DNA of 64,000 bases. Origin: Xanthostigma xanthostigma (Eukaryota > Arthropoda > Insecta > Raphidioptera > Raphidiidae). The translations under genes were made by a program, and so were the position numbers. Shown here one piece after another: positions 1 to 64,000 of this stretch (position 1 is its first letter; each line of letters opens with the position of its first letter). The stretch covers positions 2,294,001 through 2,358,000 of the forward strand of contig OY754476.1 of NCBI GenBank assembly GCA_963575645.1, in the 5' to 3' direction. The notes beneath the pieces were generated by a model. It was not told where the DNA came from. It saw nothing but the letters and a program-made list of their open reading frames with translations, and searched no databases.

Positions 1-1919
1 GTTCACTCGATGGAAAAGATTCTGACGTATTGAATACAGTGTGTTGAACAGAAATAAACAAACAAATAAAAACTCTGGGAAGTGTAGTCAAACATCTCGG
101 AATAAATTGTACGAAAGTTTTGAGTTTTGATAATAATTAAAAAAATCGATCGTTTATGGTTCCTTACTTGCAGCTGTTTTATATTTTCCGAGTCTCTGAA
201 GCGCATATCTCAGAAACAACTGAACTGATTTTGATTAAAATTATTTGTTGTTGGAAATTAAAAAATTGTTCTTAGTTCACTCGATGGAAAAGATTCTGAC
301 GTATTGAATACAGTGTGTTGAACAGAAATAAACAAACAAATAAAAACTCTGGGAAGTGTAGTCAAACATCTCGGAATAAATTGTACGAAAGTTTTGAGTT
401 TTGATAATAATTAAAAAAATCGATCGTTTATGGTTCCTTACTTGCAGCTGTTTTATATTTTCCGAGTCTCTGAAGCGCATATCTCAGAAACAACTGAACT
501 GATTTTGATTAAAATTATTTGTTGTTGGAAATTAAAAAATTGTTCTTAGTTCACTCGATGGAGAAGATTCTGACGTATTGAATACAGTGTGTTGAACAGA
601 AATAAACAAACAAATAAAAACTCTGGGAAGTGTAGTCAAACATCTCGGAATAAATTGTACGAAAGTTTTGAGTTTTGATAATAATTAAAAAAATCGATCG
701 TTTATGGTTCCTTACTTGCAGCTGTTTTATATTTTCCGAGTCTCTGAAGCGCATATCTCAGAAACAACTGAACTGATTTTGATTAAAATTATTTGTTGTT
801 GGAAATTAAAAAATTGTTCTTAGTTCACTCGATGGAGAAGATTCTGACGTATTGAATACAGTGTGTTGAACAGAAATAAACAAACAAATAAAAACTCTGG
901 GAAGTGTAGTCAAACATCTCGGAATAAATTGTACGAAAGTTTTGAGTTTTGATAATAATTAAAAAAATCGATCGTTTATGGTTCCTTACTTGCAGCTGTT
1001 TTATATTTTCCGAGTCTCTGAAGCGCATATCTCAGAAACAACTGAACTGATTTTGATTAAAATTATTTGTTGTTGGAAATTAAAAAATTGTTCTTAGTTC
1101 ACTCGATGTAAAAGACTCTGACGTATTGAATACAGTGTGTTGAACAGAAATAAACAAACAAATAAAAACTCTGGGAAGTGTAGTCAAACATCTCGGAATA
1201 ATTATCAAAACTCAAAACTTTCGTACAATTAAAAAAATCGATCGTTTATGGTTCCTTACTTGCAGCTGTTTTATATTTTCCGAGTCTCTGAAGCGCATAT
1301 CTCAGAAACAACTGAACTGATTTTGATTAAAATTATTTGTTGTTGGAAATTAAAAAATTGTTCTTAGTTCACTCGATGGAAAAGATTCTGACGTATTGAA
1401 TACAGTGTGTTGAACAGAAATAAACAAACAAATAAAAACTCTGGGAAGTGTAGTCAAACATCTCGGAATAATTATCAAAACTCAAAACTTTCGTACAATT
1501 AAAAAAATCGATCGTTTATGGTTCCTTACTTGCAGCTGTTTTATATTTTCCGAGTCTCTGAAGCGCATATCTCAGAAACAACTGAACTGATTTTGATTAA
1601 AATTATTTGTTGTTGGAAATTAAAAAATTGTTCTTAGTTCACTCGATGGAAAAGATTCTGACGTATTGAATACAGTGTGTTGAACAGAAATAAACAAACA
1701 AATAAAAACTCTGGGAAGTGTAGTCAAACATCTCGGAATAATTATCAAAACTCAAAACTTTCGTACAATTAAAAAAATCGATCGTTTATGGTTCCTTACT
1801 TGCAGCTGTTTTATATTTTCCGAGTCTCTGAAGCGCATATCTCAGAAACAACTGAACTGATTTTGATTAAAATTATTTGTTGTTGGAAATTAAAAAATTG
1901 TTCTTAGTTCACTCGATGG
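1..1919. repeat. Satellite array, 4 x 274 bp plus 3 x 270 bp units
   Basis: Units start with GTTCACTCGATGG at 1, 275, 549, 823, 1097, 1367 and 1637, with a stub at 1907. The first four units are 274 bp and nearly identical. The last three are 270 bp because a 31-bp segment (AATTGTACG... to ...TGATAATT) is present as its reverse complement, with 4 bp lost beside it. Each 274-bp unit contains an identical 67-codon minus-strand open frame, which I regard as a by-product of the repeat. The array runs off the left edge. Confidence 0.97.
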
Positions 1920-3433
1920 GGCCTTCATTGACACCTCACATGCGGCAACTTAATATTTTACTCCCTTACCTATTGCGTGTTGAAATGTAAAACAGTTTCA
2001 ATTTTTTGTTCACACCCTGTATATAAATACATAAATTGCAAGAATCGTTAAATTGTTACGGTAATTATGAAAATAAATTTCGCTTTTCTAATGTTCAATG
2101 ACATTTTTTAAACAATCTAGGAATTATAGAAATAAAATTTAGGTATATGAATCAATTGTTAATAATTCAACAAAAATACGTTTTTAAAATTCGTCTTGTC
2201 AATGATTTGACTACAAAAAAATTGCGAAATTTGCTTAAATTAAAAAAAAGTTGTATACCTATTTTTTTTATAAGCTGTTAGAAACACCTGAAGTATTCAT
2301 ATCTACTAAATAATGAATAAACAAAGAAATAAAAAAAAGAAATTCGTTTCACCCTCAAATCTATTCTGAAAGTCGGTGAAGCTTTCGGCGCATGCGTATT
2401 TGAGTATAAGAGCGATTCGCGTGCACTAAAGGTCGGTGGAAAGTGCAAAGCTCTCCGGGTTATGCTAGGTCGGGCCAAGGTTACCCAAACAATAAAATCG
2501 AAACATCAACTTACTAAACCTCTTCCTCAACCCCAAAAAAACTCAATATTCAATCGTATTTTCTTGCGGTCATTATGTTTTTAAAGCAAAATACCGAATT
2601 ATTAAAACAAAGCGGATATATTAGTTATAAAATAGTTTTCATAACTGCAAAAATACTCATGTGTCGTAGCCATTTTTAACATATTACATCACAAGTCATT
2701 TCATGAAAAGTCTAGACATTTTATAGAAATGTTCAGATACACGAGATGATGTTATAAACAAAACAAAATAGCAATAACTAATAATGTGATTTACACAATT
2801 TTCATACATTTTCTAGTTATGTACTTAAAAGCGAAAAGTTGATATTATTTATTTATAAAAATATGTCGCAGCACATTTGATTATAATTGGCCATTTTATA
2901 TGAAATAGTCATAGCAGACGTTAATTTATGAAAAATTTAGACATTCCATGAATTCATTTATAACAAATGCCTGCGCAATAATAAATAAAACAAAATACCA
3001 AATTTAATGTTAAAAAAAAAACTAGGTTAAGATTAAAAATAAAAAATTCTCGAATTTTCTCTCAAAAAATAACAACTCAATGGAAAAAATCGAAGAACAA
3101 GATGTGTTTGTAGAAATTGCGCCAAAATAACAACAATGTAAATTAGTATTTTAACGTTCGGAGAAAAACCGGCCGGCATAAAATGTCTAATTCTGGTAAC
3201 AGAAACAGAGGTTACACCTTCCGCAGATGATAGAGCTGTATCACGAGGAGCAAAGCGCGGTTACAGTTTACAGTGAGAGTAGGGAATCGATGCCGGGGTC
3301 GAAGGGGTGTCCGGGGGGGATGTGCGAGAGGGATAACGCATACAGTGGCAATAGGTAGACGCTACGGCACGGCTATATCGTCGACGCGGGACGCTCGCTG
3401 GCAACGACGCCCGTAGCGGCGGTCAGGCAGACA
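1920..3433. other. AT-rich spacer with a transposon-like end near 2020
   Basis: No gene seen. Just right of the array, 2003-2020 reads TTGTTCACACCCTGT and is followed by TATA. This looks like the terminal inverted repeat of a TA-inserting mariner-type element, so the array may be internal to such an element whose left end lies outside the window. The rest to about 3230 is plain AT-rich sequence. GC content rises sharply from about 3270. Confidence 0.5.
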
Positions 3434-3644
3434 TGACGTCACATGGTACCGCCAAGCTTGCGAGAGGAGTTAACGACAAGAACCCATAGAACGGGCGGTA
3501 ATGAATCAGACAGAGCTAGTAAATGTCATATGTATAGCGATTCTGAAGCGAACCGCCCGTTCTACGGAGTGGGGCTGGTGTACACGTCGACGACTCCGAG
3601 GGGAAGCGGCGAGGATATATCGTGCTGGCGGCTACTCGTTCCTC
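3434..3644 (+). promoter_or_regulatory. Candidate core promoter (CRE, TATA, initiator)
   Basis: A GC-rich island in AT-rich DNA. It contains a perfect CRE palindrome TGACGTCA at 3434-3441, a TATAT stretch at 3616-3620, and an arthropod initiator TCAGT at 3643-3647. With the initiator A (3645) as +1, the TATA stretch starts at -29, which is the canonical spacing. The next gene on this strand is arginine kinase, so I infer this is its distal promoter; that link is not proven by the sequence. Confidence 0.45.
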
Positions 3645-3717
3645 AGTAGATACTCACCGGCAACCACTAAGTTCGCTCTCGTTGGCCAGGTGTTCGAAAT
3701 TTTTGTGTTATATTGAG
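3645..3717 (+). other. Candidate non-coding first exon (5' UTR), probably of arginine kinase
   Basis: Runs from the initiator A to a good donor (TTGAG|GTGAGA, intron starting 3718). There is no plausible protein start. If spliced to the acceptor at 26290, the first Met would be the MPVSQ start of the common arginine kinase form. This would mean an intron of about 22.6 kb. Confidence 0.4.
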
Positions 3718-5580
3718 GTGAGATACTTTTTACATTGATTATCTTTTTTTTTTTAATTATTAACACGATTTGATGGACATGTGGGTTTACTGAAAGCTGA
3801 GTGAAAGTTTTATATTTTGTAAAAAGCATTGGAAGTTCATTTTTATGGTGAAGTGGCTCTAGCATTTAATTTTTTTAAAATTTAAAGTAGGTATGCGGTT
3901 GATTAATTTGTATGTTTTAAGATTTTGGTTATAATACGAACTTAATTATAATAAAAATCCTTTCATTCAGCTGTTAAGTTATAGTTTAAAATGAACGGGC
4001 TATTAAATATGGTTAAAAATTTTTAATTCTGTTCTCAATTATTTATATTGATTTTTATTTATTCAAATGTGATTTGATTGAAGTCCGAGTGGAGTGTACA
4101 ATATTAATATTATAGGATGCTTTTATTAATTGACTGCTGTATACACTCTATATAAACACATGTTGGTTTAATATCCTTCAATTAGAATGATTTGAAACAA
4201 TTGAGTCTGAAAATAGTTTTGAAATGGTACAGCTATATAGATTTTACTCAAACATAATTGAATACAATTGAAATCTTAAATTAGTTTTAAATTTGTTTAT
4301 ATTTAAAAAAAAAACTTGAGACACTAATACGATTTTTATATGACATACAATAAAAGTTCCAATATTTATTTCCTTATCAATTGAAATGAAGAAAAGCTTT
4401 TAAACTCTATCTAAAAATAGGACCAACTTGAAGATGTTACAATAAGACGCCTTCGCATGAGACGAAACACGTTTGGAAAACTGCCATTTACAACTAATAA
4501 AGTTCACCTGGCAACTGTGAAATAATTTCGCTAGAAAATATATAGAAAAAAATCTATTTTCATTACTTAAAAGCCCGCCAAATCATGTAATAGTTGTTTA
4601 CTCATAAATATTTATATTTAAAAACATACTTCTGCAGAGTTACTTAATGCGAATAAGTACTTAACTATATATCAGAAAACTATTCCAAACTGATTTAATT
4701 ATTCCATTATAATTAAATGACATATCCATATAGATTTATTATAATTATTAAATATTATAGTTTCACAGCGGAAATTTACGTGCCGAAATCCGGTGATAAA
4801 AAGAAACCCGAGTAGAATAGCAAACATTATATTGCAGATTTTTATTATGAATGCATTGGATATTATATTTGTCATGAGATTATTAAATTTGTTGATAATA
4901 AACTATAGTTGTTATGCAATATGTTCATAAGAAATTACACTCTTGAATTACTATGTAAATATTTTGTTCAATTTATATGCGTCTACCTTATTGGCTGAAA
5001 CCATAGACTAGTCTAAGGTTGAAACTTTATCTAGGTACCTAATTAGATTAGCAAATTAACTCAGAGGAAAATTATCACTTCAGTAATAATATGAATATAA
5101 ATTATGAAAATAAATCTTATAATTAAGCGTTTCCATTTTGTCAATTATAAATAGGTCAAATTAAAAACTTTCTTTCTTTTATATTTCACCGGCACTGATG
5201 TTTTCAAACGATTATTAAAGATATTTTCAATTAAATGTCAGGTTGAAATCATCGATGATTTTTCCTTTTTTAAATAACCATTACAATAAATGAATATTTT
5301 AATATTACAAAGTAATGTAATATGATTTCATCGTAGATTTCCATCGAGAAATATAGTTATGTTTTGGGTGCATAGTATATCTCCAAATGTTTGGCACAGT
5401 GAATCGACCCATTACGTCAATACTTCAGCGACCGACATGCTATATAGCACTAAATTGTTGGGAGTTGGGACCAGCAGGGACTCTATATGTATATATACAA
5501 ATATTCTATGTCTATAGTTTATTTTCCCTCTTCATCCCTGTCAAACGCAGCGCTTCTTTGCTCTAGTTAACTCGTAGTTA
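3718..5580. other. Intronic or intergenic AT-rich DNA
   Basis: No exon, RNA gene or complete element recognised. Microsatellite-like A/T runs only. Confidence 0.6.
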
Positions 5581-5588
5581 GCTATCCT

Positions 5589-6496
5589 CAGCGCTGGATT
5601 TATACTAGGAGCAGTAGGGGCTAGTGCCCAGGGCGGCAAATTTTCAGGGGCGGACAACAATTTTTTACGTTACAGAAAATTCTTTGTAAAGTCGTGTTGA
5701 AATTATAAATAATTTTTTTTTCAGTCAGACGCGTTTGCCTCTGAAAATATCTCGCAATTGATGAGAAATCGTTTGTAAATTTATGATTTTTAATACGAAA
5801 AAGAATGTTTTTTGTCTAATTATCACATTAGTAAAAAAGACTTTTTACATAAATTAATCTTTTTATTTATTTGAAAATTGTATACCGAACCTTTACTCCA
5901 TTTTATGTAGGATTTAGGTCAGAGGCTCCCAAACTTTTTTGTCTCGTAGACCACTTGTCATGTTTTTCGGTTTTGGGTAGACCCCCGCTTATCTGATATT
6001 GATTTTTTGCAAATTCATTAATTTCAAATGTATTTTTGACAACCGGTATAGTGCTACTCACTTTGAACGATTTAAATTTATAATGGTAGTGAAATGTAGT
6101 GTGAAATGTTTAGTTTTATACATTTATTAATTAGATTCAAATTAAACGAATCAAATTAAAATTTAATTTCTGTTACATAAAATAACTAAGCAAAAAATAA
6201 ATGCTTTTAGTGTGAGGGATGAACCTGATGCTTTAATAATAAATTTTCAACATTTGGCATCGATTTAGTTAGATTTATTGTTAAATCTCTTCGGTTAACG
6301 ATGTCCAGTTTGTTTCTTTTTTTGTTAGGAGATTCACTATCGTAGACCCCCATTTTCATTTCATGGACCCCCAATTTTTTTTCCTCCTGACATGGACCCC
6401 TTGCAAGTTGTCGTCGACCCCTGGGGGTCGATATAGACCACTTTGGGAATCACTGATTTAGGTAATGCGGCGGCACTTAGAGTAAATCCGGTCCTG
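5589..6496. mobile_element. hAT-type non-autonomous element interrupted by a second hAT
   Basis: Ends CAGCGCTGGATT... and ...AATCCGGTCCTG are flanked by a perfect 8-bp duplication GCTATCCT (5581-5588 and 6497-6504), as expected for hAT insertion. Without the inner element it is about 364 bp. Inner ends resemble the GGCGGATTTAC family at 24335 and 57773. Confidence 0.85.
5920..6455. mobile_element. hAT-type element, CCCAAA family, nested copy
   Basis: Ends CAGAGGCTCCCAAAC and GGGAATCACTG with a perfect 8-bp target duplication ATTTAGGT (5912-5919, 6456-6463). It lies inside the element at 5589-6496. Close copies occur at 16986-17514 and, inverted, at 50981-51516. No transposase frame. Confidence 0.9.
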
Positions 6497-6889
6497 GCTA
6501 TCCTTTTACTATATTGCCATCCTTTTTCAAAATACAAACGAAACTTAAATAAATTTAGTTTTTATAAAAAAAAATATGTTTTATAGATAAAATTTTTCAA
6601 GAATAAAAGCATCTTTGCATACAATTTTGAAGAAAAAAATTAATGTTTTCTGAAATGTTTATAATCTTTAAAATTCAAAGTGTTTTTAAATCTACTTGAA
6701 ATACATTTTATTTGAAATTTTGAATAAAGTAATTCGATTTTGTCATTACAGAAACGTGTTTTTGCATTTACATTCTAAAATATTTTTAATATGGTAAAAT
6801 CAATAGAATAAACAGGTCCGGGGTAGTCATGTTTCTACGTTACAAATTTCAAAGGCCCGTGGTAGTTGTCAAAAGGATTTAACGTCATT

Positions 6890-7083
6890 TTTAGGGTTCC
6901 CAAACTCAGAACAAAAAAAAAGCTTATAGATTACTGCGTCGTCTGTCTGTTCATCCGTCTGTCAAAACCATTTTTTACAGGAGCGGCTAGAGGTCTCAAT
7001 TTGAAATTAATATATGAAATACTAAGGTCTATTCTATAGCCTCGTAAAAAATCAAACTTCTAACAACATTTAAAAAGTCATCA
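6890..7083. repeat. Dispersed insect repeat fragment (AGGGTTCC type)
   Basis: AGGGTTCCCAAACTC followed by CGTCTGTCTGTTCATCCG resembles a dispersed repeat common in insect genomes. A diverged fragment is at about 16200-16270. Class not determined. Confidence 0.35.
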
Positions 7084-7566
7084 CCTATATACAGGTGACT
7101 TTTAAGTTGATGCTTTTTTTTACAGCGTGTAAAAATCAAATAGACGAGCAAATATTTCAGAGTTTTTTTATCAAAACTCAAAAATAAGAGAGAAACAGCC
7201 TTTCGAAGTTTAAATAAATTTTATTTAATTTTCTTTAATTTTGAGGTCGGTCCTGGGGTTATAATATTATGTCACTATGGAAATATGTTATTATTATCAA
7301 GTATTCACAGAAATTGTTCGAAGTTGTCAAAAACAGAACAATACACATACTTGATAATAACAACTTATTTCCATAGTGACATAATATAACCCCAGGACCG
7401 ACCTCAAAATTGAAGAAAATTTAATAAAATTTATTTAAACTTCGAAAGGCTGTTTCTCTCTTATTTTTGAGTTTTGATAAAAAAACTATTTGAAATATTT
7501 GCTCGTCTGTTTGATTTTTATATGCTGTAAAAAAAAGCATCAACTTAAAACTCACCTGTATGTAGG
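7084..7566. repeat. Foldback element with about 220-bp arms
   Basis: The left arm (7084-7305) and right arm (7347-7566) are near-perfect reverse complements separated by a 41-bp loop. Shared blocks include GAGGTCGGTCCTGGGGTTAT, AGAGAGAAACAGCCTTTCG and AAGTTGATGC. No reading frame. A transcript through it would form a very long hairpin. Confidence 0.9.
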
Positions 7567-8589
7567 GCACTTACCATTGACCCAGAATCTTGATATTTGG
7601 CACGAAAAAAAGTCTCAGCGCTATTAAAAGAAAAAACCGAAAGATTAATATTAATTTTTAATTTTAAGTTAAATTATTCAGCATCATAATCAAATTGTAA
7701 TCAAGTCAATACATTAAATTTTTTTTTTTTTGAACAAAAACCATCAGCGGCCAGATTGATTTTTAAAATGTAATACTTGAAGTCTGGCATAAACAATATA
7801 CGATTCTTGGCTTCATATAATATACAAAATAAACATAATAGAATAGTGGCAAAACGTTCATATGGCTGCAATAATGTTTTTATCGTGATACAGAATAGCT
7901 ATGTCTACCAATTAAGAAGAAATTTTTTGCTGTGTAAGCGAATTGGAATTTCCGTGAATTGAGGTTTGACAACCACACGTTTTTTATTAAGGAACTCTGT
8001 AAATAACAATGCAATACAGTGGCGGATTCAGAAAATTGTATGGTGAATTTTTTTAAAGTATCTACTGTCATGATCGAAGTTGCGGTGTCGCAGGGTTGTA
8101 CATATAGAGATTGGAAAAGTATTTGCACTTTTTTGTAGAGTGCAAGTTTCCATCTATAGATTTAATCTATATTTAAAGTTACTGGAAAAGACGACTTAAT
8201 ATTCGCTAAATTATACTCAAAAATCTTTCCGAGGCCCAACACCAGGAAACGATGACTTTTTTCCCTACCGTACTTCTGAATTTGCTGCGATGTCTTCCAA
8301 GTGTTATGGCCGGGTACTTATAAATCACTTGTATATGCGAATGCAGACTACAAAATTATATAATTGTTTGACCGGATGTCCGGTTATTAGAGCATCCTTC
8401 TAAAAGCTCAACGTTGCATTTTAGAACATTGGTCTATTACATGGATGTATTTAAGAACACAGTCTAAGGTCTATTACGTACTGAGGTGGGAATGGTGTTG
8501 TTTTTTAATTTACATACTCGTAAAGATAATTTTTTGGCAAACGAATGCTTTTGTGATCTCATATTTGACTTCTTATCTATATTCTAAAT

Positions 8590-9212
8590 TCTAATATATA
8601 AAGCTGAAGAGTTTGTTGGTTTGTTTGTTTGGTTGAACGCGCTAATCTCAGGAACTACTGGTTCGAATTGAAAAAAATTTTTTTTGTTGGTTAGTCCATT
8701 TATCGAGGAAGGCCATAGGCCAATGTTTCCCAAACTGTGGTTCGCGAGTCGATTTTTTATGGATCGCGACAATATCTTGAATGTATATTTTTGGAAATTT
8801 GGAAAAAATGTGTGCTGTCCGCAGCGGTGCCTTTAAAATAAATGTAAAGTAAATGAAATAAAAAGATAAAAAGTTTTTTTTTTGTGGACACATCTTTTCC
8901 GGCAAGTCAAATAATTCTGAGAAATTCAGTGTGCCGGGAGAGAACTGGGTCGCTGTAAATTGAGTTTTTAAAAAGTGGGTCGTAATTATTAAAAGTTTGG
9001 GAACCCCTGCCATAGGCTATATAAGATCACGCTACGACCAATAGGAGCGTAGCATGAATGAAAAATGTTCCAAAATATAACCTAAAATTTGTCCGTCCGA
9101 CAAAAACTTTTGAACGGTAACTCCGATCATCATGAAGTTTGGACGCAACATTCATCTCGGTAAACTAAGATGGACGTGCGTACTCATGACCCTCCCCCCA
9201 TTCGTTCTTTTT
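8590..9212 (+). mobile_element. Helitron-like element, 3' end missing
   Basis: Starts TCTAATATATAAAGCTGAAG and continues through the same conserved blocks (GAACGCGCTAATCTCAG, ATCGAGGAAGG, GTCCGTCCGAC) as the copy at 17947-18659. No CTAG end with hairpin is seen, so this copy is truncated. It is interrupted by a hAT element at 8721-9009. Confidence 0.65.
8721..9009. mobile_element. hAT-type MITE inserted in the Helitron
   Basis: Ends CAATGTTTCCCAAACTG and AGTTTGGGAACCCCTG, flanked by a perfect 8-bp duplication CCATAGGC (8713-8720, 9010-9017). Removing element and one duplication restores the GGCCATAGGCTATAT of the Helitron sequence. Confidence 0.9.
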
Positions 9213-9337
9213 ATATAATATAAACGAGATAGTTATATCACTGTCGTTCAGAAAAATCGTTACTAAGCGACGAATTTAAACTTAAGTACGGACTTAGTAC
9301 ATCAAATTTAATGGGGTATCTTATTTAAATAAAATAT

Positions 9338-9870
9338 TTTTAACAAAAAAATTGAACCGACTTCAAAAAATATGCACTAAAAAGTAAAAAATAATAATTA
9401 TTGTTATTTTTGGAGTCGGTGTCACATCGGAATTCGAAAGTAGCAATTTAAATCTTACATGTCTCTAGTTCTCGGAATAGATTTCATTTTGGCTGACACC
9501 GACTCCAAAAATAACAATAATAATTATTTTTTACTTTTTAGTGCATATTTTTTGAAGTCGGTTCAATTTTTTTGTTAAAAATATTTTATTTTTCTCTTTT
9601 TAGTGTTAGATAAAGTATTGCAATGGGTAGGTCAAGTATGCGTGCCTTTGAAATTTGAGAGTTTCCCTCGATTTCTCCGGATTCCATCATCAGATCCTGA
9701 CTTGGTTCCGATGGGACCACCTCGGAAGTGCACTCTTTCGAATAAAAAAAAAATTTGAAAATCTGTCCATAATTGACGGAGAAATCGGTGAACATACATA
9801 AAAAAACAAAAACAAAAAAATATACAGTCAAACATAGAACATCCTCCTTTCTTTGAAGTCGGTTAAAAAG
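9338..9870. mobile_element. Repeat element with internal palindrome, copy 1
   Basis: Begins TTGAACCGACTTCAAAAAAT and ends TTTGAAGTCGGTTAAAAA. An internal palindrome pairs about 9338-9425 with 9490-9587. A near-identical copy is at 53758-54304. Both contain an A-rich minus-strand frame with a shared stretch around KECTSEVVPSEPSQ. I see no known domain in it. Confidence 0.75.
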
Positions 9871-10635
9871 TACGTGACTGCCAAAACCGAGTGTAATAAA
9901 AAAAACATACTGTATGTAGTGAAAAAATTTTAAAGTAAAAAAGAAACAATACAAGGCCCTGTAATAGTCTAAAATCTTGAATCCGTCGACTTGTGTCAGT
10001 ATAATGTCGTGTAATTGCAATTTTTACAGTATTGTAACCGTGAATCCAATGTACAAAATATTGTTGGTACTTGGAACTGCTCAACAATTAGCCAACCTTG
10101 AGAATGTGAGAATACAGTAATTTACATCTGTTGAATGAATCATTCTATGGAAATTTATAGTCTCATTTATGTCATAATAACGTATTTTGTTTAGTAAAAG
10201 AATAATTTACACGTAACTTACGAAAAAAATTCCAATATTTTTCTCGTGACATTAAATATTTGAAAACTCAGTGTAATAAAAAATAAATTGTATTAATTAC
10301 GATATTTTATAGTTCGTTGCTTGGTTTTCGTATAACAATAATATTTTTAAATTTTAATCTGGTTCCAAAAAAAATTGTAACTAAATTCAATAGTAATGTT
10401 GACTACAGATCATAAATAAATAATACATCGGATTGCCAATAAGAAAAAAACTTAATTGTGTGTTTTGCAAAAACAAATAATTTTTCATAAAAAATGAGAT
10501 CCCATAAAAATGTTTGAATCAAAATATACAAGACGCTTGGAAATTACGAAAACATTAAAAACTGATTGTAAGTTTTTGGTGATTTGCGATTCATAAACTT
10601 CCCTCGTTTTGCATTCTTACTGTAATTAAGATAGA

Positions 10636-10898
10636 CGAGGGCGTAGATATGGGGGGGGGGGGTAATTAACCCCCCTCAGCCCCTCAAAACTAAAAATAAA
10701 ACTGAAAATATTACGAATACCCAACTAAAAAACAAAATTTAGACAATATTGCAACAGTGTATTAATTAGTTCGGGAATTAATATTTTGCTTGACACTTTC
10801 CTTCGTGAGTATTTTTTGTTTGATATTAACAAAACTTCGAAAAAAATATTGATTTTTTTGCTGTACCCCCCCTCAAGAAAAAAATATCTACGCCCTTG
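10636..10898. mobile_element. Small hAT-like element with poly-G and poly-C subterminal tracts
   Basis: Terminal repeats CGAGGGCGTAGATAT and ATATCTACGCCCTTG (inverted). Flanks AAGATAGA and CAGATAAA match at 6 of 8 positions, consistent with an old 8-bp duplication. Contains an 11-12 bp G run near the left end and a C run near the right end. Confidence 0.6.
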
Positions 10899-11338
10899 CA
10901 GATAAAAAAAAATAATTCAAACATTGTGAACTTAATAAAAGAAAATGTTCAAGTATATTTTTATAAGGCTAATTTGTTTGTATGACGAATCATGATAGAT
11001 GAAAAAATAAAACTTGGAATGAATTTAATAATATATATCTATTAATTAACTATATGAATCTTTGCCTATCTACTCAATGTGCGGTGAGTGAACGCAACAA
11101 AGCGTATTGAAAATATATCTGCGTCTCTTTCTTCGATGTAATTCCCTGATTTTTCCGATGATAGGATTGGTTGATGTACTTGCATTCAATCTGAATAAAG
11201 TATCTCTGTTTCAAAAACTTTGTCTTTTTCTATGACGTTAACATGGGCGTACCCAGCTTTTGGCCCAGGAGGGGGCAAATTAGAAATTTCTTAAACCGGG
11301 TCCCCCGTGCTTGTTTTGCCCTCCTGGATATGCCAGTG

Positions 11339-11417
11339 CTTAGGGCGTAAAAAAGACAAGTATATGTTTGCACCCTAATAGTTCGATTGCGATTTTTATT
11401 CCTATGCTCAGTATAGA
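11339..11417. repeat. Dispersed repeat, first of an inverted pair
   Basis: The stretch TTTGCACCCTAATAGTTCG...TTCCTATGCTCAGTATAGAA recurs as its reverse complement at about 29440-29521. Class unknown. Confidence 0.6.
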
Positions 11418-12460
11418 ATTACAGTATGCGGAATTTAAGCTGTGTGTAGTCAAGATAGTGTATCTTGTGTGGTAGTAGCTGTAGAACTGAGTCATACTCT
11501 GGTAATGCGAGGTGTGGTCCAATTTGTCAAAAAGCCATTCGGATTGGAATGTCCCGTTAGCAATATTTCTAATTGGGAATATTCCTTAAAAATTATTTCA
11601 AAGTAAATTGGATCAATGTTCAAAAGAGCATGCATAATGCATAATTTTTTACTGTCGTGTTAAGGAAGAAGGTCAAGTCATCAAAATTTCTTATTTTTAT
11701 TGTTCTGTTTTCCAATGCATGCATAGAATACATAGCGATAAAAATCTCAAACGTGCAAATTTTGCAAATCGTACCTTCTTCGTTCACACGGCACTGGCAG
11801 TATAACTGTAACTGTACGAAATGATTATACAGTGTGTTCACCAATAGTGGGTAACAGTAAAGAATACTTGTATCCTACTAGATATGCAAAAAAATTGAAT
11901 AGTTTTTCATTTAACTCGAAATTTACTATCCAAAACTGTCGAGGTACGTTTTTTTGTCCTTCAAACTCAACCGGAAGTGTACATAATTTTTTTTTTCAAA
12001 TGGCAACATATTTTTTTATATTTTCTAAATTCTTCATATAAAATTGTCATAATTTTTCATATGAAAATAGCTTGATTTTAAATTAAAATTACATTTAACA
12101 TACAATTGCTTTGTTACAGAATTGTCTGTCAATTCAGAGTTTGGTTGCAAAATAAGAAAAAGATTTTTTTAAACTAGCCTTGTGTGTGGTACTTGAAAAT
12201 TAAAAAGTCTAAAATTTTCACTATTTTGTCAGTCGTGTCCAGCACCGCTGAATTTTGAACTAACCTCGTATCTATTTTGTAAGCGCTTATAGCTGTAGAC
12301 TGAGGATGCATCTGTACACACTGTCTATAAATACGAATAAAAAAAAACGAAAGTGCATAAAAATAACCGGTCTTTATGGCGGAACGTAGAACTAGCAAGT
12401 TTATAAATTATAATTAAAACGAGGCAAATTCGAGCTTTTCCAAAATATTAGCGTTTGCAT

Positions 12461-12650
12461 TTTTTTGACGTGATAACGTCTTATAAATTGATGAATCACA
12501 TCAATATAAAAACACCGGCTGCATGCACGAAAAAGTGTAACGTTCCGCCTGACCCTGTGCGTGATTATTAAATATGATATTCGAGCGGAATACGTTATCA
12601 CGTAAAACTATCGTCCGTAAACCGACTTTACAGACAACCAATTTTTTTTT
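12461..12650 (+). mobile_element. GACGTGATAACGTC MITE, short subfamily (copy a)
   Basis: Begins T6-GACGTGATAACGTC and ends CTTTACAGACAACCAAT9. Subterminal inverted motif GATAACGT / ACGTTATC. Six relatives lie in the window. T-runs at both ends hide any target duplication, so the superfamily is not assigned. Confidence 0.85.
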
Positions 12651-13512
12651 TACTTTTTGTTTCACACCATTCTTACATACTTACAGGTACTACATAGGTA
12701 CTACAGATTAAGTTTTATTCGATTTAAAAATGCATTGAACCGATTACAAAAATAGTTTTGAAAAATTCAAGGGTAGACACTAGAGATTGAAAAAAATTCT
12801 CTGAATCGTTTCAAACCTGAAATTTAGTCAAGATTAAAATGTGCCGCGAATATTTTAATGGGAATTGGCAAATTCCCTCCCAAGAAAGGCAGGGTAAAAA
12901 CTAACCGGCAAATTCGGTTCCAAAATTTGTATGTAACTGAAACCTAAATTCGGTCCCGTTGTGGTCCGGGCTAAATATTTTAAGAGAGGGCCAGTAAAAC
13001 AAAACTGTAACATTGAATTTTTTTTTCATTGATTAATATTGAAAATATATACATTATAGACAAAGTTTACATAAGACTTAAACACATTTAAGTAATAAAA
13101 TGCAAACGACTTATTTCGTTTTTTTGTATATGATTCAATCATTTTTCTAATAAATTTTTGATAGTTTTTAACATTACTATTTGCAGTTTTAGCATTCGAG
13201 GGTACACTTTGTAATTTTATATAAGTTTCCATTTGAATTTCTTTAAGTTCATCAATAAAAATTGAAAAAAAAATGGTTGGGAGGGAATTTACCCAAACCG
13301 ATATTTAATCTACTACCTGTTGGGACCGAATTTACCATAACCCTCGACAGGGCCGGACTTACAATTTTTATGAAAACGCTAGTTTGCGTATAATGTATTT
13401 AGTTACTGCAGGGTGTATTTTTAATTTGGTACAGATGTTATATAAATAAAATATTTAAAATACAAAAAATACTATTCTTTTAAGGGGTTAATTTTTTAAT
13501 GTTATTCATAAA

Positions 13513-13660
13513 CAATAAGACAAAGTCCAAATCTTTGATTAACGTATGATTACTCCTCAATAAATAAAATTATCGAACAATTTTCCAGCCAATCTAATTA
13601 TTATTATTATTGTCTGAAAAATTGGTCGATAATTTTATTTATTAATAATACAAAGTCATA
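13513..13660. repeat. Fragment of the foldback family with AATAAATAAAATTATCGACC ends
   Basis: Contains CAAATCTTTGATTAACG and the inverted termini AATAAATAAAATTATCGA / TCGATAATTTTATTTATT. Related to copies at 19145, 47970 and 55261. Confidence 0.65.
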
Positions 13661-13725
13661 ACGGCTGTATTTTCAAATTTATTATATTGTCGGCAGGACT
13701 TAGCATTGCGAACTGAGTTTTTTAC

Positions 13726-14072
13726 GATATAGCTATAGTTTCTTATTGTTAAGAAACATCCTTTGTTACAATCCTATATTAGAAAAAAATCAATTTTGAA
13801 CAATGTCTCCGTCGGGGTTGCGATGGTGGGCATTGTTTAAAAATAATATAAAATGTTGTATAAGACTTAATTAATATCAAGTTCGATATAGCTATAGTTT
13901 GCGATTATTGTTAAGAAACACTCTTTGTTACAATGCTATATTAGAAAAATCTATTTTCAAACAATGCCCCCGTCGGAATCCGAACGGTGGCGTTGTTGTA
14001 AAATTTTTTTTTTCTAATATAGCATTGTAACAATGGCTGTTTCTTAAAAATCATAACAAACTATAGCTATAT
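13726..14072. repeat. Complex repeat: two direct copies and one inverted partial copy
   Basis: GATATAGCTATAGTTT...TTACAATGCTATATTAG occurs at 13726 and 13885 in direct orientation, and its reverse complement at 14013-14072. Both direct copies also share a CAATG..CCCGTCGG block. Looks like a rearranged foldback element. Confidence 0.7.
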
Positions 14073-14529
14073 AGAACTGGAGATTAATTAAATCTTTCGA
14101 ACTATACCGTATAATTTACATTTCATATTATTATGTTTGATATTGTTCAACTCTAATAAACTAACAGACAACTGCGTGTCCCGTGGGTACAAAAGAGAAA
14201 CACGGAAAACAAGTACACAACAGTTTTGTTTTTATTAGATGCTGACATTTTGACCAAACCTAACTCTGATATTGGTAAATGAAACTCTATTTTCGATATT
14301 ACCCAACCCTAATAAAGGGATAACTTTTGTGGTGTGGTTACAAGAAAACAAAATATACATCGGGACTTTGATTTTATCAGATGTAGGCATTTTTAATTAC
14401 TATATTTTAATCAATTATTTTATTGTAACTTATTATTTATTTAGGTAAATAAATTTATTTGTTGATTTACTAAACAAGCAAAATGTGTTTTCATAACGCC
14501 AAGCACAGAACGCAAACTGTATTAATTTA

Positions 14530-14602
14530 ATATTTCGTGCAAATAATGGGAACGCATCCGTGTTTCGTCTCAATCGCGTGCGAAGCCGCGGGAAACAGCT
14601 AG
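14530..14602 (+). mobile_element. Helitron 3' terminus
   Basis: GCGAAGCCGCGGGAAACAG followed by CTAG|T at 14599-14602 matches the CTRR terminus with a preceding GC-rich hairpin that is typical of insect Helitrons. The 5' end was not located. Confidence 0.55.
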
Positions 14603-16985
14603 TAATATCGGTAGTACGTGTATATATTATATAATCACGTATGCAAGGTAGATAATGGTCCGATACTGAACTATACGATGCCCAATTTAAAGTGTAATTA
14701 AATTATTTTATTTTCGAGTCCGGATTGTCGCCACTATGGTTTTCTTATTTTTTTTTTTTATTATTATACAGAAATCTGTTTCCGTGCAGGTTCCCGAGTG
14801 AAATATTGACACCTGTTAATAGTATAGTTTTATAATTAAGAAACAAAAGATATTTTGCGTTTCCCCACATTGATTAAAATGGAACACTGCATATTATATA
14901 AGTGTTCAAAAAATAGAACCATTTCCTAAGTTTTAAGTCACGAAGAAATTACATTCTTTGGAATATTAAGCAGTTTTGGACGTGGATAGTTTAGTATCAG
15001 GTGCAAAGAAATGATTTGTTTATTAAAATCCCGTGAGTGTATTTTTATCGAAAAATTAATGAAAATATTTATCCATTAAAAAGTTCACTTCATTTATTAA
15101 AATTATACAGAATATAACAAATATTTTTGCAAACATTTCAAGGTAATTCATTTTCTTGTTTTACCCGGCCTTCGCCAGAAGGAGAAGTTTTACTAACTTT
15201 CAATGCCTTTATAGAACGATTTTAAAAATTAATAGCAAACATTTCCATGCTCTTCATCGATTCATTTAGATTTTAAGCCTTCAATTACATTGACATATCA
15301 CAATGATGGCATTTTAATCTAAAATATTAAACTATATACGTCCAACATATTTGACCTTGCAAGTTAATTTAGTACAATTTTGTTCACACAGTAGTGTTCC
15401 CTTATTTTCCTCATACAAATTCCATCAGATCAAGAATGCGTAACGTCAGTTGTTTTTTGTTTTTGTTTTGTTTTCAATTTTTAGTTAATAATATAACGAT
15501 TTAGTGACTCATTTTACCTTAAAATGCAATTACCTAGTCAGTTTGAAAAAATCATATATATTAATACGCTAAGGTTAAAGATGTTTGCCTCCCTTTTTAG
15601 AAAAAACCTCACAATTTCTCCACATAAATCATATATCATTTTACAGATAATTGCTTGCTCTACTGACATTGACAACTAAAAAAATTATTATTGCTTTTGT
15701 TTTTGTAAATTAATTAAAATACAGCAACGCTGAACAACGTCTGCCATCTGACGGCTTTAACTTTGAAACAGCGAGCAACGTTGAACAACGTCACAGCAAT
15801 GCTGCATGATGCCATCTGACGGCTTAGCTCAACGCTTTTGCTACTTGCGCCTCTATATGACAATTTTAGTAAAATATTTCTTCGATCTGTCATCTGAGCT
15901 TCATATTGTAATACAACAAAAAGAAGAACGTTATAAGCAGTGTGCAAAATTAGAAACGAATTGAATACCTGCAATCAGATTTAAAAAATAATTTTGTAAA
16001 GTGATAATTATTATTTATTATACTTATTTAGTGCGAATAATTCGCACAGGTCACACTAGTCAGTTTATATTTCTCTAGTGCGAGAAGCACACGATCATAA
16101 TATTATGCCTGTATATGCATTGATAAGACGTTTATGATTTTTGTTGTTGAGGATTATTTGACAATATCTATTTATCGATGCACCGCTCTAATCAGTTTAG
16201 GGCTCTGTAGCCGACTAGGAACCCATATAGTATCGGTCTGTCTATCCGTTTGTCTGTCTGATGAAAATTTGTATACGGACGTAGATTGATGACCCAAAAA
16301 AACAAAAACGATGTGATTTTTCTTATGCGCGCTCAGCCGCTTTTTTAATTAATACCATGTTTAATACCTATGCATATTAAAGATAAGTACAATGCAAAAT
16401 AAAGAAGTTTTTCTGCAATCATTAAAATGTACATATAAAGTAGGATTTATTATCTTCTAAGCTGCTAAGTATTCATATTTTCTTCGTTAAGAATAACTGA
16501 ATACTAAATATTCATTTTTTATAACATTGATATTGTTGTCGTAGTTATTTTTAAAACAATTATTCTTTTTTATATTACTTTATGTACGTGACTGATTGTT
16601 ACAGTTAAATTTCTGATACAAAAGTGCGTATGTGTTAAAAATGTGTTCATTACATCCAACGTGACATTTTCTATCCGAATGTAAAAAAGATTTTAAGATA
16701 TTTTTACAAAAAATATAAAAAAATAGCAGGTATATAAAATTACATATATTGAAATTTCATTCTATTGACATTCTAAGAATCGAATTAAAGAAACTTGTAA
16801 CTATTACGTTACAAAAAATATTATTGTGCAATACGATCCTTGTTTTCATAATCATGATCACTCAAATAGTGAATCAGCTCGCATTCAGTATGCATTGTGT
16901 TCGATTAATATTACACTGTTATTTTATAATTTTTATTGTCGGATTAGGTTACACATGGTCATTTTCATGAAACGTTCAATTACAG
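14603..16985. other. Gene-free AT-rich intron or intergenic stretch
   Basis: No exon recognised. A short local duplication of AACGTTGAACAACGTC / CATCTGACGGCTT blocks is at about 15722-15832. A diverged CTGTCTATCCG repeat fragment is at about 16200. Confidence 0.5.
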
Positions 16986-17514
16986 CAGAGGTCTCCAAAC
17001 TTTTTTGTCTCGTAGACCACTTGCCATGTTTTTCGGTTTTGGGTAGAGACCCCCTGCTTATCTGATATTGATTTTTTGCAAATTCATTAATTTCAAATGT
17101 ATTTCTGACAACCGGTATAGTTCTACTCACTTTGAACGATTTAAATTTATAACGGTAGTGAAATGTATTGTGAAATGTTTAGTTTTATACATTTATTAAT
17201 TAGATTCAAATTAAACGAATCAAATTAAAATTTACTTTCTGTTACATAAAATAACTAAGCAAAAAATAAACAATTTTAGTGTGAGGGATGAACCTGATGC
17301 TTTAATAATAAATTTCCAACATTTAGCATCAATTTAGGTAGATTTACTCTTAAATCTCTTCGGTTAACGATGTCCAGTTTGTTTCTTTTTTTTTGTTAGG
17401 AGATTCACTATCGTTGGCCCCCATTTTCATTTCATGGACCCCCAATTTTTTTTCCCCGCTGACATGAACCCCTTGCAAATTGGGGGTCGATATAGACCAC
17501 TTTGGGAAACACTG
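16986..17514. mobile_element. hAT-type element, CCCAAA family (second copy)
   Basis: Ends CAGAGGTCTCCAAAC and TTTGGGAAACACTG. Flanks AATTACAG and AATGACAG form an 8-bp duplication with one mismatch. Same family as 5920-6455. Confidence 0.85.
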
Positions 17515-17946
17515 AATGACAGCATATAGCTGCGCACTATAGCATGACCGCGTCGAATATATGTATAGGGGTGCAAAATCAAATGCCTTATAGGGGTTGT
17601 TTCATGTGCAACATAAACGCAGTTGTGTAGTATATCAGGAACTCTTTAAACGTGAACTGCATTACATCATTATTATCACTATAAAATTGTAATCTAACAA
17701 TATTTAAAACAACTAAAATCAGTGTTTTCAATATGGTGTGATATGATCTAAAATACACTTCATTTTTCTGATTGTATATCTATAAGTGCAACGATATTAA
17801 AATGAAAAACAAATTCAATTTAAAAAAACATCCTCGTCATATTTTCCACTATTAATATAACATAGTACACATTACCTGTTGGCTGTTACTATCTCTTGCA
17901 TGGCGTCAATACACAGCGTGTGCAAAAAAATTATGAAGTGAATTAA

Positions 17947-18659
17947 TCTATACTAATATATAAAGCTGAAGAGTTTGTTTGTTTGTTTGAACGCGCTAAT
18001 CTCAGAAACTACTGGTTCGAATTGAAAAAAAAATTTTTGTTGAATAGCCCTTTTATCGAGGAAGGCTATAGGCTATATAATATTACGTTACGACCAATTG
18101 GAGCGGAGCATCAATGATGCAAGATGCAACTCAAAATTAGTCCGTCCGACAAATATTATCAGGTGAAATGCCTTAACTAAATATTGCAATATTAGCGCGC
18201 CAAGTATACAATTCCGGATAGCTCAATCGGTAGAGCGTAAGACTGTTCATTCCAGGATCTAGGGTTCAAGCCCCCACGTCGGCAAATATATTTTTATTTT
18301 TTTTTTTTTATTTTCTACATTGCTTTCTTCTAAGGCTTACATTTCAATTTTTCAAAATTTTATAACGACTAATTAAAAATAAATAAATCTAATTAATAGC
18401 TCATTTGAAAACTGTTACAACTATAGGCCTATAAAAATAATTTTCCTACAGTGTTTTCAATTAAATATTCATTATATTAAAAGAAATTTATTACTTAAAA
18501 AAAGTATAAAATTTTTTTTTTAACGACAAAAACTTGAACGATATTCTGAAGTTTGGACACATCATTCATCTCGGTAAACTAAGATGGATGTGCGTACTCA
18601 TGTCCTTTCCTTCCCCATTCGTTCTTTTGCACCCTGGTGAAACCGGGCGGGACCGCTAG
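17947..18659 (+). mobile_element. Helitron, complete ends, carrying a SINE
   Basis: 5' TCTATACTAATATATAAAGC preceded by A; 3' GGGCGGGACCGCTAG followed by T. These are the TC...CTAG ends and A/T insertion site of Helitrons. Interior matches 8590-9212. A tRNA-headed insertion sits at 18212-18501. Confidence 0.75.
18212..18501 (+). mobile_element. tRNA-derived SINE with target duplication
   Basis: The head (18212-18284) resembles a Lys-type tRNA: CCGGATAGCTC, a perfect D-arm stem GCTC/GAGC, box A TAGCTCAATCGG and box B GGTTCAAGCCC. The anticodon stem and acceptor stem are broken, so it is not a working tRNA gene. The body is followed by an A-rich tail. Flanks AAGTATACAA (18202-18211) and AAGTATAAAA (18502-18511) match at 9 of 10 positions, as for a LINE-mobilised insertion. 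Confidence 0.6.
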
Positions 18660-19144
18660 TAATATATAAAATAGAAACGGAGCCCCGTTCTGTATTTTCG
18701 TTTTCTTGCGGTGTTTTATTACACTTCAAATGAGAAACATTATCCTGTCTATCTGTACAGATTATTATGAAAACTTGGTACTACAAACTCGCACTTGACC
18801 CGTTTTCTTTAGTGTTCTATAGTCGTAACAGCGGAAATCATTCTTTATGTGTAGATAATAACGTGTGTAGAGTGTATAACTTATTATTTTAATGTTTTCG
18901 AATATTGATCGAACAGAACAATTTGTCCTTATTTGACGTAGGTATACTGTGGGAATATTTCCATTGCTCGCTGTTTGAAAATTCGTTAATAGATCGACAA
19001 TCACTACATACGGAAATTTTCCTAAATGAATTATTAATTCAACCGAAATAGTCCTATATTGCAAAAACAGCTATCAGTGTCTTTCTTAGTTAACTAAATA
19101 TCTTACAGTTATTACAATAATTGTCCAATATTTTGGTATCTAGC

Positions 19145-19228
19145 GTATAGCAAATTAATAAATAAAATTGGTCGATAATTTTATTTATTGAAGAGTTCTA
19201 ATCAGACGTTAATCAAAGATTTGAGTAT
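19145..19228. repeat. Short foldback relic, AATAAATAAAATTGGTCGAT type
   Basis: A hairpin AATAAATAAAATTGGTCGAT / ATTTTATTTATT followed by TCAGACGTTAATCAAAGATT, which is the reverse complement of the leader of the copies at 13513 and 47937. Confidence 0.6.
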
Positions 19229-20000
19229 AGCAAATTACTTGACTGAGTCAGTATTTGGGTAATGCTACTGAAAATTTAAGTACAAATATTGAAAGATTAA
19301 GTAAATAAGGACAGTTTGACAAAATCATTGACGTTTTTTTATGGTCTGGTTTTATTAAACTAAAAATATAATATCCTCAATTCGAGAACATCAATTTTTA
19401 ATTATTCTTTTTTAAACACGATCTATTTGTCCCGGAATATACAATTAATTTAGGTTCATTACATATTTTGTATCAATAATAATTAGTCGTGCAATTAATT
19501 AAAAAATTATTTGAACTCGATATTTTGCATGGGGAATTTCTATACCTGCATTTACTAAAATAAAATCCATTTCGCCTATAAAACTAATTCAGTTGCATAC
19601 ATGCTCTAATTATACAAAGTTACCTAGAAATTACTAGCAAATATTAATTATTGCGGAAACCTGGGATGTTATATTATATTATAGGTCAAACAATGTTAGA
19701 GAACCGTTAGCGGAACACAAGTCCAACTTTAAATTATATAAACACAATTTACCAAAATAGTAACCGTCGGTAATATTTAATCGTTTATAAGAATAGGTAA
19801 CCCGTCATTGTCATTTTTATCGAGCTCCAATTTGGCTGCAACTAATTCTATAGCATACATGCGCTCTAATTAATTATTCAAAGTTACGTTATTAACAAAT
19901 ATTAATTATCGTAAAACCTGGGATGTTACATTGATCAACTAATATAAGAAGACAAGCATGAGTACAAACAAACATGAAGTCGGTCAAAAATCGTAACTTT

Positions 20001-20330
20001 TTCATGTAATACTAGCCGCTGCGCGACTGAGATGAAACGCGACAGAGACAAGTGTAGCCTTCGACTCCACCGTATTCTTGTCTCACGGGATTACGCCCGC
20101 TCGGCAGCTAGAAAAACTCTTTACTGTGGAAAAATGACCATAAAGACTTTGAAACCGTCTTGAATTTCATGTAATATTAGCCGTTACGCGACAGAGATGA
20201 AACGCGGCAGCGACAAGTGTAGCCTTCGACTCCACCGTATTCTTACCTCACGGGATTACGCCCGCTCGGCAGCTAGAAAAACTCTTTACTGTGGAAAAAT
20301 GACCATAAAGACTTTGAAACCGTCATGAAA
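20001..20330. repeat. Two-copy tandem duplication, period 165 bp
   Basis: TTCATGTAAT begins copies at 20001 and 20166. They share GTGTAGCCTTCGACTCCACC, CACGGGATTACGCCCGCTCG and AAAAATGACCATAAAGAC with few differences. Likely derived from a Helitron-type repeat; no function seen. Confidence 0.85.
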
Positions 20331-20614
20331 CAAACACCCGCAATATTTCACAAGCGCATGCAATGGCTGGACTTACTAACTCCCGACTTATTATTTCATT
20401 TTTTAGCCGACATTTTCAAATTGAATCAAGCACATTAAATATAGTGCAAATTGCTTCTTCCATATTTCACTTCGCTGCGACTAATTCAATAGCAATGCAC
20501 AGTTAAAGTGCAAAGTGTAAATGCACCTTGATACATCAGGAAATCAACGCGCTTCTTTACTAAAAGGGATCAATTTAGAATGTGAGTGAAATTGAACGAA
20601 TGTCTCATTGATAT

Positions 20615-21124
20615 TAGTGATGTGCCGGATCGTTAAAAATGTATATCCGCGGATACGGATATTTAGTTTCAAATTCCACGGATACGGATACGGATCTTAA
20701 CTTTCTTAGAGTACGCAACGGTAAATATTGCACATCGACCTTTGGAAAGAGACTATCTGTTATGGGAAAAAGTTATTGACCTCTTTAAGAGTTAACTCTC
20801 ATAACAGATTGTCTCTTTCCAAAGATCGATGTGCAACATCTCATTATAAAGATAGTTTTTTAGTACCTTTGAGTTATGTACTATTGGTATGGTACTCACT
20901 ACGATAAATGTTTGCAATATAAAGGTGCCAAATACGATTTAAAAAAATAAAAAATAATCTGAATGGAATTTAACAGTTTTTCATTATTACCTAATCACCT
21001 AAATATATAAAATTTCATCTATGAATTGAAAATTAATAAGGTAAAAGATTCGCCAAAAACTAAAGGATACGGATCTTTCTTTTCCCTCGGATATCCGCGG
21101 ATACGGATATCCGGCACATCACTA
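20615..21124. mobile_element. hAT-like element with TAGTGATGTGCCGG ends
   Basis: Termini TAGTGATGTGCCGGAT and ATCCGGCACATCACTA, flanked by a perfect 8-bp duplication ATTGATAT (20607-20614, 21125-21132). Subterminal arrays of GGATACGGAT. An internal hairpin pairs GCACATCGACCTTTGGAAAG (20731) with its complement ending about 20835. Confidence 0.88.
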
Positions 21125-21489
21125 ATTGATATAGAAGCCAGGAAAAATTATATTTTTAATGGTCGCGTCAATAATAGCATCAAATGAATGTTCAATTTTA
21201 AACGTGCGTGAAAATGAACTAATTTGTCGTATTCGTCGTTGTCATCGACGTCAAGCGAGTTTTTTGTTTTTTAATGTGCGTGAATTTGAATGAATTGATA
21301 AAGAATCGAGGAAAAACGTGTCCTTTTTTCGTAACGATCTTTGTTATGAGTGTCATTCGTATGACCTGTTTTCAGTTTTGATGCGCGTGAAATTGAACGA
21401 GTATATCGCATCGGCGTAGAAGTGCGTTTGTGTCTCTGTGTATTGAATGAAATGAGCATGTAATTGTGCCGGAGACGGCAGCAGTGCGC

Positions 21490-21848
21490 GGTCAGTAACA
21501 AACGGCGCAAGACTGGCAAGAGACTGTATGTACTCTACTGATTACCAGACGCTAGGCATTGCGTTGCTGTCGGTGTGTATGGCTGTCAGAATTGCAGGAC
21601 AATTACATACACTCTTGCATGAACTGTAGAATCAGTAGCTTCGCTTAGTTAGTCTCGTGTTTACAATTTATATGACTTTTTGACATCAAAATTTAAAGTA
21701 TATGAATTCCTATATTTTTATAAATAATATATTTAACCGTTCATTACATAAAATATTAAAGAAATTTTAAGCGCGTTTTAATATCCTTACAGTAAATAAA
21801 AATTTATCTATTTTGAAAACTTACATTTGATAATTAAATAAAAAAAAT
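21490..21848 (+). promoter_or_regulatory. Candidate internal promoter and 5' UTR of the long arginine kinase form
   Basis: Initiator TCAGT at 21492-21496 (A+1 at 21494), with AGAC at +28 to +31 (21521), the position and core of a downstream promoter element. No TATA at -30. The sequence runs without interruption into the ATG at 21849. Inference from motif spacing only. Confidence 0.35.
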
Positions 21849-21925
21849 ATGGGCGGTTGTGCATCTAAAGATAAAAAAGCGGATAAAGTTGAGGAAGAGA
21901 AAACTGAAAAAGTGGAAGATATAAG
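21849..21925 (+). other. ArgK: Alternative first coding exon of arginine kinase (N-myristoylation signal)
   Basis: Encodes 25 residues starting [13 protein letters not shown], then highly charged Lys/Glu sequence. Gly2 and Ser6 fit the N-myristoylation consensus (MGxxxS/T); Cys4 is a possible palmitoylation site. The donor is AAG|GTTGGT. Joined to the acceptor at 26290 the reading frame continues through SKAEGNN into MPVSQ without a stop. The kinase core is normally cytosolic, so this exon would send a fraction to membranes. Confidence 0.8.
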
Positions 21926-24900
21926 GTTGGTTTATTTACAATAAACAGATTTTTCGTAAGCTTTTATAGACAAAGGGTGGATATTGTTACTTTTGTTGAA
22001 CAGGCTCGAATAATTTGTGGGCTGGGCCCTGGAATAACTGCGACTAACGCAGGATTTTATTCTCCAGTACCTATATTCTCTAAAGCCCGAAGCTTTCCGT
22101 AACGTGGCTTGATCAGTGGTGATAGTGGGTGTGTTTCCGACTTCAAACACGGAAGCTTTAGTAAACATAGATAAACATAAAATATATTACACTAAAGACC
22201 GGTTTCCCAAAACGAATTCATTTTATAAAAATAACTAATTAATTATATTAATATTTTTAATTCATCCAAAGACTTCAAAATAGACATTATTTTGACAGAT
22301 TAACCGTGTTTTTTATTTTTACTCGAAACGAATTATAGGTATATATATTTTTTAATTCTGGAAATTTTGTTTGTACAAATCAAATAAAAAAAAACAACGA
22401 AATCACAATATTTCACAGTTTTTTAAAGGATATTTATTAATGCACCAACTAGTAGTTTAAAATGTGATATTTAAAGCTTTTTTAGTTATTTAAATTATAT
22501 AAAAAATTAGACACGTTTTTTAAATTATTAAATATAATAATAACAAAAAAAGTGCACTAATATTTACTTTGCTATTTTTTTCATAATCATAAAGAGCATT
22601 TTGTTAATTTTCTGTGGCTACTCAAAAAAGCAGCATGAAATTAATATTTTAGCAGTAACAATTAAGTATTGTTCACTGTACTATTTTTACAGTTATAATT
22701 TAATTAACTAGCGCGTATTCGTGTATCTGTATTTTTAGTACATTCAATATTATTATGAGTGGTAATTAAATTTTATACGAATAATGCGATGATTTACTGT
22801 ATTTAATTCATATACAATAAAGTTTATTAAAATACCAGTAGTTTTTAATAGTTGGTATACGAAAAAAAATTGTTCTTTGCTCATATTTCTGAATTTTTCG
22901 TGTAATTATATTGGTGCTAAAAAAGTTGAATTCAAACAATACCTAAAAATACTATTTTTTTAAATCATTTCATAAAGCTAAAAGAATATGATATGAATTA
23001 CACAGTTTAAAATAAAAATCAGCGATTTTTTATCTTATTTAATTGTTATACAGTACAATTATTGCATTGTTATCATTCAGTAGATATATAATTAATTATA
23101 TAAGTAATTAATTTTTATTGTTCACTTTTTGATAAATTTTATTATCATTGAATTAAGTACGTATCTAATAATTATTGAAGCTCTTCAAAAATTGTACGTC
23201 ACATTATCTTATTTAAATTATATTTTTTTATCACTTTCTGAATTAAACTTCGCTGCACTACACGAAATCTGCACATTCAACCGATTTTAATGCGGTTTTT
23301 ATGAATAGAAAAATTGCAGCTAGCGCGTGTATTTGTAACATTCAAAACGCATTGTTTTTTTTTTAATTTTGTAAACAACTATTTTGCTTATCAAGAAGCC
23401 TGACGTTTAAAAAAATCAATTCCCAATATTGTACGTCAATTTAAGTATGTTTAATTTTGAATGAGATACAATATAGGTATTTTATACATAAATGTTTCTA
23501 GCTATATTAGTAACTTATACAATTGATTTTTAAAACTTGTTTAGATAACGTATCTTTTAATGGTTGTTCAACACTTGTATCAAAAAAAAAATTCTAAAGA
23601 AAGTACCAATTTTAAAAAACTTGTCTTTTTGGAAAACGACATGAAACAGTTGTTTTAGATTATTTGTTGAAAAAACAAAAGTCTATGTTAGTTTTTGAGC
23701 GCAATAAGAGAGTGAATTATTTTTGACGAGTGAAAAGTTAAATTTTCTTACCTATATATTCATAGAACATTTTAAGAACTTATTAGGTAACTTAATGCAC
23801 ATGTATATTAAATTTAACTGTACATATTTTTAAATTATGTGATAATATCAGCACGCGATGATATAATATATCCACAAATGGAAGCGTGTAGATCTTCAAA
23901 GCCACAGATCAGCCGAAGATTTTGCGGTAAAAAGGCATCCGGGTCTTTACATTTTATATTAGAATCCGGTCGAAGTCTGTCCATCTTTTTTTGAAGTATT
24001 TATGTGAATTCAGGCAATTTAACATTTACGTTTTATAATTAACGCTATTGGTTGTAACCATGGAATCGACGATCTAATCATATAAATAATTAATATATAT
24101 ATTTTTTTGTGTAAGTGTCAATTTTTTTTTAATATATGGTTTTTTGGCCTCTGCATCCTCTGACATAATCAGCCATGTCAATTGTCAATACAATCGGAAC
24201 AATTCCAGTGTAAGAACTGAAGAAAATATAAGTGTCAATTTATAACGTTATTTTGTGTAGTTTCACTACTGTAAGCCACACTGTCTTAGTAATTATAATT
24301 TTAACTTTGAGTATTGCATAAGAAGTTTTGAGTGCAGTGGCGAATTTACGCATTTTCCAAGTAATAGGCTTTTAAATTTTTGCCGCTCTTGCCTCTACAA
24401 TTGTCAGTGCCCAGATTATTTTTACAATCAAACAATTTGGTTGAAATTGCACAAAAAGTAGTTTTTGGGTATATTTCCGAGCTAATTAAAGCTTAATCAT
24501 GTTCGACTATTAAGGCGGAGTAATGTATGCTACTTATACAATAATTTACATTCGGTAAAAGTAATTCAATCGGCTAAAAAAAAGGAAATATTCGGACTCC
24601 AAAGTTGCCGCCCTAGGCTCAAACCTACTTAGCCTGCTGGTAAATCCGCCACTGTTTGAGTGTCACGACTCATGTTTTCTTCACGGTGGTTACGTCTTAT
24701 AAAAAGCTTTAAAAATTGATTGTTAACAATTGTTAAAAATATTAAGTTAATGAACAGCATGGGGGATTGTCGAAAAACGTGTCCGAGATAAAGACGAATT
24801 CTACACTTAAAATGTAAAGAAAAGTGATTTTTCGGCGACTATGTGGTCTGTCTGTGAGATTTTTTCATTCGCAACAAAACCTCTGCAAAGATATATTTTT

Positions 24901-27599
24901 ATTTAAACGTTTTTCTTTTAAATGTTAATCAGAACTAACCATATTAATTAATGAGGATCATTGGTTTTAGAAATATACGCAATTTTGTGCACCTACTTAT
25001 AAAAACTGCCCCGTCTTAAAAAAAAATTAAAAATAAGTTAAGATATTTTTAAATATTCTACAGGAAAATTTGGTTAAGGGGTCGCGAAATTTTTTTTTGT
25101 GAAAGCTGAAATACGTATTAAAAATCACAATTTTTTATAAATAGTTCGTTTTAGTCGGTAATTTGGAGAAACCGTGATCGCTATGAAGATTTTCCACGAT
25201 TAGTTGCCGGAATTATAAAATTAAAAAGTAAAATCTGATTACGCTAATTCATTTGTACTTTCAGCAGCGATACAGAATACAGAATTATAATAATAATAAG
25301 GAAGATAAATGAAAAAAAAGAATTAATTGCTGAAATATATTAATTTTTATAATGCTGACAAGTTTTTAAAATACATTTTTGGCAATAATGAAGACAGATA
25401 TAATTAGTGGCCTGTCTCATTTTTTTTTTTTTAAATAGTTATTTCATTTTTATGATAATTACTTATTATGCTGGAATGGCTCTGAATCCATTTTGGAAAA
25501 CGTATTGTTTTTTTGAAAAAAATGTAGATTTTTAAAATTATAAATAGCCTCACATAAACGCGAATATGGAAATTGTAAGACCGGACTTTTAGGCGAGTTT
25601 TGGTCGGTTCAAGTTTAGATTTTCGTTTTTTCCAATTTTTGTGATTTCAGTTATGGGCAACCAAAAACAATTTATTACTATGTTTTTATTATAAATGCGA
25701 TTTAAATAAAAAAATAAATAAAATGGTGTTTAATTACATCCACATAGTAATTTTGACACTATGACGTTTAATGATGAACAAATCATCCATAAAAAATTGA
25801 ATTAACCGATACGCCTTTGATCATTGATTCATACAAAATATATAAATAACACCGCGAGAGTATTATTTCAAAGTCAAAATATTTTTTATCGTGATTATAA
25901 TACATTATTATTAATTTTTAAACGGTCATTTATTTTTAGATGTCTGATGATTAAAGCCTTTTATTGAAAAGAAATTAAATTTAAATACCAAATAACATGA
26001 GGGTAATGCTTTTATCAAATGTTATTAAAATTAATAAAAACATATCTACAATTAAAAAAATAGTTCCTCTCATTGCAAATAAGTCCTGGTGAGAACTAGT
26101 TATATAATTATCGAACTTATGCATCTATAATAATCTTTAAATTTTTAATGGTGTTTGATTTTTCAATAACTGTTTTTAGAATATTAAAAAAAACAGTTTT
26201 GCAACATTTTAACTTGAAAATCGGTTATTAACAAAAATTGTACCGGAAGACTTGACAATAATAATAAATTTGGTAATATTTTTGTTACAGTAAAGCAGAA
26301 GGAAACAACATGCCAGTCTCACAGGAAGTTCTCGATAAACTCGAAGCAGGATTCAAAACCTTGGAAGCTTCTGACTCCAAGTCCCTTTTGAAAAAATATC
26401 TCACACGGGAAGTGTTAGACAAACTGAAGACCCAGCAGACATCTTTCGGCTCTACTTTATTGGATGTCATTCAGTCAGGTAAAGTTTCGAAAATGAAAAA
26501 CATTAGTTTGCGGTTGAAATATTGTTTTGAGGGAATATTTTTTATATAAACTGTATAATATAAATATTTAGAAAATAGTTTTTATTTATATTTTTTCGAT
26601 AAAGATAACGTGAAAAAAGTCTATTCTTTACAAAAAAGTAAACAGAAGTAAATTGAAGTGCGATAATAATTAATGAATTGTAATTTGTTGTTTTCAGGTT
26701 ATGCAAACCACGACTCCGGTGTAGGAGTTTATGCTCCCGATGCTGAATCTTACACCACCTTCGCCGATTTATTCGACCCAATCATTGAAGATTACCATGG
26801 TGGATTCAAGAAGACTGACAAACATCCACCAAAGAACTGGGGTGATGTCGACACTTTCGGCAATTTGGACCCGACAGGAGAATACGTAATCTCAACCCGC
26901 GTTCGTTGCGGTCGCTCCATGGAAGGTTACCCATTCAACCCATGCCTAACTGAGGCCCAGTACAAAGAGATGGAGGAGAAAGTATCGAATACATTGCGCG
27001 GCTTGGAGGGCGAACTGAAAGGTCAATTCTATCCGTTGACCGGCATGTCAAAGGAAGTACAACAGAAATTGATCGACGATCATTTCCTGTTCAAAGAGGG
27101 CGATCGCTTCTTGCAGGCGGCAAACGCTTGCCGTTTCTGGCCAACCGGTCGTGGTATCTATCACAACGACAATAAAACATTCTTGGTATGGTGCAACGAG
27201 GAAGATCATTTGCGTATCATCTCGATGCAGATGGGCGGTGACTTGGGTCAAGTGTACAGGCGTCTTGTAACGGCCGTCAATGATATCGAGAAACGCATTC
27301 CGTTCTCCCACAACGATCGTCTTGGCTTCCTCACTTTCTGTCCCACCAACTTGGGCACGACTGTTCGCGCTTCTGTACACATTAAGGTACCAAAGTTGGC
27401 TGCAAACAAGGCTAAGCTCGAGGAAGTAGCCGGCAAGTTTAACTTGCAAGTTCGCGGCACGCGCGGTGAACACACAGAAGCTGAAGGTGGCATCTATGAC
27501 ATCTCTAACAAACGCCGCATGGGTCTTACGGAATATGATGCCGTCAAAGAAATGTACGACGGCATTTCCGAACTGATCAAGATTGAACGCGAATTGTAA
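21849..27599 (+). CDS. ArgK: Arginine kinase
   Basis: Phosphagen kinase that transfers phosphate between ATP and arginine to buffer cellular energy. Exons: 21849-21925 (alternative first coding exon), 26291-26478, 26698-27599. From the Met at 26310 the protein is 356 residues, the usual arthropod length. In that numbering the substrate-specificity loop is S63-G64-V65-G66-Y68, nucleotide-binding arginines lie in STRVR (122-126), catalytic E225 is in NEEDH, reactive C271 in CPTNLGT and E314 in RGEH. The first exon adds 32 residues beginning MGGCAS; its split codon (AG|T) joins exon 2 in frame, giving 388 residues. Exon 3 is GC-rich with favoured codons, unlike the flanks. Identification is secure; use of the long form is inferred. 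Confidence 0.97.
21926..24334. other. Arginine kinase intron, left part
   Basis: AT-rich with no complete element recognised. A less AT-rich block at about 21985-22150 has no known similarity that I can see. Confidence 0.6.
24335..24654. mobile_element. hAT-type MITE, CAGTGGCG family
   Basis: Ends CAGTGGCGAATTTACG and GGTAAATCCGCCACTG with a perfect 8-bp duplication TTTGAGTG (24327-24334, 24655-24662). Contains GCCGCCCTAGGCTCAA near the right end, shared with 57773-58068. Confidence 0.92.
24663..26290. other. Arginine kinase intron, right part
   Basis: AT-rich; nothing recognised except the acceptor TTTTTGTTACAG at 26279-26290. Confidence 0.7.
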
Positions 27600-28175
27600 A
27601 CGACGACGACGACACCGAGATGGCCGATTCGACGGGTAGGTGGGAGCCATCAGCCAGGAGAAAAAGGAGCGACGGGAGGAGTGGAGAAGAGTTTGGAGAA
27701 TAACCCGCCAGTCAGTAGTCAATCACCGAATAACGCTGGTGACTACTGACTGCTGGTCACTGACTCACTGCTAACTACATAACATACAAAATACTTATAT
27801 GTGTAAAAATATATTATGTATTTATCCTAATTAATTTACTTTTTTGTTATTATTCATTTATCACTTTTATTTAGATGTCTCATTTTTTTTCTCAATCATT
27901 TTTAATTAAAATTTCGCAAATGTAATGATATATGTACGTATTTTAATCAGTATTCAACATTGTATAATTATTTTATTTTGAAACATGTATTATTTTATTT
28001 GAATACAGTATTGAGCAGGGCTAGGAGGGCTTTATTAGTACCTACAATATTTGTCTTGGCAGCTTTCTAGTCCATTTCATTTAACATGTATCAATATGCA
28101 AATTGCAGCACAAATGTCAAAATTGTACATGTAAACCTAAATGATTGATCAATAAAAAGACATTAATTAAAAACA
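27600..28175 (+). terminator. ArgK: Arginine kinase 3' UTR with poly(A) signal
   Basis: Begins with a CGACGACGACGAC run just after the stop codon. An AATAAA signal is at 28151-28156, with no better one closer to the stop in the same strand context. Confidence 0.6.
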
Positions 28176-28461
28176 GGACTTTATCTCATCACCTCTGTGT
28201 ATCCCACGACGTGTCTGATAAAAAAAAAAGTACGCTGAATCATACACGCAAATTGGTATCTCGTTTAGTTTATAAATTATGCAAAAAAAAAGAAATTGTT
28301 TAAAACGGCTATATCTCTGAAATTAAACGAGATACAGGGTTGAGGATTGTCATAATGGGCCCAGCGTGATTTTTTCCATAGTATACGTCTTAATATAAAA
28401 AGAAACGGGGCAAATATATTCAAATTTTTCTCAATGTTAGAAGTTGTAGCGTTTATAAATT

Positions 28462-28722
28462 AAAAAAAAAATTGGTTGTCTGTAAAGTCGGTTTACGGAC
28501 GATAGTTTTACGTGATAACATCATAAAGAAACATTGATGAACTCTCTGACGTCACGCGAGAAGAGAGAGAAATGCGTACAAGCCGACGCTTGGGCCGATC
28601 GTGCCTCTCTATCGCTTATACCGCGCTCTCGCTTGCACGCTCAGGCTCAGGCGGAACGTGACACTTTTTCGTGCGTGCAGCCGGTGTTTCATCAATTTAT
28701 AAGACGTTATCACGTCAAAAAA
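28462..28722 (-). mobile_element. GACGTGATAACGTC MITE, long subfamily (copy b)
   Basis: Minus-strand copy, about 261 bp. Contains a perfect CRE-like palindrome in TCTGACGTCACGCG near 28548. Nearly identical to copies at 44391 and 58657. Confidence 0.9.
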
Positions 28723-30320
28723 GATCAAAAATATATAAGGCCCGCCTGGTTCGCCGAGGCCCCTTGAATTTTGATTGTTAAAACGGTTGTATATTAGGAA
28801 GTTTGAAGGTTACCGCATCTTCAGACTCAACGGCTAACGCCTAACACCGTCAGATGATCCGCTAAACGGTGGCAGAGCCAGAGACAAAAGAACAAAGCCC
28901 ATTTGAGTCGTACACACCATTACTTTAGCGAGACAAGTCGATGTTTCTTCGCTCTGTACAATACAACTTGTATTGTCTCTGACAATACTTTTCTACTTCT
29001 GTAATGCAAACCTTCGACCATATATACTTATAGAGTATAGACTATTCACGCGGATAGCGGAATGTATTTGCTATTAGTTTCCATGGTTACATAATATGGT
29101 TTTGTGTGTAAAAAATTACAAAATCAGCTTGTCGGCTACGTAACTAATTTATTTATGACAGATTTTCAGAACAAAATAAAAGAAAATCCGATTTTTTTAT
29201 TTTAAAATATTTCCGACACTATAAAGTTTAGAAAAAATTTTTTTTGGAGAAATAAATAGAAAATAAACCGACATGAAAAATATACCATTATAAGAGAAAA
29301 ACAACGTTCTAGCGCATAGGTATCTATTCTGGGCATGCACCAATCTTCCTCAAAAACAATAGGGCTCTTCATATTTTCATGTCCAACATCTTACTTGGTT
29401 TCGATCCTCTCGTACATTCTATAAGGGTGCTATCCATATACTTTTATTCTATACTGAGCATAGGAATAAAATCGCAATCGAACCATTAGGGTGCAAACAT
29501 AATACTTCTGTCTTTTTTAAGCCGTAAGCACTGTATTGTTAACGGGAGTAGCTCCATGGATCAGCAAAAAGACAACCATTATAAAAAAGACAATCTGGCA
29601 ATTTTCCGTGTATGTGATATCACCCGAAGCCTGGCTTATGAATTGAACAATCCGTGAGTATGTATGGTCAAAGAGACAAAGCGTTGAGTTCGTAGCAGCG
29701 GGCAATTGGGTTGAACTATGAACGTCCTGCCCATAATAATTAAGTATAATATGGTCCTGCTTTTTGCAATATCTATAGTTTTTTAGATTATCTAAAAGAC
29801 TAAAACCTACTAAATTTAATACCTCTTTGTTCTGTAAGAAGTTTAGATAAGAATTGTTTAGGTAGAAGAATATAAGTACAGTAATTTCGATAAGAGTCTA
29901 CCTGAATTGATTTGAAATTTAGGGATTTTGTTTCTATGTGAACGTTTTTGAACAGGTAACAAATAATTCTATGTTTTGGTAGCAAAATCTTCTTATTTGG
30001 ACTGTTAATGGCGAGTGTCAATTAAGGCTGGTGAAGTGTCATTTTAAAATATAACGAAAATGAAATTTTCGATTATGAGTAATTTTTAAATGGTAAGTCT
30101 TAGATTTTAAATTAAATAGTGTCGTAAATGTGCTTTAAAATGTATTTTCTTAGTTTTTAACTAATCATTTTAGGATTATTTAAAATGCCGGCTCCTCTTG
30201 TATGGTGATTTTTAAATGTAAATAATTATTAATTTAATTATTACGGAACACATATATATTATTAACATAACTAATATATAAAATAGATTTAAATAATATA
30301 CTGTGATGTGGGAGTAACAA
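28723..30320. other. Intergenic region between arginine kinase and the receptor kinase
   Basis: No gene seen. Contains the inverted partner (29440-29521) of the repeat at 11339-11417. The promoter of the receptor kinase should lie here, but I could not place it. Confidence 0.5.
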
Positions 30321-33300
30321 ATGATTGATATTTTAATCACTGAAGATAAAATGAAGTTGATAGTTGTCATACTCATTGGAATATTTCAAAATAGCAATTC
30401 CGAAAATCAGTCCAGTATTGATTATGGAGGAGAACTTGTTCCTCCGCCAGGGTATTGTGCTCCATACAGTGGGAAGATATGTAGAAACTATGTAAATAGT
30501 ACACGACTGGTTTGGTTTAATATTTCGCACGACAATGCAGGCGGATGGCTTAATGAACAAATAACTGCCGGTCTTTGGGAAGAAATGGTTGTTGGTCTTA
30601 AAGAACCTTGCCGAAGCGCTGCAGAGGTACCTATCTATAGCTCTCCCTTTTAAAATATCGAATATTTGTGACCTTCTTTTGAATTTTCAGAAATTACTCT
30701 GCACATACGCCTTTCCGCAATGTCTCATGAAAGACAGTTATCCGATAGGCTTACCGTTATGTTATGAAGACTGTATTGCTGTCAAACAGCAATTCTGCTA
30801 TAATGATTGGGCCCTAATCGAAGACAATAAACAAAGAGGGATATATTTCAAATCTAGAGGACATTTTCAGTTGCCTGATTGTGAAGCATTGCCTAGATAC
30901 AGTTCCAGGAACAAAACAGTGACTTGTTCCCACGCAAAACTTACAGAAATGCACTTGGATGAAATTACATGCAAGTTAAACAATTTAATAAAAAAAAGTG
31001 TAGGTTTAAGATCAACGAAGACAGATTTATTACTTCACAATTGATATGAGTGCCAGACCTATCAATCAAAGTCGAGGATGAGTTATTTTATTTTCCTTTA
31101 TTACAATTTTTAATAAAGAAACGATAGAGACTTCTTAGTATAAACAACAACGCTTTAATAATCACGTTTCTTAAACCTACAGATTCAGTGAAACCTGAAA
31201 CAATCCCGAAACACGCGATTTCAATATAGACATTCCTTTTTTCAGACGACTGTGTTCGAGAAAGGGGTAGATTCTATCAAGGACAAATGAATGTAACTAA
31301 ATATGGTTTGTCCTGTCAACATTGGTCATCTCAAAGACCGCATTCACATTATCGTCCGCCGGATGTATTTCCTGAAATCCAAAATGCTGAGAATTATTGC
31401 CGAAACGCTGGAGGGGAAGAACCAATGCCGTGGTGTTATACCATGGATCCAGAAGTGCGCTGGCAACATTGTGATATACCAGTGTGCGGTCAGTATCAAA
31501 ATACGCATTTTTTCCATTCTTGTACCGTGCGCTTGTCGGTTTTTCGAGGCACATCAAAGGAGTCAAATAGGCAAATACGCAAATAAACCGTCCACACAAT
31601 GGCCATATTCAGAAGCGCACGTGCCGTGCACCTGTACAGACGTGCAGTATTTTTGTGTCTGTGCTGTACTGGAACAATTACTATTGAAAATGAATTGGGA
31701 CAATGAAACAGTGCTAAAATTCCTGGAATTTTGAACCTTGCGTTCTGTTGCCAAATGTTTATGTGTTTGCTATTTGACTGCTATGTGTGGATGGTCGTAT
31801 TTGCCTCTATTTGCATGTTTGTCTTGAACGTCATATATTTTGCCAAATACAACAAAAACCCAATAGCGAACACAAATAGCCATGTGAAGTGCCACCTTTA
31901 GATGTTGCATTATTTTACGCTTACATAATATAATAATACAATATACTTAGAATTGGTTTTAATTGCAGATAATGTAACAGTGATAGGAAATGAAATTTTA
32001 AAAAATATAAAAATGGACACATCTTTGACACCAAAACTTATATTAATTTTGTCTGGTATTGGATTTTGTTCTGTAGTGGTTTTATTATTACTTGTACTAT
32101 TGTGCCATCGTATTTACAAACACAGACTGGGTTACAATCCAGCTGCAACACAAGATGTTAGTATTGACTTGGATAAATTACCCAGTAATTTAGCTTATCA
32201 TAGGTAATAATGCATTTAAATTTTACGGTAAAATTTCGTTAATACGCATTTAGCATTGTCTTATCAATATTTACACTACCAAAATAATCAATGCTCAATA
32301 ATATGATATAAAAAATATACCTGAAAAATTGGCTCAAAAGCATTTGAAGGGTACACGGGAAGAAGGCGATTTGTCAGTAAAAATTCGAAATTAATTTTTT
32401 TATGCCATCTTGTAGCCAAAAGTCGTACCTTTCTGTTGGTGTATTCATTTTAGACAAGAATACGCTAGGTCAAAAGTTATAAGCGTTGAAAGAAATGCAT
32501 CAGCAAGTAAATGGTACGATCTTAAACACTTCAAAATGCTCTCTTGCATAATTTACATTTTTTGACAAACCGCCTTCTTCCCGTGTACCCTTCATTTTAA
32601 ATCGCCAACTGGGCATATTTTAAAGTATTTTTTCGAAATTAACTTATCATAAATGTAAGTAAAGATGTGAAAAATAAAAGCGTATTAATAAAAATTTACA
32701 ATATATTTGTATTGAAAATTTTACGTGAACATTTACTGAAATAACGAATTTTTAGAACTGGAATCCAATTAAATCCAAAATTGGAAAAGTTAGAATTTCC
32801 AAGGAACGATATTATTTATATCAGAGATTTAGGTCAAGGCGCTTTTGGTCGTGTATTTCAAGCAAAAGCACCGGGTTTGGTGCCTGGTGAAGAGTTTACT
32901 CTAGTTGCTGTAAAAATGCTTAAAGATGAAGCATCGCAAGATTTACAAGTAGACTTCGAAAGAGAAGCTTGTTTGTTAGCTGAATTTGATCATCCAAATA
33001 TTGTGAAATTACTTGGAGTATGTGCTGTCGGTAGACCAATGTGTCTTTTATTCGAATATATGGGAAAAGGAGATCTCAATGAATTTTTACGGTATTTTAA
33101 ATAACTTTAATTCGACCAAGACGCCACATATTTTCTAAGTTGAATACTGTTTACTTATTTTACAGATCTTGTTCGCCCAGTAATTACGTATTAAGAAGTT
33201 CTGACGACGAAGTATTTCGCGATGCTCGACTATCACATCGCGATTTATTAAATATTGCTCGTCAAGTGGCCGCTGGTATGGTTTATCTATCTGATCGCAA

Positions 33301-35237
33301 GTTTGTTCATCGCGACCTTGCCACAAGAAATTGCCTCATCAATGGAGAAATGGTTGTTAAAATTGCTGACTTTGGTTTGTCTCAAAAAATTTATCTGCAG
33401 GTACGTTAAACATAACACTAAAGAAATTATAAAAACTGAAAAAGAATCACAATACGCGTGCAAAATTTCAACTTAATTGATAGACGGAAAGAGGGTGAAA
33501 TTTTTAAAGTCAGACCGGTCAGCTAGTAATCATAATATTGTATTGTCATCAGAACTAAGCACATGTGCAAAGACAATTGGATAACGAGAAGTTTGTTTAA
33601 AAGCAATAGGGTTATTGACAGTGATTAAAATTAAATATAAAACTGTGTTATAATGAAAGTTTATGGTCTAAAATATCGTTTAGAATTATTATTTTTATTA
33701 AATAAGTGCGTTAAGTATATTAAAATAAATAAATAAAATCACGATTTTTAACCTGTGTCACGTGATTACAAACACCAATCACAGCGCGTGACGTCATTAA
33801 TCAGTCAACATGGCCGGTAGCTGTGTACCACTGACTGCCATGTGTATTCGTTATCTCTGTTCAGTGTATGTTCTCTGGTGTATTCATTGTACTCTGTCAA
33901 TCATATTAAATGCAACACTTTGTTGGTTATAATGCTATATGTCACGTTGTACCCGCTTGCTTAGTGTTTACCATGGACATAGATTCCTATGTCCATGGTG
34001 TTTACTGATTGCCTACTGTGGCGTAGGCAATCAGTAAACATGGCTGTCAAGGTCAAATTATTGACGTTTTGGCGCAGAATTTAAAGTCAAAATAAAAAAC
34101 AACTAATAATGAGTCAAATCTGTTATATTTATGGGAAAAAAATTTTTTTACTGGTACATATAGCTTTATTCTTTAATTTTAAATACTTTTTGAAATTTTG
34201 TCAATAACCCTATTGCAGGCTTTGTACTGAACAGAGTTAATAATAATAATAATAAAACTCTTTATTTGGTTTACCACACAGTATAAATAGCGTCATAAAA
34301 TTAATTTACAGTATTCCTTTTAAAGAATAACTACTAAGTCCCAGCAGGTATACCTATTTTTAATTCCCTTTTAAATTTATTTTTATTTGGTTCATCTTTT
34401 AGATGATTTGGCATTTTATTATATATTCTAATCATGGCATTTCTGACACCCCTATATGTACTGTCAGCGCCGAGAAATCGGTTTTCAAATTATTTTTGTC
34501 ACGAGTGATATAATTATGATTTCTATGGTTCCTATTGAATAAATATGGATGCTCTTTCATAAATTTGCTGCATTCATAGATGTATAGATCATAGACAGTT
34601 TAGTAAATAATTGACGACAGCTAGCGCAAGGTGTCACATTTGCCATGATTCTGATACAGTTTTTTTGCAGCTTAAAGATCTTAATGGTATGAGTAGAACT
34701 GCCCCAAAAAATGATACCATATTGCACGATTGAATGGAAATATGCATAATATAATATATTTGTTAACATATTTTGGTCGTTGACATATTTTTTTAAAATT
34801 CGTAATATATACAGCGCTTTATTCAATTTAGGTAGTATAGAATCTATATGGGATTTCCAGTCCAGATTTTTAATAAAAACGTGTATCTCTTTTAGGATTA
34901 CTATAAGGGTGATGAACAAGATGCAATTCCAGTCCGTTGGATGCCATTAGAAAGTATTTTGTACAATAAGTACACTATAGAATCGGATGTCTGGGCGTTT
35001 GCAGTATGCTTATGGGAAATATTCTCATTTGCCATGCAGCCCTATTATGGAATGACACATGAAGAGGTAGTAAAATTTGTCAAAGAAGGTAACATGTTAG
35101 CGTGTCCAGATAATACTCCACCCGCCGTTTATACGTTAATGCAGCAATGTTGGGCTCGCAAGCCAGCCGCTCGACCTAGTTTTCGTGTGATATATCAAAC
35201 CTTGGAAGAAATATACAGAGACGCTGAAAGGACATAG
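30321..35237 (+). CDS. Nrk: Receptor tyrosine kinase, Nrk/MuSK/ROR group
   Basis: Membrane receptor with a Wnt-binding-type cysteine-rich domain. Exons: 30321-30626, 30691-31003, 31246-31488, 31969-32203, 32756-33091, 33166-33400, 34896-35237; joined length 2010 nt, 669 residues. A second Met (30351) gives a cleaner signal peptide, [12 protein letters not shown]. Frizzled-type CRD at about 38-190 (LCTYAFPQC), kringle at about 207-288 ([20 protein letters not shown]), TM at about 311-333, kinase from about 384. Kinase residues: GQGAFGRV (392-399), K419, HRDLATRN (526-533), DFG (546-548), activation tyrosines Y554, Y558, Y559. The activation segment and the [13 protein letters not shown] stretch are MuSK-like. 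No Ig domain is encoded, as in fly Nrk. Confidence is high for family, slightly lower for the exact start. Confidence 0.93.
33603..34216. mobile_element. TIR element in receptor kinase intron 6
   Basis: Termini GCAATAGGGTTATTGACA and GTCAATAACCCTATTGC are inverted copies. The interior contains two small hairpins, ACCATGGACATAG / CTATGTCCATGGT and TGATTGCCTAC / GTAGGCAATCA. No clear target duplication. Confidence 0.65.
34239..34882 (-). pseudogene. 5'-truncated Jockey-like LINE, reverse transcriptase C-terminal part
   Basis: A minus-strand frame at about 34557-34895 encodes the end of a non-LTR reverse transcriptase: [22 protein letters not shown] and [12 protein letters not shown] are family hallmarks. 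The 3' end is a TAA microsatellite (34239-34256). The reading frame is broken toward the 3' end, and the truncated 5' end stops about 13 bp before the splice acceptor of the last receptor kinase exon. Confidence 0.8.
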
Positions 35238-36029
35238 CATTGGGCTAGCGCACAAAACAGCCTGTATTCGGTTGTTGATGTGCCGGGTATTAAATAATTA
35301 TTACAATAGGTGCGCCGTGGGTTATTTTGTTAGTGTGTATATATTGTGAAGTGCATTTCTACTTTTTAATGTTGACTAAAGAGGACTTGATACCGTCAAA
35401 TTCGTACGATATCTTGGATGATTTTATAAGGAACAAATGTCTCAAAGAAGATGCATCTCTTTAAGCTTAGGACGCATCTGCTTTTTTGAAGTGAAAACTT
35501 CTTTAGCGACGTTGGTACACTTTTTTTGTAATGGGTAAAAAATGTTAAACTCGCGTCAGGTATATTTGCGTCAGGGTCACGTGTCCTGATCGTACCCAGT
35601 TCTCACTCACTAAGGTTTGACTGTATATTGTTTATACAACGTTAGACATCTAGCGTTCAAATATCGTACATAAAAATGCAATCTATGATACAAACCATTT
35701 TGATCGAAAATTCGTAAGAAGTTAATATTCAAGTTTTCACTTGCGCCGGCACTCCCGGAGTGCAAAGGGGTTTTTTGTTAGTGTGCCAAACTCCAACAAA
35801 ATTAATATTAAATTTAGTTAACTTCTTTAGGAAAATATTCTGTTGGAACTATATGTGCATTCAGGAGATTTTTTTTTGTAAAATGATTCTAGAAATTCAA
35901 AGTGTATTGCTGTAATGTATGTAAACACACTGCCTATTAAATGTTTTTAATACAAACTGGCAAAACTAAGATTAATTGGGATAATGAAAGACGTAGTGTT
36001 TTTGGCCAGTTTGGAACATCGTCTCCATA
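35238..36029. other. Receptor kinase 3' UTR and downstream spacer
   Basis: No further gene. The stretch 35511-35775 (GTAATGGGTAAAAAATG ... CACTCCCGGAGTGC) recurs inverted at about 45483-45735 and is a dispersed repeat. I could not choose a poly(A) site. Confidence 0.5.
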
Positions 36030-36032
36030 TTA

Positions 36033-36447
36033 AGGCTGCTGCACACGAGGTTAGAAAGTTCTGCTAGCCGATAGAATGGGTACAAAGCTGGAAATGACGT
36101 CACTGCGAGCTGCCCTGCTAGCTCACAAGATAGGTTTTAAAATTAGAACAGGAACTATTTTCCCTGCTAGATTTGTCGCTAGGTATGAGCAAGAACCAAT
36201 CAGGCAGCAGTATCTTCACGTGGGCACTCGAACAAACGCCCACATGGCGTCATTCTGCCAGACTACAGATACGTTTTGCTCTGTGTTTATATTCGAACTG
36301 TCACTGCGCGCGCACCAAATCTATCCACAAAACATGCTTGAAAAATAGTCTCCTGTGAAGCAAGCACTTAACAGCAATCAAGAAAACCAGCGCTAGAAAA
36401 CTAGTAGGCAAATCTAGCAAGGAATCTAGCCTCGTGTGCAGTGGCCT
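36033..36447. mobile_element. Harbinger-like MITE (copy 1)
   Basis: Termini AGGCTGCTGCACACGAGG and CCTCGTGTGCAGTGGCCT (inverted, two mismatches), flanked by TTA on both sides (36030-36032, 36448-36450). TTA duplications are typical of PIF/Harbinger. Second copy at 46286-46710. Confidence 0.75.
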
Positions 36448-36450
36448 TTA

Positions 36451-38587
36451 GAGGCTTAGTAAACTGTCACTTTCGCAAGATGGCGTCGTATAAACGATAT
36501 TTCTTTAAATGGCGTGTGCGAATGAAACAGTCACAGCAACGATTCTACTATGTCTTTAGCATAGAGATGGAATAAACGGGCCTTTTTAGTGATCTGCATC
36601 TTTGCATCTGGATTCCGTATGTGAGCCGGCTCCCTGAACCGGTTCAAAAAGAGCCGAGTTCTGAATATGTTATTCGAGTCAACTGAGTTAGTTGAGTCAA
36701 GTCAATCATATCACCTAATATTGTGCCAGTGACTGACTCACATATTATAAGGCGGGGTTTTACAGGTTGCTACTTGCTATGTTATAAAAAGATTACAATA
36801 TGCAATAAAATACCTTAAATAGTTGTGACTTAAGTAAAACATTGTAATAAGCTGTAACGCCTGTGCGTAGTGTGTACCATAGCCAGACATATGATGCATG
36901 AGTCATTTGAGCTGACAGTGCTTCTGTGTGTCTAGTGTTTTACTGAGTTATGCGGATCTGTTGAGCCGTCGGCTCATAAAAAAGTGAGTCGGCTCTCACG
37001 GATCTTCTGTCGGAGCCGGCTCTTTGAACCAGTTCAGATCTGAGTTACCCAACCCTACTTTAGCATAGGATGGCGAACCAAGCTGGCAGAAAATACGTAT
37101 TTTGTTGTTATTGCTCTTACAGTGTTTCAGATCTTCCGATGGATAGATAAATGTCTTTCACTATGAATGGTACATTTTTTATTTAATGTTTCTTTTTGAC
37201 GTGAAATATTACGTGAACATTTAGAGGTTACAAGTCCTCCCAAATGTGTGATTTTATAATATTGTATATTATATAAATACGTAGTTACCCTATCAAATAA
37301 GCTCTGTAGTATTATTGAATGTGTGTTTACTGTTTTGATAGTATTTTTTGTACTGTAAAGTCAATACGTATTGTTTTTATATATTTTTTGTTAAAACTTA
37401 TAATCCTTAAAACTCATTCTTAATGAATGCCAAATGGATTTCGAACAACTTAATTAAAAAATGTCAACACCCTTTAGATTTTAGAAAAAGTCAGGGGCTT
37501 TTTTGTTCGTTTTGTATCACGTGTTTTCAAATATTTGACCTTCTAATGAAGTTTTCTGCTGACACAATAATCTGGGAATTTGCCAGGTTAATGATTCGAA
37601 ATGTTACGTGAAAATTAAACTTTTTTCAAATTCGAAATCCCTGTATTGTTTAAAGCAGAAAAAATGTTTTGTCCCTTTTAGATTACCTGACACAAGAATC
37701 TATTACACAATGTACAACTGGTATATATAATAATATATATTATATAATATTAGACTGAAATTTTATAAAGATTAATATTTTGTACAGATAAATTAATAAA
37801 AAAAAAAAACAGTTTATGTTGGGTATTCAATATAGTTAAAATCGGTTGGTTTTTATACGTAAGATTTTTAATATTAATTTTTATAGTGCAATTATAACCA
37901 CTTCAAAACAGTTACAAAAAATACCATAGTTAAAATTTCAACATTTTCTGTAGATGTGTGGTGCATTGTTAATTATTATTAAATGTGATATAAACAACTG
38001 CAAATGATTATTGTCATGAAAAATCAGTTGTATTATTTGTCTTTTTATTGTCTTGATGGATTTTTTTTTAATTATTTATTTTTACATTTTAAAAATATAT
38101 TCAAATTAAAATTACTAAATCAGAATAATAAACAATGTCAGTAATTTTGAATATTTTAAAGCATGACTGGTAAATTATTGTTATTTTTGTTATTTCTGCA
38201 AAAGACCTTTTTATTGTTAATGGTTGTTTGGAGGTTTACTACAGTACATAATACATATACGTAAATTATTCGTAAAGTAGCAATTTTATGTTAAACGCAA
38301 ATTCAAATTCTGCGTATTGTCACATAAAATATAATCCAAGATCGTATAACAGTAAACTTAATTGGAATATTTCTCGGATATTCAAATTAGATTACCGTTG
38401 AAGGATTTTTTTTTTTTATAACAAAAACTTGCCAAAACGCACAAACTCTAAAAAGGGTAAAAAATTGAAAGGCGCAGTCCGGTTTAGCAAACTTATTAAA
38501 TAATTTTAAATTGGCGTTGACAACTTTATTTATTTCATTAATCATTGAAAGTAAAGTACAAAAATGTATAAACTTATGATCTGTATG
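36451..38587. other. Intergenic, no gene
   Basis: A repeat with GAGCCGGCTC / GAACCGGTTC blocks lies at about 36600-37055, with inverted halves around 36620 and 37015, probably a further element. The rest is AT-rich without features. Confidence 0.45.
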
Positions 38588-38727
38588 CATTGGCGGCGGA
38601 TTGAGTTTCCTTGGAGGGGGAATACTTATGAGTTATCAACATTTACATTGTAAAAAGTATTAAACATGCTAGTTTAACATTCTGAGGGAACTTAGCCCCT
38701 TTCCTGCCCACTCTTTCGCCGTCAATG
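38588..38727. mobile_element. Small hAT-like MITE relic
   Basis: Ends CATTGGCGGCGGA and TTCGCCGTCAATG are inverted repeats. The flanks match poorly (about 5 of 8), so this is old or misassigned. Confidence 0.4.
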
Positions 38728-39549
38728 GCTGTGTATAAATAGGCTATAAATAGCATGATTGTTTTAAACATCTATACATATTACGTAAAGTAACAAGTTT
38801 AGTATTGGAACTTATTACGAAATTTGCTGAATTTTTTTACAATAAATATTTATTCAATTTTTTATACTGATTTATTTGTTATTAATATCCCAAGCTACTC
38901 TTAGAAAAAAACGTTGGCATTTTGCAATTATTTTAGGGCTACTAGAGCCATCTAGAAGGATTGATAGGCTACTATATATGTTTATGAAAATGCTGATAGA
39001 TATCACCAGTAATTATTTTAAATGTTGAAATCATAGACTTGATTTTTTTTTCAAAATAATACGATACAATGAATGAAAACACTAAGAAAATGATTTTTAT
39101 AAGGCGGAATATGATTTGTCCGATTTTACTATGTCGAATGAAGTTTTATTAAAGTTCATATTTTTAAAATTTCTACACTACATTCAGGAATTTAAATCAA
39201 TTGTAAATTTAACTTGACGAATGGCCATTAGGTTAAAGATGACTTTCAGTATTATTGTTAAAACTAAAAATTAATAGATATAGAGAGTCAGTGATCTGTA
39301 AAATGTGAACCATTCTTAAAATAAACTTAATTAGTATCATGAAATCGTTTAGGAAAATTTAGAATTTATCTAGTCAACTTTTATTTATAAATGGAATCCC
39401 AACCTCACTTTCCCTTTTGGTATGTTTTTATACAAAATATTCTAAGTCACATATTTTTTTCTTCGCAATAAAGATTGGATTGAGAATTTGCGTGTTTGTT
39501 TTTTTTTTGTTATCATAGTTGAAGTAACAATTTTATTTATATTTCGAAA
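38728..39549. other. Upstream region of the PDPR gene
   Basis: AT-rich; no exon or element recognised. The promoter should be here but has no clear motif. Confidence 0.5.
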
Positions 39550-42500
39550 ATGTATTTTTGTATAAATGCAATTATTTTCTGCAATAAAAATGTTTTCCTA
39601 AAAAGAATTTCGAATCGAATTATTACCAAATGCTCAGGATTAAATTATTCAAAAAGCAATACAACAGTATTGCCTTCACAAGTCCGTGTTGTCATCGCCG
39701 GTGGAGGTATTGTTGCCAATTCAGTGGCGTATCATCTCGTACAAAATGGATGGAAAGATATATTGGTCCTCGAGCAAAATTTCATTGGCTCAGGAACATC
39801 TATACACGGTTCTGGTATATTAGGTTTATTTAAGCCAATTGCCGATAGAAACATAACGTCTTATAGTATTAAACTGTATCGTCAATTACAAGAAATGGGA
39901 TACGACATCGGTTTGAGACAATGCGGAAGCGTAAATTTAGCTCAGACAAAGGATAGAATGATTGCATTGAGGAGACGTATAGCTTATAATTTGCCGACTG
40001 GACTTTATTGTGAAGTAGTTAGTAAAAATGAATTAAAGGAATTACATCCTTACTTAAGAACTGATGATGTCGAAGGAGCTGTTTGGGTACCTGAGGATGC
40101 TGTAGCTGATCCTCGGGCTGTGTGCTCGACTTTGGCAAAATTGGCCAAACAATTGGGTGCTCGTTACAAGGAAAATTGTAAAGTAGAGCAAGTGTTTACT
40201 GAAAATTCGCATGTAAAGTCCATCAAAACAGACCATGGTATTGTATTTTGTGAATACTTTGTTAACTGCACCGGGATGTGGGCAAGAGAATTGGGTTTAA
40301 ATTGTATACCGCCAGTAGTAATACCAGCATATCCAGTCCAACATTTTTACGCTACTACCGATAAAATAAGCCACGCCTCCGATATTTTACTGCCTTGCGT
40401 CAGAGATTATGACGCCCATACATATATGAGAGAATACAACGATGAAATAACAGTTGGCTGGTTTGAAAATAATGCTATACCAGCGTACGGCGATAAAGGA
40501 GGTGTTCCGAAAAACTGGAGAGAAGATTTAAACACCGATCAGAAACATATTTGTATGCGAATTGAATTCAATTCTTATTTTCAATGAACATTTCTTAATA
40601 ACTGCGTCTTTTTTTAGTACCACTGTGGGAAAAAGCAATCCACCGTTTACCAATTTTGAAGGAAACAAAGAAACCACAGTTAATAAACGCACCTGACAGT
40701 TTTACCCCGGATGGCAGATGGATTTTGGGAGAAGCTCCAGAAGTGCATAACTATTTCGTGGCAGTTGGAATGAATGGAAATTCATTACAAGCAGCCGGCG
40801 GTATTGGAAAGGCAGTAGCCGAATGGTTAATCGAAGGTCAACCAACACAAGAATTACTTCCTTTTAGCATTCAACGGTTTCTTGATCTTCATAATAACAG
40901 ACAATATTTACAACGAAGAGTCAAAGAAGTTGTCGGAAGGTATGAATAAAAAAAAATAAACATTCAAAATGTTTTCCATATTTTTTTTTTTTCATTTCTT
41001 TAGACACTATTCTATTCTATACCCGCATCAGTGTGAATACAAACATGCGAGAAAATTGCGTTGCTCACCATTATACAGTGTTCTCGAGAAAAGAGGTGCT
41101 GTCTTTGGAATTAAAATGGCCTATGAACGAGCTTTATATTTTGATACATCATACAAAAGTAAGTATTGAATTTTTAATTTATTATTACTGACCACATATA
41201 TTTGAAAATATTCCCTGATTCGGTACAGCACTCAGCTGTTAAGATTCAGCGAGATCAGAATAACAGTGCTGGATTAATCATTAAACAGAGTACGCAACTG
41301 CCTAGGGGCCTGTGCACGCACCAAGAAAAATACTTTTCATTGAACGAAAATTTTATTTGAAAATTTGTATGAAATTTCCCAACAACAATATTATTTTCTT
41401 TCGTTGTTTATTGTAATTTATTGCATTTAACAAGATAAAATTTAAAATAACTACGTCACGTCTCATTTCTCTTTTCTGACCAATCAAAAAACCGAGATCA
41501 TCAATTATCTATAACCTATTCATTAAGACTATTGCAATAAAGCTAAAGGCGATGCTGCAGCATCTAGTCAAAGTAATCATGTTGTTACAATATCACATAA
41601 GACATTGAAGTAACAGGATGCTTGGAGCCGATCATCTGGAAGTTACTCACATCCCTTCATCAACTTGGAAAGACTTGATTGCATTGCCTAGGGGCCTCGA
41701 TAGGGTTAATCCGGCCCTGCAGAAAAATACGTATTTTAATGTTTTTCGCCTGATTCTCGATAACATTTCCATGATTACAATTTATATTGAGATAAAAGTT
41801 CCAGACCGATGCTTGTTCTAGATTTATCAACAAAAATCAGTAAAAAATGTGCCATGTTTTCAGGAGGTGACCCATTGCCTCAAATGCCATCTGGAAGTTT
41901 TTACAAACCGGCGTTTTTTGATTTCATGAAAGAAGAATATTTGGCATGTCGAGAAGGTGTCGGAATTATTGACATGTCGTCATTTTCTAAAGTTGAAATC
42001 AAAGTAAGAGTATAAAATTGTTTTTAAAACAATCTATTTTTAAAGTGAAACTTTTATTCTATCGCCCCGAATTTTTCTGGCCGTCTGTTGCATATCGCAT
42101 TACAGGCGGCCGCGGAGTAGGGGTAAAGTGAAAGGCGTTCGGAGTAGGCGCTCGGTAGAGCAGCCAAGGCCAATATGGCGGCGCCTATGGTTAGCATCAG
42201 CTGACCGTGTAGTATGTATAACACATAGTCAGTCTGTCATGCGGGCAAGTGCTGTACAGTGTTTACATGTTTTTATTCGTGTATTCATGTGAATATTGTT
42301 GTTTATAATTATTAAATGTGATGGATAAGTGTCTACAATCCAACGCCTACAATCCAATAAAAGTTTCACTTGCGTCGTGGTTTCATAAAACCACACAACT
42401 GTTTTTAATAATTATATTGTATTTTTTAGTCTAGTTCATACGAAGTTGTCGATTATTTACAACAATTATGTTCAAATGACGTGAATCTTCCAGTAGGAGG

Positions 42501-45500
42501 AATTGCGCATACCGGCATGCAAAATGAACGGGGCGGATACGAAAATGACTGTATGCTAGTTAGACAATCAGAAAAATGGTAAACAAAGTGTTTATAGTTC
42601 ATCCATTTAATTTAAACGCGTATAGTACGCGCATAGATATATATACAGCGTGTCCACGGAAGTTCTTTACAAATGGAATTTTTTTTTATTAATTATTGGA
42701 GTCAAATTTTTTTTCTGTAGAAAAGTTCTGCTTCGTCCAAAACCTCTAAAACACCAAAGAAAAATTTTTTCGGCCTAAAGTTATACGAGGGAAATCAAAA
42801 AGTTTTATTTGACTAAAAATAAAAATTATCTGTGATATTCAAGATTTTCACAAAATAAGTTACATAATCAAATTTAATTCAAAATAATAACATAACTAAC
42901 TTCTAAGTAATTATTTATTCAGAATTATAAATCAGAATTCAACATATCCTCCATCTCTCTCCATACAAAGAACGGTTCTCCTTCAAAAATCCGTCACTGA
43001 ATTTCGAATCATTGTAGAAGGAATTTGATGGATTTTTTACAGGCATTTTATTTTCAATTACTTGACATTTAATACGTGCTATTCTTTTGTTTTCCAAGCC
43101 TACTACGGGCGAAAATCTTGAATATCACAGATAATTTTTATTTTTAGTAAAATAAAACTTTTTGATTTCCCTCGTAAAACTTTAGGCCGAAAAAAAATTT
43201 CTTTGTTGTTTTAGAGGTTTTGGACGAAGCAGAACTTTTCCACAGAAAAAAATCTTTGCTCCAATAATTAATAAAAAAAAATTCCATTTGTAAAGAACTT
43301 CCGTGGACACGCTGTATATATATATTTAATAGATTGCGGATACACTAGCGCCTCCTGTACCTTTTAGAAGCCATTTTGTACGTAGAAAACGCCGTAAAAA
43401 GCGCGCGAGATTCAAAAATATTAATTATTTTATAATGATTTTATTGAGAAAAACGACAAAAGTCACAGTAAACAGTGATATTTCGCTCCAAAACCTATTT
43501 TTATACTGAAACGTTTCAAAAATTACAAAATTGAGCATAAATATAATGTAAAAGCTTAGAACATTTTACATTGTCAATTTGGCATCAAGGTTGACAAGCA
43601 TTGTTGCCACTCTGACAATGTAAAATGTTCTAAGCTTTTATATTATATTTATGCTCAGTTTTGTAATTTTTGAAACGTTTCAATATAAAAATAGGTTTTG
43701 GAGCGAAATATCACTGTTTACTGCGAGTTTTATTGTTTTTCCATTAACATCATATTATAGAATATTTAATCTCTTTGAATCCCGCGAGCTTTTTACGGCG
43801 TTTTCCACGTACAAAATGGCTTCCATATGGCTTCTAATTGGAACCATTCCGCACAATGCTCAAGGATAGGCATCCGCTATCTATTAATATATATATATCT
43901 CTATGAGTACGCGCCACGAATCTAAAAGGCTCGGAAGTTAGATGCGAATGCAGGCTTGCGCTTGTACAGTCTGTTGAAAAATTACAAACTCGCAACTCAA
44001 CAAAACTAAAATAACAATAACGACTTGACAATAGCGTACTGGACTATACTTTAAAGCAAGAAAGCGACAAGTGACAAAGAAAATGAGCGATCACGGCCAA
44101 TCACCGACGAGCGCACGTTCCGTGCAGGTAGCTGGTGAAAGTATCAACGGCTCTAAAATGTGCCTTTGCGACGCTGTTTGTGACCAACTTCCGAACCTTT
44201 TAGATCCGTGGCGCGTACTGTACTTAAATCTATCCACGCTGTCCCAAAAGTAACATCGATTATTTATTCTTTATGAAACAATAAAAAAGTCAGTAGAAGA
44301 CAATTTAAAATTTCATTGAGAATGTGCTTAAGTGTTACTTTTTGGACACTCTGTACATATGAATCGTCTTTAGTTCATTTACGGATATTATTGACGTGAT
44401 AACGTCTTATAAATTGATGAAACACCGGCTGCACGCACGAAAAAGTGTCACGTTCCGCCTGAGCCTGAGCGTGCAAGCGAGAGCGCGGTATAAGCGATAG
44501 AGAGGCACGATCGGCCCAAGCGTCGGCTTGTACGCATTTCTCTCTCTTCTCGCGTGACGTCAGAGAGTTCATCAATGTTTCTTTATGACGTTATCACGTA
44601 AAACTATCGTCCGTAAACCGACTTTACAGACAACCAATTTTTTTCAGTTTCTTTATGGTATCGCCTTCTAATCAACAAACTCGAATTTATAAATGGATGT
44701 CCAATCATTTGCCAAAAAATAGTGCAATTGATTTGAACGATGTCACATCTATGTATACAGTCATAAACGTTGTTGGTCCAAAATCCACCGAATTGTTAAG
44801 CGAACTTTCTTGTTCCGAAATAAACCTTTCGCCATTCACATACAAAAAATTAAATATAGGTTATGCATCTGATGTTATGATAATGGCTTTCACACATACA
44901 GGAGAGCCTGGATTTTGTTTGTATGTACCTTCTGAGTATGCCCTGCATGTCTATGATCGCTTGATGATGGTAAGCTTAAAACTCCTTCTTACTTCTTCTA
45001 TTTTATCGTACGCAACTTACATCATGATACAATCAGTGGCGTAACAAACAAAATTTACTAAATTCTATAATAATAAATGTTAGGAACCTCCTCTCGAGCC
45101 GGGAACCCGTGGCATTTTGCCCGTCCTGCCACCCGTTTGTTACGCCACTGGTGACAATCCATCTCGTTTAAAAGTTATGAGATGTTTATATATTTTTTTT
45201 TCAACCAAGAGAGATTTTTTTTAATTTAAATCGGCTGTCTTTTTCAAAAGAATTTTATATTTTTTAAAGTTTTCGAATTTGGTCAGAAATAGTGTTTTTT
45301 CCAATTAAAAAATTGCAGGACAGTTAAAAATCGACCATAGTAATGAATCATGTATTTTATACGTCGAATGTAGACACACAAAACATTGCTGTCTCAGATG
45401 AGTGGTGGTGCAGCGTTTAGAAATGTGCGGTATACGTTCACTGTTCGTAAAAAGTTTCACTTCAAAAATAAAAAAAAAGACGGGTTGCACTCCGGGAGTA

Positions 45501-48500
45501 CCGGCAGAAGTGAAAACTTGAATATTAACGTCTTACGAATTTTCGATCAGGTCACGTGTCCTGACGCGAGTTTAACATTTTTTACCCATTACAAAAAAAG
45601 TGTACAAAAGTTTTCATCTTACGAATTTTCGATCAGGTCTTACGAATTTTCGATCAGGTCTTACGAATTTTCGATCTGACGCGAGTTTAACATTTTTTAC
45701 CCATTACAAAAAAAAGTGTACAACGCCGCTAAAGAAGTTTTTACTTCAAAAAGCCTATTTAGAAGTTCTGAAAAATGTATTTAAAAAACAGAAATTACTT
45801 TTTGTCCCGTATTTAACATAATAAATAATTAAAAATGCTCATTGAAGCATAAATAAATGTTCGCCTTGCTTGACTCATTAATTTTTCCTCACTACAATTT
45901 TTAAGTATGAATGTGATAAATTAATTTAGAGGAACTATCGCCTGTTTAAAAATTTAGATACACCAAACTAAAAAAAAACATATTACAGTAGGGTTACGCT
46001 AATCTGTATATTTTAAACAAGAATATTACGACTAGCAAAATGCATGCAAAGATTCATAGGTACCTAATTTGTTCGTCTAAAATTGTTCTCCTGCGCATGG
46101 AAACGATTAAGAATGCATGAAACAAAAAAGTCTCTAAATAAGTACACAATTCCTTAAAAGATACACGACACTTTGTATTAAAGTAAAAAAAAAATCGTTA
46201 TACTAATAATGTATCTTAGATAGCAAATACTTTTGAGAAGTTTCTTTCATTTTCGAGTGCGAATATTAAAAAAAAAAAGTACTTAAGGCCGCTGCACACG
46301 AGGCTAGAAACGCTGCTTAGAGTTCTGCTAGCCGGTAGGATGGGTAGGAAGCTGGAAATGACGTCACTGCGGACTGCCTTGCTAGCTCAGAAGATAGGTT
46401 TTAAAATTAGAACAGGGGCTATTTTCCCTGCTAGATTTGTTGCTAGGTATGAGCAAGAACCAATCAGGAAGCAGTATCTTCACGTGGGCACTTGACAAAC
46501 GCCCACATGGCGTCATTCTGCCAGACAACAGACACGTTTTGCTCTGTGTTTATATTCGAACTGACACTGCGCGCGCACCAGATCTATCCACAAAACACGC
46601 TTGAAAAATAGTCCCGTGTGAAGCGAGCACTTAAAAGCAATCAAGAAAACCAGCGCTAGAAAACTAGTAGGCAAATCTAGCAGCTTTTCTAGCCTCGTGT
46701 GCAGTGGCTTTTAGATACAAGATACAGCCCATCTAAGGTCTGCACGTTTTTTGTTTTGAAAAAGGAATTCTGATTATTACGCTGCCTGGATTTGAGAGAC
46801 CCTAGTACTAGTGTACAAAAAAGTTGCGATAATAAAGTTTTTTTATAATTATTTAGGTAGGAAGAGATTATGGAATTCGCGATGTTGGAACATTTACGCA
46901 GCGTTGGATGCGAATTGAAAAATTCATTCCATTTTGGGCCGAAGAACTAACTAGTTTCATTACACCATTTGAAGCTGGAAATGCATACAGCGTTAAATTA
47001 GACGTAGGATTTATTGTATTTTCGAATACTTACTTTAGTTAAACAATTGCAACCGTTTAATGAAAACAATTGTTTTGCAGAAGGAATATTTTATTGGCAA
47101 ATACGCTTTGCAACGGCAAAAAGAGCAAGGAGTTAAAAAACGATTAGTTTTATTTTTACTAGAAGATATAGATCCTGACAAAGACATTTGGCCCTGGGGG
47201 GGAGAACCGCTTTATCGTAATAACGAATTTGTTGGGACTGTAACATCAGCGGGGTAAGAAAAAAAATCAACTACGCGCCACAGATCTAAAAGATTCGGAA
47301 GTTAGTCACAAACAGCGTCGCAAAGGCACATTTTAGAGCCGTTGATACTCCCACCACCTCCCTGCAGCTACCTGCACGGAACGTGCGCTCGTCGGTGATT
47401 GGCCGTGATCGCTCGTTGCCTTTGCCACTTGTCGCTTTCCTGCTTTAAAGTACAGTCGAGTACGCTATTGTCAAATTGTTATTGCTATATTAGTTTTGTT
47501 GAGTTGCGAGTTGGTAGTTTTTCAACAGACTGTACAAGCGCAAGCCTGCATTCGCATCTAACTTCCGAGCCTTTTAGATTCGTGGCGCGTACTATAAATA
47601 AAATTTTAGTTTAAAAACTAAACCAACACATTTTTATGAACTAAAAAATGCAAAATATTATCATAAATCTTTCGTTACTAGCTATTTGTAAAAGTAAAAG
47701 CCATTATAAATATTTAAGTAGATGGCGCTCCACATTTATTTATATTAAAGCAAATTTTGTTGCCAAACTATTTTGCAGTTTTTAGTTCACGAAAACTTGT
47801 TTTAGTTTTTTTTAAATATAATTTTATTTTTTAGCCTTTTAATTTATATAAACTAGAAAACAAATCGGAACTAAAATTAAAGAACTGATTGGAAAGAGGG
47901 TTTTTCTGTGTTGGATAACGTTAATTAAACTAACAATTCAAATCTTTGATTAACGTCTGAATAGAACTCTTCAAATAAATAAAATTGTCGACCAATTTTT
48001 CTCAGACCATATATTGACAAAAAATAATGAAAATACAAATCAATATAACACAAGATGACGTTTCGAATCAGATTTAGATCTTCTTCAGAAATATCTAAAA
48101 AATATAAAAATTAATTAGTATTAAGTTATTTATTATCTAAATCTTTATTTATTATCTAATAGAATTCACGAAAGATTGAAAGTTTGAATAATTAAATAAA
48201 TTAATTCAAAAAATTAATTAAAACTTTCAATCTTTCGTAAATTCTATTAGATAATAAATAACTTAATACTAATTAATTTTTATATTTTTTAGATATTTCT
48301 GAAGATCCAAATCCGGATCGAAACGTCATCTTGTGTTATATTGATTTGTATTTTTATTATTTTTTGTCAATATATGGTCTGAGAAAAATTGGTCGACAAT
48401 TTTATTTATTTAAAGTAACAATTGTATTTCAATTTTATATTTGCAGTTATGGTTTCACGACCGACAAACTGGTATGCCTCGGATTTATAAGAAAACCAAG

Positions 48501-48687
48501 AATTGGACAAGAAAACGCTATTGTAACAAGTGAATTTATAATGGCGCGCGATGCAGTTTATCAAGTAGATATTGCAGGTCAAAGATTTACGGCTGTTCCC
48601 TGCATCCATGCTCCGCATATACCCAGTAAACACAAACAAACATACAGGCCTACTGTTGTCAGTTATAAAAGTGATATTTCCCGTTAG
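39550..48687 (+). CDS. PDPR: Pyruvate dehydrogenase phosphatase regulatory subunit, mitochondrial
   Basis: Relative of dimethylglycine dehydrogenase that regulates the phosphatase activating pyruvate dehydrogenase in the mitochondrial matrix. Exons: 39550-40552, 40618-40939, 41004-41158, 41864-42003, 42430-42578, 44648-44969, 46857-47003, 47081-47253, 48447-48687; joined 2652 nt, 883 residues, close to the human length. The N-terminus is basic and hydroxyl-rich, as for a mitochondrial presequence. FAD/NAD-type Rossmann motif at 51-58 (GGGIVANS), followed by the oxidoreductase domain, then a GcvT-type aminomethyltransferase-like half (GYENDC, THTGEPGF, WGGEPLYRNNEF, VDIAGQRF). Unusual: Ala56 replaces the third glycine of GxGxxG, and His86 sits where covalent-FAD enzymes have theirs. 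Introns hold at least seven mobile elements. DMGDH itself is less likely, since exon layout and the C-terminal half follow PDPR. Confidence 0.92.
41264..41719. mobile_element. hAT-type element in PDPR intron 3
   Basis: Ends CAGTGCTGGATTAATC and GGTTAATCCGGCCCTG, flanks CAGAATAA and CAGAAAAA (7 of 8). Both halves carry TGCCTAGGGGCCT near the ends. No coding frame. Confidence 0.8.
42646..43314. mobile_element. TA-flanked foldback element in PDPR intron 5
   Basis: Termini CAGCGTGTCCACGGAAG and CTTCCGTGGACACGCTG, flanked by TA. Inverted arms of roughly 200 bp share AAGTTCTTTACAAATGG, TTCGTCCAAAACCTC and AATCTTGAATATCACAG. Non-autonomous, mariner-like by its TA site. Confidence 0.85.
43330..43883. 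mobile_element. TTAA-flanked foldback element in PDPR intron 5
   Basis: TTAA at 43326-43329 and 43884-43887. Termini TAGATTGCGGATAC and GCATCCGCTATCTA. Long arms pair through GAACATTTTACATTGTCA, GCTCCAAAACCTATTTTTAT and AACGCCGTAAAAAGC, leaving a loop of about 50 bases. TTAA suggests piggyBac-type movement. Confidence 0.75.
43910..44215 (+). mobile_element. CGCGCCACG MITE (copy 1)
   Basis: Termini CGCGCCACGAATCTAAAAGG and CCTTTTAGATCCGTGGCGCG between TA dinucleotides. The opposite-strand copy is at 47274-47589 in PDPR intron 8. Confidence 0.8.
44391..44644 (+). mobile_element. GACGTGATAACGTC MITE, long subfamily (copy c), abutting PDPR exon 6
   Basis: Starts TTGACGTGATAACGTC and ends GACAACCAATTTTTTT at 44644. 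The next three bases are CAG, the acceptor of exon 6 (44648). The MITE's terminal T-run is therefore the polypyrimidine tract of this splice site. Confidence 0.92.
45034..45150. mobile_element. Small hAT-type MITE in PDPR intron 6
   Basis: Ends CAGTGGCGTAACAAAC and GTTTGTTACGCCACTG are perfect inverted repeats. Flanks GATACAAT and GTGACAAT match at 6 of 8. Confidence 0.85.
45483..45735 (-). repeat. Dispersed repeat (inverted partner of 35511-35775) with 21-bp tandem copies
   Basis: Shares ACTCCGGGAGT..CCGGC, GTGAAAACTTGAATATTAA, GGTCACGTGTCCTGA and TTACCCATTACAAAAAA with the other copy, in reverse. Here TCTTACGAATTTTCGATCAG repeats with period 21 from 45617, 45638 and 45659, a local expansion absent from the other copy. 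Confidence 0.75.
46286..46710. mobile_element. Harbinger-like MITE (copy 2) in PDPR intron 6
   Basis: Termini AGGCCGCTGCACACGAGG and CCTCGTGTGCAGTGGCTT, TTA on both sides (46283-46285, 46711-46713). About 90 percent like 36033-36447 by eye. Confidence 0.78.
47274..47589 (-). mobile_element. CGCGCCACG MITE (copy 2) in PDPR intron 8
   Basis: TA-flanked, inverted relative to copy 1 at 43910. Shares GTTCCGTGCAGGTAGC (reverse) and the ends CGCGCCACAGATCT / TTCGTGGCGCG. Confidence 0.8.
47937..48414. repeat. Foldback element with hammerhead-like motif, before PDPR exon 9
   Basis: Inverted arms begin AAATAAATAAAATTGTCGAC (47973) and end at 48414. Each arm carries CTGAAGA...GAAACGTC: forward at 48299-48327 and, on the minus strand, at about 48051-48083. 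The arms meet near 48200. The right end lies 32 bp before exon 9. Related to 55261-55492. Confidence 0.8.
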
Positions 48688-48925
48688 ATCTCTGGCTTTA
48701 GATTATAAATAATTTGAATCAAGTATTGGAGTGTTGAGAATAAAAGACTTCTACACGTGCGCAAACTTTTACTTAAATCTCGAGATAGGTACATTGTACA
48801 AAGCAAAGAAGAAGTTACAATTTAAGTAAAAGTTGTGCAAACGAACTTTTTTTATTTATTATACGCGACTTCGGCGCTATCAAAATTGCCTACAATCACA
48901 TGAGTGTCTCATTAAAGTACCACGA

Positions 48926-49132
48926 TTTTTGACGTGATAACGTCTTATAAATTGATGAAACACCGGCTGCATGCACGAAAAAGTGTAACGTTCTGAAAAG
49001 TGTAACGTTCCGCCTGACCCTGTGCGTGCAAGCGAGAGCGCAGTAATGTATTATTAAATATGATATTCGAGCGGAATACGTTATCACGTAAAACTATCGT
49101 CCGTAAACCGACTTTACAGACAACCAATTTTT
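48926..49132 (+). mobile_element. GACGTGATAACGTC MITE, short subfamily (copy d)
   Basis: Ends CTTTACAGACAACCAATTTTT, and this T-run is shared with the start of the next copy. Contains a small AAAAGTGTAACGTTC duplication. Confidence 0.85.
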
Positions 49133-49483
49133 GACGTGATAACGTCTTATAAATTGAGGAAACACCAGCTGCATGCACGAAAAAGTGTAACGTTCCGCCT
49201 GACCTTAAATATGATATTCGAGCGCAGTGGCGGATCCAGGATTACGGCAAGGGGGGGGGGGGGGGGATCTTGAAAATGTTTTACTCCTTTTGCGGAGAAT
49301 TCATGAAAAACATGAAAAGCTTTTTTTTTATTGCGCAGTAAGATTTTAATTTGGGATTTTTGATTCTCTGGAAGGGGGGGGGTTTGAACCCGACCCCCCC
49401 CCCTGGATCCGCCACTGTTCGAGCGGAATACGTTATCATTAAAACTATCGTCCGTAAACCGACTTTACAGACAACCATTTTTT
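49128..49483 (+). mobile_element. GACGTGATAACGTC MITE, short subfamily (copy e), interrupted
   Basis: Head-to-tail with copy d. Interrupted by a hAT element at 49225-49417. Ends CAACCATTTTTTT. Confidence 0.85.
49225..49417. mobile_element. hAT-type MITE nested in copy e, with long G and C runs
   Basis: Ends CAGTGGCGGATCCAGG and CCTGGATCCGCCACTG with a perfect duplication TTCGAGCG (49217-49224, 49418-49425). A G-run of about 16 lies near the left end, with further G and C runs near the right end. Confidence 0.93.
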
Positions 49484-49777
49484 TATAGGAGAGTTCTGTT
49501 TGAAATAATTTGTAGACACCAAGGGGAGGAGGTATCGTTATGACGTCGTAAACACATTAAGCAGAAGATGGGCCCATAAGCAAGAAATGCTTAGGGCATC
49601 AAGAAAGTCTTAATCCGGCACTGATCACAACTGTTCATGCCATAAAGCATTTATTCAGTAGTCAGAATGTACCGAAAATGTTTTCGATGTTTAATCATTT
49701 AAAAAATAGTATTATAACGAGATTTTTAAGTATCTTATTTATTGTACTTATAAGTGGTCTTGTCAAAAGCAGTTTTA

Positions 49778-49935
49778 GGCCTAGCACACATGAAGAGCGT
49801 TCAACGCGCGTTTACAATTTCTATACAATTGTATATACCTGTTTATATGATAACGCGCGTTATCATATAAACAGTTATATACAATTGTATAAAAATTGTA
49901 AACGCGCGTTGAACGCTCTTCATGTGTGCTAGGCC
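49778..49935. mobile_element. 158-bp near-perfect palindrome, TTA-flanked
   Basis: Termini GGCCTAGCACACATGAAGAG and CTCTTCATGTGTGCTAGGCC. The centre is GATAACGCGCGTTATC. TTA on both sides (49775-49777, 49936-49938) suggests Harbinger-type movement. Confidence 0.85.
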
Positions 49936-50139
49936 TTAAGAATTAAATCTTGATTTACACAACGCGTTAAATTGTTCATTTTTACGTAGTTTGATTTTAA
50001 AATAGAAAAAAAACAAGACTTGTGACATCACCAATAAACTTTTGTAATCGTGTGAACCATATATTAATGCAATAATTTATACTTACTTTTAAAAAATTTA
50101 TGAAATAAAAAGAATTTTAAGTTTTTCTCTTTTTTTTAG

Positions 50140-50218
50140 AATGTTAACCGGGTATCATAATCCTCTAGAATTTAATCCAGATGAAATAATTATCAACGAG
50201 AAATTAGTGAATTCATAA
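50140..50218 (+). other. Orphan candidate terminal exon
   Basis: A strong acceptor (TTTTTCTCTTTTTTTTAG, ending 50139) is followed by an open frame from ATG at 50141 encoding MLTGYHNPLEFNPDEIIINE and five more residues to TAA at 50218. It lies between PDPR and RpL13, convergent with RpL13. No donor in PDPR exon 9 joins it in this frame. Could be the end of an unrecognised gene, a transposon relic or chance. Confidence 0.3.
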
Positions 50219-50290
50219 AAAACATAAATGCTTTTGGATTTTTTAATTGAAACTTTAATATGAAAATTTACAGTTTCTAATTAACAAAAT

Positions 50291-52216
50291 TTATTTTTTA
50301 GCTTTTTTAGTTTCTTTTGCTACTTTAGTAACATCCTCATTTTCAGCAGCGTCTTTAATCCGTTTGGCCCGAATTCCTACCAAACGCGCATCTGCGCGGG
50401 CCTATAAAAGAGAAAATATATTTTAAATAACATTCTCAAAACTACATTCTGAAATCTGCATTTAGGAATATTAAATAGCATCGAGATATCTACCTTTCTG
50501 ATGAATGAGAAAGCTGAGAACTTCTTCATATCTTCAGTAACCATTTGAGCTTTCAATTTAGCTTGCGCCTGCTTGATTGGCATCACTTTGGTCTTGAGTT
50601 GGGTAGCTACTTTGCGCTCTTCTTCCGTTGCTTCACCTTTGTGCAACTTCTTTTTCTCATGAATTGGGAAAAGAATCAATTTGCTTCGGTATTCCTTTAA
50701 GCGTTGCACGTTTTGTTGTAAAGACTCCACTGATTTATTGCGTCTGCGATAATCAACTGCAACTCCAATGGTACGAGCAAATCGTGCATTAAGTCCAGCA
50801 GCCTAAAAAGTTTATTCTAATATTAGTACTGCGGACAGTCATTTATATCGCAAGACGTGGTAGCAAAAATATCCCGATCTTTTTCAAAATGTTTCAATAG
50901 TATTTTAAAGCAAACAAATTGAATTTAATTTACAGTTCATACTTTACAATCTATCTAATGAAAAACTGAATATTTCAGATCAGTGATTCCCAAAGTGGTC
51001 TATATCAACCCCCAAGGGTCGACGTCAACTCTCAAGGGGTCCATGTCAGGGGAAAAAAATTGGGGGTCCATGAAATGAAAATGGGGGTCAACGATAGTGA
51101 ATCTTCTAACAAAAAAAGAAACAAATTGGACATTGTTAACCGAAGATATTTAAGATTAAATCTAACTAAATCGATGCCAAATGTTGAAAATTTATTATTA
51201 AAGCATCAGGTTCATCCCTCACACTAAAAGCATTTATTTTTTGCTTAGTTATTTTATGTAATAGAAATTAAATTTTAATTTAGTTCGTTTTAATTTCAAT
51301 CTAATTAATAAATGTATAAAACTAAACATTTCACACTACATTTCACTACCGTTATAAATTTAAATCGTTCAAAGTGAGTAGCACTATACCTGTTGTCAAA
51401 AGTACATTTGAAATTAATGAATTTGCAAAAAATCAATATCAGATAAGCAGGGGGTCTACCCAAAACCGAAAAACATGGCAAGTGGTCTACGAGACAAAAA
51501 AGTTTGGGAACCTCTGTTTCAGATCAAACTCGAAATTTCTAATTATAATTGCGACAGATTCCTACACAAATTGTGATATTGGAAACGACTGAAAACTTTC
51601 AGAAATAACTTTCAAAACAAAAAAAATGCGGACTGAAATCGCTTCATCCGTTTTCCAGCTATGATACCACAAACAGAAAAAGGCTTTGAACTTATTATCA
51701 CCCCTTATTTGCATAGGAAGTTAAATTTTTAAAATTAATAGGAATTTAAAAAAAGAAATTTTATTAAGTATTGTTTTGGGCTATTATAATAATTATCCAA
51801 AACAATACTACTTTTTTAAATAAATATGAAAAAATTAAAATTACGTCGCCATGGATACTACTACACTAGCCGATACATTTTTCACATTAAAACGAATACA
51901 TTATTTTTTCAAAACCACTTTTTAAGAAATTGCAGACAAAAACTGTCCGTTCAATATTTTGAAATTTCACCTTTATTTCGTCTAGAGTGAAACCTCGGCC
52001 GGCACGAACTTTAGTATGATATCTGAAAGTTGGACATCTGACAATAGGTCTCAAAGGTCCAGCAGCTGGTCTTGGGGCAATAGCCCTAGCCTTTTTGATA
52101 CGATGTTGGCGCCTTCTGTATTTCCGAGCGGGCTGGTTAAACCATGTCTTCACAAATCTTTGCCAATCCTTATGGAAATGCCCATTTGGGATCATATTAT
52201 TTCGTTTCGGGGCCAT
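50291..52216 (-). CDS. RpL13: 60S ribosomal protein L13
   Basis: Cytosolic large-subunit protein eL13. Coding exons on the minus strand: 52216-51971, 50802-50494, 50401-50291; 222 codons, 221 residues, usual for the family. Conserved blocks: [66 protein letters not shown] and [10 protein letters not shown]; the C-terminus is Lys-rich. All junctions are phase 0. A 5' UTR intron (52420 to 52223) ends at CTGTAG just before the ATG, and a non-coding exon with donor AGTAG|GTAAGTG is at about 52421 upward. Poly(A) signal ATTAAA at 50267-50262. Intron 2 holds a hAT element. Confidence 0.97.
50981..51516. mobile_element. hAT-type element, CCCAAA family, in RpL13 intron
   Basis: Ends CAGTGATTCCCAAAG and TTTGGGAACCTCTG with a perfect duplication TTTCAGAT (50973-50980, 51517-51524). 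Inverted relative to the copies at 5920 and 16986. Confidence 0.93.
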
Positions 52217-52420
52217 ATTTTCCTACAGCAAAACAATTTTAGGTTAGAACTTTGACACTATTTAAAATTCACTTTTAGTAGCTTTGAAGTAAAAAAAACG
52301 TCCAAAATTCTTGTCGGAACTAAAAGTACCACATATAATTCGTAACTAGTTGCAAAATCTTTCACAAAAATATACGCGATGTTAACGATTATTGAGGATT
52401 TTAACAAACACTGCACTTAC

Positions 52421-52510
52421 CTACTTCTAGTCAACGTGTACGTTCAACAAAATGACGAATCGGAGTGAACGCACCAACATGAACACAGACAACCTGAAAT
52501 CACCGACAAT
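52421..52510 (-). promoter_or_regulatory. RpL13: RpL13 non-coding first exon and promoter area
   Basis: Donor GTAAGTGCAG begins at 52420 going left. The exon extends upward past 52450; the start site was not fixed. Pyrimidine-rich minus-strand sequence is present, but no unambiguous TOP start was seen. Confidence 0.5.
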
Positions 52511-53533
52511 CTCTTTCGCATTGCCAACTTGTACCAGCTTGTACACACTTTGCATCGCATGTCTACTTCCTAGCCCGTATGAAAGACCTTAGACTATACA
52601 ATCCATGTATACTAAAGATGCCGTTTGCCAGTTTACTGATTATATGAAATAATGTTTCAATGAAAACATTTTTTCATGCTGAATTCTCTTACGCATTTTA
52701 CATTCAACACCATTAATAACTAATTATTAATTTGCCAATAAGGCCAGGGAAATAAATGATAATATTTTTAAGAAAATTTAAATGTGAATTATCATTTATT
52801 TAAAATGTATAAACTATAATTCAAAACACATTAAAAATCTGTTAAATATATTTAAATACTTAAAAAGTACTTTCAAATGAGCTTTATTTATATTATTATT
52901 ATTATATTATAAAGAGGTAAAAGTTTGTTTGTATGCAATCTCTGGAACTACTGATTAAAAAAAAGCAATTACTACCCCCGAGTAATATATTTTGATAAAA
53001 AAAGTTTTTTGTTCGAAATTTCAATAATTGAATTGGAATATAGTATAATAAAAATATACTAAGAAAATAAATAATAGATGGAGTCGAAGGCTTCGCTATT
53101 GTTGTCGCTGCCGAGTGGGACGCAAGCTATAAGCTTGATAATAAAAAAATGGAACTTCCTCCCAATAACACGGCGGAGCCGAAGGCGAGGCTGAACTCTA
53201 ATCAAATTTTAAATAAGTTTAAAATAATGTATACGATTTATGAAAAAGCTATAAAACATCATTTCATCTCATTCACGTGCGGAGTCTAGCCTTGTTAGTG
53301 ACATGTTGACCACAGTAGAAACCAAATATTTAATACCCCTATATTGCCAGTTCCCGTAAGCGGAAGTGTTGCCCACCAAGAGAGACAGCCTCTGCATACT
53401 TCTATCTCACTTATCTGCATACTTCTATCTCACTTATTCATAGTCGCCTAATGACGGAGACAAACGTGTATATATATATACAACGTTGGGGCGTCATCCT
53501 TTTTCGAACCCCTACCAGCGTATAGGAGTATTA
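52511..53533. other. Intergenic, AT-rich
   Basis: A Helitron-like fragment at about 52915-53200 (GGTAAAAGTTTGTTTG, CTTCGCTATTGTTGTCGCTG). No gene. Confidence 0.45.
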
Positions 53534-53624
53534 AGGTACCTGTACATTGTAGATTTTTTTCGTAGAGTAACTCTAGCTAGAGCTCTACTCTAGCTAGATT
53601 TTACTCTACAATGTACAGGTACCT
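53534..53624. mobile_element. 91-bp palindromic MITE, TTA-flanked
   Basis: AGGTACCTGTACATTGTAGA and its inverted copy, with CTAGCTAGAG near the centre. TTA on both sides. Confidence 0.75.
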
Positions 53625-53757
53625 TTAAGTAGGAATCATCCTAGACATACACGCTCATGCCCCATACACATACTGAAGGAAGGATATGTACAGTAGTGGA
53701 TAAAATATTTCGAAGACGAAAATTTCTAAAATGTTAATTTCTCTATATAAAAAATAT

Positions 53758-54304
53758 TTTTAACAAAAAAATTGAACCGACTTCAAAAAATCTGCACTAA
53801 AAAGTAAAAAATAATAATTATTGTTATTTTTGGAGTCGGTGTCACATCGGAATTCGAAAGTGACAATTTAAATCTTACATGTCTCTAGTTCTCGGAATAG
53901 ATTTCATTTTGGCTGACACCGACTCCAAAAATAACAATAAGTTTTATTTTTTACTTTTTAGTGCATATTTTTTGAAGTCGGTTCAATTTTTTTGTCAAAA
54001 ATATTTTATTTTTCTCTTTTTAGTGTTAGATAAAGTATTGCAATGAGTAGGCCAAGTATGCGTGCCTTTGAAATTTGAGAGTTTCCCTCAATTTCTCCGG
54101 ATTCCATCATCAGATCCTGACTTGGTTCCGATGGAACCACCTCGGAAGTGCACTCTTTCGAATAAAAAAAAAATTTTGAAAATCGGTCCATAATTGACGG
54201 AGAAATCGGTGAACATACATTAAAAAAAGCAAAAATAAAAAAAAAACTAAAAAAAATAAACAGTCGAACATAGAACCTCCTCCTTTTTTTGAAGTCGGTT
54301 AAAA
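53758..54304. mobile_element. Repeat element with internal palindrome, copy 2
   Basis: Near-identical to 9338-9870, including the minus-strand frame around KECTSEVVPSEPSQ. The two copies therefore moved recently or are kept alike. Confidence 0.8.
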
Positions 54305-54490
54305 AAATAATGTGATTTTCTAAGAGAATTAAATTTCCCACAAAAAAGGTCCTTAGTACTAAATTCATGAATTCATTATTTTTAAGAATATGCTCGTTTA
54401 AACATTAATTAACTAAAGAAAATACGATTTTTACGCGGGAATGTTGAAACGAATATATCTTTGAAAATAATTAATTCACGGATTTAGTAC

Positions 54491-55092
54491 CTTTTGACGT
54501 GATAACGTCTTATAAATTGATGAATCACCAATCTTATAAATTGATAAAACACCGGCTGCATGCACGAAAAAGTGTAACGTTCCTAACGTTCGTAACGCGT
54601 AACGTTCCGCCTGACCCTGTGCGTGCTTTTCTCGAAAACGGCCCTAACGATTTGGATGAAATTTACTGAAAAGGGATTTTGGGGGGCAAAAAATCGTTTT
54701 AGCTAGGTCTCATCTCTCGAAAAAATCGTTTTCTTACAAATTTTATCATTATAAAAATCAATTTTTTGACGTATGAAAATACTTAAATATTGTAAGTAGG
54801 TTTTGGAATTTTATATACTTAAACAATAAAACAATTGTTTTCTAAATATTATGACAGTTAATCTTTGAGACTTAAATAAATACGGAAGAAAGAAAGTTAA
54901 TAAAAAAAATTATTTTTATAGGTGGTGAGTAATTTAATAAATAAAATTAACCTAAATTTGAAGCGAAAGATGCAATATCATAGATTCGAATTATTATAAT
55001 TATTATATGTAGAATTTAGGTTATGTATTACGGAATACGTTATCACGTAAAACTATCGTCCGTAAACCGACTTTACAGACAACCAATTTTTT
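54491..55092 (+). mobile_element. GACGTGATAACGTC MITE, short subfamily (copy f), with insertion
   Basis: The MITE arms (54491-54625 and 55031-55092) are separated by about 405 bp that begins TTTTCTCGAAAACGGCCCTA and is shared with 62579-62870. The arms contain small internal duplications. Confidence 0.8.
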
Positions 55093-55260
55093 GTGGGAAA
55101 TTTAATTGTCTACAAAAGTTTGCTATCAAAAAATTAAAAAAACGTTGTTTTTCCCATGTTAATTAAATGGGAAACAATCTCGGTTTGCGCCGTTCACAGG
55201 TTTGATCTAGGAAGCTGAAATTTTGGGAGAATTTTTTTAGATCCAAACATTATCCAATAG

Positions 55261-55492
55261 GCAAATCTTTGATAAAAAATTGTTATTATTTTTTCTATTT
55301 TTTGATACTAATTAATTATTTTGAAAGACTTTTACATAAAGCGAATTAGAAATTAATTATTAATTATTTTTTATATTTTTTAGATCCGTTCTGAAGAAGA
55401 TCCAAATCCGGATCGAAACGTTAATGATTGTATTAATTATATTTTTTGTTAATATATTGTCTGAAAAATTGGTCGATAATTTTATTTATTGA
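55261..55492. mobile_element. Hammerhead-motif foldback family, insertion with 12-bp duplication
   Basis: Flanked by perfect ATTATCCAATAG (55249-55260, 55493-55504). Starts GCAAATCTTTGAT and ends CCGATAATTTTATTTATTGA-like sequence (GGTCGATAATTTTATTTATT). Contains CTGAAGAAGATCC...GGATCGAAACG at about 55391-55422. A 12-bp duplication points to target-primed insertion rather than cut-and-paste. Confidence 0.75.
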
Positions 55493-55504
55493 ATTATCCA
55501 ATAG

Positions 55505-56808
55505 GACCAAAATATAAAAAAATAAAAATAAACACCTATAGTATACATAATTATAGAAAACACTTATTTTGACAGGTAGGCCCTAAGTAGTGTTAGCCCA
55601 GGGCCCCACATTTTTGTGTTCGTAATCCTATACGCCATTTTTTTCTGAAATTTGTTTTACAAAATAAGTTAAAACGCGTTACCATATCGAAATAAATTAT
55701 TTTCCGTTTTTAAGTGTATAAATCATTTTATTCTCATAGAGTTCGTGAAGATTTTTAAAAATCTCAGGAATTCTTTTCAAAATTCGATGTTCAAGGAAGA
55801 CTAATAAAAATACTGCAATAGTTTTTACCTCCATTAGTAATTTTCGAATTGCATTATGGGTTAGTATATTCTATGGACCTCCACCCTCCATAGTATATTC
55901 CTTGACAAGTACTTCAATTTTTGTGAAAAAAAAATAGGTAAGGACGTGTTTCATAATTTGGGTGATTTTTATTCTAAATGTATCACATTTGGTTCTTTAG
56001 AAGAACTTGATTTTCTGAGCTTTTTGACTACTGCAGTGCTTACTTAACGTGACTTGAATGTATTTGCGTTTATCTGTAGTGGAATCTCAATTTTCAAATT
56101 TAAAATCTTGAAATTAATCTTAAAAATGAAAAAAAAACATTGAATCGGCTAAAAATGTCCCGTCTCATACTGTTAATTACAAAATTATTTTTCTGTTCAT
56201 AATCATATGCGCCATTAAAGTTTGAAAATAAATGTAACGCCATTTTGTTTCTGTCAATTTAAGTGTGGATTTTGCAAAAAGTTAAACGCTTTACCACATC
56301 CACTATTTTTCACATTTTCATTTTTCGCGCGCATTTGCAATCGTGAAGGTAGCTGAGCTTCAGAAAACATACTCGAATTTAATTTTTCTGCTGTAGCTGG
56401 TTGTAGTACTATCCCTGTTTTTCAAGTTGGTAAATAAAGTTGAACACGTTGGAGTTTGTGTCCTCTGGCTTGCGTGTGCGCATTTCTTCAAAGTCTTGCA
56501 TCTAATCACTTCCTAGACCCTAGTCATTTTTACTGCTGTCTGCTACAAGTGTAGCAAATAACAGGCGCCGGCCAATTCAATATACAAGTATGTTTAAATA
56601 ATAATTTTGTATTTGTCAGTTCAACCATTCCAAAAAATAATAATAAAATAATACATGTTCGGTCTGTTTTATGTCATGTAGATTTTATTCGCTGTAGGTC
56701 CATTCTTAAGTCTATTTTTGGCAACATTTTGTTACATTTATTCACTCTAAGTTTATTTTACGTTGCTTTTTTTTAACGTTTTGTGTAGGTCGTAGGAAAT
56801 AAACCAGG
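55505..56808. other. Upstream region of the eEF1-delta gene
   Basis: No coding exon. An acceptor-like TTTTGTGTAG at 56779-56789 just before the start codon suggests a 5' UTR intron; the first exon was not located. Confidence 0.4.
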
Positions 56809-59800
56809 ATGAACCCAAACAGAAGAATGAATCCAAATCCAGCGGACACCGCGGAAGACAGAGTATGGATTGACAGAGCACTTTATGCGGAAGTTGAAGA
56901 GCGACAGCAAGCAATAAAGGCTCGTGTAAGTTGCATTTTTTGATACATTATTTGAATAATTATGTATATGAAAAACACATTTTCGAAAAAAGAAGTTCAG
57001 CGCATAATACAAAAATATGTGATTAAGTTAGGAAAAAAAACATAACTTTTGTTATCTTTCGATAATTTTATTATTACTTATTGTTGCAAGCAGCCAAATA
57101 TGAATGGAGATATCCCTTCGAACCGTCTTAATCCCGATAATACAAAAAATAATCCCACAAAAAAAAATAAACAAAATCCAAAAACACCAAATGTTTGTCC
57201 TTTGAAAATAAAATCAAATAATGATAACACCAAGCCCCAAACTCCAACAACCCCAACCCAAACTCCAAATGAGGACACTTTGCCAACTAGTACAAAAGAA
57301 AATAAAGCAAAGGACGGTAATGTGAAAAATAAGGTAGAAAAGAAGAAAAGGGATAAAAAAAATAATAAGGATAAGGTAAACGAAACCAGTGTGTTGCTTT
57401 TGTGTGATTTTAATGTATGTAGTTATCAACATGCGATGCCTTTGCTGCAGGTTAACATTCAGCAATAGTAAATTTTCATTTGAGCTATTTTCTATTTAAT
57501 TTTGGCATACTAAATCGATTTCAATCGAATCACAATTCGCAAAGGCATCTGTTTTGATTGGTTTATATAACAAAATAATTTATGCACGTGATTTTACGTA
57601 TATTATATACTACAGTACAAGCGACGAATTTAACTAAACATGAATGCTTTTGAAAAATGATGATATTAACTATGTATTTGCTTCTTGACCGAACTAGTTT
57701 ATGAAGAAAAATTGATTTCAATTCTTTGGAACAATTGCCAAAAGAATCATTCACATACAGCAAATCATTCACCAGTGGCGTATTTACACATTTCCCAAGT
57801 ATATGCTTTGAAATTTTTGCCGCCCTTACCTCAGCAATTGTCAATACTTATAGATTATTTTTACAATCCAACAATTTGGTTGAAATTGCACAAGAAATAG
57901 TTTTTGGGTATATTTCTGAGTTAATCAAAGCTTAACCACGTACGACTAATAAAGCGGGGTAATGTATGGTACTCACACAATAATGTACAAACTATAAACG
58001 AAATTAAATAATTTTTATTTGCCGCCCTAGGCTCAAGCCTACTCAGCCTGCTTGTAAATCCGCCACTGTCATTCACGACGCTTTTAGATTCGGTCAGGTG
58101 GAGTCTTAGAGAGAGTCGACTATACTAATAAATATTAATTTGGTTGATATGTGGACTTTTTACTAATATTTTACATTTTGATTTAGAGCAACCTAACAAT
58201 AGGGTCGTTAGCTGGCGAGGTGGCGCGGGCGCGACAGCACCTTAAAAATAGCATGGATGTGGCCGCTCATGTATGTACTCTTTTTTTTAACAAATAAGGA
58301 TATCGGAAATGGTTGCGACTGTAGATTTAAAGTTTTAAACTTTTTTTTTCTAAAAAAATTTTAATTGAACACAAATAAGGAGTTATTACAATATTTTCAT
58401 AATACTACTAATTGTTAACAAGAATTTGGAGGGTGCAAATTTCTTAATGGGACATATATCCATCTTCGCAGCAAGTGTCAATCTTTGTTTGTAACCATTT
58501 TATATCCTTTACTTATAATAAACCACTAATATTATTATTTTTGAATTCTATCAACATTCAGAGTACACGAAAAAAATATCAAACATGTTTTAATATTATG
58601 CATATTATTATTGACTACCTATATTTGCTATGTGACTCATTTTTCACATCTAAATATTTTTGACGTGATAACGTCTTATAAATTGATGAAACACCGGCTG
58701 CACGCACGAAAAAGTGTCACGTTCCGCCTGAGCCTGAGCGGTGCAAGCGAGAGCGCGGTATAAGCGATAGAGAGGCACGATCAACCCAAGCGTCGGCTTG
58801 TACGCATTTCTCTCTCTTCTCGCGTGACGTCAGAGAGTTCATCAATGTTTCTTTATGACGTTATCACGTAAAACTATCGTCCGTAAACCGACTTTACAGA
58901 CAACCAATTTTTTTTAGTTGCGTTAACTGATTTCTTATTGTTTTGCGGGAAGCTTAGTAAGTTTGGATTTTTATAAAGTAAAAAACAATACAGCTAAGAT
59001 AAAACTTTGCATGGGTTAACCTAAAGTTACAAAAAGTTGCATGGAAAATATAAGTGGTGGAGGTATAATTTTCACAAATTTGAAAATGGATATTGGTAGG
59101 ATACATGCTGCATTCTGCATGCCAACTAACTTTATTGAATAGCGTTTCCAAATATTGGGGAATCATTTTTAGACGACGGTATCGTCACTAAGTGCGGCGG
59201 CTAAAAACTGATTCCAAATTCATTTTGGATTTGTAATCAATATGCGCATTGCATATACTATACCTATATCTATATAATATATATACATATTTTTGATTAA
59301 ACTTTCTAATCCGTTTTTAAAATTTATTAAGCTCGAGGCCATGACCGCGGTACCATCTACGTCTGGAGGAACAACAAGCGCTGTACCACCAGCACCAATT
59401 GCATCAACAAGTAGTGCTGATGTGAGTGACCGCGTGTCTCTACTCGAAAGAGAAAACGAAGAGATGCGACTCTGTACGTTTAATCAAAATAATTTCATTT
59501 TGGCCTATAATAGTTTATAACTATTTTTATGAAAAAAATGTACTTATTTTCCAGCTATCCAGACCATTCAGGAGCAACTGTCGCGAATTGATGACTTAGA
59601 GAAATCAGTAGACAAGCTTTTAGCTCAGGTTAACTTGGAGGACAAGTCAAAAGCAAAAGATACTGCAGTGGCTTCCGGATCAGCCCAGGAGGATGTGGAT
59701 CTTTTTGGTTCAGATTCCGATGACGATGAGGAAGCGTCCAAAATCCGAGAAGAGCGTTTAAAAGCGTACCAAGACAAGAAATCGGCCAGTATGTTCACTG

Positions 59801-60298
59801 TGTGGAAAGTGTATTTATATTATATGTATAAATATTAAAAAAAAACAATTTTTGTTTCCTTGTAGAACCCGCTTTAGTAGCCAAATCATCGATAATTTTC
59901 GATGTTAAGCCTTGGGATGATGAAACTAATATGACCGATCTAGAGGCTGCCGTAAGAAGCATTCAAATGGAAGGGCTTTTGTGGGGAGCAAGTAAGTTAA
60001 ATACAATATAATAAAATAATATATTTAAATGATGCATCTAAAATGTTTTTAATTCTTTAGGTAAACTTGTACCACTTGCCTATGGCATTCACAAGTTGCA
60101 AATCAATTGCATCATCGAAGACGAAAAAGTATCGGTGGATCTCTTGCAAGAAACAATAGAAGGATTTGAAGATTATGTATGTAAAAAAAATATTAGATCA
60201 ATTAAGTATTTTGTATTCTATTTTAAAATTAAGTACATAATAATATATTTCTTTTTCAGGTTCAAAGCGTCGATATTTTTGCGTTCAATAAGATTTAA
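56809..60298 (+). CDS. eEF1delta: Elongation factor 1-delta (eEF1B guanine nucleotide exchange subunit)
   Basis: Exchanges GDP for GTP on eEF1A during translation elongation. Exons: 56809-56925, 58187-58270, 59332-59473, 59555-59788, 59866-59991, 60061-60176, 60260-60298; 286 codons, 285 residues without the optional exon at 57094-57375. N-terminal [17 protein letters not shown] and the EVARARQHL block match the family. A leucine-zipper-like coiled coil ([13 protein letters not shown], then [19 protein letters not shown]) spans exons 3-4 as listed. An acidic [12 protein letters not shown] stretch carries the usual CK2-type site. The exchange domain has [32 protein letters not shown] and the C-terminal [13 protein letters not shown] hAT element lies in the large intron and a MITE in the next. 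Confidence 0.95.
57094..57375 (+). other. eEF1delta: Predicted optional (cassette) exon of eEF1-delta
   Basis: 94 codons, open throughout, between a CAG acceptor (57091-57093) and donor AAG|GTAAAC. Flanking exon ends are both phase 0, so inclusion or skipping keeps the frame. The protein is low complexity: Asn, Lys, Pro and Thr rich, with a Lys-rich tail ([15 protein letters not shown]). A second donor at AAT|GTATGT (57414-57415) would extend it in frame by 13 codons. Confidence 0.55.
57773..58068. mobile_element. hAT-type MITE, CAGTGGCG family, in eEF1-delta intron
   Basis: Ends CAGTGGCGTATTTACAC and TGTAAATCCGCCACTG with a perfect duplication TCATTCAC (57765-57772, 58069-58076). Same family as 24335-24654. 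Confidence 0.93.
58657..58915 (+). mobile_element. GACGTGATAACGTC MITE, long subfamily (copy g), in eEF1-delta intron
   Basis: About 259 bp, nearly identical to copies b and c, with the same CRE-like TGACGTCA. Ends CAACCAATTTTTTTT followed by AG at 58916-58917. Confidence 0.92.
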
Positions 60299-62506
<2,208 letters not shown>

Positions 62507-62578
62507 TAGTTTTCATCCCTATATTATTAAACGAGCTAATCTTGTATCTACCTATGTACCTACCTATGTCCCTAAATA

Positions 62579-62870
62579 TTTTCTCGAAAACGGCCCTAAC
62601 GATTTGGATGAAATTTACTGAAAAAGGATTTTAGGGGGGGGAAAAATCGTTTTAGCTAGGTCTCATCTCTCGTAAAAATCGTTTTCTTACAAATTTTGTC
62701 ATTATAAAAATAAATTTTTTGACGTATGAAAATACTTAAATATTGTAAGTAGGTTTTGGAATTTTATACAAACAATGAAACAATTGTTTTCAAAATATTA
62801 TGACAATTAATCTTTAATTACTATCCGAGTCTTAAAATAAATACGTATTTGAATATCAGTATTTTATTTA
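62579..62870. repeat. TTTTCTCGAAAACGGCCCTA repeat in Rab6 intron
   Basis: About 290 bp shared with the insertion inside copy f (54626-55030), including GGATGAAATTTACTGAAAA and GTTTTAGCTAGGTCTCATC. Dispersed element, class not assigned. Confidence 0.75.
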
Positions 62871-63001
62871 ACTTTCCGAGCAAAGCTCGATCACCCAGGT
62901 ACTTACTATATTATATTCCATTCCTAAACATTTATCAAAATTTCACGGAACCGCCTCAGTACATTAACTACGTCTTATCTTTTAATGACAACAAAATAAT
63001 A

Positions 63002-63398
63002 GTGTAGAACCTCGATAAGTCAAAAACCTCTGTAATTTAAACATTTTTAATACCCTTCCCTTCAAAGCCTAAAAACCTCCATTGCTTGAAGCACAAAACC
63101 TCGGTAACTTAAATATTTTGAGGGAAGTGCATGAAACAGACAAAAATTACTGACTTGCGTTTAAATTTAATAAATAATTGAATCTAATTGAATAAATAAA
63201 TAGATACTAAATTTATTAGCAACAGTTGAACTAAATCTAACCTCTCTCACCCAAATTTCTCATATCGATAAATAAACCTCATTAAGTTAAAAACTGAACT
63301 TCCAAAACCTCTCTAACTTCAAATCTAGATAAGTAAAAAACTCGATAACTTAAATTTTTCAACGTTTTCCTTGAACTTAACTTATCGAGGTTCTACTG
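63002..63398. mobile_element. Tigger/pogo-like MITE in Rab6 intron
   Basis: TA-flanked. Ends GTGTAGAACCTCGATAAGT and ACTTATCGAGGTTCTACTG. The interior repeats an AACCTC..TAACTTAAA motif several times, as in elements with multiple transposase-binding sites. No frame. Confidence 0.75.
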
Positions 63399-63807
63399 TA
63401 TTATGTAAACAGAAATGATAAACTTCGTAGAATCAAATAATGAAGTTATGACTCATGAGATGTCTTCATAAGCCAATTTTCTGAAAATTTGGTACGTCAC
63501 CCTATGTTAGAAATATAATCAGTCTTTGGGCTGACATCTTTTTACCGTCGTGCCATCTCAAGCTGTTGTCGAGACGAGTGACTTATAAATCTAAAATGAT
63601 GTCGTGCAGTCAGCAAGAAGCGCCTTTTACAACAAAGAACGTAATAGCATAAAAGAAAGTTACGAACAGACGCACATACCTACCACGATACCAGGGTTAT
63701 GGTCCAGCCAAGTTATCTATCGAAGAATCTCATTAGAGATTCTTTTCTGTGCTAAATGCCGACGAATCTCTAACGTATTCTTATACATTGATTTTGCCTA
63801 GCTCCCA

Positions 63808-64000
63808 TATTACTAATATATAAAGCTGAAAAGTTTGTTTGTTTGAACGCGCTAATCTCAGGAACTACTGGTTCAAATTGAATTTTTTTTTTTGTTGGAT
63901 AGCCCATTTATCGAGGAAGGCTATAGGCTATATAATATTACGCTACGGCCAATACGAGCGGAGCATAAATGAAAAATGTATCTCAAATATGAGCTTCTAT
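63808..64000 (+). mobile_element. Helitron-like element, left end (cut by window edge)
   Basis: TACTAATATATAAAGCTGAA and the following GAACGCGCTAATCTCAGG, ATCGAGGAAGGCTATAGGC blocks match 8590 and 17947. Confidence 0.7.

Follow-up and report, generated by a model that had tools for sequence, protein, structure and literature searches.

The location of phosphagen kinases within the cell matters, and colocalized ATPases gain privileged access to the phosphagen pool (PMC13215054, available text). Among the closest described systems is the Drosophila arginine kinase (AK) gene ArgK1, for which the same source gives seven annotated transcripts and reports that the first exon of the RA and RE forms, MFALWYLTFAVDEIRK, suffices for mitochondrial targeting. 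As proposed for the locus described here, a single AK gene has a common catalytic exon, and location depends on which 5' coding exon is joined to it (PMC13215054, same text), and ArgK1 therefore provides a precedent for the gene architecture that we propose, whereas the fly first-exon peptide is not of the MG type. In T. brucei, AK3 carries an N-terminal extension (with Gly2, several lysines and, at positions 4-6, small residues) that directs the enzyme to the flagellum, and its authors proposed that the extension acts like the acylated tail of calflagin (PMC4517888, available text). The likeness lies in an AK with a Gly2-type N-terminal extension and lysines; the differences are that AK3 is a separate duplicated gene rather than an alternative exon, that its acylation is proposed by likeness and that its target is flagellar (PMC4517888).

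A further parallel is the creatine kinase of the sea urchin sperm tail, a myristoylated phosphagen kinase in which, according to the available text of a review, N-myristoylation promotes membrane association (PMC13024116). It differs from the enzyme considered here in being a creatine kinase and in belonging to a deuterostome. The sea urchin flagellar enzyme is encoded by a separate gene. Soluble and acylated forms from one insect gene are known from Drosophila RDGC, whose isoforms S, M and L have different N-termini that lead to soluble and fatty-acylated plasma-membrane forms (PMC6161916, available text), RDGC being a protein phosphatase and not a phosphagen kinase. The preliminary description of the present locus had called AK normally soluble, which holds for the usual form of the enzyme, but lipid-tailed phosphagen kinases were already in print and the idea is not new, the sea urchin creatine kinase and T. 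brucei AK3 having preceded it. By titles and abstract openings, no acylated insect AK isoform was found among the open-licence papers listed, nor any match to the letter string MGGCAS; automatic gene models may already hold the exon.

The window, by which we mean the whole 64,000-nucleotide stretch of Xanthostigma xanthostigma DNA that was analysed, is part of contig C13 in a 623 Mb genome assembled as 28 contigs and contains an AK gene with a core of two exons separated by a GT-AG intron (Table 1). When joined to the candidate exon upstream, the gene encodes a 388-residue protein that matched PF02807 at residues 53-119 (E = 1.4e-32) and PF00217 at residues 179-387 (E = 1.1e-79), and among the 49 PDB sequences matched the best was an AK and the second a taurocyamine kinase. 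FCPTNLGTT and CNEEDHLR are both present in the AK translation, the reactive Cys of CPTNLG and the Glu pair of NEEDH being AK active-site residues, and by domain scores and motifs the predicted kinase behind the extension is intact. When the first 89 residues were aligned to PDB sequences, 22 of the 23 matches began at residues 30-40 and one at residue 54, and Met33 of the joined protein corresponds to the start region of solved AKs. The upstream exon would therefore add 32 residues beyond the ordinary start, outside the Pfam domains, and as predicted it extends the protein and does not supply a piece of a domain that would otherwise be lacking.

Other open stretches of the window gave Pfam matches to a kinase, a kringle, an FAD oxidoreductase, an aminomethyltransferase fold, ribosomal protein L13e and the eEF1 beta acidic region. 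Repeated DNA was also seen: a 274-base unit occurs seven times in tandem at 1-1919 (98% matching), and a 165-base unit twice in tandem at 20000-20329, upstream of the AK gene. Frames at 9586-10023 and 54006-54404 (both on the minus strand) have in common the peptide KFFFYSKECTSEVVPSEPSQDLMMESGEIEGNSQISKARIL and 13 of the 15 residues that follow it, probably as parts of a dispersed repeat, and the first of these frames had no Pfam match. Similar stretches with CCGCGGATA-type boundary words, recognized by eye, lie at about 20620-21120 of the window, near the AK gene, and at about 90-600 of L007, near its paralogue, and these too are probably a dispersed repeat. The motif scan returned three near-identical starts, at 51081 (+) and at 46577 and 57648 of the reverse complement, which are perhaps copies of one repeat.

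The candidate exon begins ATG GGC GGT TGT GCA TCT and spans 77 nt, or 25 codons plus two bases, encoding an N-terminus MGGCASK; the MGGCAS exon is thus present at 21849-21925 as the preliminary description had reported. Its last two bases, AG (phase 2), are followed directly by a donor at 21926 (AAG/GTTGGT), and the AK exon at 26291 is preceded by the acceptor TTTTTGTTACAG/TAAAGC. The splice that had been claimed, in frame across a split codon to the core exon, fits the reading frame: AG and T form Ser at 21925/26291, KAEGNN follows and leads into the usual AK start, and the three joined segments (21849-21925, 26291-26478 and 26698-27599) remain open to the stop codon. Just 5' of the ATG lie an in-frame TGA and TAA, so that only splicing could carry the frame beyond this point in the 5' direction, and the start codon is in good context (AAT ATG G, with A at -3 and G at +4). 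MGGCASK conforms to the N-terminal pattern M-G-{EDRKHPFYW}-x-x-[STAGCN]-{P} (PS00008-type), and Cys4, a candidate palmitoylation site, adjoins the Gly2 region, in agreement with the earlier claim of an N-myristoyltransferase consensus with an adjacent Cys. The 32-residue extension has a cluster of lysines (K7, K9, K10 and K13) and a pI of 4.9 overall, its first 13 residues having a pI of 9.1 and an acidic stretch following them. Vertebrate BASP1/CAP-23 has an N-terminus with an MGG start, Ser6, a Lys cluster and a Lys/Glu-rich disordered tail; that protein is unrelated and has no Cys at position 4, and the likeness to the exon product is compositional only.

Table 1. Observed and putative features of the AK gene on the window, in order of position (a slash marks a splice boundary).
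Feature	Positions	Strand	Basis
Speculative noncoding first exon	21494..21525	+	TCAGT, with A+1 at 21494; AGAC at +28; weak donor
Putative 5' UTR part of the candidate exon, if the acceptor at 21792/21793 is used	21793..21848	+	ATATCCTTACAG/TAAATA
Candidate alternative 5' coding exon, coding part	21849..21925	+	Frame, motif, coding score
First AK core exon, canonical start Met at 26310	26291..26478	+	Frame, Pfam, PDB alignment
Last AK exon, catalytic domain and stop codon	26698..27599	+	

Three AK-like places were found in the genome: the gene itself, a paralogue on contig C2 (L002/L007, G000:C2:1232021-1234000) and a divergent third gene. The paralogue is 68% identical, has an intron at the position corresponding to 26478/26698, and carries its own ATG start, MSFQCLCSLDIPKLEKGF, in its first core exon. 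No MGGC-type exon was seen near it by eye in 2.5 kb of L007, nor did a script find one with Cys in the 8.9 kb upstream. A paralogue with its own start in the core exon and without a Cys-bearing motif ATG upstream counts against the reading of 21849-21925 as an alternative exon. Neither a retrocopy of the AK or MGGC transcript nor a second copy of the exon was found in the 623 Mb genome; a retrocopy would have proved the spliced mRNA, and the failure to find one counts against the exon. Genome searches with 21791-21925 and with the GC-richer stretch 21380-21680 returned one match each, the window itself, and no repeat was seen at either place.

The third AK-like gene (L003:661-2046; G000:C2, ~9732666) consists of one open frame of 461 residues with 29% identity over the matched part, and in the alignment ARPNCIG stands in place of FCPTNLG and NVLDH in place of NEEDH. 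It is likely to be a pseudoenzyme; the reactive Cys and the Glu pair look lost. Beyond this genome, 17 pattern matches to the AK core in viral contigs yielded no confirmed relative, and 47 in prokaryote genome contigs yielded two (56% identity), with no insect relative in either set. Bacterial MAG contigs titled Sulfurospirillum and Campylobacterales (L004 and L005) encode AK-like proteins at 56% to the query, and either transfer or contamination may account for these genes.

A chance origin would make 21849-21925 a piece of AT-rich intron or upstream sequence that merely happens to be open, the true 5' exon of AK being noncoding and elsewhere and translation always starting at the Met encoded at 26310. 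We consider this unlikely, and it draws some support from the number of places at which such an exon could arise, since the 20 kb that precede the core exon (6292-26290) hold 295 plus-strand ATGs, of which 44 are candidate exon starts whose frames run for 59 nt or more without a stop and reach a phase-2 GT. Only one of the 44, that at 21849, is followed by the N-myristoylation motif. On both strands of the window, with this exon counted, the motif follows 10 of 2029 ATGs and is accompanied by a Cys at positions 3-6 after two of them; one other motif ATG, at 27231, falls within an AK coding exon. The 8.9 kb that precede the start of the paralogue contain 126 ATGs, and the motif follows four of them; two of the four open frames of 84 and 186 nt, and none has a Cys at positions 3-6. 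The pooled rate for the window and the paralogue's upstream DNA, with exon 21849 excluded, is 13 of 2154 ATGs for the motif and 1 of 2154 for motif plus Cys. With the counts picked post hoc, about 0.3 motif candidates are expected among the 44 at the pooled rate and about 1.4 at the paralogue's local rate, as against about 0.02-0.04 candidates with motif plus Cys. Chance could produce the bare motif, which is not decisive because 4 of the 126 ATGs before the paralogue have it, and the same count led us to lower slightly our confidence both in the exon and in its dual acylation. The composition of the exon bears on the same question. A codon model built on nine exon-bearing open stretches of the window (1464 codons, with the AK last exon included and exon 21849 left out; one stretch, 30318-30653, has no Pfam match) gave the exon log-odds of 7.0 bits over 24 codons, or 0.29 per codon, the training stretches themselves giving 0.10-0.45 bits per codon (n = 9). 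Among 193 stretches of 25 codons that open with an ATG and are presumed to be noncoding, 3 reached a coding score at least as high, and none was as rich in the residues K, E, D, A, G, S, T, V and Q taken together, this measure having been picked after the peptide was known. Among 2000 dinucleotide-preserving shuffles of the exon, 198 stayed open, so that an open frame by itself is not decisive, and 28 were open with a coding score as high, which again favours chance. Against a chance origin stands the coincidence of motif and Cys, a charged and coding-like composition, a usable donor and a matching frame, which are jointly not easily produced by chance. On the combined sequence evidence, a real coding exon is likely, if not certain.

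The donor of the candidate exon is not of the strongest type. By a donor matrix, GTTGGT at 21926 ranks 21st among the 1081 GTs in 6292-26290 and second among the 22 in 21849-22300 (2.7, equalled by 2.8 at 22129), and the AK donor at 26479 scores 4.0. An acceptor-like site, ATATCCTTACAG, closes at 21792 with TAAATA after it, and the 56 nt of leader from 21793 to 21848 are free of ATGs, both of which points favour the exon; a leader that ran unspliced from 21494 would contain five ATGs. TCAGT at 21494 sits in 200 bases of 49-51% GC with neighbours of 38% and 30%, and the signal there resembles the arthropod initiator (Inr) with a downstream element (DPE). RGWY at +28 accompanies 3 of the 82 TCA[GT]T sites in 1-26291 and 2 of the 78 TCAGT sites on the reverse strand; the five-base form of the DPE is absent at 21494 and was found only at 19591 among the 16 TCAGT sites in 15001-26291. 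With the weak donor at 21526 (ACT/GTATGT, score -0.1), the 21494 signal is a weak one and gives a hint of a promoter. The weakness of this signal and the modest strength of the donor at 21926 both count against the exon. As to the Drosophila mitochondrial first-exon peptide, its best score in 1-26290 (+) of the window was 27, with ten shuffled queries scoring 25-33, and this candidate was rejected. The search for a separate promoter of the short isoform gave four TATA plus Inr rows at three places, none convincing, which favours a second alternative in which the exon is real and translated and either its tail serves something other than anchoring, such as solubility or interaction, or every transcript of this species includes the exon and Met33 is reached by leaky scanning. 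The acidity of the extension taken whole, basic as its first 13 residues are, would also suit such a role. Set against this is the fit of MGGCASK to the myristoylation motif after a start codon in good context, and we hold this second alternative to be quite improbable.

We favour, with reasonable confidence, the reading of 21849-21925 as a true coding exon, used alternatively at the 5' end of the main AK gene, with a product that is probably acylated. Exon-bearing transcripts would give rise to the 388-residue AK, with its first 32 residues forming a charged and probably unstructured tail. N-myristoyltransferase, which occurs in well-studied animals and for which Ser6 and Lys7 are favoured positions, would probably attach myristate to Gly2 of GGCASK once Met1 is lost. 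A Cys adjoining myristate is a typical palmitate site, and Cys4 would be a natural one for a DHHC palmitoyltransferase and is perhaps palmitoylated, while K7, K9, K10 and K13 would aid binding to acidic membranes. A share of AK would thereby be placed beside membrane ATPases, and transcripts without the exon would be translated from the Met encoded at 26310 and yield the usual soluble AK of 356 residues. Proteins that combine a myristoyl motif with a Cys and a basic N-terminus are usually retained at the plasma membrane, and the case for anchoring follows from this well-established behaviour of N-termini in which MG-x-x-x-S is accompanied by a neighbouring Cys. The DNA shows the sequence, the frame, the splice-site dinucleotides, the motif and the coding bias, and from these we infer transcription, splicing, acylation, location and a separate short transcript; the preliminary description's overall interpretation, membrane anchoring included, is plausible and partly supported. 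The fullest version of the proposal, in which the alternative exon yields a dually acylated plasma-membrane AK (myristate and palmitate) beside the soluble enzyme, so that splicing without a separate gene would be enough to bring the phosphagen buffer to membrane ATPases or into the sperm tail, is put forward tentatively, as a possibility somewhat on the doubtful side. Sperm or neurons as the tissue would be guesses by analogy.

If true, the arrangement would give insect cells a simple means of supplying the plasma membrane or the sperm tail, and would be a counterpart to the myristoylated creatine kinase of sea urchin sperm. In a genetic model, a lipid-tailed AK isoform of this kind could be removed through its exon while leaving the soluble enzyme untouched.
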